A stretch of DNA of 31,828 nt from the IMG/VR virus record IMGVR_UViG_3300037344_000003, positions 1 through 31,828 of that record. One strand, 5' to 3'. Source of the stretch: a virus. Under the pieces are notes generated by a model. It was given only the letters and a program-made list of their open reading frames with translations. It was not told the DNA's origin and made no database searches. The position numbers and the translations under genes are program-made. This document shows positions 1-31,828 of this stretch, piece after piece (positions within the stretch are counted from its first letter, which is position 1; each line of letters begins with the position of its first letter).

Positions 1-44
1 GTTTGGAGAATTGCTGTTTAGCGATGTCGAACACCCCCCCCGTG
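1..44. other. left window end; joins right end if circular
   Basis: These bases lie downstream of the last gene of the HNH pair. No gene is seen in them. Joined to 31787-31828 they would form an 86-nt gap in front of the small terminase gene. No direct or inverted terminal repeat is shared by the two window ends, which is what a trimmed circular assembly would show. Confidence 0.5.
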
Positions 45-590
45 TCATTCGCGCACTACATGACGGAACGGCACAGCCGCCACCCACGCAGCTTCCCTGC
101 CTCGCGGCCTGTCGGGTGGGTCTATTCCCATTGCACAAACGATAATCGACGCGCCATGCTTGCCCATGCCACTTGATGACATTAGAGACTTCATCCCATC
201 AATAGTCGACAATTCGCGCCTGAATTTGGCTTCATCTGTGTACGGGTAGTAATACGCCAGAACTGTTTGGATGCTTTTGGGAAAATCATACGGGTCGGCC
301 CAATGCTTTGGATGTAGGATAGCATCGCACCGCCAGATCAATTTTAAAGCCGAACATTTAACACTACAAGGAGTACGGCCAACAATCCTGCCCGCTGCCG
401 ATTGGCTATTGCCGTCAAGGATTGATTGCAGAGAAATTATGTGCAGCGCCTTCACATTATCGAATGACTTGACCAAGCCAAGAGCGCTTGGGTTGTCCGT
501 GAAATATCGGCGAATGAAGTCTTGGCTCTTGCCATCAACTATAAGTCGCGCATCGCCAAGGTAGCGACGGCCTGCAGGTATATATTTCAT
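45..590 (-). CDS. hypothetical protein, possible helix-turn-helix, beside HNH and terminase
   Basis: Unrecognised protein of 181 residues. Residues about 54-86 (SILDGNSQSAAGRIVGRTP and following) look like a helix-turn-helix of the Sigma-70 or transposase kind, so DNA binding is possible. The start overlaps the HNH stop by four bases (ATGA), which indicates coupled translation and one operon. If the window is circular, the next gene downstream is the small terminase, so a role in packaging or late control is plausible but inferred. The rest is basic and rich in aromatic residues, with no membrane segment or signal peptide. An alternative is a diverged homing-type partner of HNH. The gene itself is well supported; its function is not. 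Confidence 0.75.
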   Translation of the reverse strand: MKYIPAGRRYLGDARLIVDGKSQDFIRRYFTDNPSALGLVKSFDNVKALHIISLQSILDGNSQSAAGRIVGRTPCSVKCSALKLIWRCDAILHPKHWADPYDFPKSIQTVLAYYYPYTDEAKFRRELSTIDGMKSLMSSSGMGKHGASIIVCAMGIDPPDRPRGREAAWVAAVPFRHVVRE

Positions 591-937
591 GTCGCGTTCC
601 CTTGGTGCTTCGGATCAATAGGCCATCCGTCTTCGCCAATGGTAACATCAAAGCCTCGGTGTTCAATGCTTTGAATGTCGCCGGAGTGGCAGGACCAGCA
701 GCAGCAGGAAAGGTTGTCGATGTCATAGAACAGATCGAGGTTGCCCTTGTGCGCCGTCAAATGGTGGACAACGGCAGACTGTGGGCTGTTGCGTCCTCGC
801 TTGAGCATAGCGCCGCAGCCCTTGTGTTGGCAGGTAAACAGATCACGCAGCAGCGCCATCTCTCGCAGCGTTCGCCATTGCTTGCCGCCGTACAACTTGC
901 GGTAGGCTGCCGCCTCTGGTGCGCGCCACTTATCCAT
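587..937 (-). CDS. HNH endonuclease
   Basis: A 116-residue HNH nuclease. The zinc-binding and catalytic pattern is clear: C37 and C42 in TCQHKGCG, the VVHH pair near residues 57-60, an Asn in DIDNLSC, and the closing CWSCH. Length matches free-standing phage HNH proteins that lie next to terminase genes. In HK97-like cos phages the HNH protein works with terminase to cleave DNA at cos during packaging. That role is inferred here from position, because TerS would follow on the same strand once the ends are joined. Its start overlaps the small gene before it by eight bases and its stop overlaps the gene after it by four. Confidence 0.9.
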   Translation of the reverse strand: MDKWRAPEAAAYRKLYGGKQWRTLREMALLRDLFTCQHKGCGAMLKRGRNSPQSAVVHHLTAHKGNLDLFYDIDNLSCCCWSCHSGDIQSIEHRGFDVTIGEDGWPIDPKHQGNAT

Positions 938-1085
938 CGGACGCCGCCCTGTCCCGCCATTGCTCCGCCTCTACCTTCATCTGATTGAACGCCGCCATAT
1001 ATTCAAAAGGTATCCAGCCGCGAACGGCGACGTTCCCAGCCGCCGCGTGTGCGCGTTCGTTCGCTTTGGTTTCCGTTGGTGTCAT
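930..1085 (-). CDS. small hypothetical protein (51 aa)
   Basis: A 51-residue gene starting MTPTETKANERAHAAAGN and ending RDRAASDG. A Shine-Dalgarno-like AAGGGAAG lies just before the ATG, and its stop lies eight bases inside the HNH gene, as in other coupled pairs of this genome. It contains a hydrophobic-aromatic stretch (WIPFEYMAAF) and then a charged helix. No family is recognised. The ribosome binding site and tight overlap support it as real. Confidence 0.65.
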   Translation of the reverse strand: MTPTETKANERAHAAAGNVAVRGWIPFEYMAAFNQMKVEAEQWRDRAASDG

Positions 1086-1102
1086 GTCGCTTCCCTTCGA
1101 AG

Positions 1103-1122
1103 GCGGGGGCCGAAGCCCCTGC
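1103..1122 (-). terminator. C(UUCG)G hairpin after small gene, no U-tract
   Basis: Read on the minus strand, GGGGC-UUCG-GCCCC follows the stop of the 46-aa gene. An outer GC/GC pair is possible across a mismatch. There is no run of U behind it, so it is more likely an mRNA end-protecting or processing hairpin than a strong intrinsic terminator. It belongs to a family repeated in this genome. Confidence 0.55.
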
Positions 1123-1127
1123 TACAT

Positions 1128-1268
1128 TTAGGCCAGAATGGAAAGCAACAGGGACTTTGCGTTGCGCATCGCGTCACTTTCTTTTTGGCTGGGTTTGCCA
1201 CATTTATTTTGCAGCGCCTCAAGTTTTCCGATGATGACGTCTAGCTGCTTATGCTGTGATTGTGTCAT
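1128..1268 (-). CDS. small hypothetical protein (46 aa)
   Basis: A 46-residue gene (MTQSQHKQLDVIIGKLEALQ...LLLSILA) with an AAGGAAA ribosome binding site. The sequence predicts one long amphipathic helix, perhaps a coiled-coil dimer; there is one cysteine. No family is recognised. A TATAAT hexamer on the minus strand at 1288-1293 could be a promoter -10 box, but it sits very close to the start codon and the -35 region is poor. The stop is followed by a C(UUCG)G hairpin. Confidence 0.6.
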   Translation of the reverse strand: MTQSQHKQLDVIIGKLEALQNKCGKPSQKESDAMRNAKSLLLSILA

Positions 1269-1345
1269 TTGATTTTTCCTTGGTTAAATTATATTTCTAC
1301 AATCACCCTACACCCAGTGTCGTCACAAGACAAGCCCCAATTGCA

Positions 1346-1528
1346 TTAGTTGATCCTTGACTGCGCTGCCGTGCGGATGTCCATTGTCGCGGCCATTGCC
1401 TGAGTGAGCGCGACCATGACGTCATCAACAGGCTCGCCCGTCTTAATCATATCGTGAATTTCAAATATAAAGAACGCAGCCAAGAGCGCGGCGTTTTCAA
1501 CGTCTGCGTCTGTAAGATCAATTTCCAT
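1346..1528 (-). CDS. small hypothetical acidic protein (60 aa)
   Basis: A 60-residue acidic protein beginning MEIDLTDADVENAALLAAFF. A ribosome binding site AAGGA precedes the ATG and directly follows the U-tract of the terminator at 1540-1567. The middle is hydrophobic (AALLAAFFIFEI) and could be a buried helix or a short membrane segment. No family is recognised. Confidence 0.6.
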   Translation of the reverse strand: MEIDLTDADVENAALLAAFFIFEIHDMIKTGEPVDDVMVALTQAMAATMDIRTAAQSRIN

Positions 1529-1539
1529 TCCACGTCCTT

Positions 1540-1567
1540 AAAAAAATGGCCCACCCGAAGGCAGGCC
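1540..1567 (-). terminator. intrinsic terminator with UUCG loop and U7
   Basis: On the minus strand GGCCTGCC-TTCG-GGTGGGCC forms an eight-pair stem with two wobble pairs, followed at once by ATTTTTTT. This is the best intrinsic terminator in the window. It lies after the 196-aa gene and before the 60-aa gene. Confidence 0.75.
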
Positions 1568-1627
1568 AAGTTGGGAGAGGCAGGCGTCGGGAGGACTTTG
1601 CCTGCCCAGATGCTAACCAATGTTTTC

Positions 1628-2218
1628 TCACAGGTCAATCGCGTCCTCAATCATCGGGCCGACGCCAACTATGCGCGCATTAGGGAAGGCATTCTCAACC
1701 TCTGCCAGCATGTCATCCACGCGCCCACTGAGGACCGCACACACGTCTGACAGGTGATACACCCGCCAGCTTGGCCGCGCACGTCTGACGGCCCCCACAT
1801 CGCCGCTAACGAGGAACGCAAACACCTTGTCCCCGTGCTGAACCATATGGCCGTCGATAACGGGCGGAACATGGCCAGCCGCGCGGGCTGTGGTGTCCAT
1901 GACTTGCAACGCCTTGCATAAGCTGGCGGCGGTGGCTTGGACCTCCGCGTGGTCCTCGGTAATCATCTGCCCGTCGAGTTCGTTCTTGAGTTGCTGATAG
2001 CGAACCGCGAACGCTGGCGGCACACAACCGACCAACGTATCGCCCCACACGCCGACCGAGGCCGCCGAGGCGCGAACGTATGGCGCAACCGCCGCCGACG
2101 CCAAGTGGGAATAAGGTTTGTCGTAGCTGGAGTTGCTGCCGACCTTGAACGTGCCGCGCTCTGCCATCGCCTTTTTTGCTGCCGCTGACTTGGGTGCTGA
2201 TTTTGTCGCCTTTGCCAT
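1628..2218 (-). CDS. hypothetical protein (196 aa) with Lys/Ala-rich N-terminus
   Basis: A 196-residue protein of unknown function. The first 20 residues are Lys/Ala/Ser rich, as in many nucleic-acid-binding or histone-like tails. The body is mixed, with no membrane helix, and ends in a hydrophobic-acidic segment (IVGVGPMIEDAIDL). AAGG lies about nine bases before the ATG. It is the first gene behind the repeat-rich region 2247-2445 on the minus strand, so it may be controlled from there. It is followed by an intrinsic terminator. No motif allows a firm call; a replication or nucleoid function is only a guess from position. Confidence 0.75.
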   Translation of the reverse strand: MAKATKSAPKSAAAKKAMAERGTFKVGSNSSYDKPYSHLASAAVAPYVRASAASVGVWGDTLVGCVPPAFAVRYQQLKNELDGQMITEDHAEVQATAASLCKALQVMDTTARAAGHVPPVIDGHMVQHGDKVFAFLVSGDVGAVRRARPSWRVYHLSDVCAVLSGRVDDMLAEVENAFPNARIVGVGPMIEDAIDL

Positions 2219-2246
2219 TGTGATCTACCTTATGATTTTTCGGTGA

Positions 2247-2291
2247 ATATGAAATATGAAATGCCCTATAGGCAATTTCATATTTTCATAT
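2247..2291. repeat. long imperfect inverted repeat (TATGAAA type)
   Basis: The left arm (2247-2265) and right arm (2271-2291) are reverse complements apart from two single-base indels, with CTATA between. Each arm holds two TATGAAA/TTTCATA units. It can form a hairpin of about 19 pairs or bind a dimeric protein. Confidence 0.7.
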
Positions 2292-2304
2292 ATGTGTTCC
2301 GGTT

Positions 2305-2334
2305 GTAGGAAACTGTAGGAAACTGTATGAAACT
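2305..2334. repeat. three tandem 10-bp repeats
   Basis: GTAGGAAACT, GTAGGAAACT and GTATGAAACT follow each other without a gap, on the helical repeat. The third copy carries the TATGAAA core seen in the neighbouring repeats. Confidence 0.75.
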
Positions 2335-2369
2335 GACCACTTAACCCATTGATAACAAACGATCCGACA

Positions 2370-2445
2370 TTTTCATACAAAATCATAGCTTGTATGAAAA
2401 CGGGTCCGCCGAAAAAGGCCGTTTTCATACACATTTTCATACACA
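2370..2445. repeat. cluster of TTTTCATACA boxes with two perfect inverted repeats
   Basis: TTTTCATACAA (2370-2380) and TTGTATGAAAA (2390-2400) are a perfect inverted pair with a nine-base spacer. TGTATGAAAACGG (2391-2403) and CCGTTTTCATACA (2419-2431) form a second perfect pair that shares the middle box. A further direct copy lies at 2434-2443. With 2247-2334 this makes a 200-bp iteron-like or operator array just downstream of the primase-helicase gene. It is a candidate replication origin or multi-site operator. Confidence 0.75.
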
Positions 2446-2453
2446 TTTCAGCG

Positions 2454-4721
2454 TCATTTTGACACCCTTCCTTCCTTCGCTGCGATCCAAATCAGCCCCT
2501 CATTCTGCACCATGTAGCCCATCGCGAACAGCGCCTCGATGGCCTGCGTATATGCCGAGCGAGCGTTCACGGATGTCATCTTGCCCTCGGCAAAGTCGCG
2601 CAGCTGGTCGGCAGGGATGCACCAAAATTGCCCGCTCTCAGGCCAGCCCGCGCCAGTTGGGTTGCTGTGTCCTCGGCCCTCGCTGCGCAGTTGCTTGAAC
2701 GCTTTGACAACGACTTTCTGGTTTGCACCCGTCGGGCGCTTTTGCGCGGTGTCGGCAGCGTCTTCATCGCTGGCCTTTGTTATCGTGCAGGTCGTCACGT
2801 CGTCGCCGTCTTCGTCCTGTCCCAGCGTGTGAACCTTGAGCGAGAACATGAACGGCGGCTGCGGCTCCAGATCGCGCTGCTTGGTGGCTGTGGCCGTGCG
2901 TATGGTGCCGTCAACTGCCAACTCGATCTCGGTGTCTGTCGCTGCCCTTAGACTGCTGTGGCCCCGTGCGCCCTTCGACGTGTCCTTGCCGCTGTGATGC
3001 ACTGTCATAATGTGTGCGCCAGTTGCCAGCCGCAGAACATCGACGTTCTGAATGTAGCTGCTCATGTCAACGCTGCCGTTCTCGTCGCCACCAGCCAGCG
3101 CGCGTGACAGTGTGTCTACCACGATCAGACACGGCTTTTGCCCGCAGGTCCGCTCGATGTCCGCGCACAGTTCCAGCAAGCCCTCGAGGTCCGCCGCTGG
3201 GTCCAGCAGGTTCACTGGCGACGGCCTGACGGCAAGCTGCACGTCGTCGATGCCGTACTGCTTGCGCAACGCCATTACGCGGTTGTTAAACGCATTGCCG
3301 CCTTCGGTTGCCAGATACAACACTGGCCCGCCGCGCGTCTTGCATCCCTGCCAATCCATTTTGGCCGCGACGCAGAACGCCATGTCGAGCGCGTAAAACG
3401 ATTTGCCGACGTTGCTCGGCCCATAGACGACCGACATTTGCCCAGCGCCCAACCAGTTTTTGACAAGGTACGCGGATTTCAGCATCGGCTTGGCGTCTTT
3501 GGCCCAGAAAATTTCATTCCGCTTTGCGCGTGATGTTGCCTCGCCTATCTGGAACACGGCGGGCGCTTCCACCTCGGCGGCCATTGTCATCGGTATGATG
3601 TCGAAGTCATCCAGATCATCGGCGGCAGGTTGATCGTGCTGGCTTGAGCCTTGCATGATGTTATCGCGGATGTCGTTGCGGCTCGGCTTAATCTCGGCCC
3701 CATATGCCCGCACTGCGTTGGTGATGTCGCCACCGTGTTCATAGAAGGCAAACAGGTCGAACGCGTCACCCCAGCAAAATTCCGCCGAGGCTGTGCCAAC
3801 GCCCGCAGCCAAGTCGCTGCCGGACATGCTGACCCAATGCGTTCCAAAGTCTTTCACGGGGTAACTGCCCGTTGTCGATTGCGGCGACTTGTAGCTGTCA
3901 GACTGCCCCTGCCGCTCATATCCGTACTGAATGAACAGGTCGGCGATTGTGTGCGTATCGTTAAACGCTTCAATGGGGTCAACATTATCTGGGAATTGCA
4001 GGCGCTTTTCTGCGCGGGCTGCAATGCGGCGGGCGCGATCCGCTGCGGCCTTTGCTTCGGCGATTTCTGCATTCTTTCGGCGGAATTCAACCTCGGCCCA
4101 GATTGTGCTGTCTTTTGCGACAAGGTAGCCCTCGCCGCGATTTTTGTCTGCGCTATAGAACAGCGGCGCGCCATTGTCGTCGCGCTTGGCTGGCGGCACG
4201 TTTGGTAGGTATATCGGCTGGCCAGAGCGAGCTAATGCCCCATCGGCGGCTATATTGTAGTCTCTGCCTAACATATCGAACAAAGCCAGCTGCGCATCCG
4301 CATATTCGCAACCTGTCAGCGGCTCTGCCAGCGGTATCAGCACCCGCCATTTTTTGTTATCTTCCGTTGCGCCCGCAGACGAATACGTCAGCGACGCTGC
4401 ATTGCATATTATATCGTCAACGGCGGATTGTAATGTATCAGCGTCAACATTGCCCTCGTCGATGTCGATTGCCAGCATGCAGTATGAACCGTTTTCACGC
4501 TGCGCTGCGTGGCTCCGGCCATCGTGCGCGCGGTAAGTTGAGGGAATGAAAAACGCGGCGTCGGCTTTTTCTGTGGACTGCGGTTCGTCAACCATTGCAG
4601 CGATTTCTCGCAGCGTGATGCCTTTGTATTCGGCTGTGTCATCGTGGATGCGGGTGTCTTTTGATCCGTGCGCTAATAGCATCTGCTGCTTGCTCACGCT
4701 GCTAATCTTTGATAACGTCAT
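2454..4721 (-). CDS. primase-helicase fusion protein (755 aa)
   Basis: Predicted replication protein joining a primase-like N-terminus to a RecA/RepA-type helicase ATPase. Residues 83-131 hold a DID acidic motif (86-88) and a WRVLIPL strand, as in archaeo-eukaryotic primase-polymerase folds. Residues about 260-345 resemble the region around a primase zinc domain (KSPQSTTGSYPVKDF, then GDAFDLFAFYEHGGD). The ATPase has Walker A GPSNVGKS (434-441), Walker B LIVVDTLS (532-539) and HHSGKD (575-580). The ATG at 4721 is preferred to upstream starts because AAAGG stands eight bases before it and the conserved part begins soon after; upstream codons run through the hairpin at 4766. It should prime and unwind phage DNA. 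The SSB-like gene lies upstream. Confidence 0.88.
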   Translation of the reverse strand: MTLSKISSVSKQQMLLAHGSKDTRIHDDTAEYKGITLREIAAMVDEPQSTEKADAAFFIPSTYRAHDGRSHAAQRENGSYCMLAIDIDEGNVDADTLQSAVDDIICNAASLTYSSAGATEDNKKWRVLIPLAEPLTGCEYADAQLALFDMLGRDYNIAADGALARSGQPIYLPNVPPAKRDDNGAPLFYSADKNRGEGYLVAKDSTIWAEVEFRRKNAEIAEAKAAADRARRIAARAEKRLQFPDNVDPIEAFNDTHTIADLFIQYGYERQGQSDSYKSPQSTTGSYPVKDFGTHWVSMSGSDLAAGVGTASAEFCWGDAFDLFAFYEHGGDITNAVRAYGAEIKPSRNDIRDNIMQGSSQHDQPAADDLDDFDIIPMTMAAEVEAPAVFQIGEATSRAKRNEIFWAKDAKPMLKSAYLVKNWLGAGQMSVVYGPSNVGKSFYALDMAFCVAAKMDWQGCKTRGGPVLYLATEGGNAFNNRVMALRKQYGIDDVQLAVRPSPVNLLDPAADLEGLLELCADIERTCGQKPCLIVVDTLSRALAGGDENGSVDMSSYIQNVDVLRLATGAHIMTVHHSGKDTSKGARGHSSLRAATDTEIELAVDGTIRTATATKQRDLEPQPPFMFSLKVHTLGQDEDGDDVTTCTITKASDEDAADTAQKRPTGANQKVVVKAFKQLRSEGRGHSNPTGAGWPESGQFWCIPADQLRDFAEGKMTSVNARSAYTQAIEALFAMGYMVQNEGLIWIAAKEGRVSK

Positions 4722-4765
4722 CTTATAGGCCTTTCTTTTGCATGTTTTGCCTGTTCTTTCCTGAA

Positions 4766-4800
4766 CCCCCGCAGCCGTATAGCTGCGGGGGTTTTGTTTT
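4766..4800 (+). terminator. 10-bp perfect hairpin with plus-strand U-tract
   Basis: CCCCCGCAGC (4766-4775), loop CGTATA, GCTGCGGGGG (4782-4791), then TTTTGTTTT. As an intrinsic terminator it works on the plus strand, yet the genes on both sides are minus. On the minus strand it follows the SSB-like stop and carries an A-tract on its 5' side only. Confidence 0.65.
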
Positions 4801-4803
4801 GGC

Positions 4804-5463
4804 CTAAATAAGCATGATCGGCGCAAATGGAATTTCATCATCCATCGGCGCTGGCCGCACCGCCTGCGGTAGAGATGCAAACGGGTCTGCCTCGCCAAAT
4901 TCGCCAAGATCGGGATCGGCAACTCTGCCAACTGGCGCAATGGTGTCAAAATCATCAAGCCCGCTGCCGCCTGTGACCGCCTCGATAACCTGCACAACAT
5001 CCAGCAACAGCGAGATGCCGCCTGCCCCGTTCGGATCAGTCACGGGAACCGCCGATACCCTGATCGTCCCTTTTGTCCCAGTCCACAGGCTGCCAACATC
5101 ATCAAACGGCATCTTGTCCCCATCGACTACCCTTGGCAGCGGGTTTTCCTCGCCCTTGCCGTTGACGCCGTTCCGCTTCGCTGAAAAGCTAAACGATCCG
5201 TCGTCAAGTTTCTTCATGCCAAAAACCTTTTCGAACGGCTCTTTGCGCCCGCAGCTTTCGTAGTGCGCTTTTAACTCTGCGTGCAGCTTGCCCGCGTCTG
5301 CCGCATCCATGCCCCAGCTGATGCTGTAGTTTGCGCCCTGTGCGCGCGGTGCGCACGCAATACTGCGTTTGTCGGCGGTGCTGAAGCGATATGTCTCAGC
5401 CAGTCGCGGAAATGCGAACGTCACGTTTCGCACCATGATTGTTTTGAAATCCGTATTTGCCAT
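4804..5463 (-). CDS. single-stranded DNA-binding protein, DDEIPF tail
   Basis: A 219-residue protein that fits a phage SSB of the T7 gp2.5 or DUF2815-like type. Residues about 10-165 look like an OB-fold with a charged middle (AKRNGVNGKGEENPLP). The rest is an acidic linker leading to DDEIPF at 208-213, close to the DDDIPF tail that bacterial SSB proteins use to recruit partners. Here six more residues (APIMLI) follow the tail, which is unusual. The ribosome binding site AAGGAG is strong. It lies 12 bases after the RecE-like exonuclease, the place often held by a single-strand annealing protein, so an annealing role is possible. Confidence 0.78.
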   Translation of the reverse strand: MANTDFKTIMVRNVTFAFPRLAETYRFSTADKRSIACAPRAQGANYSISWGMDAADAGKLHAELKAHYESCGRKEPFEKVFGMKKLDDGSFSFSAKRNGVNGKGEENPLPRVVDGDKMPFDDVGSLWTGTKGTIRVSAVPVTDPNGAGGISLLLDVVQVIEAVTGGSGLDDFDTIAPVGRVADPDLGEFGEADPFASLPQAVRPAPMDDEIPFAPIMLI

Positions 5464-5475
5464 TGTTGTCTCTCC

Positions 5476-6279
5476 TTAAAAGTCGTCAATTGAGGCTGCA
5501 TCTTGTGCCAGCCACGGTGGAATATCAACCGCGTTGATACCTGTTGAATAGCCAGTGTCCCAAACTTGGGTTTCATTGGCCGTCTTAATATCGCGCAGGG
5601 CCTTGTGCATTTGCGCATCTGCCCACTCGATATATTCTTTAGTCAGCTCACAGCAATTCACTGCAAACGGGGCTGTCTTTTCCACGAACGCGAATACGAA
5701 CCGCGTCGCCTTGTAGCCCGCATTCTGCATGACGTACATATAAAACGCAGCCTGAAGCGCGTAGTTATACTTGCGGATGTCAGCTTCCACGTCTCGCGGC
5801 GCACTCGACTGACACGTTTTGATGTCGTATATCACGCCAAGGTTTTCGTCGTAACTGTCTGGCCGACACTTGATTCCCATGCCCGTCATCGGACACTCAG
5901 CAAAAAATGACGCCTCGTTTATCGTGTCGGGTCCGGCCATTTTGCGCCCGACTGGATGAAATATCACGCTGTCGGCCACGTCGCGGGCGAGGTCATAGTC
6001 GCCAGCGGTCAGCAGTAGGTGGCCGTGCGCTTCGGCTTCTGCGAACGCTTCCGACCATTGCTTGCCGCGACGGTCAGCCCCGCCGCGCACGGTGCTTTCG
6101 CCGTTTTCAAGGCACATGTCATGGACAGCGGTTCCGATTGCCATCGCGGTTGTTGGCTTGAACGCGGCCCGATGCTTCCAGTGGGCAAGCGACTTGCTGT
6201 GAACAGCTTTCACATCCGACGATGATATATCCTCGGTCGCGTGATATTGCGCGTTCGACATTTTGTCTGCGGTTATCAT
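5476..6279 (-). CDS. RecE-like PD-(D/E)XK exonuclease (copy 1)
   Basis: A 267-residue nuclease resembling the catalytic domain of RecE (exonuclease VIII). Visible active-site residues are H53, E122, D141, D152 and K154 in YDIKT, with Q176 and Y180 further on. The 11-residue gap between the two Asp and the D-x-K step match RecE. It should degrade one strand of double-stranded DNA ends to feed strand annealing. The start overlaps the RuvC stop (ATGA), and the SSB-like gene follows. A second homologue with the same residues is encoded at 11743-12534 on the other strand; both begin with a TxxMSNxxYH segment. A later start at residue 7 is possible, but 6279 has an AAGGA site and the overlap. Confidence 0.9.
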   Translation of the reverse strand: MITADKMSNAQYHATEDISSSDVKAVHSKSLAHWKHRAAFKPTTAMAIGTAVHDMCLENGESTVRGGADRRGKQWSEAFAEAEAHGHLLLTAGDYDLARDVADSVIFHPVGRKMAGPDTINEASFFAECPMTGMGIKCRPDSYDENLGVIYDIKTCQSSAPRDVEADIRKYNYALQAAFYMYVMQNAGYKATRFVFAFVEKTAPFAVNCCELTKEYIEWADAQMHKALRDIKTANETQVWDTGYSTGINAVDIPPWLAQDAASIDDF

Positions 6280-6746
6280 ATCAGTTTTTCCTTTCCATAT
6301 AAGGCGATCAGGCAGGCTTCCGCTCTGCCATCATCTTTGACCCGCGCAAACTGCGGCGCGATCTGCGGGAACCGTTGCGATGCAACAGACCGTGATACAC
6401 CCTTGTCGCGGGATAGGCCAAAGTGGCCCTTCCAGCGCTGTGGCGTGACGTAGTGAACAGGCAAGCCCTGCGCTGCGATGGCCATCGCTATCGAACCTTT
6501 CTGTTCTCCAAATCGGAACGTAGATGACACGCCTTGACCCCTCATTGCATTGACCAACTCGATCACAGCAATGTGGGGCGTGTCGTCCTCGCGCTCCAGT
6601 ATGTCGAGAACGCCGTGCAGGTTCAGGATTGTTTTGCCTTTAGCTGACTTCATCACTGGCATATCGTGAACCTCGATCAAGCCCAGCGCGGGCCTGTAGA
6701 TTGAGATTGCGCCCGTGAAGCCAATGTCGATGCCGAATATGACCAT
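6276..6746 (-). CDS. ruvC: RuvC-like Holliday junction resolvase
   Basis: A 156-residue RNase-H-fold nuclease with the RuvC pattern: D7 in FGIDIGFTG, E63 in AVIELV, and D138/D139 before GRAEACLIALY. Length is close to bacterial RuvC (about 170). It should cut four-way junctions and branched replication intermediates before packaging. Start and stop overlap the genes on either side (TGATG with the RHH gene, ATGA with the exonuclease). The plus arm carries an unrelated resolvase fold at the same place in its cassette. Confidence 0.88.
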   Translation of the reverse strand: MVIFGIDIGFTGAISIYRPALGLIEVHDMPVMKSAKGKTILNLHGVLDILEREDDTPHIAVIELVNAMRGQGVSSTFRFGEQKGSIAMAIAAQGLPVHYVTPQRWKGHFGLSRDKGVSRSVASQRFPQIAPQFARVKDDGRAEACLIALYGKEKLI

Positions 6747-6874
6747 CAGGACTGCTCCGCCTCTTTGATTGCAGCCATGCGGACAAACGCGGTAAACGTC
6801 ATTCCCAGACTATTCGCTGCGGCCTTGATGACCGCCGCATGTTCCTCGGAAAAATGGATCAACTTGGGTTTCAT
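6746..6874 (-). CDS. ribbon-helix-helix protein (42 aa)
   Basis: A 42-residue protein with the Arc/CopG-like layout: a short strand (KLIHFS), a helix (EEHAAVIKAAANSL), a turn (GMT) and a second helix (FTAFVRMAAIKEAEQ). The strong AAGGAG ribosome binding site fixes the start at 6874. Longer in-frame extension to 7213 would run through the divergent control region and is rejected. It is the first gene of the minus arm and lies next to a 13-bp palindrome, so it is the obvious candidate for an autoregulator of both arms. Its stop shares one base with the RuvC start, exactly as the plus-arm RHH gene does with its resolvase. Confidence 0.78.
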   Translation of the reverse strand: MKPKLIHFSEEHAAVIKAAANSLGMTFTAFVRMAAIKEAEQS

Positions 6875-7012
6875 GGTCGTTCTCCTTTTGTGTATGGCAT
6901 CAATAGCGTATAAAAATAATATAGTAAAGATGCAAAATATATCTTTACTATATCGCAGACTGCCGTTAGAAAGGTCATACGAACAATTTAACAAGCAAAT
7001 AGGAAATACAAA
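6875..7012. promoter_or_regulatory. divergent control region between the two arms
   Basis: This AT-rich gap separates the first genes of the minus and plus arms and must hold both early promoters. On the minus strand TTGCAT, a 17-base spacer and TATACG make a weak promoter candidate whose spacer contains one arm of the palindrome at 6919-6953. No convincing plus-strand -35/-10 pair was found. Confidence 0.6.
6919..6953. promoter_or_regulatory. 13-bp perfect palindrome, probable operator
   Basis: ATATAGTAAAGAT (6919-6931) and ATCTTTACTATAT (6941-6953) are exact reverse complements with a nine-base spacer. Position in the divergent gap and the adjacent RHH gene point to an operator. The right arm alone recurs at 7566-7578. 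Confidence 0.7.
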
Positions 7013-7017
7013 ATGAC
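6931..7017 (+). repeat. 87-bp perfect direct repeat, copy 1 (leader of 7013 gene)
   Basis: This segment is identical to 7556-7642. It runs from the right operator half through the 5' leader and ends two bases past the ATG of the 163-aa gene. Confidence 0.95.
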
Positions 7018-7504
7018 CAACGCAAAAAACATCGACGCAGCATTTGCCGAACTTAATGGGAAGTTGATCGCAAGCGACCAAGCCTTTGCAGCGGCCAAGA
7101 TCGACGGCTTCTATCCAGCAATGGACGCGGCCAAGCAGGCGTTTGCAGATGGCGACAATCGCTTCACATGCGGCTACGGACGTTTTTGCTATCACAGCGC
7201 AATGTGGGCGCACTACGGTAGCAAGGCCATGTGTGGCCTACTGCACGAACGTGGACGGGTTGGCGGCTTGGAAGCGATGATGAAAAACACATTGGCAAAT
7301 ATCGCCAAGCGCGACTCGCAGATTGAAAAATCACTGGCTAAGAAAGGCATTACAGAAATTCCAGAATTTACCTTGAAGCACGCATCAGACGGCTACGAGG
7401 GTTCGTTCTTGGTTGGTGATGACGTTGTAAACATCCACACAATTTTGGCTGGCGGATACAACATCCAGCGGCTGCACCAGCGCACCCTAGTAAAGGTGCG
7501 CTAA
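7013..7504 (+). CDS. hypothetical early protein (163 aa)
   Basis: First gene of the plus arm. The 163-residue protein is soluble and mixed-charge. Its C-terminal third (DDVVNIHTILAGGYNIQRLH, then QRTLVKVR) is compact and looks like a conserved phage domain, but no function is known to me. A middle segment has two close Cys and His residues (TCGYGRFCYHSAMW). AGGAAA lies a short way before the ATG within the repeated leader. Position directly behind the divergent promoter suggests early expression, perhaps against the host. The stop is followed by a C(UUCG)G hairpin. Confidence 0.8.
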   Translation: MTNAKNIDAAFAELNGKLIASDQAFAAAKIDGFYPAMDAAKQAFADGDNRFTCGYGRFCYHSAMWAHYGSKAMCGLLHERGRVGGLEAMMKNTLANIAKRDSQIEKSLAKKGITEIPEFTLKHASDGYEGSFLVGDDVVNIHTILAGGYNIQRLHQRTLVKVR

Positions 7505-7511
7505 CCCGAAC

Positions 7512-7527
7512 GGGGGCTTCGGCCCCC
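7512..7527 (+). terminator. C(UUCG)G hairpin in intergenic cassette 1
   Basis: GGGGGC-UUCG-GCCCCC is a six-pair stem with the extra-stable UUCG loop, eight bases after a stop codon. It is followed by CACCCAACCTAATCAAAGG and not by a U-tract, so it may protect the 3' end or tune read-through. Confidence 0.65.
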
Positions 7528-7555
7528 ACCCAACCTAATCAAAGGAAATACAAGC

Positions 7556-7642
7556 TGCAAAATATATCTTTACTATATCGCAGACTGCCGTTAGAAAGGT
7601 CATACGAACAATTTAACAAGCAAATAGGAAATACAAAATGAC
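7556..7642 (+). repeat. 87-bp perfect direct repeat, copy 2 (leader of 7638 gene)
   Basis: Identical to 6931-7017. It supplies the 58-aa gene with the same 5' leader, ribosome binding site and first codons, but only one half of the operator palindrome. Confidence 0.95.
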
Positions 7643-7814
7643 ATACAACGAAGCAATCAACGAACGCAACTTCCAAGGCGCAGGATTTATCGCGGTAAAA
7701 ACAACAGATTGGAACGAAGTAGAAAAGTTCATGGTTGTGAGCGGTGATACGGAACTTGCAAATTACCTCCGCCTTATGAAGGACTGGGACGTTAAAATCG
7801 AAGTCATAAACTAA
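7638..7814 (+). CDS. small hypothetical protein (58 aa)
   Basis: A 58-residue gene (MTYNEAINERNFQGAGFIAV... ending DWDVKIEVIN) expressed from a leader that is an exact copy of the one before the 163-aa gene. The shared bases include the ATG and part of codon 2. The protein is small, soluble and acidic, with a likely beta-alpha-beta pattern. No family is recognised. A C(UUCG)G hairpin follows the stop. Confidence 0.72.
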   Translation: MTYNEAINERNFQGAGFIAVKTTDWNEVEKFMVVSGDTELANYLRLMKDWDVKIEVIN

Positions 7815-7821
7815 AAAAAAC

Positions 7822-7837
7822 GGGGGCTTCGGCCCCC
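7822..7837 (+). terminator. C(UUCG)G hairpin in intergenic cassette 2
   Basis: GGGGGC-UUCG-GCCCCC again, eight bases after the stop, followed by CACCCAGCCCAATCAAAAGG and the next ribosome binding site. No U-tract follows. Confidence 0.65.
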
Positions 7838-7865
7838 ACCCAGCCCAATCAAAAGGAAATACAAA

Positions 7866-8111
7866 ATGAAAATGAACGCCGCATATATGAACGAGTGGGA
7901 CATCCAACAACTTGCCGAGGAAGCGTTAAAATCCTTTGAGATGACAGCATCTTGGCGACACGCAGGGGTTGCGGCTGCTGAGTTTGCGGCTGACGAATGG
8001 GGGGTTATGGCGAGTAAAGCGCAGGTGGCAACCGCCGTGGCCGTCGCCAAAACTGGCTGGCAAGGAATAAAGCAATCCGTTCAGAAAGTTCAATACTGCG
8101 TCCAAGCATAA
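7866..8111 (+). CDS. hypothetical protein (81 aa)
   Basis: An 81-residue alanine-rich, mostly helical protein starting MKMNAAYMNEWDIQQLAEEA. AAAGGAAA lies at good spacing within the repeated intergenic cassette. A second ATG two codons in could also serve. No family is recognised, and no membrane segment is convincing. It belongs to the series of small early genes of the plus arm. Confidence 0.7.
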   Translation: MKMNAAYMNEWDIQQLAEEALKSFEMTASWRHAGVAAAEFAADEWGVMASKAQVATAVAVAKTGWQGIKQSVQKVQYCVQA

Positions 8112-8118
8112 CCCAAAC

Positions 8119-8135
8119 GGGGGCCACGCGCCCCC
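8119..8135 (+). terminator. hairpin in intergenic cassette 3, loop changed
   Basis: GGGGGC-CACGC-GCCCCC keeps the stem of the two earlier copies while the loop differs, which supports selection on the hairpin. It is followed by CACCCAACCTAATCAAAAGG. Confidence 0.65.
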
Positions 8136-8164
8136 ACCCAACCTAATCAAAAGGACACATTCAA

Positions 8165-8254
8165 ATGAAACACCTCATTGGCGACATCATCGGCGCAGTT
8201 TCAATCTTTGCGACGCTCTACATTCTGCTTCTCGCGGCGGGGGCATCATTATGA
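8165..8254 (+). CDS. 29-aa single-pass membrane peptide
   Basis: A tiny gene encoding 29 residues, nearly all one hydrophobic helix (GAVSIFATLYILLLAAGASL) after a short MKHLIGDII start. AAAGGA stands before the ATG, and the stop overlaps the next start by four bases (ATGA), which strongly suggests real coupled translation. It would sit in the inner membrane. Function is unknown; small early membrane peptides of phages often affect host membranes or superinfection, but nothing here proves that. Confidence 0.6.
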   Translation: MKHLIGDIIGAVSIFATLYILLLAAGASL

Positions 8255-8568
8255 AAACCAATTTCAACGCCCCGCAGCCCGCAACGGTAAAGCAGTTTCA
8301 CTGCCGCGCCGTGCAGGCTGGCACAGGCAACAGCCTGTATTACGAGGCCGACACGATGGCCGAGTTGCATGTCATGCTCTACGGGTCCGCATATCCAGCC
8401 GAGCGCGCCAGCGTGCAGACATACGACAACACTGACCGGATCAGGAAAAACGAGATCATCAAGGACATCGCACGATATGGGCCAGTGCTTTGCGGGGCTA
8501 TCAACGAAATTCCACTCGACAAAATCTACGCAATCAAATCCAAATCAGAAAGAGACCAAAATGTTTGA
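8251..8568 (+). CDS. hypothetical protein (105 aa)
   Basis: A 105-residue soluble protein translated in coupling with the membrane peptide before it (ATGA). The N-terminal half looks like a small beta-rich domain (VKQFHCRAVQAGTGNSLYYE), followed by charged helices ending KSKSERDQNV. No family is recognised. The next gene starts eight bases inside its 3' end. Confidence 0.72.
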   Translation: MKTNFNAPQPATVKQFHCRAVQAGTGNSLYYEADTMAELHVMLYGSAYPAERASVQTYDNTDRIRKNEIIKDIARYGPVLCGAINEIPLDKIYAIKSKSERDQNV

Positions 8569-9145
8569 TAATAACCAGCCAACAACCGAAACCGCGATTA
8601 CAATAACAACGCGCACACTCAGCGAAAGTTGCTTTGCTCTAGAGCATGGCACTGGCGAAAGTGTATTTGTCCCTGCGTCGGTATCAATTCGCGCAAACCT
8701 AAAAGTCGGCGACGTGTTGGTGGCGAACGTGATCCCAAACCCCGTCGAAAACAGCCGCGACCGCACGCCATTCATGGCCGTCCACGTCGCGCCATACGCA
8801 ATCACTGCCCACACATCAAAGCCGCCAACGATCACAGCCGAAAGCGCTGCCGAGGTTTCTGCGGATGACGCCCGCCAATTTACAAACAACCTGCTTATGG
8901 CTGGCGGATGCTGGAATAATCTGGACGTATTTTGTTCGCTTATGAATGACGAGAATGCGCGGCGAGACGACAACGCTGTGGCGTATGCCGCGATCGGCAA
9001 CGAGCTGCGCCGCATGTTTAGCTCTGACGTTGCTTCAAAGTTTACACTGTACCGCACTGGATCACAGACGCGCGCCAGCGCTGAGTGGTTTACCACGACG
9101 CCAGACCAGTGCGAGCCAATGGATTGGAGTGAAGAAGATGCTTAA
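8561..9145 (+). CDS. hypothetical protein with OB/cold-shock-like N-terminus (194 aa)
   Basis: A 194-residue protein starting MFDNNQPTTETAITITTRTL at 8561; longer in-frame extension would overlap the previous gene. Residues about 20-75 (GESVFVPASV, LKVGDVLVANVIPN, RTPFMAVHV) have the strand order of a cold-shock or S1-like OB fold, so nucleic-acid binding is possible. The C-terminal half is helical and ends acidic (DWSEEDA). It sits upstream of a winged-helix-like gene in the accessory arm. Family assignment is uncertain. Confidence 0.7.
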   Translation: MFDNNQPTTETAITITTRTLSESCFALEHGTGESVFVPASVSIRANLKVGDVLVANVIPNPVENSRDRTPFMAVHVAPYAITAHTSKPPTITAESAAEVSADDARQFTNNLLMAGGCWNNLDVFCSLMNDENARRDDNAVAYAAIGNELRRMFSSDVASKFTLYRTGSQTRASAEWFTTTPDQCEPMDWSEEDA

Positions 9146-9431
9146 TAATCACAAGGCAAAAGGTCCAGCCCCGAAAACGCGCCCGCACACGACACTGCGC
9201 AAACTGCAACAGCAGAACCGCGAGTTTCTGACCATCGGTTCGCTTGGAACGGACGTGGCTTGCAAATTGCCCACCGCAGTGGCGGAATGGCTGATTGCTG
9301 AAACGCTCAAGCTGCCAGCGGTGGGCGGCGCGCGCTTGCCATCCGTTGCGAGTTTGATTGCGCTGCTGTGCATCGACGCTTACCACGACGATCTGGAGGA
9401 ACGCATGGCATCGAAAGGAAAGCGCAGATGA
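9138..9431 (+). CDS. hypothetical protein (97 aa), 3' end duplicated downstream
   Basis: A 97-residue basic protein starting MLNNHKAKGPAPKTRPHTTL, overlapping the previous gene by eight bases. The basic N-terminus and a later helix pair (LPSVASLIALLCIDAYHDD) could bind nucleic acid, but no family is recognised. Its last 33 codons are duplicated at 13148-13248 without a start codon. Its stop overlaps the winged-helix-like gene (ATGA). Confidence 0.72.
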   Translation: MLNNHKAKGPAPKTRPHTTLRKLQQQNREFLTIGSLGTDVACKLPTAVAEWLIAETLKLPAVGGARLPSVASLIALLCIDAYHDDLEERMASKGKRR

Positions 9432-9820
9432 GTGCTAAATTGGATATAATCACGGCCAACGCATTCAAGTTGACGTCGATGGCAACGGCAAACGAGGCAC
9501 ACATCGGGCGCGTAATCCGCCGCCATGAATTGGCAGACGAACACCGCCCCCGCATGCCAAAAACGCCAGACAGGACGGAGGTTGAGCGTCAGGGCTTGCA
9601 GCGGGTCGCAGATGTCGAGGTGATAAAGTTTCTGCGCGCATGCCCGAAGGGCATATCCACTATGCGTGTAATCCAAGACGGGCTGGTTGGCACGGTTCGG
9701 CCGGCCAGCGTTCAAAACGCCCTGCGCAATCAAATGTCGGTTGGCGTTATCCGCAAGCACAGCTCTAGCACGGGCAACCGAAACTGGTACGAGCTGACGG
9801 ACAAGGGGCGCCGATCGTGA
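9331..9820 (+). repeat. diverged direct repeat A, copy 1
   Basis: About 490 bp matching 13148-13640 at an offset of 3817 bases. It holds the last third of the 97-aa gene and all of the winged-helix-like gene. The copies are clearly homologous but diverged, so the duplication is not recent. Confidence 0.9.
9428..9820 (+). CDS. winged-helix-like DNA-binding protein (copy 1)
   Basis: A 130-residue protein. The C-terminal half (VIKFLRACPKGISTMRVIQD, then SVQNALRN and NRNWYELTDKGRRS) reads as a winged helix of the MarR/ArsR-like kind: helix, recognition helix, and a beta wing ending in the familiar YELTDKGR. The N-terminal half is helical and basic (HIGRVIRRHELADEH). The paralogue at 13245-13640 is about three-quarters identical by eye and keeps the wing exactly. 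It is probably a regulator of the accessory arm. The Mom-like gene follows with a GTGA overlap. Confidence 0.72.
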   Translation: MSAKLDIITANAFKLTSMATANEAHIGRVIRRHELADEHRPRMPKTPDRTEVERQGLQRVADVEVIKFLRACPKGISTMRVIQDGLVGTVRPASVQNALRNQMSVGVIRKHSSSTGNRNWYELTDKGRRS

Positions 9821-10422
9821 GCAAGGATCAGTTTACAATTTCAGCCATAAGTAAGGCCGAGGCAGCATTGCTTTTGAACAAATTTCACTATCTGACGGGG
9901 ATTTCAAAGGGGTTTAAATCTGGAATAAACTTTGGCCTATTTATTGGGGGCGAGGTCGTCGGCGCTTGCATATTCACGGGGTTCCCTGTGCCAGAGTTGG
10001 CGGCGGGGGCGTTCGGGCTGCCGAGGTCGGAGCAGCGTGGCTTATTCGAATTATCACGCCTAGTCCTACGGCCAGACATACAGGCGACGGAGCATAATGT
10101 GGCAAGCTGGTTTGTCAGCCGCTGCCTGAAAATGCTAAAGGCGGACCACTCACCGCGAGCTGTCTTATCGTATGCAGACGATGAGCATCACCACGGCACT
10201 GTGTACGCAGCGTGCAATTTCACATATTTCGGTATGGCCGCCGAGAAGAAAGATTTTTGGTTCAAACAGCCAAATGGTGACTTTATTAAGCACTCGCGGG
10301 GGAGGATAGCGGGGAGGGAAGGCGAGTGGCGACCGCGCAGCAGAAAGCACAGATTTATGGTTGTGTTTGATAAGGCGCTGGACGTCAAGTGGCCAAGCGA
10401 GAGGTGGAGGCCGAGAGCTTAA
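9817..10422 (+). CDS. mom: Mom-like DNA modification protein (GNAT fold)
   Basis: A 201-residue protein that resembles phage Mu Mom, which makes an acetamido-type modification on adenine and hides DNA from restriction enzymes. Supporting segments are NKFHYLTG (21-28), a glycine-rich strand (GLFIGGEVVGACIF), ELSRLVL (78-84), an acyl-CoA-binding-like helix (HNVASWFVSRCLKML), LSYADDEHHHG (117-127) and VYAACNFTYFG (129-139). A basic tail follows. The start is GTG, coupled to the winged-helix-like stop with no ribosome binding site of its own, so expression is likely low and dependent on the gene before it. Another GNAT activity cannot be ruled out. Confidence 0.78.
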   Translation: MSKDQFTISAISKAEAALLLNKFHYLTGISKGFKSGINFGLFIGGEVVGACIFTGFPVPELAAGAFGLPRSEQRGLFELSRLVLRPDIQATEHNVASWFVSRCLKMLKADHSPRAVLSYADDEHHHGTVYAACNFTYFGMAAEKKDFWFKQPNGDFIKHSRGRIAGREGEWRPRSRKHRFMVVFDKALDVKWPSERWRPRA

Positions 10423-10479
10423 TGATGACGCGAAAGAAGCCGAGGCATATGCTGCTGAAATGGAAGGAGGTGTCAACTG

Positions 10480-10629
10480 ATGGCTGACAGATCACACATG
10501 AGCAAAAGCTGCACTTGCTCGCGCAAAGACGCACCTGACGGACACCGCTGGCACGATCCAGAATGTCCGGTTCACAACAATAATGAAGGAGATCGTGTGG
10601 GGCGGGCGGGCTTAGAAATCGGACTGTAG
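10480..10629 (+). CDS. small Cys/His protein (49 aa), possible zinc binder
   Basis: A 49-residue gene with a strong GGAGG site. Its first 32 residues hold CTC, HRWH and ECPVH, enough ligands for a zinc knuckle. It follows the Mom-like gene. In Mu a zinc protein (Com) controls mom translation, but this protein shows no similarity to Com that I can see, so that role is only a thought. The last 12 codons fall inside the 87-nt repeated element at 10597, so the protein end and an RNA structure share bases. Confidence 0.6.
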   Translation: MADRSHMSKSCTCSRKDAPDGHRWHDPECPVHNNNEGDRVGRAGLEIGL

Positions 10630-10683
10630 CGCAGTAACCAGCAAGCGCACCAACAACAACCTAAGTTGAAATATTCGCCCCAC
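10597..10683 (+). ncRNA. candidate structured RNA B, copy 1 (tRNA 5'-half-like)
   Basis: An 87-nt element closed by GTGGGGCG at its start and CGCCCCAC at its end, an exact eight-pair stem. Nucleotides 24-52 read like the 5' half of a bacterial tRNA: CGGACTG, TA, then GCGC, a 12-nt loop and GCGC, the layout of acceptor strand, U8-A9 and D-arm. The loop lacks the usual GG. A CAAC/GTTG hairpin follows, but no anticodon arm or T-arm is present. Copy 2 at 14033 has the same length and differs at four positions, two of them in the last hairpin loop. Confidence 0.45.
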
Positions 10684-10806
10684 TGGCAATCAATATCACC
10701 GGCGGCGTGGAGGGAAAGCCAAAAGTTGAAAGATCACACAAAGATTGCGCAGCACTTGCGCTAAGATAGCACAGGTGCCACACTGGCAAAACATATTGGA
10801 GACAGA
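10684..10806 (+). other. non-coding leader before the plus-arm RHH gene
   Basis: No gene is seen here. It contains GCGCA-GCACT-TGCGC (a five-pair inverted repeat near 10745-10760) that could be an operator or small hairpin. No clear promoter is visible. It probably holds control sites for the second recombination cassette. Confidence 0.4.
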
Positions 10807-10968
10807 ATGATGGAAAATAACACGAAACAATTGGGCGCACGTATCCGCACCGAGGTGCTGGACTCACTGAGGGCGCTGTCTAAAAAGAAGCGCATCAGCA
10901 TGGCCGTGCTGACCGAGCAGGCGATTATCGGGCTACTCGAGGACAACGGCGTCGAGGTCAGCATCTAA
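10807..10968 (+). CDS. ribbon-helix-helix regulator (53 aa)
   Basis: A 53-residue Arc/CopG-like protein: strand (LGARIRTEV), helix (LDSLRALSKKK), turn (RISMA), helix (VLTEQAIIGLLEDNG). GGAG stands five bases before the first of two ATG codons. It opens the second recombination cassette, and its stop shares one base with the resolvase start (TAATG), the same arrangement as the 42-aa RHH gene and RuvC in the minus arm. It probably represses its own operon. Confidence 0.8.
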   Translation: MMENNTKQLGARIRTEVLDSLRALSKKKRISMAVLTEQAIIGLLEDNGVEVSI

Positions 10969-11357
10969 TGGCTACCAATGGTCGCAACAAAGGTGCATCG
11001 TTTGAGCGTGACATCGCCAAGATGCTGCACGACGAACTGGGCATCTCGTTTAAGCGCGATTTGGAGCAATATCGCGAGGGCGGCCACGGCGACTTGATTC
11101 CGTCCGATCCTGCTTTTCCGTTTACATTGGAGTTAAAGCGGTACGCTGACGGGCCGATAGGCGGCCAGAAGGCTTGGTGGCAGCAAACGTGCGTCGCAGC
11201 AAGGCGCGAAGGCAAATACCCTGCGCTGATCTACCGATACGACCGCAAGCCGATCCGTTGCGTCGTTCCAATGGACCCAAACCACTGGCAAGAGGACGGA
11301 CATGTGATTGAAATGGATTTCGAGGCGTTCTGCTATTTAGTAAGGGAGACAATGTGA
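10968..11357 (+). CDS. PD-(D/E)XK Holliday-junction-resolvase-like nuclease
   Basis: A 129-residue nuclease with the RecU/Hjc-type layout: KGASFERDIAKML with the first Glu near residue 13, then GGHGDLIPSD with the key Asp, then FTLELKRY with the E-x-K pair. A short helix and strand follow (KAWWQQTCVAARREGK, then PALIYRYD). Length suits phage resolvases. It takes the place that RuvC has in the minus-arm cassette. The reaction would be cleavage of branched DNA. Assignment to a particular resolvase family is uncertain. Confidence 0.78.
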   Translation: MATNGRNKGASFERDIAKMLHDELGISFKRDLEQYREGGHGDLIPSDPAFPFTLELKRYADGPIGGQKAWWQQTCVAARREGKYPALIYRYDRKPIRCVVPMDPNHWQEDGHVIEMDFEAFCYLVRETM

Positions 11358-11743
11358 TGAAAGACTATAGGGCAAGCCAACGCAGTGTTGAGGTTGGATA
11401 TAAGACAAGATGGGACGAAATTGCAGACCTAGCAAAGAAGCTGGCAAAAACAGAAGACCTGTCGATTTGGACCGGCGGAGAGAAATTTGACAGCGTTGAA
11501 GAGTATGACGCATATGCGTACTATTTGGGCATTATGGACGCCATGCGCGACATGTCGGTTTGGGTTAAGTTGGATGGCGGCAAGATCACGCCAAATGTGT
11601 TTTTCTCAATGCCAGACTTCTGCATCAATGCCAACCCAGAGTGCGTACACTGGGAAGGCCCATTTGGGGATCATTTGAAGCCAGTCAATGTTGACGAGGA
11701 CGAGGGCGAGGACACATTTACGATCACGCTGGAGTATGAATAA
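11357..11743 (+). CDS. hypothetical acidic protein (128 aa)
   Basis: A 128-residue acidic protein between the resolvase and exonuclease genes, overlapping or touching both (TGATG at its start, TAATG at its end). The ATG at 11357 is chosen over a GTG one codon earlier. Helical N-terminus (TRWDEIADLAKKLAKTEDL), central aromatic region (AYAYYLGIMDAMRDMSVW) and a very acidic end (VDEDEGEDTFTITLEYE). No family is recognised. The acidic, DNA-like surface could suit a partner or inhibitor of a DNA-binding protein. Confidence 0.72.
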   Translation: MKDYRASQRSVEVGYKTRWDEIADLAKKLAKTEDLSIWTGGEKFDSVEEYDAYAYYLGIMDAMRDMSVWVKLDGGKITPNVFFSMPDFCINANPECVHWEGPFGDHLKPVNVDEDEGEDTFTITLEYE

Positions 11744-12534
11744 TGTCTATTAACTACACGATGAGCAACGAGGAATACCACTTGTCGGACTCCCTGTCCG
11801 CGTCCGGTGCCAAGACAATTGCGCAGAAGTCGCTGGCCGATTTCAAGTATGGCGAGCGCAAGCACAGCAACGCATTTGACGTCGGCACTGCAGCCCACAC
11901 GCTCACATTTGAACCGCACCTGTCTGGTTCGGTGTGGTGCGGCGCAGAACACCGGCGCGGCAAGGCGTGGACCGACCACAAGGCCGAAGCCGAAGAGGCT
12001 GGCGCGTTGCTACTCACTGAGGGCGACTACAAAATCGCCGTGGCGATGGCCAACGCGGTGCGATCCAACAAGGCCGCAGCGTCGCTGCTGTCGGGTGACT
12101 TGGTTTGCGAGGCGTCAATATTTGCCCGCGACGACATCCACGACGTTGACCTGCGGTGCCGGCCCGACGGCTGGCGCAGAGACATCGGCGCGCTGATAGA
12201 TTTGAAGACAACAATCGCGCCCGATCCGGCGGGATTTAGCAAGCAGTGCGCGCAGTTTGGCTACCATATTCAGGACGCATTCTATCGCCGCGTCATGGCG
12301 TTGGAGGGTTTAGAGATTGACCGCTTCATATTCATCACGGTAGGCAAGGAGGCACCGCACCACGTCGGTTGCTACGAATTAGACTGGTCATCGCTCGCAG
12401 AGGGCGACGCCGCAACAGAATACGCGCTGGGCAAATACGCCGAAGCGCGTAAAACGGGCGTCTGGGATTACGGCTTTGGCGAATTGCAGACGATCCAAAT
12501 ACCAAGCTGGTCATTCCAGCATTCGCAGCCGTAA
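11743..12534 (+). CDS. RecE-like PD-(D/E)XK exonuclease (copy 2)
   Basis: A 263-residue homologue of the exonuclease at 5476-6279. H52, E123, D142, D153 and K155 (LIDLKTT), Q177 and Y181 line up one for one with the other copy, so both look active. The two share the MSNxxYH start, the R-R-G-K segment near residue 72 and the VWDYG/VWDTG end. Divergence is high, so this is an old paralogue or an independent acquisition. It should resect double-stranded ends. The SSB-like gene starts 38 bases downstream with an AAGGAG site. Confidence 0.9.
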   Translation: MSINYTMSNEEYHLSDSLSASGAKTIAQKSLADFKYGERKHSNAFDVGTAAHTLTFEPHLSGSVWCGAEHRRGKAWTDHKAEAEEAGALLLTEGDYKIAVAMANAVRSNKAAASLLSGDLVCEASIFARDDIHDVDLRCRPDGWRRDIGALIDLKTTIAPDPAGFSKQCAQFGYHIQDAFYRRVMALEGLEIDRFIFITVGKEAPHHVGCYELDWSSLAEGDAATEYALGKYAEARKTGVWDYGFGELQTIQIPSWSFQHSQP

Positions 12535-12572
12535 CTGGCTAACATTAGGCACACAACGTCAAGGAGACACAC

Positions 12573-13139
12573 ATGCCAATTTCATTCGGTGAGACATCAG
12601 ACAGCTCGGGCGCATACGTTCGGGTCAACCTCCCACAAAACCGCTGGACCCTAAACGCCGGCGCAGACCCGCAGACTATCGACATGGTCAAGGGCATCGC
12701 CATCGACATCAAGAACGTAAAATTCGGGTGGCTCAAAATCGCCGTGGGAATGCGCGACTGGCAGGAGTGGCCCGCGCCGTCACAGCCAACGGCAAAGCCG
12801 CAGGAACTCGACGCCGAAGGAAAACTTGCATATAAGCAGGGTTTCGACGTGGATTGCTGGATGGCTGACGGCACGCCAGCACAATTCAGCAACAACAGCT
12901 ACGGCACCGGCCAGTTTATCGCAAAGCTGTATAACAATGCAGAAAATGCGCCGGAGTTTAATCAGGGTCTGATTCCAGTGGTCAGCGTAACGTCATCGAC
13001 GCCGGTGGTGGTCGGAAAAGGGACTTCATACGATCTGGGCTTCACAATCGTAAAGTGGATCAAGGCCCCAGTCGAGGGTGACGCGCCAGCAGCTCCAGCT
13101 CCGGCAGCCGCACAGTCAGACGACGCGTTCGGCTTCTAA
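12573..13139 (+). CDS. SSB-like or annealing protein with acidic-aromatic tail
   Basis: A 188-residue protein. The N-terminal 150 residues are beta-rich (YVRVNLPQNRWTLNAG, FGWLKIAVGMRDWQEW, TSYDLGFTIVKWIK) and fit an OB-like ssDNA-binding fold. An Ala/Pro linker then leads to SDDAFGF, a tail of the SSB type for partner binding. It is not visibly related to the other SSB-like protein at 4804-5463. Position directly behind a RecE-like exonuclease is where phages usually encode the annealing protein (RecT, Beta or Erf), and none of those is recognised here. So it may be an SSB or a new type of annealing protein. Confidence 0.65.
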   Translation: MPISFGETSDSSGAYVRVNLPQNRWTLNAGADPQTIDMVKGIAIDIKNVKFGWLKIAVGMRDWQEWPAPSQPTAKPQELDAEGKLAYKQGFDVDCWMADGTPAQFSNNSYGTGQFIAKLYNNAENAPEFNQGLIPVVSVTSSTPVVVGKGTSYDLGFTIVKWIKAPVEGDAPAAPAPAAAQSDDAFGF

Positions 13140-13147
13140 GCACACGC

Positions 13148-13248
13148 CGCGCTTGCCATCCGTTGCAAGTTTGATCGCGCTGCTGTGCATCGACGCTTAC
13201 CACGACGATCTGGAAGAGCGCATGGCATCGAAAGGGAAACGCAGATGA
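13148..13248 (+). pseudogene. start-less 3' remnant of the 97-aa gene
   Basis: The last 32 or so codons of the gene at 9138-9431 are present, in frame and ending at the same TGA, but the 5' two-thirds and start codon are missing. The differences from the full copy in these codons that I can see are all synonymous. The stop still overlaps the start of the winged-helix-like gene that follows. Confidence 0.75.
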
Positions 13249-13640
13249 GTTCTAAATTGGACGTAATCACAGACAACGCATTCAAGTTGGCGTCGATGGC
13301 CACTGCAAACGAGGGTCACATTGCGAGGGTCATCCGCCGCCACGAACTTGCAGACGGCCACCGCAGGCTGTTGCCTTCATCGCCTGACCGATCCGAACTT
13401 GAGCGACAATCGGTCCAGCGCGTCGCCGAAGCCGCCGTGCTAAAATTCCTGCGGACGTGCAAAGACGGCATTTCAACGCAGCGCGCTATGCAGGACGCCT
13501 TGGTCGGCATCATCCGCCCAGCGTCGGTTCAGAACGCTTTGCGCAATCTAAACGGGGCCGCTGGCTTTATCCGCAAGCACGTTTCATCAACAGGCAATCG
13601 CAACTGGTATGAACTGACAGACAAGGGCCGCAGATCATGA
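13245..13640 (+). CDS. winged-helix-like DNA-binding protein (copy 2)
   Basis: A 131-residue paralogue of the protein at 9428-9820. The N-terminal helices and the C-terminal wing (NRNWYELTDKGRRS) are nearly identical; the middle has drifted (for example LPSSPDRSELERQ against MPKTPDRTEVERQ). It keeps a full reading frame, so both regulators are probably made. They may bind overlapping operators or form mixed dimers. It overlaps the zinc-finger gene that follows (ATGA). Confidence 0.72.
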   Translation: MSSKLDVITDNAFKLASMATANEGHIARVIRRHELADGHRRLLPSSPDRSELERQSVQRVAEAAVLKFLRTCKDGISTQRAMQDALVGIIRPASVQNALRNLNGAAGFIRKHVSSTGNRNWYELTDKGRRS

Positions 13641-13813
13641 GCAAGAAACGCAGTTTCCGTTGCCCCGAATGCTGGCGCTGCTATTCAAACGCGGCAGCCG
13701 TAGATCGGCACCGCACAAAAATGGATGGCCGCTGCATCGACAGCGCGCCCGTCTACGTTGTTGACAGGATTAAACACGAACGGGCAAAGATTGCCGCAGG
13801 AGATGACCAATGA
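13637..13813 (+). CDS. small zinc-finger protein (58 aa)
   Basis: A 58-residue protein with a C2HC-type finger: C9 and C12 (CPEC), a tyrosine and hydrophobic core (CYSNAAAVDRH), H25 and C33. A charged helix follows (RIKHERAKIAAGDDQ). It starts at the point in repeat A where the Mom-like gene starts in the other copy, and the two proteins share their first three residues (MSK). It may bind nucleic acid. Both ends overlap neighbours by four bases (ATGA), which supports translation. Confidence 0.7.
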   Translation: MSKKRSFRCPECWRCYSNAAAVDRHRTKMDGRCIDSAPVYVVDRIKHERAKIAAGDDQ

Positions 13814-14028
13814 CCACATTCTTCACAATATTATTGATCCATATCGGCGCTACAACGTACACGGTTACGCTGCCGTCGCAGGCGGAATGCTCGGATGCGC
13901 TGCTGATTGTCAGCGATGCGCGCCACGAACTGTCAGCAATGGGCGACGGGGGCGAGGTCTGGGCGCAATGCCACCGAACAAATCTTTTGTCAGCGTCCAT
14001 GCGGCCCCGTGCGCGAGGTGACTTGTGA
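13810..14028 (+). CDS. small hypothetical protein, possible signal peptide (72 aa)
   Basis: A 72-residue protein whose start (MTTFFTILLIHIGATTYTVT) resembles a short signal peptide or membrane anchor, with two cysteines later (AEC and AQC) and a basic end (SMRPRARGDL). GGAG lies before the ATG, which overlaps the zinc-finger stop. It may be exported to the periplasm. No family is recognised. Its stop overlaps the first bases of the second B repeat. Confidence 0.65.
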   Translation: MTTFFTILLIHIGATTYTVTLPSQAECSDALLIVSDARHELSAMGDGGEVWAQCHRTNLLSASMRPRARGDL

Positions 14029-14032
14029 TCGT

Positions 14033-14119
14033 GTGGGGCGGGCGGGCTTAGAAAACGGACTGTAGCGCAGTAACCAGCAAGCGCACCAACATCAACCAAG
14101 GTTGAAATATTCGCCCCAC
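14033..14119 (+). ncRNA. candidate structured RNA B, copy 2 (tRNA 5'-half-like)
   Basis: Same 87-nt length as the element at 10597-10683, with exact closing stem GTGGGGCG/CGCCCCAC and identical D-arm-like core. The homology extends about six bases further upstream. Differences at two positions fall in the loop of the CAAC/GTTG hairpin and leave the stem intact. No protein gene with a good ribosome binding site uses this copy, which favours a function as RNA or DNA site. Confidence 0.45.
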
Positions 14120-14161
14120 TTCGACCGTATAACAACAACGCAAAATGAGGAACAGCACAAA

Positions 14162-14437
14162 ATGGACAGATCAACAGTTTTAAAGCAAGCCGAGCAATGC
14201 GTCACCCATGATCGCGCCGCGACACATGGCGACGCAGAAGACAGCTTCGCCAGCATCGCAGCGCTGTGGGAATGGTGGATGATCCACCGCGACGACGGCC
14301 CGCTGGACGCATACGATGTGGCAATGATGATGTCGTTGTTCAAGCACGCCCGCGCAGCGTCAAACAAAGAACACAGCGACAACTTTGTGGATGCGTGTGG
14401 ATATCTGGCATTGGCATCAGAAATGACCTACAGCTAA
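14162..14437 (+). CDS. DUF6378-like phage protein (91 aa)
   Basis: A 91-residue helical protein with GAGGAAC before the ATG at 14162. The layout is that of a small domain common in phages (DUF6378-like): RAATHGDAEDSFASIAALW, then AYDVAMMMSLFKHARAAS, then DNFVDACGYLALA. The repeated His/Asp/Glu pairs resemble an all-alpha MazG-like nucleotide-hydrolase scaffold, but activity is unknown. It is the last gene of the plus arm and its end overlaps the end of the oppositely directed nuclease gene by 21 bases. Confidence 0.75.
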   Translation: MDRSTVLKQAEQCVTHDRAATHGDAEDSFASIAALWEWWMIHRDDGPLDAYDVAMMMSLFKHARAASNKEHSDNFVDACGYLALASEMTYS

Positions 14438-14791
14438 CTCTCGCAACGACGCAGATTGGGCGGCGGGCGTAAAGTCTGCCGTCCTGAGCGTCATGTGCTT
14501 GCAGTTTAGTCTGGCATCGTCGCCGCGCATAAATAAAACTAGACCGAGCGGCAGCGCGTAAAGGCCCCACCAGTCGGCTTTTGACGCGCCGACATTAAAC
14601 CGCACGCGGCACGTGTTCGAAATTGTGGCGCATGTTTTAACCTCGACCGACGCCAGCGTGCCGTCAGGCCGCAGCGCAATCACGTCAAACCGTCCGTCCG
14701 ATCTAGTGGCCTCGCAGTTTGCACGCTCTAACAAGTGGCAGACGAAAAACTCGCCAGCGCGACCTATGTTGATAGCGCGGCGGGCAATCAT
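14417..14791 (-). CDS. PD-(D/E)XK nuclease-like protein (124 aa)
   Basis: A 124-residue protein with a restriction-nuclease-like core: Glu in GRAGEFFVCHLLE, Asp in GRFDVIALRPDG, and E-x-K in ASVEVKT. This is the pattern of group I intron-type and Holliday junction nuclease-like PD-(D/E)XK domains. It is the last gene of the minus arm, directly behind the spanin genes (ATGA overlap), which is an odd place for a nuclease. Possible roles are host DNA breakdown or branch resolution before packaging. Its 3' end overlaps the last plus-arm gene. Confidence 0.75.
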   Translation of the reverse strand: MIARRAINIGRAGEFFVCHLLERANCEATRSDGRFDVIALRPDGTLASVEVKTCATISNTCRVRFNVGASKADWWGLYALPLGLVLFMRGDDARLNCKHMTLRTADFTPAAQSASLRELAVGHF

Positions 14792-14997
14792 TTACAGAAT
14801 TGATCCCAAGTTTCGTTATTGACGACAATGCCGACTAGCAGCCCGCGATCCTGCACCATTAACGTGTCGATGGTTTGCTGGCTTTCAAACTGCAATGGCC
14901 GAGCCAGATCGCAGTAATTACCGTTTGTCGGCGTTTGGGCGCAGCCACTTAGCAGCGCGCTCGCCAAGGCCAACGTCGCCAAGCGTTTCGACGTCAT
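14788..14997 (-). CDS. outer-membrane spanin subunit (Rz1-like lipoprotein)
   Basis: A 69-residue lipoprotein. The start MTSKRLATLALASALLSGC is a type II signal peptide with lipobox LLSGC, so the mature protein starts at C19 and would sit in the inner leaflet of the outer membrane. Most of the gene lies out of frame inside the i-spanin gene, the classic Rz/Rz1 nesting, though its end extends past it. Mature length of about 50 residues fits o-spanins. Together the two subunits join inner and outer membranes at the end of lysis. A start 30 bases upstream is less likely because it breaks the signal peptide. Confidence 0.85.
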   Translation of the reverse strand: MTSKRLATLALASALLSGCAQTPTNGNYCDLARPLQFESQQTIDTLMVQDRGLLVGIVVNNETWDQFCK

Positions 14998-15157
14998 GCT
15001 CAATCTCCATTTTGCGCAGCGCCGCATCCAATCTATCAGACGCGATCTGCTTGTCGATTTCTGCCAGCTTGGCGTCAGCGTATGCAGACCGCCAGCGGAA
15101 TAGGCCAGCGACGAATGCCAGCCCGACGAATATGTACAATTGCAGGCGCAGGGTCAT
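14918..15157 (-). CDS. inner-membrane spanin subunit (Rz-like)
   Basis: A 79-residue protein with an N-terminal membrane helix (LYIFVGLAFVAGLF) followed by an alpha-helical, charged periplasmic part (AEIDKQIASDRLDAALRKME). This is the i-spanin plan, although shorter than lambda Rz. The ATG at 15157 overlaps the amidase stop (ATGA). The lipoprotein gene begins inside it in another frame. It should complete lysis of the outer membrane after amidase has opened the cell wall. Confidence 0.82.
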   Translation of the reverse strand: MTLRLQLYIFVGLAFVAGLFRWRSAYADAKLAEIDKQIASDRLDAALRKMEIEHDVETLGDVGLGERAAKWLRPNADKR

Positions 15158-15834
15158 CGCTGGCCTCCCGCCCATTTGCGCAGACGTTCGCGCAAGATAA
15201 ACATTGCCAGCGCGCCGATTACAAAACAGCCCACCAGCGCAATTATTTGCGCAGCACCGTCCAGCGAGTTTAACGCCGCTACAGCGCCGCCAACTGCTGT
15301 TGCACCCTGCACGACACTAGATTGCACCGTGCGGCTCTGTGCGGCGCTGGTGCGGCCCTGCTGCCCGTCTGAGACAAGCGTGGCGCGGTGTGAAGACTTT
15401 TGGCCCGCCATCCAGTCGGGGACGGCGAATGTCGGACACGCTTTTAACGCGTATTGATTGTGGCCCGACACCTTGTCGATGGTCGGGAACCGCTCGCGCA
15501 AGTCAACGATAAGCGCAGCCAATGCCAGCTCTTGGTCCTCTGTGAAATTGTCTTGAAACTGATCCGACGCCGTGCCGCCCTTGCCGCCGAATAACGCGAT
15601 GCCGATGCTGTTGGCGTTGCGTCCTTTAACGTGCGCGCCTGCGCGGTGTATCGGTCGGCCCTCTTGTACGGTGCCGTCGCGGTCGATCAGGTAGGTATAA
15701 CCAACGTCTGACCAGCCGCGTTCTTCGACATGCCAGCGTGTCACTTCTTTTACTTTGGTAGAGGTCCGCTGACCCTTGCGCCAATCTTGCGGCGTGGCTG
15801 TGCAATGGATTATAATCTCGTTGATGTGTCGCAT
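15154..15834 (-). CDS. endolysin: amidase with C-terminal membrane segment
   Basis: A 226-residue N-acetylmuramoyl-L-alanine amidase of the T7 lysozyme type. H10, H125 and C133 match the zinc ligands, and Y46 and K131 the catalytic pair. The catalytic domain ends near residue 143. About 50 low-complexity residues (Ser/Gln/Val rich) lead to a hydrophobic helix at 194-214 (AQIIALVGCFVIGALAMFIL) and a basic end (RERLRKW). The tail would anchor the enzyme in the inner membrane, or act as a built-in holin or export element. It lies between the small membrane protein and the spanins. Confidence 0.88.
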   Translation of the reverse strand: MRHINEIIIHCTATPQDWRKGQRTSTKVKEVTRWHVEERGWSDVGYTYLIDRDGTVQEGRPIHRAGAHVKGRNANSIGIALFGGKGGTASDQFQDNFTEDQELALAALIVDLRERFPTIDKVSGHNQYALKACPTFAVPDWMAGQKSSHRATLVSDGQQGRTSAAQSRTVQSSVVQGATAVGGAVAALNSLDGAAQIIALVGCFVIGALAMFILRERLRKWAGGQR

Positions 15835-15840
15835 CTTGGC

Positions 15841-16077
15841 CTACTCCTTGAGGCTGCGCAGGATGTCTTTTATGTCCGCGCTGATTTCATCAAGTCGTTT
15901 ATCGGTGCGGTCGCGACTGTCTTTGGCCGACTGCAAATCCTCTTTGCGCTGCGCCCAAATGCGGTTGATTTCTGCCGCGTTGGCAATGCCGCGCGACTCT
16001 AACCGTGAAAACCAAACAACGGCGGCAACGCCTGCCGCTATTATGGCCCAGAGTTCGCGGATGCTTTCACCCATCAT
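15841..16077 (-). CDS. small membrane protein, holin-like candidate (78 aa)
   Basis: A 78-residue protein with one N-terminal membrane helix (LWAIIAAGVAAVVWF) followed by a long charged coiled coil (AEINRIWAQRKEDLQSAKDS and on). Directly in front of the amidase, it is the best candidate for a holin, though single-helix holins with a cytoplasmic coiled coil are less common, and a structural or antiholin role is possible. Start is one of two tandem ATG codons overlapping the fibre stop (ATGA). Confidence 0.65.
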   Translation of the reverse strand: MMGESIRELWAIIAAGVAAVVWFSRLESRGIANAAEINRIWAQRKEDLQSAKDSRDRTDKRLDEISADIKDILRSLKE

Positions 16078-17213
16078 GCGCCCTCAAGCTCGGATAAGCG
16101 AACCTCTAGGGCCTCGATCTTGGTTAACGCCTCTTGCAAGGCTGCTGTGAGTAGTGGCACTAGTTTGGATTTATCAATCCCCTGCATGTCTGGGACGGAT
16201 CGTGTTCCCATGACGGCTTCGTCTGTCTCGGTTGCAGGTGTGACCTCGTATTCCTCATCACGCATGGCGTCTTTGGTGCCAGTTGCACACTCTGGAACGA
16301 CTGCCTGTGCTTCGTGCGCAATGAAGCCATCGACACGGCTGTCGTCTACAATCCAAGCGAAGTTAACTGGCTTCAATGCCATGACACGTTCTGTTGCGCC
16401 TGACATTGGAATAACGTCTTTTTTGAGGCGGTAATCTGAGCTTTCGTTGAAGGCTGTGGCAGAACCTGTGACGGAGATTGAGCCCACCTGAGTGGCGTCT
16501 TTGTCTAACCTGAGAATGGTTCCGTTGGATGTCTTTCGGTTAAGCCGCAAAGGGTAATTTCCGTCCCTAGTGATTTCAGCAAGTCCGCCTGGGAACACGC
16601 CCAAACCAGGCTCTGCTACAATCGTAACAGTCTTACCCACAAGCACATTGCCCGTTGGGCCAATCCTGAGCCTCTCGGTTATTGTCCCCGCTGGTGGGGT
16701 GGTTTTGAAAACCATAGCGCAAGTATCGTTGTAAGTGGATGTTGAGTTTTCGATTGAAACACCCTGTGTGTCGCTTTCGCCAATAAGCAAACGCCCAGAA
16801 ACCCTTGTCCCACTTGGTAGGCCATCTTTAATTTGTATGGTTGGGGTGGAGCTATCACTGACGACCAATTCGTGTGTAGGCGCAGCAGTCCCAATCCCAA
16901 CATTCTCACTAGCATCAATCGTGATAGCTGTCGATGTCGCGTTGTCGTCAATGCCCGTTGTCGTGATATTCGCAAACGTTGGGCTTGATGTGGTCGTCAC
17001 ATCTTGGTTGATGTAAGAAATCCACGCAGAGTTTGCCTCGTTGCGAATTTTCAAAATGCTGGCGGTTGTGTCATACCAAAGCTGATTGGCGTACATTGTC
17101 GCAGGCTCGGTCGCACCAGACGAACAAGACGCAAGCGCCTGCAATGCTGAATTAAGGTCTGACCGCGTTGCGGGGAAACCTTGGTTCGCGATGTTGTAAT
17201 CGTTCTGGCTCAT
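16074..17213 (-). CDS. tail fibre with S74 self-cleaving chaperone domain
   Basis: A 379-residue receptor-binding fibre. The N-terminus (residues 1-80) attaches to the tail; the middle is beta-rich, with Thr/Asn/Gly-rich repeats. The C-terminus from about 262 is an intramolecular chaperone of peptidase family S74: SSDYRLKKDVIPM holds the cleavage-site serine and the lysine/aspartate pair, followed by VNFAWIVDD, GFIAHEAQ and a coiled coil (LQEALTKIEALEVRLSELEG). Such domains trimerise the fibre, then cut themselves off. It overlaps the J-like gene before it and the membrane protein gene after it by four bases each. Confidence 0.85.
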   Translation of the reverse strand: MSQNDYNIANQGFPATRSDLNSALQALASCSSGATEPATMYANQLWYDTTASILKIRNEANSAWISYINQDVTTTSSPTFANITTTGIDDNATSTAITIDASENVGIGTAAPTHELVVSDSSTPTIQIKDGLPSGTRVSGRLLIGESDTQGVSIENSTSTYNDTCAMVFKTTPPAGTITERLRIGPTGNVLVGKTVTIVAEPGLGVFPGGLAEITRDGNYPLRLNRKTSNGTILRLDKDATQVGSISVTGSATAFNESSDYRLKKDVIPMSGATERVMALKPVNFAWIVDDSRVDGFIAHEAQAVVPECATGTKDAMRDEEYEVTPATETDEAVMGTRSVPDMQGIDKSKLVPLLTAALQEALTKIEALEVRLSELEGA

Positions 17214-20113
17214 GTTAGCTCCTTGCCGTAGCCCTTAGCTACATAATCAAACGTCAGCGGGTTTGTGCTGACCGACGCGCCCGTGTAAGTCGTAATTGTA
17301 AACCCGCTGCGGCTTTTGCTGCTTATAGCATACCTGTCGCCGTCTGCCAATGATGCCGACACGCCGATGGCAGGGGCAACCCTGAACGCGGCGGGGAATG
17401 TCACCACCGACGTTCCGGTGTAGGTCAGGTCATCTTGTGCCTCGACGCGATCCGGCATGTCGATGCGGGCGCTCAATCCGCGAATGGCTGGTGTCGCGCT
17501 GTCACTGGATGTTGACATGATAACGCGGAACCGCACGGCCCGCGCCGCAACATCGCCAACAATAAAGTCTCGCCAGTCTGTCCAGTCTGGCGCGCCCGCA
17601 GGGTCGTCATTGGTTGTCGCAACCTGCGTCTTGGCCGACGTTGTGTCGAACTGCGTCGGGTCGCCGTCGAAGTCGCCCTCGCGGCTATCAAAGTTACCAG
17701 CCGCGCTGTCAAAATCTGTTGAATATTCAAGATAGCGAATGTCCATTTCTGTCGATACGCGTGAAACGCAAAGATACCCCAAGTCAAGATATGCCGCGAA
17801 GTCATAAATGCCAGTTGACGCCATGACGCCTCCAGAGCCGCCGCCGTCAAACAGTCCAACTTCGTCGTCGAAATCGCCAGACGTGTCGTCAAAGTCGGTT
17901 GACGTATCAAGCGCCAAATAGTTTACGCCGTCGTCGTTCAGCAAAACGACAGACGACTTCGCACCAGTGAACGCCGGATTTTGTGTCAAGGTTTCTATAA
18001 CATTAAGGCCGTCAATGTCGGCTGTGTTTATGTCCACGACAATTGACGCAAATCCACCGCTGACCATGCCCAGCTTGTCTACGGCTTTGATAAAATAAGT
18101 CCCAGTTTGTGCAGGCACGGTAATCGAATTTGCAGGGCGCGACACCTTAGCAACAATGTCGCGGGCGTTTTGATATGACGCGCCCGTTGTGGCTGTCGCG
18201 TATCTGATTTTGTAGTGCGATAAATCCAAATCGGCCACGGGGGTCCATGTCAAATGGACTGTGTTCCCGACCACGTTTGCCGCAAAGCCCTCGACATCCT
18301 GCGGCGGTGTTGCGAATAGCGTGGCATAAAAACTTGACACAGTTCGCCAAGGACCGCGAACGCCAAGCCCGTTGATTGATCGAGCGCGGGCGTCAAAATT
18401 GCCATCGGTCACGCCTATCGCTTCAAATATGTTGGACGTTGAGCGGCCCAGCGATATGAAGTTTGCGTCGCCCGTCTTGCGGTACTGCGCTTCAAACTGG
18501 TCTACTTGATCCGACGAACTGGTCACATCGACAAGCAACGCGCCCACAACCTGCTCGTTGACCAAACGCAACTCGGCAGACAACGACAGGCCGACCGTAG
18601 GCGCGACGTTGTAGGCGGGCAGGTTTGTATCGTTTGAAATGATTGCCTGCTCCTCAGCGTTCCAACCGTACGCCGCAGAACTGCTCTCGCGTAACGTCAT
18701 GCCAACGCGAACGCCGCCTGTGTCACTCAACAATAGCTTCCAAGATGCGACCTCAAATGTCTTCGCAGACCACCCGTAGTTGTCAATCGTCAGGTCGATC
18801 ACGTCGCCAACCTCGACGCCCATCGCAGCCAACCCAAATTCGGCGCTGAAAATCATCTGCTCACGGGCGCGGAACAATGTCTGCTTTGCAATCCGCTGCG
18901 CCCTTGCGCCGTTCGTTACCATTACCAGCGGTAGGTCAATCGTGTTTGCAATGCCGTTATCTTGCGCCAAGAATGCCGCGCTTGTGATTGCGGGATAGTC
19001 GGCCTCAATGTAATCGCTGTCCTCATCAATGAACTTGCCGACGACCTCGTTGAAAATATCGCGCCGCGAGTTGCGCGTTGGCAACGTGATATCCGACCGC
19101 AGATCATCAAGCGTAAATGATTTTACTGACGCCTCAAAAACTCCGACTTTCAGCTTCCACTTGCCGCCGCTGAAAAACAGCGTTCCGTTACATGCCGCAA
19201 TCATGTCCTGTAATACGTTGCCAATTGTTGACGCGGAGTTAACAACGCCGTCGATGGTATAACGCGCCTGCGTTCCCCCGCCAGCTTTTGCAACGGCTTC
19301 ATCGCAGTCGTTTGCAGCCGATGCAAAATATGTGTCATCAACTTGGCTGTCTGCAAGGCCATATTCCGAAGTTAGATAATCGCGGATGCACAGCGCTGCG
19401 TTTGCCGAGTGAGCTGTTGACGAGTCTCGCGGGTCAAAAACCTTTGCGCCTTTTACGATAGCCGTGAATGTTGGAACGCCGCCCGCGAAAACGTCTGCGT
19501 CGTATTTCATTCTGACGTATAGGTATGCGATGCCCGCCCCGATAAATTTACTATTTGCGCTGGTCGCTCGCGCCAAGCCGATGTCGGCTGACGTTTGCGA
19601 GCCTGTATATTTTTTGATGCGGATCGTTTTGCCACCGTCCTCATCAAGCCACCGCGCCGACGTAACGTCGCCGCTGCCGTCGATGCTGACAGTTTCGTCG
19701 TTAATATAAATTGTTGATATTTCGTCAACCGTATTTCCAGCCACGGCAATCAGCATGTGCAAGAATGTGTTGTCGGTTCCAGTGCTGTCGATGAAAGCAA
19801 TATTGCCGCCCTTGCGAACCGTGCCGTAAACGTATTCCTGCGGCCCAGTCGCACTCCGGCTGTTGACTATTGTGCCTCTGTTCTCAACGCCAGCAGCGCC
19901 GCCGCTTGTGCTTGGCGCGAGCGCACGCATGACTACCGAGGTCACGGCTGTTACTGCGATATATCCGACAACGTATGCGCCAGTGATGCCAAGAACCGAT
20001 GCAGTTGCGACCGCAGCGCCCGCCGCCCCGAACAAGCCAAGGATGGCCGCGCCTACAACGGCTGGCATTCGCGGCGCGGTTTCCCACATATTGAAACGTT
20101 TTTTCAAATTCAT
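17210..20113 (-). CDS. tail tip hub / host-specificity protein (J-like)
   Basis: A 967-residue central tail tip protein in the place of lambda J and Rhodobacter GTA g15. It starts with a Gly/Ala-rich hydrophobic region (residues about 15-65), as many J-like proteins do. PQEYVYGTVRKGGNIAF and the following part belong to the conserved hub; fibronectin type III-like domains follow in the middle (HLTWTPVADLDLSHYKIRYA). Two short FD-rich runs (DFDDTSGDFDDEVGLFDG and DFDSAAGNFDSREGDFDG) come later. The ATG at 20113 (ATGA overlap, GGAG) is chosen over the GTG two codons earlier. It contacts the receptor and the fibre. Confidence 0.85.
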   Translation of the reverse strand: MNLKKRFNMWETAPRMPAVVGAAILGLFGAAGAAVATASVLGITGAYVVGYIAVTAVTSVVMRALAPSTSGGAAGVENRGTIVNSRSATGPQEYVYGTVRKGGNIAFIDSTGTDNTFLHMLIAVAGNTVDEISTIYINDETVSIDGSGDVTSARWLDEDGGKTIRIKKYTGSQTSADIGLARATSANSKFIGAGIAYLYVRMKYDADVFAGGVPTFTAIVKGAKVFDPRDSSTAHSANAALCIRDYLTSEYGLADSQVDDTYFASAANDCDEAVAKAGGGTQARYTIDGVVNSASTIGNVLQDMIAACNGTLFFSGGKWKLKVGVFEASVKSFTLDDLRSDITLPTRNSRRDIFNEVVGKFIDEDSDYIEADYPAITSAAFLAQDNGIANTIDLPLVMVTNGARAQRIAKQTLFRAREQMIFSAEFGLAAMGVEVGDVIDLTIDNYGWSAKTFEVASWKLLLSDTGGVRVGMTLRESSSAAYGWNAEEQAIISNDTNLPAYNVAPTVGLSLSAELRLVNEQVVGALLVDVTSSSDQVDQFEAQYRKTGDANFISLGRSTSNIFEAIGVTDGNFDARARSINGLGVRGPWRTVSSFYATLFATPPQDVEGFAANVVGNTVHLTWTPVADLDLSHYKIRYATATTGASYQNARDIVAKVSRPANSITVPAQTGTYFIKAVDKLGMVSGGFASIVVDINTADIDGLNVIETLTQNPAFTGAKSSVVLLNDDGVNYLALDTSTDFDDTSGDFDDEVGLFDGGGSGGVMASTGIYDFAAYLDLGYLCVSRVSTEMDIRYLEYSTDFDSAAGNFDSREGDFDGDPTQFDTTSAKTQVATTNDDPAGAPDWTDWRDFIVGDVAARAVRFRVIMSTSSDSATPAIRGLSARIDMPDRVEAQDDLTYTGTSVVTFPAAFRVAPAIGVSASLADGDRYAISSKSRSGFTITTYTGASVSTNPLTFDYVAKGYGKELT

Positions 20114-20499
20114 GTCCACGCTCCGTTAATGTCTTCTGTCGATAGGTGTACCACACCAGAGCCGTTAAGGAAAACGGAAGTCACACCGCAGCAAATGCCC
20201 AGCGCGAACCCCGTCAAATATGGCTGCGCGTTCTTTGTTATCACCAGCGCGCCACGCGGCGGGAATCCCACAACCCGCGTCAGGCCAATATCCAAAGCGT
20301 CAGGCAATCTAACCGCGCCGAACGTTTCTTTCATCAACCGAGCGAACGCCTTTGGACCAAGGCCCGCATACTTGCCTACAAACTCGTCAGCGTATCCCTT
20401 GCCATGCATCGCCCGCCACGCGCCATTTGTAAAAGTAAAGCAATCATGCTTTCCAAGATCAAAACACTTGCCGCGCTGCGCCGCTAGATAATCATGCAT
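20110..20499 (-). CDS. DUF6950 / NlpC-P60-like tail protein (129 aa)
   Basis: A 129-residue protein in the place where gene transfer agents and many siphophages encode an NlpC/P60 cell-wall peptidase. KHDCFTFTNGAWRAMHGK holds the likely catalytic Cys, and a later His (GVVHLS) could pair with it. The rest matches the short DUF6950-like form. It may cut peptidoglycan during DNA entry or only assist tail tip assembly. It starts eight bases inside the gene before it and ends in an ATGA overlap with the J-like gene. Confidence 0.72.
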   Translation of the reverse strand: MHDYLAAQRGKCFDLGKHDCFTFTNGAWRAMHGKGYADEFVGKYAGLGPKAFARLMKETFGAVRLPDALDIGLTRVVGFPPRGALVITKNAQPYLTGFALGICCGVTSVFLNGSGVVHLSTEDINGAWT

Positions 20500-21040
20500 T
20501 GCGACCCCAAAGTAATTCCTTGTCGGCGATGTCAGTCACGTTTGAAAAGAAATCATCATTCGGATGTCGCAGCGTATGGTTAGCTTGTGTATATCGACGG
20601 ACATTTGCTGCCTGCAATTTAACCAGTTTGCTTTCGATTGTAAGCTGTACCGTCACGCTGTCGCCGCTGTGCTGGATTGTCATAACGTCCATTAGGCCAG
20701 CGAACACCTCGACAAAATCAGCAACATCAACAACGCCAAACAGAACGCGCGCCGTGCGGCCTTGATACGGCTCCGACAGGGCAAGCGATATGATGGAAGC
20801 GTCAATGCCTGAAAGCGAAATGCTTGCGCCCTTGGCCCCCAAGTCGCCAATTTCCTCAATGCCAGAAATGTCCAACAGGTTGCCTGTGCCAAGGTAGGTT
20901 TCCCCGTCAATGGTGCGGTCGCCGTATCCGGTCCAAAGCCGCACAGATCCGCCGTCGAAGTTCATCTCGACAGCGTAGAACGGCGACACCTCCGGCAGGG
21001 CCAGCGCAGATACAATCGCAGCGGGAATTGTCCGGCTCAT
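20492..21040 (-). CDS. tail tip hub protein, DUF2163-like (182 aa)
   Basis: A 182-residue protein starting MSRTIPAAIVSALALPEVSP. The text FYAVEMNFDGGSVRLWTGYG and DGETYLGTGNLLDISGIEE is typical of the beta-rich DUF2163-like baseplate hub family (g13 position of Rhodobacter GTA, lambda L-like position). Start at 21040 is fixed by an ATGA overlap with the distal tail gene; a longer version would run back into that gene. It should link the distal tail ring to the J-like hub. Confidence 0.75.
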   Translation of the reverse strand: MSRTIPAAIVSALALPEVSPFYAVEMNFDGGSVRLWTGYGDRTIDGETYLGTGNLLDISGIEEIGDLGAKGASISLSGIDASIISLALSEPYQGRTARVLFGVVDVADFVEVFAGLMDVMTIQHSGDSVTVQLTIESKLVKLQAANVRRYTQANHTLRHPNDDFFSNVTDIADKELLWGRNA

Positions 21041-21660
21041 GATATAGCCTCGATTGCGCTGAATGAAATCCCGTAAAGACTGGCTTCGCTGACTGACCAG
21101 CTTGTTTCGTTGCCCGCCAAACGCCAACGCCCGACGGCGCTTGCAACGGTGACAACGGCATCGTCAACCGGCGCAGTGCGAACGCTGGGCCATAGCGTCA
21201 GCGTCACGTTGCCAGACCCGTCGCTGTCCGCGTCAGCTAGAACTTGGTGCAGCGTTGCCGTCGCGCCAGAGCCGAGCTGAATGTAATCGCCAGCTTTTAG
21301 CCATCCCGTTTGTGATACGGTTGCCCCGTCGATGTTCAAATCCTGTCCAGTTTGCGATGCGCCTTTGACAACGGGCGAACCGCCTGCCGATCCGATAGCC
21401 GTCGCGCCCATCTGGTCGCCCATCGTAAACGTGCCAAAATGTCCGCGCAGGCTTGTCAGCCACGCCACCCAGACAGCCGCCTCAGTGCGGCGCATCGGCG
21501 GCAGCATCATGTCGGCACCCCACATCTGACCAGCGCCCGCTTGCGCTTGGCCTGCAAATGTGAACGGGCTTTGCTCGTATGCAACCGCGTTGATTTGCCG
21601 GAACGATATGTTGCGGATTTGCGTGACCGTTGGTAGTGCCAGTGGATAAGAAATTGCCAT
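21037..21660 (-). CDS. distal tail / minor tail protein (207 aa)
   Basis: A 207-residue beta-rich protein directly behind the tape measure gene, starting MAISYPLALPTVTQIRNIS. Order in the cluster (tape measure, this gene, DUF2163-like, peptidase-like, J-like) puts it at the distal tail position (g12 of Rhodobacter GTA). FTFAGQAQAGAGQMWGADMM and SLRGHFGTFTMGDQ are compatible with a ring-forming, oligomeric beta domain. The functional call rests mostly on gene order. Confidence 0.65.
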   Translation of the reverse strand: MAISYPLALPTVTQIRNISFRQINAVAYEQSPFTFAGQAQAGAGQMWGADMMLPPMRRTEAAVWVAWLTSLRGHFGTFTMGDQMGATAIGSAGGSPVVKGASQTGQDLNIDGATVSQTGWLKAGDYIQLGSGATATLHQVLADADSDGSGNVTLTLWPSVRTAPVDDAVVTVASAVGRWRLAGNETSWSVSEASLYGISFSAIEAIS

Positions 21661-21662
21661 TG

Positions 21663-23597
21663 TTATCGTCCATTCACGCTACGGCGCTGCGCGTCATAAA
21701 CAGCGGCCTTTGATGCTTCGACTAGCTTTGGCAACATCCCGTTGATTTCGGCACGGTTGACGCCGTTGCCAAAGGTGTTGTTTTGTATGACGGTGACGCC
21801 AGAGCCGCCCCCTGCAACCGCCGCTTGCGCTTGGCCGACCGATAGGATGCGACCGTTCTGCGCGGGGATAAACGGCTCCGGCCCGTTCTCGCCGACCATA
21901 TAGCCGCGCCCGCTTGCAACTGATCCGCCAGATGCGCGGCCAGAGACGGGCGCACCCGCAAGCCCATCAAAGAACCCAGTTTGCCCCGTCGCCAGACTGA
22001 TTGTGTCTGTAATAAAGCCCGTGATCTGCTTGACCACTAGAACGCGGTAAAGTTCTTTTATGATTTCAGATGCCATTGATTTGAACGCCTCTGAAGCGGT
22101 TGACGCGCCATCATCCATCGACATAAACGCGCTTTCTATGCTGCCCTCGACTGTCTGCATGATGCCGTTGAATGACTCTGCGTCAAAGCCAAGCCGCGAC
22201 AACATCGGGGAAAGTTCTGCCACAACATCAACCACGCTTTTGATTGAAGCGGCAGCGCCCGCGCCCGCTGCCGCAACAGCTTTGACAGGGTTTAATATGC
22301 TGCTGGCCGCAATGGCAGCGGCCTCATATTCTTCGCCGAGCGCCTGTGCTTCAAGCAACACCCTAGTGCTGGCCGCGTCGAATGTAGCGCCTGCGTTCCC
22401 GATCATTGCGCTGTCGATGATTGATTGCTTTTCTCTTGAAATGCGTTCGCGCTCTGCGGCCTCTGCGCTTATACCTCTAAGCCTCGCAAGCTCCGTCGCT
22501 GCTTCAACCCGCGCGTTAGCCGATGTGATCCCATCGGCGGCCCTGTCTATTTGGAGAAGCGCAGCGGCAGCCTCCGCAGCTTCGTTGGCTGCGGCCTTTG
22601 ATTTGTTAAGGCTGAAATTGACTAGAGACAATTCGCCCCGCAGGTTTTCGATTTCCCTTGTGTCCATTACGAAAGCCAACTTGTCCATGAAGCCGAGGTC
22701 ATCAAAGCTGCCACCGTCAAGCAGGTTTGTTCTTGCAAGGTCAAGTGCCTCAAGGCTGGCGGTTAAACTATCGGCCTCGGCTTGAGTGCCGATGCTGAAA
22801 AACTCGCGCGCGGCGCTGCTCAATTGCGCAATGCTTGTCGCCGCATTAACCAACAAAGGCGCAATGTTGATTAGCGCGCTGGAAAGGTTTGCACTAATCA
22901 CACGCGACATAAGATCAAGTTGCGTTTGCGCTTCTTCCGCGTTGCGGATCAAGTCTTCGTCAATAACGATTCCAAGCTCGCGGGCCTCTTGACGCATCTT
23001 ATCCATGCCCGCAGCGCCCTCGCGCAACAGGTTTAACATCGGAGCGCCACTGCGACCGAATAGCTGCGTGGCCAGTGCGGTCTTTTGCATTGGGTCAGGA
23101 ACTTTGTTTATCTCGTCAGCAATTTTTGCAAGCGCCCCATCTAAACCAAGGCTCATTAAATCGTTTGCAGAAAGGCCAAGCTCGTCAAGCGCATACTGAG
23201 CCGTCCCGATACCCATCGACGCCTCTGCCAGACCCTTGCCTAGCTTTTCGATGCTGTTGTCTAGGGCGCTTTGTTCAACGCCAGCGCTCTCCGCCACCGC
23301 ACGCAGTTCTTGCAAAGCGTCTGTCGTGATGCCGATGCGATCCGCCGTTTTGCCGATGTCGTCCAACTTGCTGACAACATTTTTGACTGCCGACACCATA
23401 GCCGCCGCGCCCAGCGCAGGTAAAAACGCCGCCGCCGCGCCGCCCAGCTTTTGGAAATGTGCTGTCGTGCCTTTTAGCCGAGCGTTTGATTTCTTGGAGA
23501 AGTTAGCGACACGCCGTTCGTTGCTTTTCATCTGTCGGGCAAAGTCTTTGTCTTTGGCTTTAAGAATGACATTCAGGGTTTCTGCGCTAATTGCCAT
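21663..23597 (-). CDS. tape measure protein (644 aa)
   Basis: The tape measure sets tail length and leaves the tail before DNA. It is largely alpha-helical and Ala rich, with a hydrophobic segment near residues 52-70 (GGAAAAFLPALGAAAMVSAV), a TMP-core-like part (GITTDALQELRAVAESAGVE, TQLFGRSGAPMLNLLREGA) and a C-terminal signature (GRGYMVGENGPEPFIPAQNG) common in tape measures. At about 0.15 nm per residue it predicts a tail near 95 nm. The ATG at 23597 is used instead of the TTG one codon earlier. It starts inside the end of the tail chaperone frame. Confidence 0.9.
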   Translation of the reverse strand: MAISAETLNVILKAKDKDFARQMKSNERRVANFSKKSNARLKGTTAHFQKLGGAAAAFLPALGAAAMVSAVKNVVSKLDDIGKTADRIGITTDALQELRAVAESAGVEQSALDNSIEKLGKGLAEASMGIGTAQYALDELGLSANDLMSLGLDGALAKIADEINKVPDPMQKTALATQLFGRSGAPMLNLLREGAAGMDKMRQEARELGIVIDEDLIRNAEEAQTQLDLMSRVISANLSSALINIAPLLVNAATSIAQLSSAAREFFSIGTQAEADSLTASLEALDLARTNLLDGGSFDDLGFMDKLAFVMDTREIENLRGELSLVNFSLNKSKAAANEAAEAAAALLQIDRAADGITSANARVEAATELARLRGISAEAAERERISREKQSIIDSAMIGNAGATFDAASTRVLLEAQALGEEYEAAAIAASSILNPVKAVAAAGAGAAASIKSVVDVVAELSPMLSRLGFDAESFNGIMQTVEGSIESAFMSMDDGASTASEAFKSMASEIIKELYRVLVVKQITGFITDTISLATGQTGFFDGLAGAPVSGRASGGSVASGRGYMVGENGPEPFIPAQNGRILSVGQAQAAVAGGGSGVTVIQNNTFGNGVNRAEINGMLPKLVEASKAAVYDAQRRSVNGR

Positions 23598-24167
23598 CAA
23601 CTTTCTCCACGAGTTTGCGGTATTGCTCCGCGTTCATTGCTTCGGCTTCACCGTCGGCTGGCGCGTGGGCGTCCTGCCACCCCTTGAACACCAGCCAAGT
23701 GTCTTTGGTCAACATATCACGGATTTGCTCAGGATGTAAGCCGAACATAATTCCGTTGGCGATCATGCCGCGCACGTTTAATCTGTCAGGTTTTGGCCCG
23801 CTTGCTTTTTTTTTACATCGGCATGATCGTCCGCCTCGTCCGCCGCGTCGGGCATGAACGCCACGCCGAGAACCGCCTGCGCGATTTGGAACAAGCGCAT
23901 CATGTCGGCGGGTGTGCAAGTCGACAGGATCCGATCCGCGTCATAGTCCTTCAGACCGCCGCCGACCAGCCCAAGAGCAACGATGTCGCGAACCTCCGTT
24001 GACGTCGGCTTTGTGCCGCGACCGAAGAACCCGTCCCACAAATCAAAGATGCCACGGTGCTTGTCCTCGAACCGCTCAATCTCACGATTGCGCAAAACAA
24101 AAACGTAAGTGGCGTCCCCGATTGACTCGGAGACGCCGCCGCGCGGTGCTTCAGCCGCAATGCTCAT
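23587..24167 (-). CDS. tail assembly chaperone fusion (TAC1-TAC2) by -1 frameshift
   Basis: The extended product of the tail chaperone gene. Ribosomes slipping back one base in the A-run at 23805-23814 pass from ...DVKKK into ASGPKPDRLNVRG and continue to MIANGIMFGLHPEQIRDML and the stop at 23587, giving about 193 residues. This is the gpG/gpGT plan of lambda. The second frame has no good start of its own. It is placed, as usual, between the major tail gene and the tape measure gene, whose start it overlaps by 11 bases. Confidence 0.8.
23778..24167 (-). CDS. tail assembly chaperone 1 (129 aa, unshifted)
   Basis: The main product of the chaperone gene: MSIAAEAPRGGVSESIGDAT followed by FVLRNREIERFEDKHRGIFD and GLVGGGLKDYDADRILSTC, similar in text to the gene transfer agent TAC family. 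The acidic end (DAADEADDHADVKKK) leads into the slip site. It would bind the tape measure during tail assembly. The start shares one base with the stop of the major tail gene (TAATG). Confidence 0.85.
   Translation of the reverse strand: MSIAAEAPRGGVSESIGDATYVFVLRNREIERFEDKHRGIFDLWDGFFGRGTKPTSTEVRDIVALGLVGGGLKDYDADRILSTCTPADMMRLFQIAQAVLGVAFMPDAADEADDHADVKKKQAGQNLTD
23805..23814 (-). promoter_or_regulatory. slippery site A9G for -1 frameshifting
   Basis: On the minus strand nine A followed by G. In the TAC1 frame it reads GTA AAA AAA AAG, giving the efficient heptamer A-AAA-AAG just before the frame change. A one-base backward slip opens the TAC2 frame. Confidence 0.8.
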
Positions 24168-24592
24168 TAGGCAGCCGTGAACGTAACAGTGCCAGTGCTT
24201 TCAAGAGACAGCGAATAAGTCACGCCGCCTTCTGTCTCGCCGCCAAATTCAAGCGACGTGATGCGGAAAGCGCCCGCATATGTGCCGAAGTCTGGCACAA
24301 GTATTTGAAAGTTCGCTTGATTGTCGTTCGCCATCGCGACCGTGTTCATGCGCGCCTCAGTGGTGCTATCTTCAAAAAAGCCGCTGCCAGAGATAGAAAC
24401 GTTTTTCAGACCTGAAAGCGTGGCTGTGAACAGCGCGCCCTCTGGTGTCGTGCAATCCGGCGTGGTCACGTCGATTGATGAATTGTTGATCGTCAGCGAC
24501 TTGCTGTTTAAGCCGCAAAGGTTTGCGAATGCTTCGCCCGCTTCGCCGTCACCGATTTTGACCAGCAAAGCACGTCCAAGTTGTTTAGCCAT
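24167..24592 (-). CDS. major tail tube protein (141 aa)
   Basis: A 141-residue beta-rich protein of the TP901-1/GTA major tail type: MAKQLGRALLVKIGDG, FANLCGLNSKSLTINNSSID, a central SGLKNVSISGSGFF and an end of alternating strands (GGVTYSLSLESTGTVTFTAA). It polymerises around the tape measure to build the tail tube. The start at 24592 has a GGAGG site; four extra residues upstream would include that site. It is followed by the chaperone gene with a one-base overlap. Confidence 0.88.
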   Translation of the reverse strand: MAKQLGRALLVKIGDGEAGEAFANLCGLNSKSLTINNSSIDVTTPDCTTPEGALFTATLSGLKNVSISGSGFFEDSTTEARMNTVAMANDNQANFQILVPDFGTYAGAFRITSLEFGGETEGGVTYSLSLESTGTVTFTAA

Positions 24593-24630
24593 GATGGCCT
24601 CCATTTGTTCTGCGCTTGCCGAAGGCGCGT

Positions 24631-25050
24631 TTAGGCATCAGCTTCAATCGTAGCTTGCAGCAATATCACTGCTGTAAACCCACGACCTTCTGCATCTCTT
24701 GTAACCGAAAACGTCTGGTAAATCAATTCGACCAGAGTAAACCCTGCGACCGTGACCGACAACTCTTGCCGATGCAATGCGTCTTTGACCGCCTCGACCA
24801 TCTGCGCCGCCTCGACGCGGCCCGATGCCGAACGAGAGTGGCCCTCGATGCTTATCGTGACCTCTGCACCTTCGATTGTGTCTGTGTCGAAAGCGTTTGG
24901 CGTAATGTCGTTAAAACGCAAATACGGGAAAACCACATCCTGCGGCGGTTCATCATATATGCGCGTTGAAACAATGCCAGTCACGCCGCTGTTCGCGGCT
25001 AGTGCTGCACGGATGCCGACCTGCGTGGCAAGTAAAAAACCGTCAGCCAT
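24631..25050 (-). CDS. tail terminator, DUF3168-like (139 aa)
   Basis: A 139-residue protein of the DUF3168 tail completion family: LLATQVGIRAALAANSGVTG at the start, YDEPPQDVVFPYLRFND, and the DUF3168-like VSIEGH/SRSASGRVEAAQM and end part. It caps the tail tube at the head-proximal end. It starts eight bases inside the gp10-like gene. A degenerate UUCG-type hairpin (GCGCCTTCGGCAAGCGC on the minus strand) lies in the gap after its stop. Confidence 0.82.
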   Translation of the reverse strand: MADGFLLATQVGIRAALAANSGVTGIVSTRIYDEPPQDVVFPYLRFNDITPNAFDTDTIEGAEVTISIEGHSRSASGRVEAAQMVEAVKDALHRQELSVTVAGFTLVELIYQTFSVTRDAEGRGFTAVILLQATIEADA

Positions 25051-25435
25051 TTGTCGCTTCCTTTATGCCGCGCCTGATTGCCGCCTTCATGCTGTTTGCA
25101 AACTTTTTGCCCTGCAACTTCTGCGCAAGCCGGATGTACGGCTGGGCTTCAGTCGTGCCACGATTGCCATTCTTTCGGCCAAATTCCACCGCGTTGGCTT
25201 TCCGCTGATCTGGGCCGTTGGGTTGCGCTGCCTCGACTGAACCAGACATTCCGCCGTCTGCGTACTGTGTGAAAATCCAGCCTTTAAGCTCGCCGCTTAA
25301 AACCGGAACTAAACCGCGCGCAGCCCGTGCGGTCTGCTCGGTGTTACGCGTGATAGACTTGCGCAAATTTTTGCGAACCGTGTCCGGTATCTTGTCGAAT
25401 TGCTTTGACAGCTTGAGAGCGCCCGTGACCTTCAT
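25043..25435 (-). CDS. HK97 gp10-like head-tail/neck protein (130 aa)
   Basis: A 130-residue basic protein matching the HK97-gp10-like family: LSKQFDKIPDTVRKNLRKSI, LVPVLSGELKGWIF, a charged middle with EFGRKNG and the end YIRLAQKLQGKKFANSMKAA. It is found between the head closure and tail terminator genes in nearly all HK97-like phages and helps to join head and tail. Overlaps at both ends (ATGA upstream, eight bases downstream) show tight coupling. Confidence 0.85.
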   Translation of the reverse strand: MKVTGALKLSKQFDKIPDTVRKNLRKSITRNTEQTARAARGLVPVLSGELKGWIFTQYADGGMSGSVEAAQPNGPDQRKANAVEFGRKNGNRGTTEAQPYIRLAQKLQGKKFANSMKAAIRRGIKEATNG

Positions 25436-25770
25436 GTCGCCACCCCGCGTTCAAGTCTAAACTCGACCAGCGTGTCTTTCGCGTCAATCTGGATGGCGTC
25501 TTTTATCGCCCAAGTGAACCCGCGCAAAACAACCCTGTCAGCCGATGTGACCGCGCTTGTGGTGCTGTCGGCGCGGCATCGCATAGTCGCCACTCCAACG
25601 TCGGCCAGAGCGCCGCCTTGGATGGCTTCTTTGCCAGTGCGTTCTTTCATGTCAGCCCATCGCGTAGCCACGTCAGCCCAACCGGAATATACGTTGCCAT
25701 ATGCGTCAACGGTGCCTTCGCTCAAACGCTGAAACACCGCCCGCTCACGGAACTTGCCAGCGTTAGCCAT
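25432..25770 (-). CDS. head closure / stopper protein (112 aa)
   Basis: A 112-residue protein of the phage head-tail joining family (stopper). Typical text: FRERAVFQRLSEGTVDAYGN, VYSGWADVATRWADMKERTG, then a beta-barrel part ending DAKDTLVEFRLER. It seals the connector after DNA packaging and makes the surface for tail joining. ATG at 25770 is chosen because it overlaps the connector stop by eight bases; three residues further upstream are less likely. Confidence 0.82.
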   Translation of the reverse strand: MANAGKFRERAVFQRLSEGTVDAYGNVYSGWADVATRWADMKERTGKEAIQGGALADVGVATMRCRADSTTSAVTSADRVVLRGFTWAIKDAIQIDAKDTLVEFRLERGVAT

Positions 25771-26362
25771 ACCACGCACCGCGCTCGATGCCGATCAACT
25801 GGTCAAAGCCGAATGGCAGCGTCTTAGAGATTGAGCCGATCAGTTCGCTTTCGCGGTTTTCGTACCAGTTTGCGACCAGCAGCATAAGCGCGTGACGTAC
25901 AGTCTGCGGCAAATCAGAAGGCGCATCGCCGTACCCGACGACAAACTCAACGCGGATGGCGTCATCACGCTGCTGCGTGACGGGCCAAGACTTGCCGCTT
26001 TTGGGTCTGATTGTTTTCTTCAGCGATGTGCCAAACACATCAAAATCAGCAAGCGCTGCGGATTGCAGATTGCCGCCAATATCATAATACGAAATTGCAG
26101 AAACAGATTGAACAGGCCCGACCATGATTTCAACCACGTTGGGATTTGGCGAAAGCCATTGCGCCCATGTTTGCGTAATCATCGCTTTACCCAGCGCACC
26201 GTTTGCATCAACGAAGGCCGTGGCGACGTCGATAAATCGCTGAACGATTGCGTCGTCGTCGCTATGCTCAACGCGCATTTGTGCCTTTGCCTCGGCCAAT
26301 GTAATGGGCGAGACGGCAGGCCCAGTAACCAGTTCAAGTGCGTATTGCGCGGAAAGCGTCAT
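25763..26362 (-). CDS. head-tail connector, gp6/phiE125 gp8-like (199 aa)
   Basis: A 199-residue adaptor of the HK97 gp6 / phiE125 gp8 kind: SPITLAEAKAQMRVEHSDDD at the start, a middle beta part (VQSVSAISYYDIGGNL), RVEFVVGYGDAPSDLPQTVR and an end helix (HALMLLVANWYENRE). It forms the ring below the portal. Its start shares one base with the stop of the 63-aa gene, and the stopper gene starts inside its 3' end. Confidence 0.85.
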   Translation of the reverse strand: MTLSAQYALELVTGPAVSPITLAEAKAQMRVEHSDDDAIVQRFIDVATAFVDANGALGKAMITQTWAQWLSPNPNVVEIMVGPVQSVSAISYYDIGGNLQSAALADFDVFGTSLKKTIRPKSGKSWPVTQQRDDAIRVEFVVGYGDAPSDLPQTVRHALMLLVANWYENRESELIGSISKTLPFGFDQLIGIERGAWYG

Positions 26363-26553
26363 CAGTAATCCTTAACAGCTTTTCGTGTCTGTGCTTTTTT
26401 GGTGGCGCGTTCTATCTTTTGCGCGCCGACAGGTTCAGCGATGCCAGCGGCGATAAACCGCACAGCCTCAGCATCGTTGCAGTCGATGGTGTCGCCCTCG
26501 TTGTGCGAAAAGTCGATGCCAGCCATTGATGTGAGTAAACGAACTTGAGCCAT
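26362..26553 (-). CDS. small head-region protein (63 aa)
   Basis: A 63-residue protein between capsid and connector genes, a place where HK97-like phages often encode a small conserved protein of unclear role. It starts MAQVRLLTSMAGIDFSHNEG and ends with a basic tail (KIERATKKAQTRKAVKDY). The middle (FIAAGIAEPV) resembles the tail of head-to-tail joining or capsid-decorating small proteins. GGAGG site present. Confidence 0.72.
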   Translation of the reverse strand: MAQVRLLTSMAGIDFSHNEGDTIDCNDAEAVRFIAAGIAEPVGAQKIERATKKAQTRKAVKDY

Positions 26554-26573
26554 GTTAGCCTCCATTGAAAGGT

Positions 26574-26595
26574 GGGTGGGGCCGAAGCCCCACCC
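26574..26595 (-). terminator. strong C(UUCG)G hairpin after major capsid gene
   Basis: On the minus strand GGGTGGGGC-UUCG-GCCCCACCC is a perfect nine-pair stem with the UUCG loop, eight bases after the capsid stop. No U-tract follows, so it may protect the abundant capsid mRNA end or reduce read-through. Confidence 0.7.
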
Positions 26596-26602
26596 GTTTA
26601 GC

Positions 26603-27850
26603 TTATGCGCAAGCGAGGTGCTTGATCGCGGCAGTGTTGGTCAACGCGCCGTCGAAGCGCATGTAACCGAGGATGCCGTAGTCAGGCGCAAAGCGTTCTT
26701 TGGCAACGAACAGTGTCGGTGCGCCAGCTTTGCGGACGTAGAACTTAGACATGTCACCGAACAGTGCAACCTTGTTACCAGTTGCAAGGCTTGGCATCGC
26801 TTGGTTGACCACAACATTGTAGCCCAGCAAGTTCTGCGGGATACCAGCTTGGTAGTTACCCATCGCCCAGAGGTAGTTTCCGTTGCCATCTTTGAGCTTG
26901 CGAACCGCAGCAAGTGTGCTGTCGTTCATCATGATGGCTGTGGATGCTGCCGCGCGATATGCTGGATCAACAGAATGGATCAGGTCGATCAATTCGTCAG
27001 CAGTGATTGCCGCCGTTGCCGCTGCGGTTTTGCCGACTGCGGAGTTTGTGACAATGCCTTCGACGTCGGACGAGCCGGAACCAGTTGTCAGCTTGCTGTT
27101 AGCGATGCGACCAAGGCGCTCACCAAGCAACTCACCGAGCAGGCTTTCAACATTCAAGATGCTGTCGTTTGCCAGTTCGTATGACCAGCGAACCCACTCA
27201 GTGTCGAACGCAAACGCGCCCAAAGACTTTTGACCGAACGTTGCGTCCTTGCCACCGTCATCAGTTGGCTGGGTGCCTTCTGTATGAGCGACAGCAGTGA
27301 CGGCAGTGTCGTCAATTGTCGGGATGTTGAACGTGTTGCCGCCAGTTGTGTTGATTGCAGTAAACAAGCTGCCATCATACATTGGGCCGGACGCGATCAT
27401 GGCCTTGTCGATAAAGTTTGCAAGTTCAACCGGAACGGTAAACCCACCAGCGGTTGTGGTGCCAGCAGTCTGCGCGCGCAGTTCGTGAGCCTTCAGAACC
27501 TGACGCGCTTCTGCGTCTAGGCCATCAATGCCACCGTTTGCAATCATTCCGAAGAACGCCTGACGATAATCCATTGTCTGACCAGCATCAACAGCAGACG
27601 CGGTGCGCGGCTCAACAGCGGGGCGGTTGGACACGTCAACAGACTGCGAGGAACGCAGAGCCGCTTCGGCTTTTTCCATGCGCTCGGCGCGCTGGCCCAG
27701 CTTGTCGTGGTCGACCATCATCGCGTCAAATTCGACCTCGATTTCGGACGCGCGGGCTTCAGGTGTTTTGTCGGAAACTTCATCCAACTTTGAGCGGGCC
27801 TGCGTGGCGAGTTTCGCCATTTGCTCCCGAAGGTCTTTAAGATCAGCCAT
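26603..27850 (-). CDS. major capsid protein, HK97 fold (415 aa)
   Basis: Major head protein. Residues 1-105 form a coiled-coil delta domain (LRSSQSVDV near 65) which acts as built-in scaffold and is removed by the protease; this fits the lack of a separate scaffold gene. The HK97 core starts near TTTAGGFTVPVELANFIDKA and holds TEGTQPTDDGG, FAFDTEWVRWSYEL and LLGELLGERLGRIANSKLTT, then LWAMGNYQAGIPQNLLGYNV and VAKERFAPDYGILGYMRFDG at the end. The start has GGAGG. A strong hairpin follows the stop. Confidence 0.95.
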   Translation of the reverse strand: MADLKDLREQMAKLATQARSKLDEVSDKTPEARASEIEVEFDAMMVDHDKLGQRAERMEKAEAALRSSQSVDVSNRPAVEPRTASAVDAGQTMDYRQAFFGMIANGGIDGLDAEARQVLKAHELRAQTAGTTTAGGFTVPVELANFIDKAMIASGPMYDGSLFTAINTTGGNTFNIPTIDDTAVTAVAHTEGTQPTDDGGKDATFGQKSLGAFAFDTEWVRWSYELANDSILNVESLLGELLGERLGRIANSKLTTGSGSSDVEGIVTNSAVGKTAAATAAITADELIDLIHSVDPAYRAAASTAIMMNDSTLAAVRKLKDGNGNYLWAMGNYQAGIPQNLLGYNVVVNQAMPSLATGNKVALFGDMSKFYVRKAGAPTLFVAKERFAPDYGILGYMRFDGALTNTAAIKHLACA

Positions 27851-27918
27851 TTTGGCCTCCTTTTAATTGCCTTGCCCAAGGGCTGGGGTTTGGGCTTACA
27901 ACGGGAACCGCCGTATCT

Positions 27919-28470
27919 TTACAGCCGAGACTTCATCCGAAGCCGTCTGGCTGATTGTGACTGTACCGCGCGATGCGCTTCAAGCGAACGCAAACCGATG
28001 TCTGTGCCAGAATATGCTGGCGTCGTGACAATCGAAACGTCAAACAACTGCGCCTCTTGGATCATGCGCTTCGGCGTTGCCGAAGTCTCATCCCAAGATT
28101 GCCGCGTCGGGATGAACGCGAACGACATCTTGTCCAGATCGCCGCGTTTCATCTTTGGAACAATGCTGCGCACGTCGGGATCGGTCATGTCAAGCGATGC
28201 CTCCATGAACAAACCTTTTTCGTCCTCGCGCAGTGTCAGCGTACCGGATCGCGTCCGCGCAAGTGGCAAGCCTTCATGGTTGATTAGAAAAACAACGTCG
28301 TCGCGGCCAACGGCATCAGCAAAAGCGCCGCGCTCGATCACTTCGGTAAACATTCCGCCGATGTTGGTTTCTTCGCCAAAAACGGCAGCATATCCAGACA
28401 CGCTCACTTCGCCGCTGTCTTCTTCGCGAATTTCAACAGGAACGCCGCTGCGGATTTCTTTGTCAACCAT
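27919..28470 (-). CDS. prohead protease, HK97 family (183 aa)
   Basis: Serine protease that matures the prohead by trimming the capsid delta domain. GYAAVFGEETNIGGMFTEVI, then FLINHEGLPLARTRSGTLTL with catalytic H65, and KMSFAFIP with S116, are all typical of the U35/S78 family. Length is normal. The start at 28470 has a GGAGG site that itself lies inside the portal gene, whose stop falls eight bases past the protease ATG. The 68-nt gap behind the gene holds only weak hairpins and the capsid ribosome binding site. Confidence 0.92.
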   Translation of the reverse strand: MVDKEIRSGVPVEIREEDSGEVSVSGYAAVFGEETNIGGMFTEVIERGAFADAVGRDDVVFLINHEGLPLARTRSGTLTLREDEKGLFMEASLDMTDPDVRSIVPKMKRGDLDKMSFAFIPTRQSWDETSATPKRMIQEAQLFDVSIVTTPAYSGTDIGLRSLEAHRAVQSQSARRLRMKSRL

Positions 28471-29701
28471 TCTGGCCTCCATTAGTTTGCGGCGATACTA
28501 CCACACTTTCCGGCTGTGTGCCAACTGGCACGGTCGCGCCTTGGATCATCAGGTCATCGCCGACATCTTTGCGCGGCAAGTTTTCAATATCCCGAACCTC
28601 GTTTGGCGTGCGGATTGCGTTCTGGATGCTGGTCGCGTGCGCTTCCATGCGCGTCTTCAGATCGCCGCGCAGCAGGCCGTCAACATTGTATTCAACATAA
28701 AAGTCGGAACCGCGCCCAAAGAATTTCAAGTTCATCTCTTGCTCGGATTGCTCAACCCACCGCTTCACAGTGTGCTTGACGAACTGTAAATCTTGCTGCT
28801 CGGTGTTTGAGAATGTGCCGTGCGTCAGGTCTTGCAAGAACACTGGCGGCAGACTGTAAATGCGCGCGACTTGCTCAATGCTAAATCGCTGCAACTCGAT
28901 CAACTGCATGTCGCTCGGCGAAAGGCCGATTGACTTTAGTTCATGCCCAAGCGGCAGCGCCATAATTGGCCGACCTTCTTTTGCCAGATTTAGTGTAGTC
29001 GCGGCGACATCTTCTGACGCACGGTTTGCGGCCTGCCCAGATTGAAACGGGCCTTGCAAAACCGCTGGAGGAATGCCGCCAGATTGGAACGCTTTTGATC
29101 CGTATCGGCTTGCTGCGATAGCCATGCCAATTGCGTCTCGGTTTGTTGATATTGGCCCGCGATGGTCTACCATGTCTGACTTCAGCATGAACGGGATGTC
29201 GATCACGTCAACAGCCGCGTAGGCTTTGGCCCCCACGCGGTATTGCTTGCGGCCATCGGCCAGCATTTCAACTTCAACCTTTGACGGATCAAGCGGAAAC
29301 AGATTTTCAATTTCGCCAGCCTGTGTGCGCTCGACGTATGTGACGCTGCGGCCACCAGTGAACACTTGCTCAAACGAATATTTGCGCCACTCAAACGACG
29401 ACATGCCATCGTTGACGGCATCGTGCAGAATTGATGAAAGCCCGTTGGTCACTTTCTCGCGGCCAGTTTCAGTCTTGCGGTATACGTTCAGCGGCAAGCC
29501 AGCCAGCGTCCCAGCAAGAAAGTTTACGGCAGTCCATACCGCAGGCACGCCAAGTGCAGTGTCGGTGTTTACCGTAACGCCTGACGACGCATACATGTCG
29601 CCCCAACCCATGACTTGCAGAAAGTCACTTGCGCTGACAGGCGCGTTGGGGTTTTCAAGATTTCGTGCTTCCGGTTTCTTGAACCGATCAAATAGAGCCA
29701 T
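28463..29701 (-). CDS. portal protein, HK97 family (412 aa)
   Basis: Portal ring protein through which DNA enters and leaves. ALGVPAVWTAVNFLAGTLAG, LPLNVYRKTETGREKVTN and YSFEQVFTGGRSVTYVERT mark the N-terminal clip and wing parts; HELKSIGLSPSDMQLIELQR, then FSIEQVARIYSLPPVFL and the TEQQDLQFVKHTVKRWVEQ helix are standard for the family. The start MALFDRFKKPE at 29701 is typical and GAGG lies before it; nine extra upstream residues are unlikely. The end encodes the ribosome binding site of the protease gene. Confidence 0.93.
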   Translation of the reverse strand: MALFDRFKKPEARNLENPNAPVSASDFLQVMGWGDMYASSGVTVNTDTALGVPAVWTAVNFLAGTLAGLPLNVYRKTETGREKVTNGLSSILHDAVNDGMSSFEWRKYSFEQVFTGGRSVTYVERTQAGEIENLFPLDPSKVEVEMLADGRKQYRVGAKAYAAVDVIDIPFMLKSDMVDHRGPISTNRDAIGMAIAASRYGSKAFQSGGIPPAVLQGPFQSGQAANRASEDVAATTLNLAKEGRPIMALPLGHELKSIGLSPSDMQLIELQRFSIEQVARIYSLPPVFLQDLTHGTFSNTEQQDLQFVKHTVKRWVEQSEQEMNLKFFGRGSDFYVEYNVDGLLRGDLKTRMEAHATSIQNAIRTPNEVRDIENLPRKDVGDDLMIQGATVPVGTQPESVVVSPQTNGGQNG

Positions 29702-29792
29702 TCCGAGCGTCCTCGATGTTTGGCCCAACGTAACACATCAGCCAGCCACCGACAAGGCTGCGCTAGACGGCGGTTTTCATTAGCGTTCTAAA
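29702..29792 (-). other. gap between large terminase and portal genes
   Basis: No gene is supported in these 91 bases. On the minus strand CCGCCG and CGGTGG can pair around a 16-base loop, a weak hairpin. Only very short open frames (5 and 16 codons) occur. Confidence 0.4.
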
Positions 29793-31310
29793 TTATTTTT
29801 GCAGTCTGAAATCTGGATCATCCCAAGGCGAAACGGCTGGCGCTGCGTCACCCATGCCCTCAACGCCAAGCGCCATCGCCAATGCGACAAGCCCGTCGAT
29901 CCTGCCAACAGATTTTGATTTTGTCAGCTTGCGATTACCCGCCGGATCGCGTTCGGCCACTGCGTTTGCTGCGCACATATTCAAAACAGGGTTGCCGCCA
30001 TGCCGCAGCTTACGATCCGCGACCAGTCGTTCCAGCTTATCAACTGCGGGTGCCATATCTTTGAAGCCCTGCCCGAACGGCTGCATTGGTATCTGAACGC
30101 CGAGCGCGTCAAGTTCGCGCGTGAAGTCGTTGATGCGCCAACGGTCATAGGCCAGCATCGTCAGATCAAAGTCGCTTGATGCCTCCGCAACGGCCATCGC
30201 GATGACGGCAGGGACAATGACGGGGCCATCAATTAACGTGATGAAGCCCTGATCCGCCCAAATGTTATAAGGCACTTTGTCTTCTTTGGCGCGTTCGCGA
30301 ATGCCGTCGCGAGGCATAAAGAACTGCGACTGGATGTCGTAGCCTTCGCCATTCGGGAACGCCAAAACAAGCGCGGTCAAATCTCGGCTCGATGATAAAT
30401 CAAGCCCAGCAAAACACGACATGCCGCCGCTGATTTCGGGCGCGTCAGAATTTGCCGACCACTCGCCACGGTTCAAGAACGGGCTGGTCGCCTCGATGCG
30501 CTGGTTTAAAAACAGCCAGCGAAAACTGTTTTCTTTCGCGGGCAATCTGTCGGCCTGCTTTGCAAAGTCTTCGATGTCTTTCAAGCTGCGAAACACGCCC
30601 AGCGCAGGGTTTGCAATTTTCCACGCGGCGCGATCCATCACTTCGCAATCCTCCGGCGCGGTGTAAACGTGGCTCACGATCCGTCTGTCTTTTGCGTTCC
30701 TTGCGTCGTCTAGCCATATCGAAAACAAGTCGCCATCGGTTGCGGCCTGCGTTGAAATTGCAATCAACAGCGGGTCATCGTGCGCGCCCTGCGCCGTCTC
30801 GATGGCTTCAACAAATGCATCAGTCGGCCCGCGCACCTGCCCTACCTCGTCCAAGATTGCCAAGACAGGCGACAGCCCGTGCGCAGTTCCGGCCTCCGCG
30901 CTAATTGCTTTGTATTCGACGGCCATTGGAATACCGACAAGCATTTTCTGACTTGGCACAATGCGAACAATATTTGACAATTCCGGCGACAGGCGAACCA
31001 TCTTTTCAGCCAGCTTAAACACCAACGCCGCTTGATCCCGCGACCGCGCGCCCGATGTTATCTGGCTATTCTGCCGAGCCTCGGGGCCGACCAGATGCGC
31101 CAACAGGATTGCGGCAATCAGCGCGCTCTTGCCGTTTTTTCTTCCTACGCTTAAATAGGCGCGGCTTGTCCCTTTTTTATTATCGTAAACATCCAAGATA
31201 AATTTTTTCTGAAACGGCATCAAAACAAGCGGCTTGCCAACCAGCTTGCCCTCCGGCACGGGACAAAACCTCTCGATAAATGCAATGACTTTTTCGCCGC
31301 GTGTTCTCAT
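29793..31310 (-). CDS. terminase large subunit (505 aa)
   Basis: Packaging motor and nuclease of the HK97/Terminase_1 type. Walker A GRKNGKS (56-62) and Walker B VLAILDE (149-155) form the ATPase; STQAATDGDLF around 187-196 is the coupling motif. The C-terminal RNase-H-like nuclease has D304 in FAGLDLSSSRD, and a later Asp in GRIDGLVALAMALG. The start overlaps the TerS stop (ATGA). Together with P27-type TerS and an HNH gene this suggests cos-type ends. Confidence 0.94.
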   Translation of the reverse strand: MRTRGEKVIAFIERFCPVPEGKLVGKPLVLMPFQKKFILDVYDNKKGTSRAYLSVGRKNGKSALIAAILLAHLVGPEARQNSQITSGARSRDQAALVFKLAEKMVRLSPELSNIVRIVPSQKMLVGIPMAVEYKAISAEAGTAHGLSPVLAILDEVGQVRGPTDAFVEAIETAQGAHDDPLLIAISTQAATDGDLFSIWLDDARNAKDRRIVSHVYTAPEDCEVMDRAAWKIANPALGVFRSLKDIEDFAKQADRLPAKENSFRWLFLNQRIEATSPFLNRGEWSANSDAPEISGGMSCFAGLDLSSSRDLTALVLAFPNGEGYDIQSQFFMPRDGIRERAKEDKVPYNIWADQGFITLIDGPVIVPAVIAMAVAEASSDFDLTMLAYDRWRINDFTRELDALGVQIPMQPFGQGFKDMAPAVDKLERLVADRKLRHGGNPVLNMCAANAVAERDPAGNRKLTKSKSVGRIDGLVALAMALGVEGMGDAAPAVSPWDDPDFRLQK

Positions 31311-31786
31311 GTTGGCATCGAAATCAGGTCATCGTCATCGTCGGCCTTGGATTGATCGACAATCCCGCGCGACTTTTGCTGCAACTTTCCCGTCGCGTTC
31401 AACGTTCGCGGGTCACTGGATGTTTGATTGAGCGACATTGAGCGGATAACCGCAAGCTGCCGCCGCTCTATCGTGTCGATAATTGTCAACAACGGGTTTG
31501 GGATTTGCGTGCCTCGCTGATTTTCGATGATGACGCCCTCGGTTTCAAGCCGATGCTGGTACTCTCGGCTGTCGGCTTCCATGCGAACAACCTTCGCCAG
31601 CAATATCAAATCCAGATCGCGCCAGTCTTCACGCGTACGCGCACGTGTGAACTGGTCCCAGATGACCGCCTCCGCGTCGTTGCGCAACACGATACCCTGC
31701 GGCAACGGAACGCCGTCGATTGCGCCCTTAAAGCTGCCCAGAGCCGCTGTGATGCTGTTTTTGTCGGCGCGCTTCTTCTGGCTCAT
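31307..31786 (-). CDS. terminase small subunit, P27 family (159 aa)
   Basis: DNA-recognition subunit of terminase. The text RGTQIPNPLLTIIDTIERR and AVIRSMSLNQTSSDPRTLN is typical of P27-family small terminases; the N-terminal helix region (WDQFTRARTREDWRDLDLIL) fits too. The acidic end (KADDDDDLISMPT) is a likely contact to the large subunit. GAGGAAA lies before the ATG at 31786. It starts the late block; if the window is circular, the HNH pair lies just upstream. Confidence 0.88.
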   Translation of the reverse strand: MSQKKRADKNSITAALGSFKGAIDGVPLPQGIVLRNDAEAVIWDQFTRARTREDWRDLDLILLAKVVRMEADSREYQHRLETEGVIIENQRGTQIPNPLLTIIDTIERRQLAVIRSMSLNQTSSDPRTLNATGKLQQKSRGIVDQSKADDDDDLISMPT

Positions 31787-31828
31787 GGGTTTCCTCTGGT
31801 TTTTTCCGTAAACGCATTAACAGAAACT
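31787..31828. other. right window end, leader of terminase operon
   Basis: Contains the ribosome binding site of TerS (GAGGAAA on the minus strand) and no gene. With 1-44 it would form the 86-nt gap between the HNH operon and TerS, a plausible site for cos or a late promoter, but no convincing motif for either was seen. Confidence 0.45.

What the first reader, a model, noticed from the sequence alone, without database searches (positions are those of the whole stretch)
4804..13139. Two recombination cassettes of matching order in one small phage
Minus arm: RHH (6746-6874), RuvC resolvase (6276-6746), RecE-like exonuclease (5476-6279), SSB-like (4804-5463). Plus arm: RHH (10807-10968), PD-(D/E)XK resolvase (10968-11357), unknown acidic gene, RecE-like exonuclease (11743-12534), SSB-like (12573-13139). 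Both exonucleases keep every visible catalytic residue. In both cassettes the RHH stop shares one base with the resolvase start. The resolvases have different folds and the SSB-like proteins look unrelated, so the sets are not a simple recent copy. Phages normally carry one such set. Two, under separate RHH control and on opposite arms, suggest different timing, substrates or a competition and replacement event.
Basis: partly seen in the sequence, partly recalled or inferred. Interest (0 to 1): 0.85.

Follow-up and report, generated by a model that had tools for sequence, protein, structure and literature searches.

The report
Phage carrying two DNA-recombination gene sets
A small uncultured phage carries its own DNA-recombination gene set and also an intact second set that came recently from another phage lineage; the relatives checked carry only one, so it may catch a phage in the act of swapping or doubling this machinery.

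Summary
The window (one 31,828-bp IMG/VR record) has two intact cassettes ordered RHH, resolvase, RecE-like exonuclease, SSB-like. Both exonucleases are DUF3799/exonuclease VIII, keep every invariant residue, and are only 35% identical.

The minus cassette is native: it heads the primase/helicase operon, as in relative L021 (35.7 kb) and isolated roseophage CRP-811. The plus cassette is acquired: window 10754-13152 is 97% identical to L002, a contig with its own primase and terminase, while the flanks match cassette-free relatives (L110, L021) and L111. The left junction falls in a leader shared by both sides; the right junction shares 5 bp and ends inside a duplicated gene A.

All 35 IMG/VR records checked whole, and about 100 relatives' loci, hold one exonuclease; only the window has two. 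On the exonuclease tree the SSB partner changes once (91 rows; shuffles 21-37), resolvase type five times, so exonuclease and SSB are inherited as a pair. dN/dS of 0.03-0.18 for exonucleases, SSBs and resolvases argues that both sets have been functional.

Acquisition, and perhaps replacement, is supported. Different timing or substrates is untested. One assembly without reads is the main caveat.

The parts
2454..4721 (-). AAA primase/helicase, downstream end of the native operon
   Evidence: PF13481 1.5e-35, phrog_906; 78% identical in L021
4804..5463 (-). SSB_m, gp2.5/Enc34-type ssDNA-binding protein with DDEIPF acidic tail
   Evidence: phrog_112 1.1e-12; AF2 model matches T7 gp2.5, E 5.6e-9
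5476..6279 (-). EXO_m, RecE-like exonuclease
   Evidence: PF12684, phrog_412; 3h4r 2.7e-9
6276..6746 (-). RES_m, RuvC/MOC1-type Holliday junction resolvase
   Evidence: phrog_1770 3.7e-31; MOC1 structures 1.1e-11
6746..6874 (-). RHH_m, small ribbon-helix-helix protein
   Evidence: TacA1/NikA-like, just below cut-off; identical in L021
9428..9820 (+). gene A, copy 1 (weak PadR-like match), left flank
   Evidence: direct repeat D1/D5; PadR 0.0044
9817..10422 (+). Mom-like DNA modification gene, left flank
   Evidence: PF25680 2.9e-22; phrog_1384 2.4e-27
10591..10684 (+). D2 repeat, copy a, left flank
   Evidence: 96% identical to 14027-14120; also in L021 and L035
10688..10789 (+). leader shared with cassette-free L110; its last 36 nt are also shared with L002, so the left junction lies here
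   Evidence: alignment
10807..10968 (+). RHH_p, Arc-like ribbon-helix-helix protein
   Evidence: PF12651 5.3e-7; phrog_3180
10968..11357 (+). RES_p, PD-(D/E)XK nuclease, probable resolvase
   Evidence: PF24608 1.7e-19; phrog_244 1.2e-18
11354..11743 (+). unknown acidic gene, found otherwise only in L002 among the loci
   Evidence: no Pfam or PHROG match; 98% in L002
11743..12534 (+). EXO_p, RecE-like exonuclease
   Evidence: PF12684, phrog_412; 3h4r 9.3e-6
12573..13139 (+). SSB_p, SSB-like protein of an unnamed family
   Evidence: position and acidic tail; weak OB-fold match; no relative in 50,697 phage records
13148..13152 (+). right junction: CGCGC common to donor and recipient sides
   Evidence: alignment
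13245..13640 (+). gene A, copy 2, right flank; start is copy-1-like, rest as in L111
   Evidence: sliding identity; 99% protein identity to L111
14027..14120 (+). D2 repeat, copy b, right flank

Best explanation
The phage holds two complete end-resection and annealing modules. The minus set is its inherited early operon. The plus set was taken up recently from another phage lineage and joined into the accessory arm. Shown here: family membership of the exonucleases, foreign origin of the plus set, its two junctions, intact reading frames, and rarity of the double state. Inferred: each exonuclease resects 5' strands at double-strand ends, its own SSB-like partner coats or anneals the 3' tails, and the resolvase cuts joint molecules, giving RecA-independent repair, concatemer formation and mosaic exchange. 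Exonuclease and SSB travel as a matched pair; the resolvase is exchangeable. The present state is a partial diploid: a step towards replacing the native set, or an added module not yet lost.
For: Window 10754-13152 is 97% identical to L002, which otherwise shares only 46 nt and has its own primase and terminase. L021 and L110 have a single gene A and no cassette at the site. Both junctions are resolved to short stretches. All 35 whole records have one exonuclease, as do all loci except the window. SSB type changes once on the exonuclease tree, resolvase type five times. dN/dS 0.03-0.18 for exonucleases, SSBs and resolvases of both sets.
Against: One record and no reads. L002 begins at the left junction, so the donor's upstream sequence is unseen and the direction of transfer rests on the flanks. 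L111 begins inside gene A, so the lineage may have held the cassette for longer. dN/dS covers time before the two sets met. SSB_p function is inferred.
Confidence: 0.72

Rival explanations
1. Stable division of labour: the two sets act at different times or on different DNA ends, and selection keeps both.
For: Both sets are intact with low dN/dS; different RHH genes stand in front; the plus set is in an arm of opposite strand, without a primase.
Against: The plus set is 97% identical to a copy in another phage, leaving little time to specialise; no relative with both sets was found; no expression data.
Confidence: 0.12
2. Back-up against host defence: phage recombinases are targets of anti-phage systems, so a second, non-homologous pair lets the phage recombine when the first is blocked.
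For: Defence systems that target phage homologous recombinases are known (PMC11846896); the plus set sits next to a Mom-like anti-restriction gene in the accessory arm.
Against: No direct evidence here; no defence-related family among ten tested window proteins; the neighbour gene may be chance.
Confidence: 0.07
3. Mis-assembly: the plus cassette belongs to another phage of the same sample and was joined in error.
For: Single record; cassette nearly identical to L002; gene A and D2 occur twice in the window; the exact junction words were not found elsewhere.
Against: Both flanks belong to one accessory-arm lineage (L110 left; L111, L110 and L021 right), so two misjoins would be needed. The right join shares only 5 bp and the leader shared at the left is 33 of 36 nt, far less than usual assembly words.
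Confidence: 0.07

Closest known systems
Roseobacter phages CRP-811 and CRP-406 (CRP-822-type group, PMC12629253)
   Same: Same two-arm early region; operon of RHH-type gene, PDDEXK nuclease, RecE-like exonuclease, gp2.5-type SSB, helicase or primase; related tail protein
   Different: One cassette only; exonuclease 42% identical or less; capsid gene not matched
RecET (Rac prophage) and lambda Red
   Same: RecE-family exonuclease paired with a dedicated ssDNA partner
   Different: Partners here are a gp2.5-type SSB and an unnamed SSB-like protein; no RecT or Red-beta family match
gp2.5 modules of phages (duf2800-gp2.5-polA, PMC8093625)
   Same: PD-(D/E)XK exonuclease next to a gp2.5-type protein (minus set here)
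   Different: Exonuclease is DUF3799, not DUF2800; resolvase and primase instead of polA; plus set has a different SSB-like partner
Mosaic module exchange between phages (PMC3945230)
   Same: Acquired block with diverged homology at the borders
   Different: Here the new module sits beside the old one instead of replacing it

Membership tests
RecE-like exonuclease (DUF3799, exonuclease VIII), both copies | Match to the family profile above the curated cut-off | tested here: met
   PF12684 88.7 and 86.5 bits, cut-off 26
RecE-like exonuclease (DUF3799, exonuclease VIII), both copies | Conserved active-site residues H, E, D, D-x-K, Q-x-x-x-Y | tested here: met
   Invariant in 24 sequences including both window copies; columns align with RecE 3h4r
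RecE-like exonuclease (DUF3799, exonuclease VIII), both copies | 5'-3' dsDNA exonuclease activity | not testable with these tools
   needs biochemistry
gp2.5/Enc34-type SSB (SSB_m) | Family profile and fold | tested here: met
   phrog_112 1.1e-12; Foldseek to T7 gp2.5 5.6e-9 and Enc34 SSB about 1e-7
gp2.5/Enc34-type SSB (SSB_m) | Acidic C-terminal tail ending in an aromatic residue | tested here: met
   DDEIPF conserved in relatives; window copy carries six further residues APIMLI
gp2.5/Enc34-type SSB (SSB_p) | Family profile or fold | tested here: inconclusive
   No profile similarity to SSB_m, no Pfam match, Foldseek against PDB without a significant hit, weak OB-fold rows Z 4.8-5.6
RuvC/MOC1-type resolvase (RES_m) | Sequence relation to known Holliday junction resolvases | tested here: met
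   phrog_1770 3.7e-31; MOC1 1.1e-11; Pfam RuvC only 0.014, below cut-off
PD-(D/E)XK resolvase (RES_p) | PD-(D/E)XK family profile | tested here: met
   PF24608 70.8 bits, cut-off 27
PD-(D/E)XK resolvase (RES_p) | Holliday junction cleavage | not testable with these tools
   Resolvase role rests on the phrog_244 name and on position; no solved relative
CRP-822-type phage group | Conserved packaging and structural module | tested here: inconclusive
   Tail protein 57% identical to CRP-811; capsid protein found no match in CRP-811 or CRP-406, without a positive control

The most novel reading that the evidence does not exclude
The phage stably runs two orthogonal exonuclease and SSB pairs that cannot exchange partners, giving it separate recombination channels (by timing, DNA ends or defence escape). 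The strict exonuclease-SSB pairing across the family would be the rule that forces a phage to take up a whole pair at once.
Probability: 0.17. Interest if true: 0.7.

Novelty: new variant of a known kind. Interest (0 to 1): 0.47.

Why it matters
Phage recombination modules are known to be exchanged, but no other relative checked here holds two. Both joins are visible and both sets are intact, so one can ask whether two exonuclease-SSB pairs interfere, cooperate or compete. The family-wide pattern (exonuclease and SSB inherited together, resolvase exchanged freely) is a testable rule about which parts must match. SSB_p is an unnamed SSB-like family with no match in the isolate phage collection.

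Tried and rejected
Simple internal duplication of one cassette: rejected, exonucleases 35% identical and SSBs without profile similarity. Transposon or integrase-borne insert: no such family among the insert's genes and no inverted repeats at its borders. Target-site duplication by one event in one genome: unlikely, since the stretches between gene A and D2 differ (Mom-like gene and 10480-10629 in copy 1; 13637-14028 in copy 2, as in L021 and L111) and the A copies are 76% identical overall. Exact junction words in IMG/VR: none. Host genomes: a genome-contig scan with SSB_m gave one partial Methylotenera MAG hit, not used. Foldseek of SSB_p against PDB: nothing with E under 0.001; in the second look the phiC31 RDF (9teh), RB69 and T4 gp32 lead with Z 5.6-4.8, a range that can be chance; Foldseek against BFVD gave eight hits under 0.001, mostly unnamed phage proteins. 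D2 as structured RNA: folding z-score -1.6, no Rfam match in the window. Sigma-70 consensus scan: no more than chance. Literature: no report of two such sets in one phage, but the library is partial.

Full report
WHAT IS THERE. The window is one IMG/VR virus record of 31,828 bases. Head, tail and lysis genes lie on the minus strand, an accessory arm on the plus strand (about 7.0-14.4 kb), and the replication operon on the minus strand below 6.9 kb. The two exonucleases belong to one family (PF12684, phrog_412) and match the RecE nuclease structure. The family's invariant active-site columns are kept in both. The resolvases belong to different superfamilies: RuvC/MOC1-type on the minus arm, PD-(D/E)XK on the plus arm. 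SSB_m is a gp2.5/Enc34-type protein. SSB_p has no named family; its model (mean pLDDT 72.6) resembles OB-fold proteins weakly, and tblastn finds no relative in 50,697 phage records.

THE NATIVE SET. In L021 the genes RHH_m, RES_m, EXO_m, SSB_m and primase lie in the same order (100, 89, 90, 64 and 78% protein identity). CRP-811 and CRP-406 have the same kind of operon behind a divergent accessory arm. An RHH gene in front of the resolvase, with a one-base overlap, is part of this standard operon. The matching order in the two arms of the window is therefore inherited operon design.

THE ACQUIRED SET. Window 10754-13152 is 97% identical to L002, a contig with its own primase and terminase genes that shares only 46 nt more with the window. 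Other relatives of EXO_p (79-81% identical in the nearest) are the only exonuclease of their contigs. Relatives of the recipient lack the set: L021 and L110 run from gene A into the next genes without it. Identity with L002 ends at 13152, inside what in L002 reads as a hairpin after the SSB gene; the window goes on in gene A, with CGCGC common to both sides. The first 120 or so nt of gene A after the join resemble copy 1 (109 of 118 compared), after which the copy diverges from copy 1 and matches L111 (93-95% over 13324-15360). A second, homology-driven crossover probably followed the first join (inference). At the left, window 10688-10789 matches the leader before gene 14102 in L110, and 10754-10789 of it is shared with L002 (33 of 36 nt between L110 and L002), so the left exchange falls there. 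By eye this leader reads TTGCGC, 17 nt, CACACT, and a similar element precedes the RHH gene in L004; that it is a promoter is inference. Phage recombinases are known to drive exchange between diverged sequences (PMC3945230).

HOW UNUSUAL. 35 IMG/VR records with this exonuclease, searched whole, have exactly one (the second hit of G017 is a 34-residue fragment at its other end). Among the loci only the window has two. Among isolate phages, 552 records hold 553 places and 673 hold 674, so at most one record per search has two. No report of a double set appeared in the open papers searched.

PAIRING RULE. On a tree of 100 exonucleases the SSB type changes once over 91 labelled rows (100 shuffles: 21 to 37), the resolvase type five times over 70 rows (shuffles 11 to 16). 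Exonuclease and SSB move together while the resolvase is exchanged. The plus set arrived with its own partner, as this rule predicts. Labels come from the best SSB profile within 3 kb; some deep branches are long and unsurely placed.

FUNCTION. Both sets are intact. Pairwise dN/dS is 0.03-0.12 for the plus resolvase, SSB and exonuclease (against L002) and 0.07-0.18 for the minus ones (against L021); the unknown acidic gene gives 0.37 from five changes. This shows constraint over the time compared, not that both are needed now. The mechanism (resection, coating or annealing, resolution) follows from what is known of RecE, gp2.5 and Holliday junction resolvases. Timing and control were not tested.

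RELATIVES AND HOST. Tail, lysis and replication genes resemble roseophages of the CRP-822-type group, which suggests a marine alphaproteobacterial host (inference). The structural genes are not shared with L021, so the early region itself is exchanged between phages.

LIMITS. One assembly, no reads. L002 starts at the left junction and L111 starts inside gene A, so the donor's upstream sequence and the age of the double state are unknown. SSB_p's role rests on position, acidic tail and a weak fold match. Collections may leave out records very near the window.

Noticed in passing
window 9817-10422: Mom-like DNA modification gene (PF25680 2.9e-22, phrog_1384), an anti-restriction candidate in the left flank of the acquired set; IMG/VR relatives (57-62%) lie in unrelated contigs.
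   Followed up: partly
window 10591-10684 and 14027-14120; L021, L035, L111: 94-nt element (D2) with 94-98% identity between copies, starting with the 3' end of a small ORF and closed by GTGGGGCG/CGCCCCAC; purpose unknown.
   Followed up: partly
window 6927-7017 and 7552-7642: 91-nt leader repeated at 99% identity in front of plus-arm genes 7013 and 7638; also in L021.
   Followed up: no
window 7509-7548, 7819-7858, 8117-8156: Repeated hairpin GGGGGCTTCGGCCCCC-type spacer between plus-arm genes, also in L021; such spacers could let gene cassettes be shuffled.
   Followed up: no
window 4804-5463: SSB_m is 64% identical to L021 although its neighbours RES_m and EXO_m are 89-90%; the window copy also has a six-residue extension after the DDEIPF tail.
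   Followed up: partly
window 6276-6746: The minus resolvase's nearest solved relatives are chloroplast MOC1 resolvases (1.1e-11), ahead of any bacterial RuvC structure.
   Followed up: no
window 15195-31786 against L021: Early and accessory region is shared with L021 (to 15194) but the structural half is not, so the whole early region looks like an exchangeable block.
   Followed up: partly
L077-L103: A third exonuclease group (about 42% to EXO_p) uses gp2.5-type SSBs; in several of its loci a RuvC-type gene lies on the opposite strand.
   Followed up: no

Follow-up and report, generated by a model that had tools for sequence, protein, structure and literature searches.

One cargo locus in two diverged versions, probably united in a roseophage-like virus together with a second recombination module

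The stretch of DNA analysed here (hereafter the window: all 31,828 nucleotides of the IMG/VR virus record IMGVR_UViG_3300037344_000003) carries, on its plus strand, two units in which a repeat A is followed by a repeat B. We consider it very likely that these units represent a single cargo locus in two diverged versions, brought together by the uptake of foreign DNA in a roseophage-like virus. Between them lies a second set of recombination genes, so that the phage carries two such modules, while a single exonuclease was found in each of the 22 distinct related records having this exonuclease.

Repeat A, reported in a sequence-only reading of the window at 9331-9820 and 13148-13640, was recovered with 75.9% identity over 497 alignment columns (blastn E 1e-101), and the offset of 3817 given for it holds at the left end, the right end being displaced by 3820 because of a 3-nt indel. 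For repeat B the offset of 3436 stands, but the length of 87 nt has to be extended to 94 nt (10591-10684 and 14027-14120, 95.7% identity). The A-then-B order is indeed present twice, and the genes enclosed are unlike, as had been described: a Mom-like gene and a 49-aa ORF in unit 1, a zinc-finger-like gene and a 72-aa gene in unit 2. Repeat A comprises more than one gene. It opens with the 3′-terminal ~100 nt of a 97-aa gene of unassigned function, here called up (9138-9431; no match in a Pfam search), which is intact before the first copy (A1) and truncated before the second (A2), and the repeat continues with a whole 130-aa gene (9428-9820 in A1, 13245-13640 in A2). Identity between the copies falls along their length, from 92-96% in the first 100 nt through 88% in the 50 that follow to about 62-68% beyond 9530, the longest identical run being 38 nt. 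Over the 99 nt of the truncated up copy there are six differences, all of them synonymous, and the divergence therefore took place inside a working gene. The product of the A gene is probably a winged-helix DNA-binding protein, as suggested by PadR matches below the cut-off (17.4 bits for A1, against 27); an AlphaFold model built from six sequences was poor (pLDDT 45).

Relatives of A were found at six loci in viral contigs (L numbers below), with none in genome contigs and none in the phage collection; L001 and L002 were dropped, being the window itself, and the duplicate records L054 and L059-L062 were left uncounted. In relatives the single-unit locus is ordered up, A, small cargo genes, B and g14162, the last being a DUF6378 gene that in the window starts 42 nt after the second B copy (14162-14437; PF19905, 94.4 bits). 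The proposed comparison with phages having one A-B unit finds its clearest case in L007, which holds one such unit and lacks the insert. Within the reach of their contigs, a single unit is likewise seen in L005 and L008, where the right-hand gene order of L007 recurs; L005 begins inside A, so that its upstream flank is out of view. Homologues of up, 84-86% identical in amino acids, occupy the equivalent position in L007 and L008.

The small genes between A and B differ among the relatives, and to this extent the idea of a swapped interior is supported. In unit 1, the Mom-like gene (201 aa, 9817-10422) scores 79.8 bits against Pfam Mom PF25680, well above the curated cut-off of 27.1, and matches phrog_1384 at E 2e-27. 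It is followed by a 68-nt scar (10423-10490), 100% identical by blastn to L005:824-891, where these nucleotides are the end of one cargo gene and the start of the next, and then by p49 (49 aa, 10480-10629), which takes its last 13 codons, counting the stop, from repeat B. In unit 2, a zinc-finger-like gene (58 aa, 13637-13813; best Pfam match Phage_zn_bind_3, 20.3 bits, below the cut-off of 27) comes directly after A, as a gene of this type does in all six other A-bearing contigs, and it is succeeded by p72 (72 aa, 13810-14028), whose stop codon abuts the second B copy.

Ahead of the second recombination module lies a segment P (10684-10806), the leader of an RHH (Arc-like) regulator gene (10807-10968; phrog_3180, E 1e-5). 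The first ~106 nt of this segment recur in L008, between a broken B and g14162, with the RHH gene absent. Downstream lie a Holliday-junction resolvase (10968-11357; phrog_244, E 1e-18; 54% to genes of Roseobacter phages CRP-811 and CRP-821), a 129-aa gene of unassigned function (11354-11743; 98.7% nucleotide identity to L012, no match in a PHROGs search) and the exonuclease exo2 (11743-12534; PF12684, 86.5 bits; phrog_412 exonuclease VIII, E 1.5e-68). The last gene, ssb2 (12573-13139), probably encodes a single-strand binding-like protein: its L012 counterpart sits between exonuclease and primase, and its modelled fold bears a weak similarity to OB and gp32-core folds (best Foldseek match to an SSB at E 0.1; Z 5.0, rmsd 5.5 and 124 aligned positions against the RB69 gp32 core). 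The resident module (2454-6746, minus strand) encodes a RuvC-like resolvase (6276-6746), the exonuclease exo1 (5476-6279), a Gp2.5-like SSB (4804-5463) and a primase/helicase (2454-5000), all recognized through Pfam and PHROGs.

Positions 10754-13152, with the genes of the second module, are 97% identical to the phage contig L012. Since this contig reaches no further left than window position 10754, the left edge of the import is out of view. At the right junction (13140-13160) the L012-like sequence continues through CGCGC, five nucleotides that fit both flanks of the joint at 13148-13160, and then gives way to the up gene of another lineage; beyond this joint L012 is unrelated primase sequence, and a 22-mer across the junction had no match in other viral contigs. 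The Mom relatives reach only 57-62% identity and no close donor was found for the Mom-p49-B1 part, which may thus come from a source other than an L012-like phage.

Repeat B contains a non-coding, stem-enclosed element of 91 nt (B1, 10593-10683; B2, 14029-14119), recognized by repeat comparison and a search model in both copies and by folding in B1. Its predicted fold consists of an enclosing stem, a long internal hairpin and a short second hairpin, preceded by a conserved UCGU; its ends are complementary over 8 bp and its boundaries are sharp. On the left it adjoins p49 (B1, L003, L008), p72 (B2, L004) or CATAACATTTGAAA (L005, L007), and on the right g14162 (B2, L005, L007, L003) or TGGCAAT (B1, L004), p49 and p72 being therefore each found with both downstream types. 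The downstream likeness between B1 and L004 amounts to 14 matches in the first 20 nucleotides, a level matched by 2 of 20,000 random 20-mers of the window. B thus meets unlike neighbours on either side, at the identical nucleotide each time. Because of these exact joins, and of a change of affinity within A1 at about 9450, A and B look like recombination anchors.

The sequence-only reading had proposed an old tandem duplication, and this is not borne out. Such an event in this lineage, if one copy or both later had the interior replaced, would account for the A-then-B order occurring twice, for the 96% identity of the B copies and for the first ~120 nt of A, in which the two copies resemble one another (94% over 99 nt) more than they do L007 or L008 (~75%). 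Nevertheless, the A copies proved to be closer to homologues elsewhere than to each other, and are not the mutual nearest relatives that an in-place duplication implies. A2 is 99% identical in amino acids (95.5% in nucleotides) to the A gene of L005, against 73% (71%) to A1, whereas A1 reaches 79-80% amino acid identity with those of L007 and L008. Accordingly, dS is 0.147 between A2 and L005, nine times below the 1.33 between A2 and A1, and 0.65 between A1 and L007. In the A tree, where L009 stands for L009, L010 and L011 (the A genes of the first two are identical, and the 38 codons of L011 match), a clade of A1 plus A2 is rejected (p-AU 0.0001 for the best such tree; 0.00002 without the first 24 codons). 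The closeness of the left ends is explained by a switch of affinity within A1: its 60-nt windows are 0.88-0.97 identical to A2 up to 9423, and from 9453 to 9543 they are 0.88-0.92 identical to L007 as compared with 0.57-0.83 to A2, which makes A1, judged by these identities, a mosaic gene. Together with the existence of single-unit relatives, this leaves the duplication quite improbable.

A chimera assembled from two or more phage genomes that occurred together is likewise improbable, if marginally less so. The window is a metagenomic contig uniting stretches that elsewhere sit in separate contigs, and its joint at 13140-13170 was found in no other viral contig; yet the shared runs, 38 nt between the A copies and ~5 nt at 13148-13160, are shorter than the k-mers usually employed in assembly, and the P segment of L008, beside a broken B and without RHH, suggests that a P-type insert occurs naturally at this place. 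The possibility that B is a MITE-like mobile element, with the stretch between its copies moved as a composite unit, would fit the complementary 8-bp ends, the sharp boundaries and the unlike neighbours. However, inspection by eye of the six intact copies revealed no target-site duplication, four of them stand ahead of one gene family at near-constant spacing, two B copies were found in no locus outside the window, and the imported module ends at ssb2 rather than at B; we regard this explanation as very improbable.

Under the union of two diverged versions, the donor stretch would comprise the tail of A1, Mom, p49 and B1, and then RHH, resolvase, exo2 and ssb2, this last part deriving from an L012-like phage. 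After it would come the other version of the locus, which is L005-like (end of up, A2, zinc-finger gene, p72 and B2). Phage recombination in co-infected cells could have produced the joins, through homologous or homeologous exchange where A or B is involved and through microhomology at 13148-13160, the outcome being a phage with two recombination modules. In turn, module 2 could be removed again by exchange between the A copies (-3817 bp), as the sequence-only reading predicted, or, by an equally good route which that reading did not name, between the B copies (-3436 bp; 96% over 94 nt). The order predicted from the A deletion, i.e., A directly followed by zinc-finger gene, p72 and B, is that of L007 and L005, but a deleted form of the present phage was not encountered.

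Mosaic exchange at short shared sequences is an already known kind of event. In mycobacteriophage LRRHood, genes 43-46 form an extra 1.35 kb flanked by 29-bp direct repeats that are single in relatives, as described in PMC3029335; similarly, A and B are present twice here and once in L007. Unlike LRRHood, the window has long, diverged flanking repeats (A, 76%) and, nested, another pair (B); its insert is partly 97% identical to a relative and brings in a further recombination module. The same paper (PMC3029335) also discusses short conserved sequences at the boundaries between phage modules, and B resembles them in being short, near-identical and joined to unlike neighbours on both sides, while departing from them by its 91 nt, its strong structure and the position of four of six intact copies before DUF6378-type genes. 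Joins inside A would need exchange between sequences about as diverged as those recombined by lambda Red and Gam in E. coli, for which exchange at ~22% divergence is described (PMC2327257); in place of these the window encodes a predicted DUF3799/exonuclease VIII-like enzyme and an SSB. The Roseobacter phages CRP-811, CRP-821, CRP-823, CRP-831 and CRP-406 (CRP-822-type group, PMC12629253) share with the window a leftward primase, SSB and exonuclease operon and, in four of the five, a rightward series of small genes that closes with a homologue of g14417 (none matched in CRP-406). Unlike the window, each has one place of exonuclease match, and neither A nor B was found in them; the terminase of the window is nearer to those of Rhizobium phage 16-3 and HK97-like phages. 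The original work on boundary sequences between modules was reportedly done in lambdoid phages. Among the titles and abstract openings surveyed, none dealt with this repeat pair, with B or with double recombination modules in such phages.

Besides its apparent role as a boundary, B probably has a function of its own, as its 91 nt are strongly structured and DUF6378-type genes of the g14162 family begin shortly after four of the six intact copies (starts at 42, 42, 42 and 44 nt). A role solely as leader of g14162 does not suit B1 and L004, and a candidate copy in L037 faces a convergent gene; this role is a possible one only. Applied to 55 sources, the B model R1 gave this L037 candidate 23.3 bits (E 0.0035), followed by L047 (19.9), L042 (16.8) and L008 (11.7). 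L042 was rejected, as its reverse strand starts with identical letters (a 14-bp palindrome), and the L047 candidate misses most of the internal hairpin. The L037 candidate, only 3.4 bits above L047, is supported by its own fold and by its position ~62 nt from a g14417 homologue, in the same relative orientation. Among the six near-identical copies none of 25 base pairs shows double changes; adding the single diverged L037 candidate, in a structure-fitted alignment, 4 of 25 are kept by double changes. A 21-mer of B has no exact match in genome contigs. A scan for TCGTG plus an 8-bp stem gave 13 distinct matches, as against 0-18 (mean 3.65) for 40 random control prefixes; they are mostly B copies or chance and prove little. 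No Rfam family matches the window at the gathering score (three weak matches at a relaxed threshold). As a separate observation, the window yields five predicted sigma-70 promoters, with 5.0 expected and hence uninformative, and 13 predicted terminators, with 11.3 expected.

More tentatively, and as a possibility that we hold to be less than even, B could be an undescribed structured RNA of marine phages, acting in cis in an early transcript and at the same time offering near-invariant homology for cargo swaps between co-infecting phages, which would have let this phage become diploid for recombination genes. Retained for its cis role, B would therefore be a durable exchange point. The put RNA of HK022, a short structured element of a phage early transcript (PMC9378689), offers an analogy, even though B lies far down the operon and antitermination is an analogy only.

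Altogether, the locus is an unusually legible case of phage mosaicism, which offers a near-identical relative for part of the insert as well as the two anchors and relatives with a single unit, so that the proposed joins are testable. Two resolvase, exonuclease and SSB sets in one phage are rare among the records checked, and they raise the question of whether module 2 is cargo, for instance to counter host defences able to detect SSB or exonuclease, or a half-finished module replacement. Furthermore, if B is a selected RNA, this would explain the persistence of particular short sequences as points of exchange.

Two pairs of repeats are present in this linear viral record (31,828 bp), as a sequence-only reading had claimed, with coordinates slightly corrected: repeat A lies at 9331-9820 and 13148-13640 (75.9% identity over 497 alignment columns) and repeat B at 10591-10684 and 14027-14120 (94 nt, 95.7% identity). 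Repeat A takes in the 3′ end of up, a gene of 97 aa (9138-9431), together with an entire 130-aa gene (A1, 9428-9820; A2, 13245-13640), with up reduced to its final ~100 nt ahead of A2; B is non-coding, save for a 49-aa ORF (p49) of the first unit that extends into B1. The old tandem duplication that the same reading had proposed for these pairs is not supported, since the outcome that it had named as refuting, A copies closer to homologues in other phages than to each other, is what the comparison gives. Indeed, protein identity is 73% between A1 and A2, 99% between A2 and the related contig L005, and 79-80% between A1 and L007/L008, with dS values of 1.33 (A1-A2), 0.147 (A2-L005) and 0.65 (A1-L007); A2 groups with L005 in the A tree (support 100/99), whereas trees that unite A1 and A2 in one clade fail the AU test (p-AU 0.0001, or 0.00002 when the first 24 codons are left out). 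Furthermore, A1 is, judging from its similarity to A2 and L007 in 60-nt windows, a mosaic whose affinity switches near 9450, because it favours A2 up to 9423 (0.88-0.97) and L007 at 9453-9543 (0.88-0.92, vs. 0.57-0.83 for A2); past 9543 it is far from both. The differences between truncated and full up (6 in 99 nt) are all synonymous, and the truncated copy therefore diverged while still belonging to a functional gene rather than as a pseudogene.

The A gene occurs in six viral contigs, as a single copy in the available stretch of each. L007 (a 35.7-kb record) has both window flanks with one unit and without the insert, in the order g8251 - g8562 - up - A - ZnF - p72 - extra small gene - B - g14162 (DUF6378) - g14417. 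L008 keeps this order, but p49 replaces p72 and B is broken: at L008:1740-1930, ~180 nt of other sequence stand in place of the middle of B, whose initial ~22 nt are kept along with a CAACAACAACCTGAGTTGA fragment. L005 begins within A and continues with ZnF, p72, two small genes, B and g14162, at 93-95% identity to unit 2 of the window. When L005:824-1070 is set against L007:9511-9550, L007 is seen to lack a ~65-aa gene that precedes B in L005; the edges share GGCATA, a pattern resembling a deletion by microhomology within this cargo region. A followed by ZnF is also present in L009, L010 and L011, where B was not found.

The genes of the insert (module 2, 10807-13139) encode, in order, an Arc-like RHH protein, a resolvase (phrog_244), a 129-aa protein, an exonuclease (exo2; DUF3799, phrog_412) and a probable SSB (ssb2), assigned from its place among the genes and a weak structural resemblance to OB/gp32 (Z 5.0). 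Window 10754-13152 is 97% identical to contig L012, whose start coincides with the left end of the match and which continues past ssb2 with a primase/helicase gene lacking a counterpart at the corresponding window place. At the right end, window and L012 agree through CACACGCCGCGC and then diverge, and up reads ...GGCGCGCGC at the corresponding place, so that ~5 nt (CGCGC) are compatible with both parents. A resident set on the opposite strand (module 1, 2454-6746, minus) comprises a RuvC-like resolvase, exo1, a Gp2.5-like SSB and a primase. By sequence, the two exonucleases are distant from each other: exo1 shares 35% identity with L012 exo2, which is 99% identical to exo2 of the window. Exactly one exonuclease match each was found in 22 of 28 distinct related records, each searched with one of the two enzymes (5/11 and 19/19, two records being common to both sets); the phage collection gave 674 places in 673 records for exo2 and 553 in 552 for exo1, and in all these counts records may be fragments.

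Six intact B copies (two in the window, and L003, L004, L005 and L007) are 91-98% identical, that of L003 included, despite far-diverged neighbours (p72 homologue 52% aa, g14162 homologue 42% aa). Three upstream contexts all end at one identical nucleotide before TCGTG: p49 (B1 and L003, as well as L008 with its broken copy), p72 (B2, L004) and CATAACATTTGAAA (L005, L007). Downstream stands either a g14162-type gene, starting 42, 42, 42 and 44 nt on in B2, L005, L007 and L003, or TGGCAAT... (B1, L004), alike at 14/20 nt, a likeness matched by 2 of 20,000 random window 20-mers. Each of p49 and p72 is seen with either downstream type, as crossovers within B would be expected to produce. Moreover, the p49 stretch is 98% identical over 104 nt between L003 and L008, phages otherwise far apart, which suggests recent exchange.

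Sequence comparison establishes two parental lineages, an insert part-identical to L012, and three places of joining: within A (~9450), at 13148-13160 and in B. These lineages would have been joined by phage recombination during co-infection, homologous or homeologous at A and B and microhomology-mediated at 13148-13160. Lambda Red is described as recombining 22%-diverged genes efficiently (PMC2327257), which makes A (76%) and B (96%) plausible substrates. The same mechanism predicts that module 2 could be lost again, through recombination between the A copies (3817 bp) or between the B copies (3436 bp); ~106 nt of the RHH leader (segment P, 10684-10806) between the broken B and g14162 of L008 may, as a guess, be a footprint of such gain and loss. 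The closest precedent, as far as the account in PMC3029335 goes, is mycobacteriophage LRRHood, where a 1.35-kb segment is flanked by direct repeats of 29 bp, a sequence of which relatives have one copy.

A putative RNA role of B is plausible. Every copy can be folded with an enclosing stem of 8 bp (GUGGGGCG/CGCCCCAC) around two hairpins, the first long and internal, the second short; fold z is -1.85 and -2.75 for the two window copies, and covariation is seen at 0 of 25 pairs, the copies being too similar to reveal any. Model R1 retrieved a single candidate that is full-length but diverged (L037:4887-4975, minus strand; identity 57-59%; 23.3 bits, E 0.0035 in 567,665 bases), ~62 nt from a g14417 homologue, which alone folds to the same three-helix plan. 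In an alignment fitted to the model it keeps four pairs through two-sided changes, a count reached in 0 of 500 shuffles and in no slid structure; however, the next unrelated match scores just 3.4 bits less, and a search of 54 records gave no additional member. The candidate sits between convergent genes, so that either strand may be the active one, and a strong stem with a T run lies beside it (L037:4980-5040).

In the replication region and in the operon of small genes running rightward, the window backbone resembles CRP-822-type Roseobacter phages as described in PMC12629253, but the closest terminases to its own (29793-31310) are those of Rhizobium phage 16-3 and HK97-like phages (56-57%), and the backbone is therefore mosaic too. 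A 91-nt repeat (6927-7017 and 7552-7642, 99% identical) leads two different small genes, and three related stem-loops, GGGGGC...GCCCCC (7509-7548, 7819-7858, 8117-8156), lie 3′ of consecutive small genes, an arrangement resembling a series of one-gene cassettes, each equipped with a leader and a stem-loop; L007 has similar repeats. A Mom-like gene (62% to that of the window) stands among small genes at L055:2718-4678, two of which (3303-3488 and 3485-3700) resemble by eye the 65-aa and p72 cargo genes, and this neighbourhood suggests that cargo operons of this kind carry Mom in other phages too. The case overall is a new and very readable example of a known process, and B is the one element in it that may be new.
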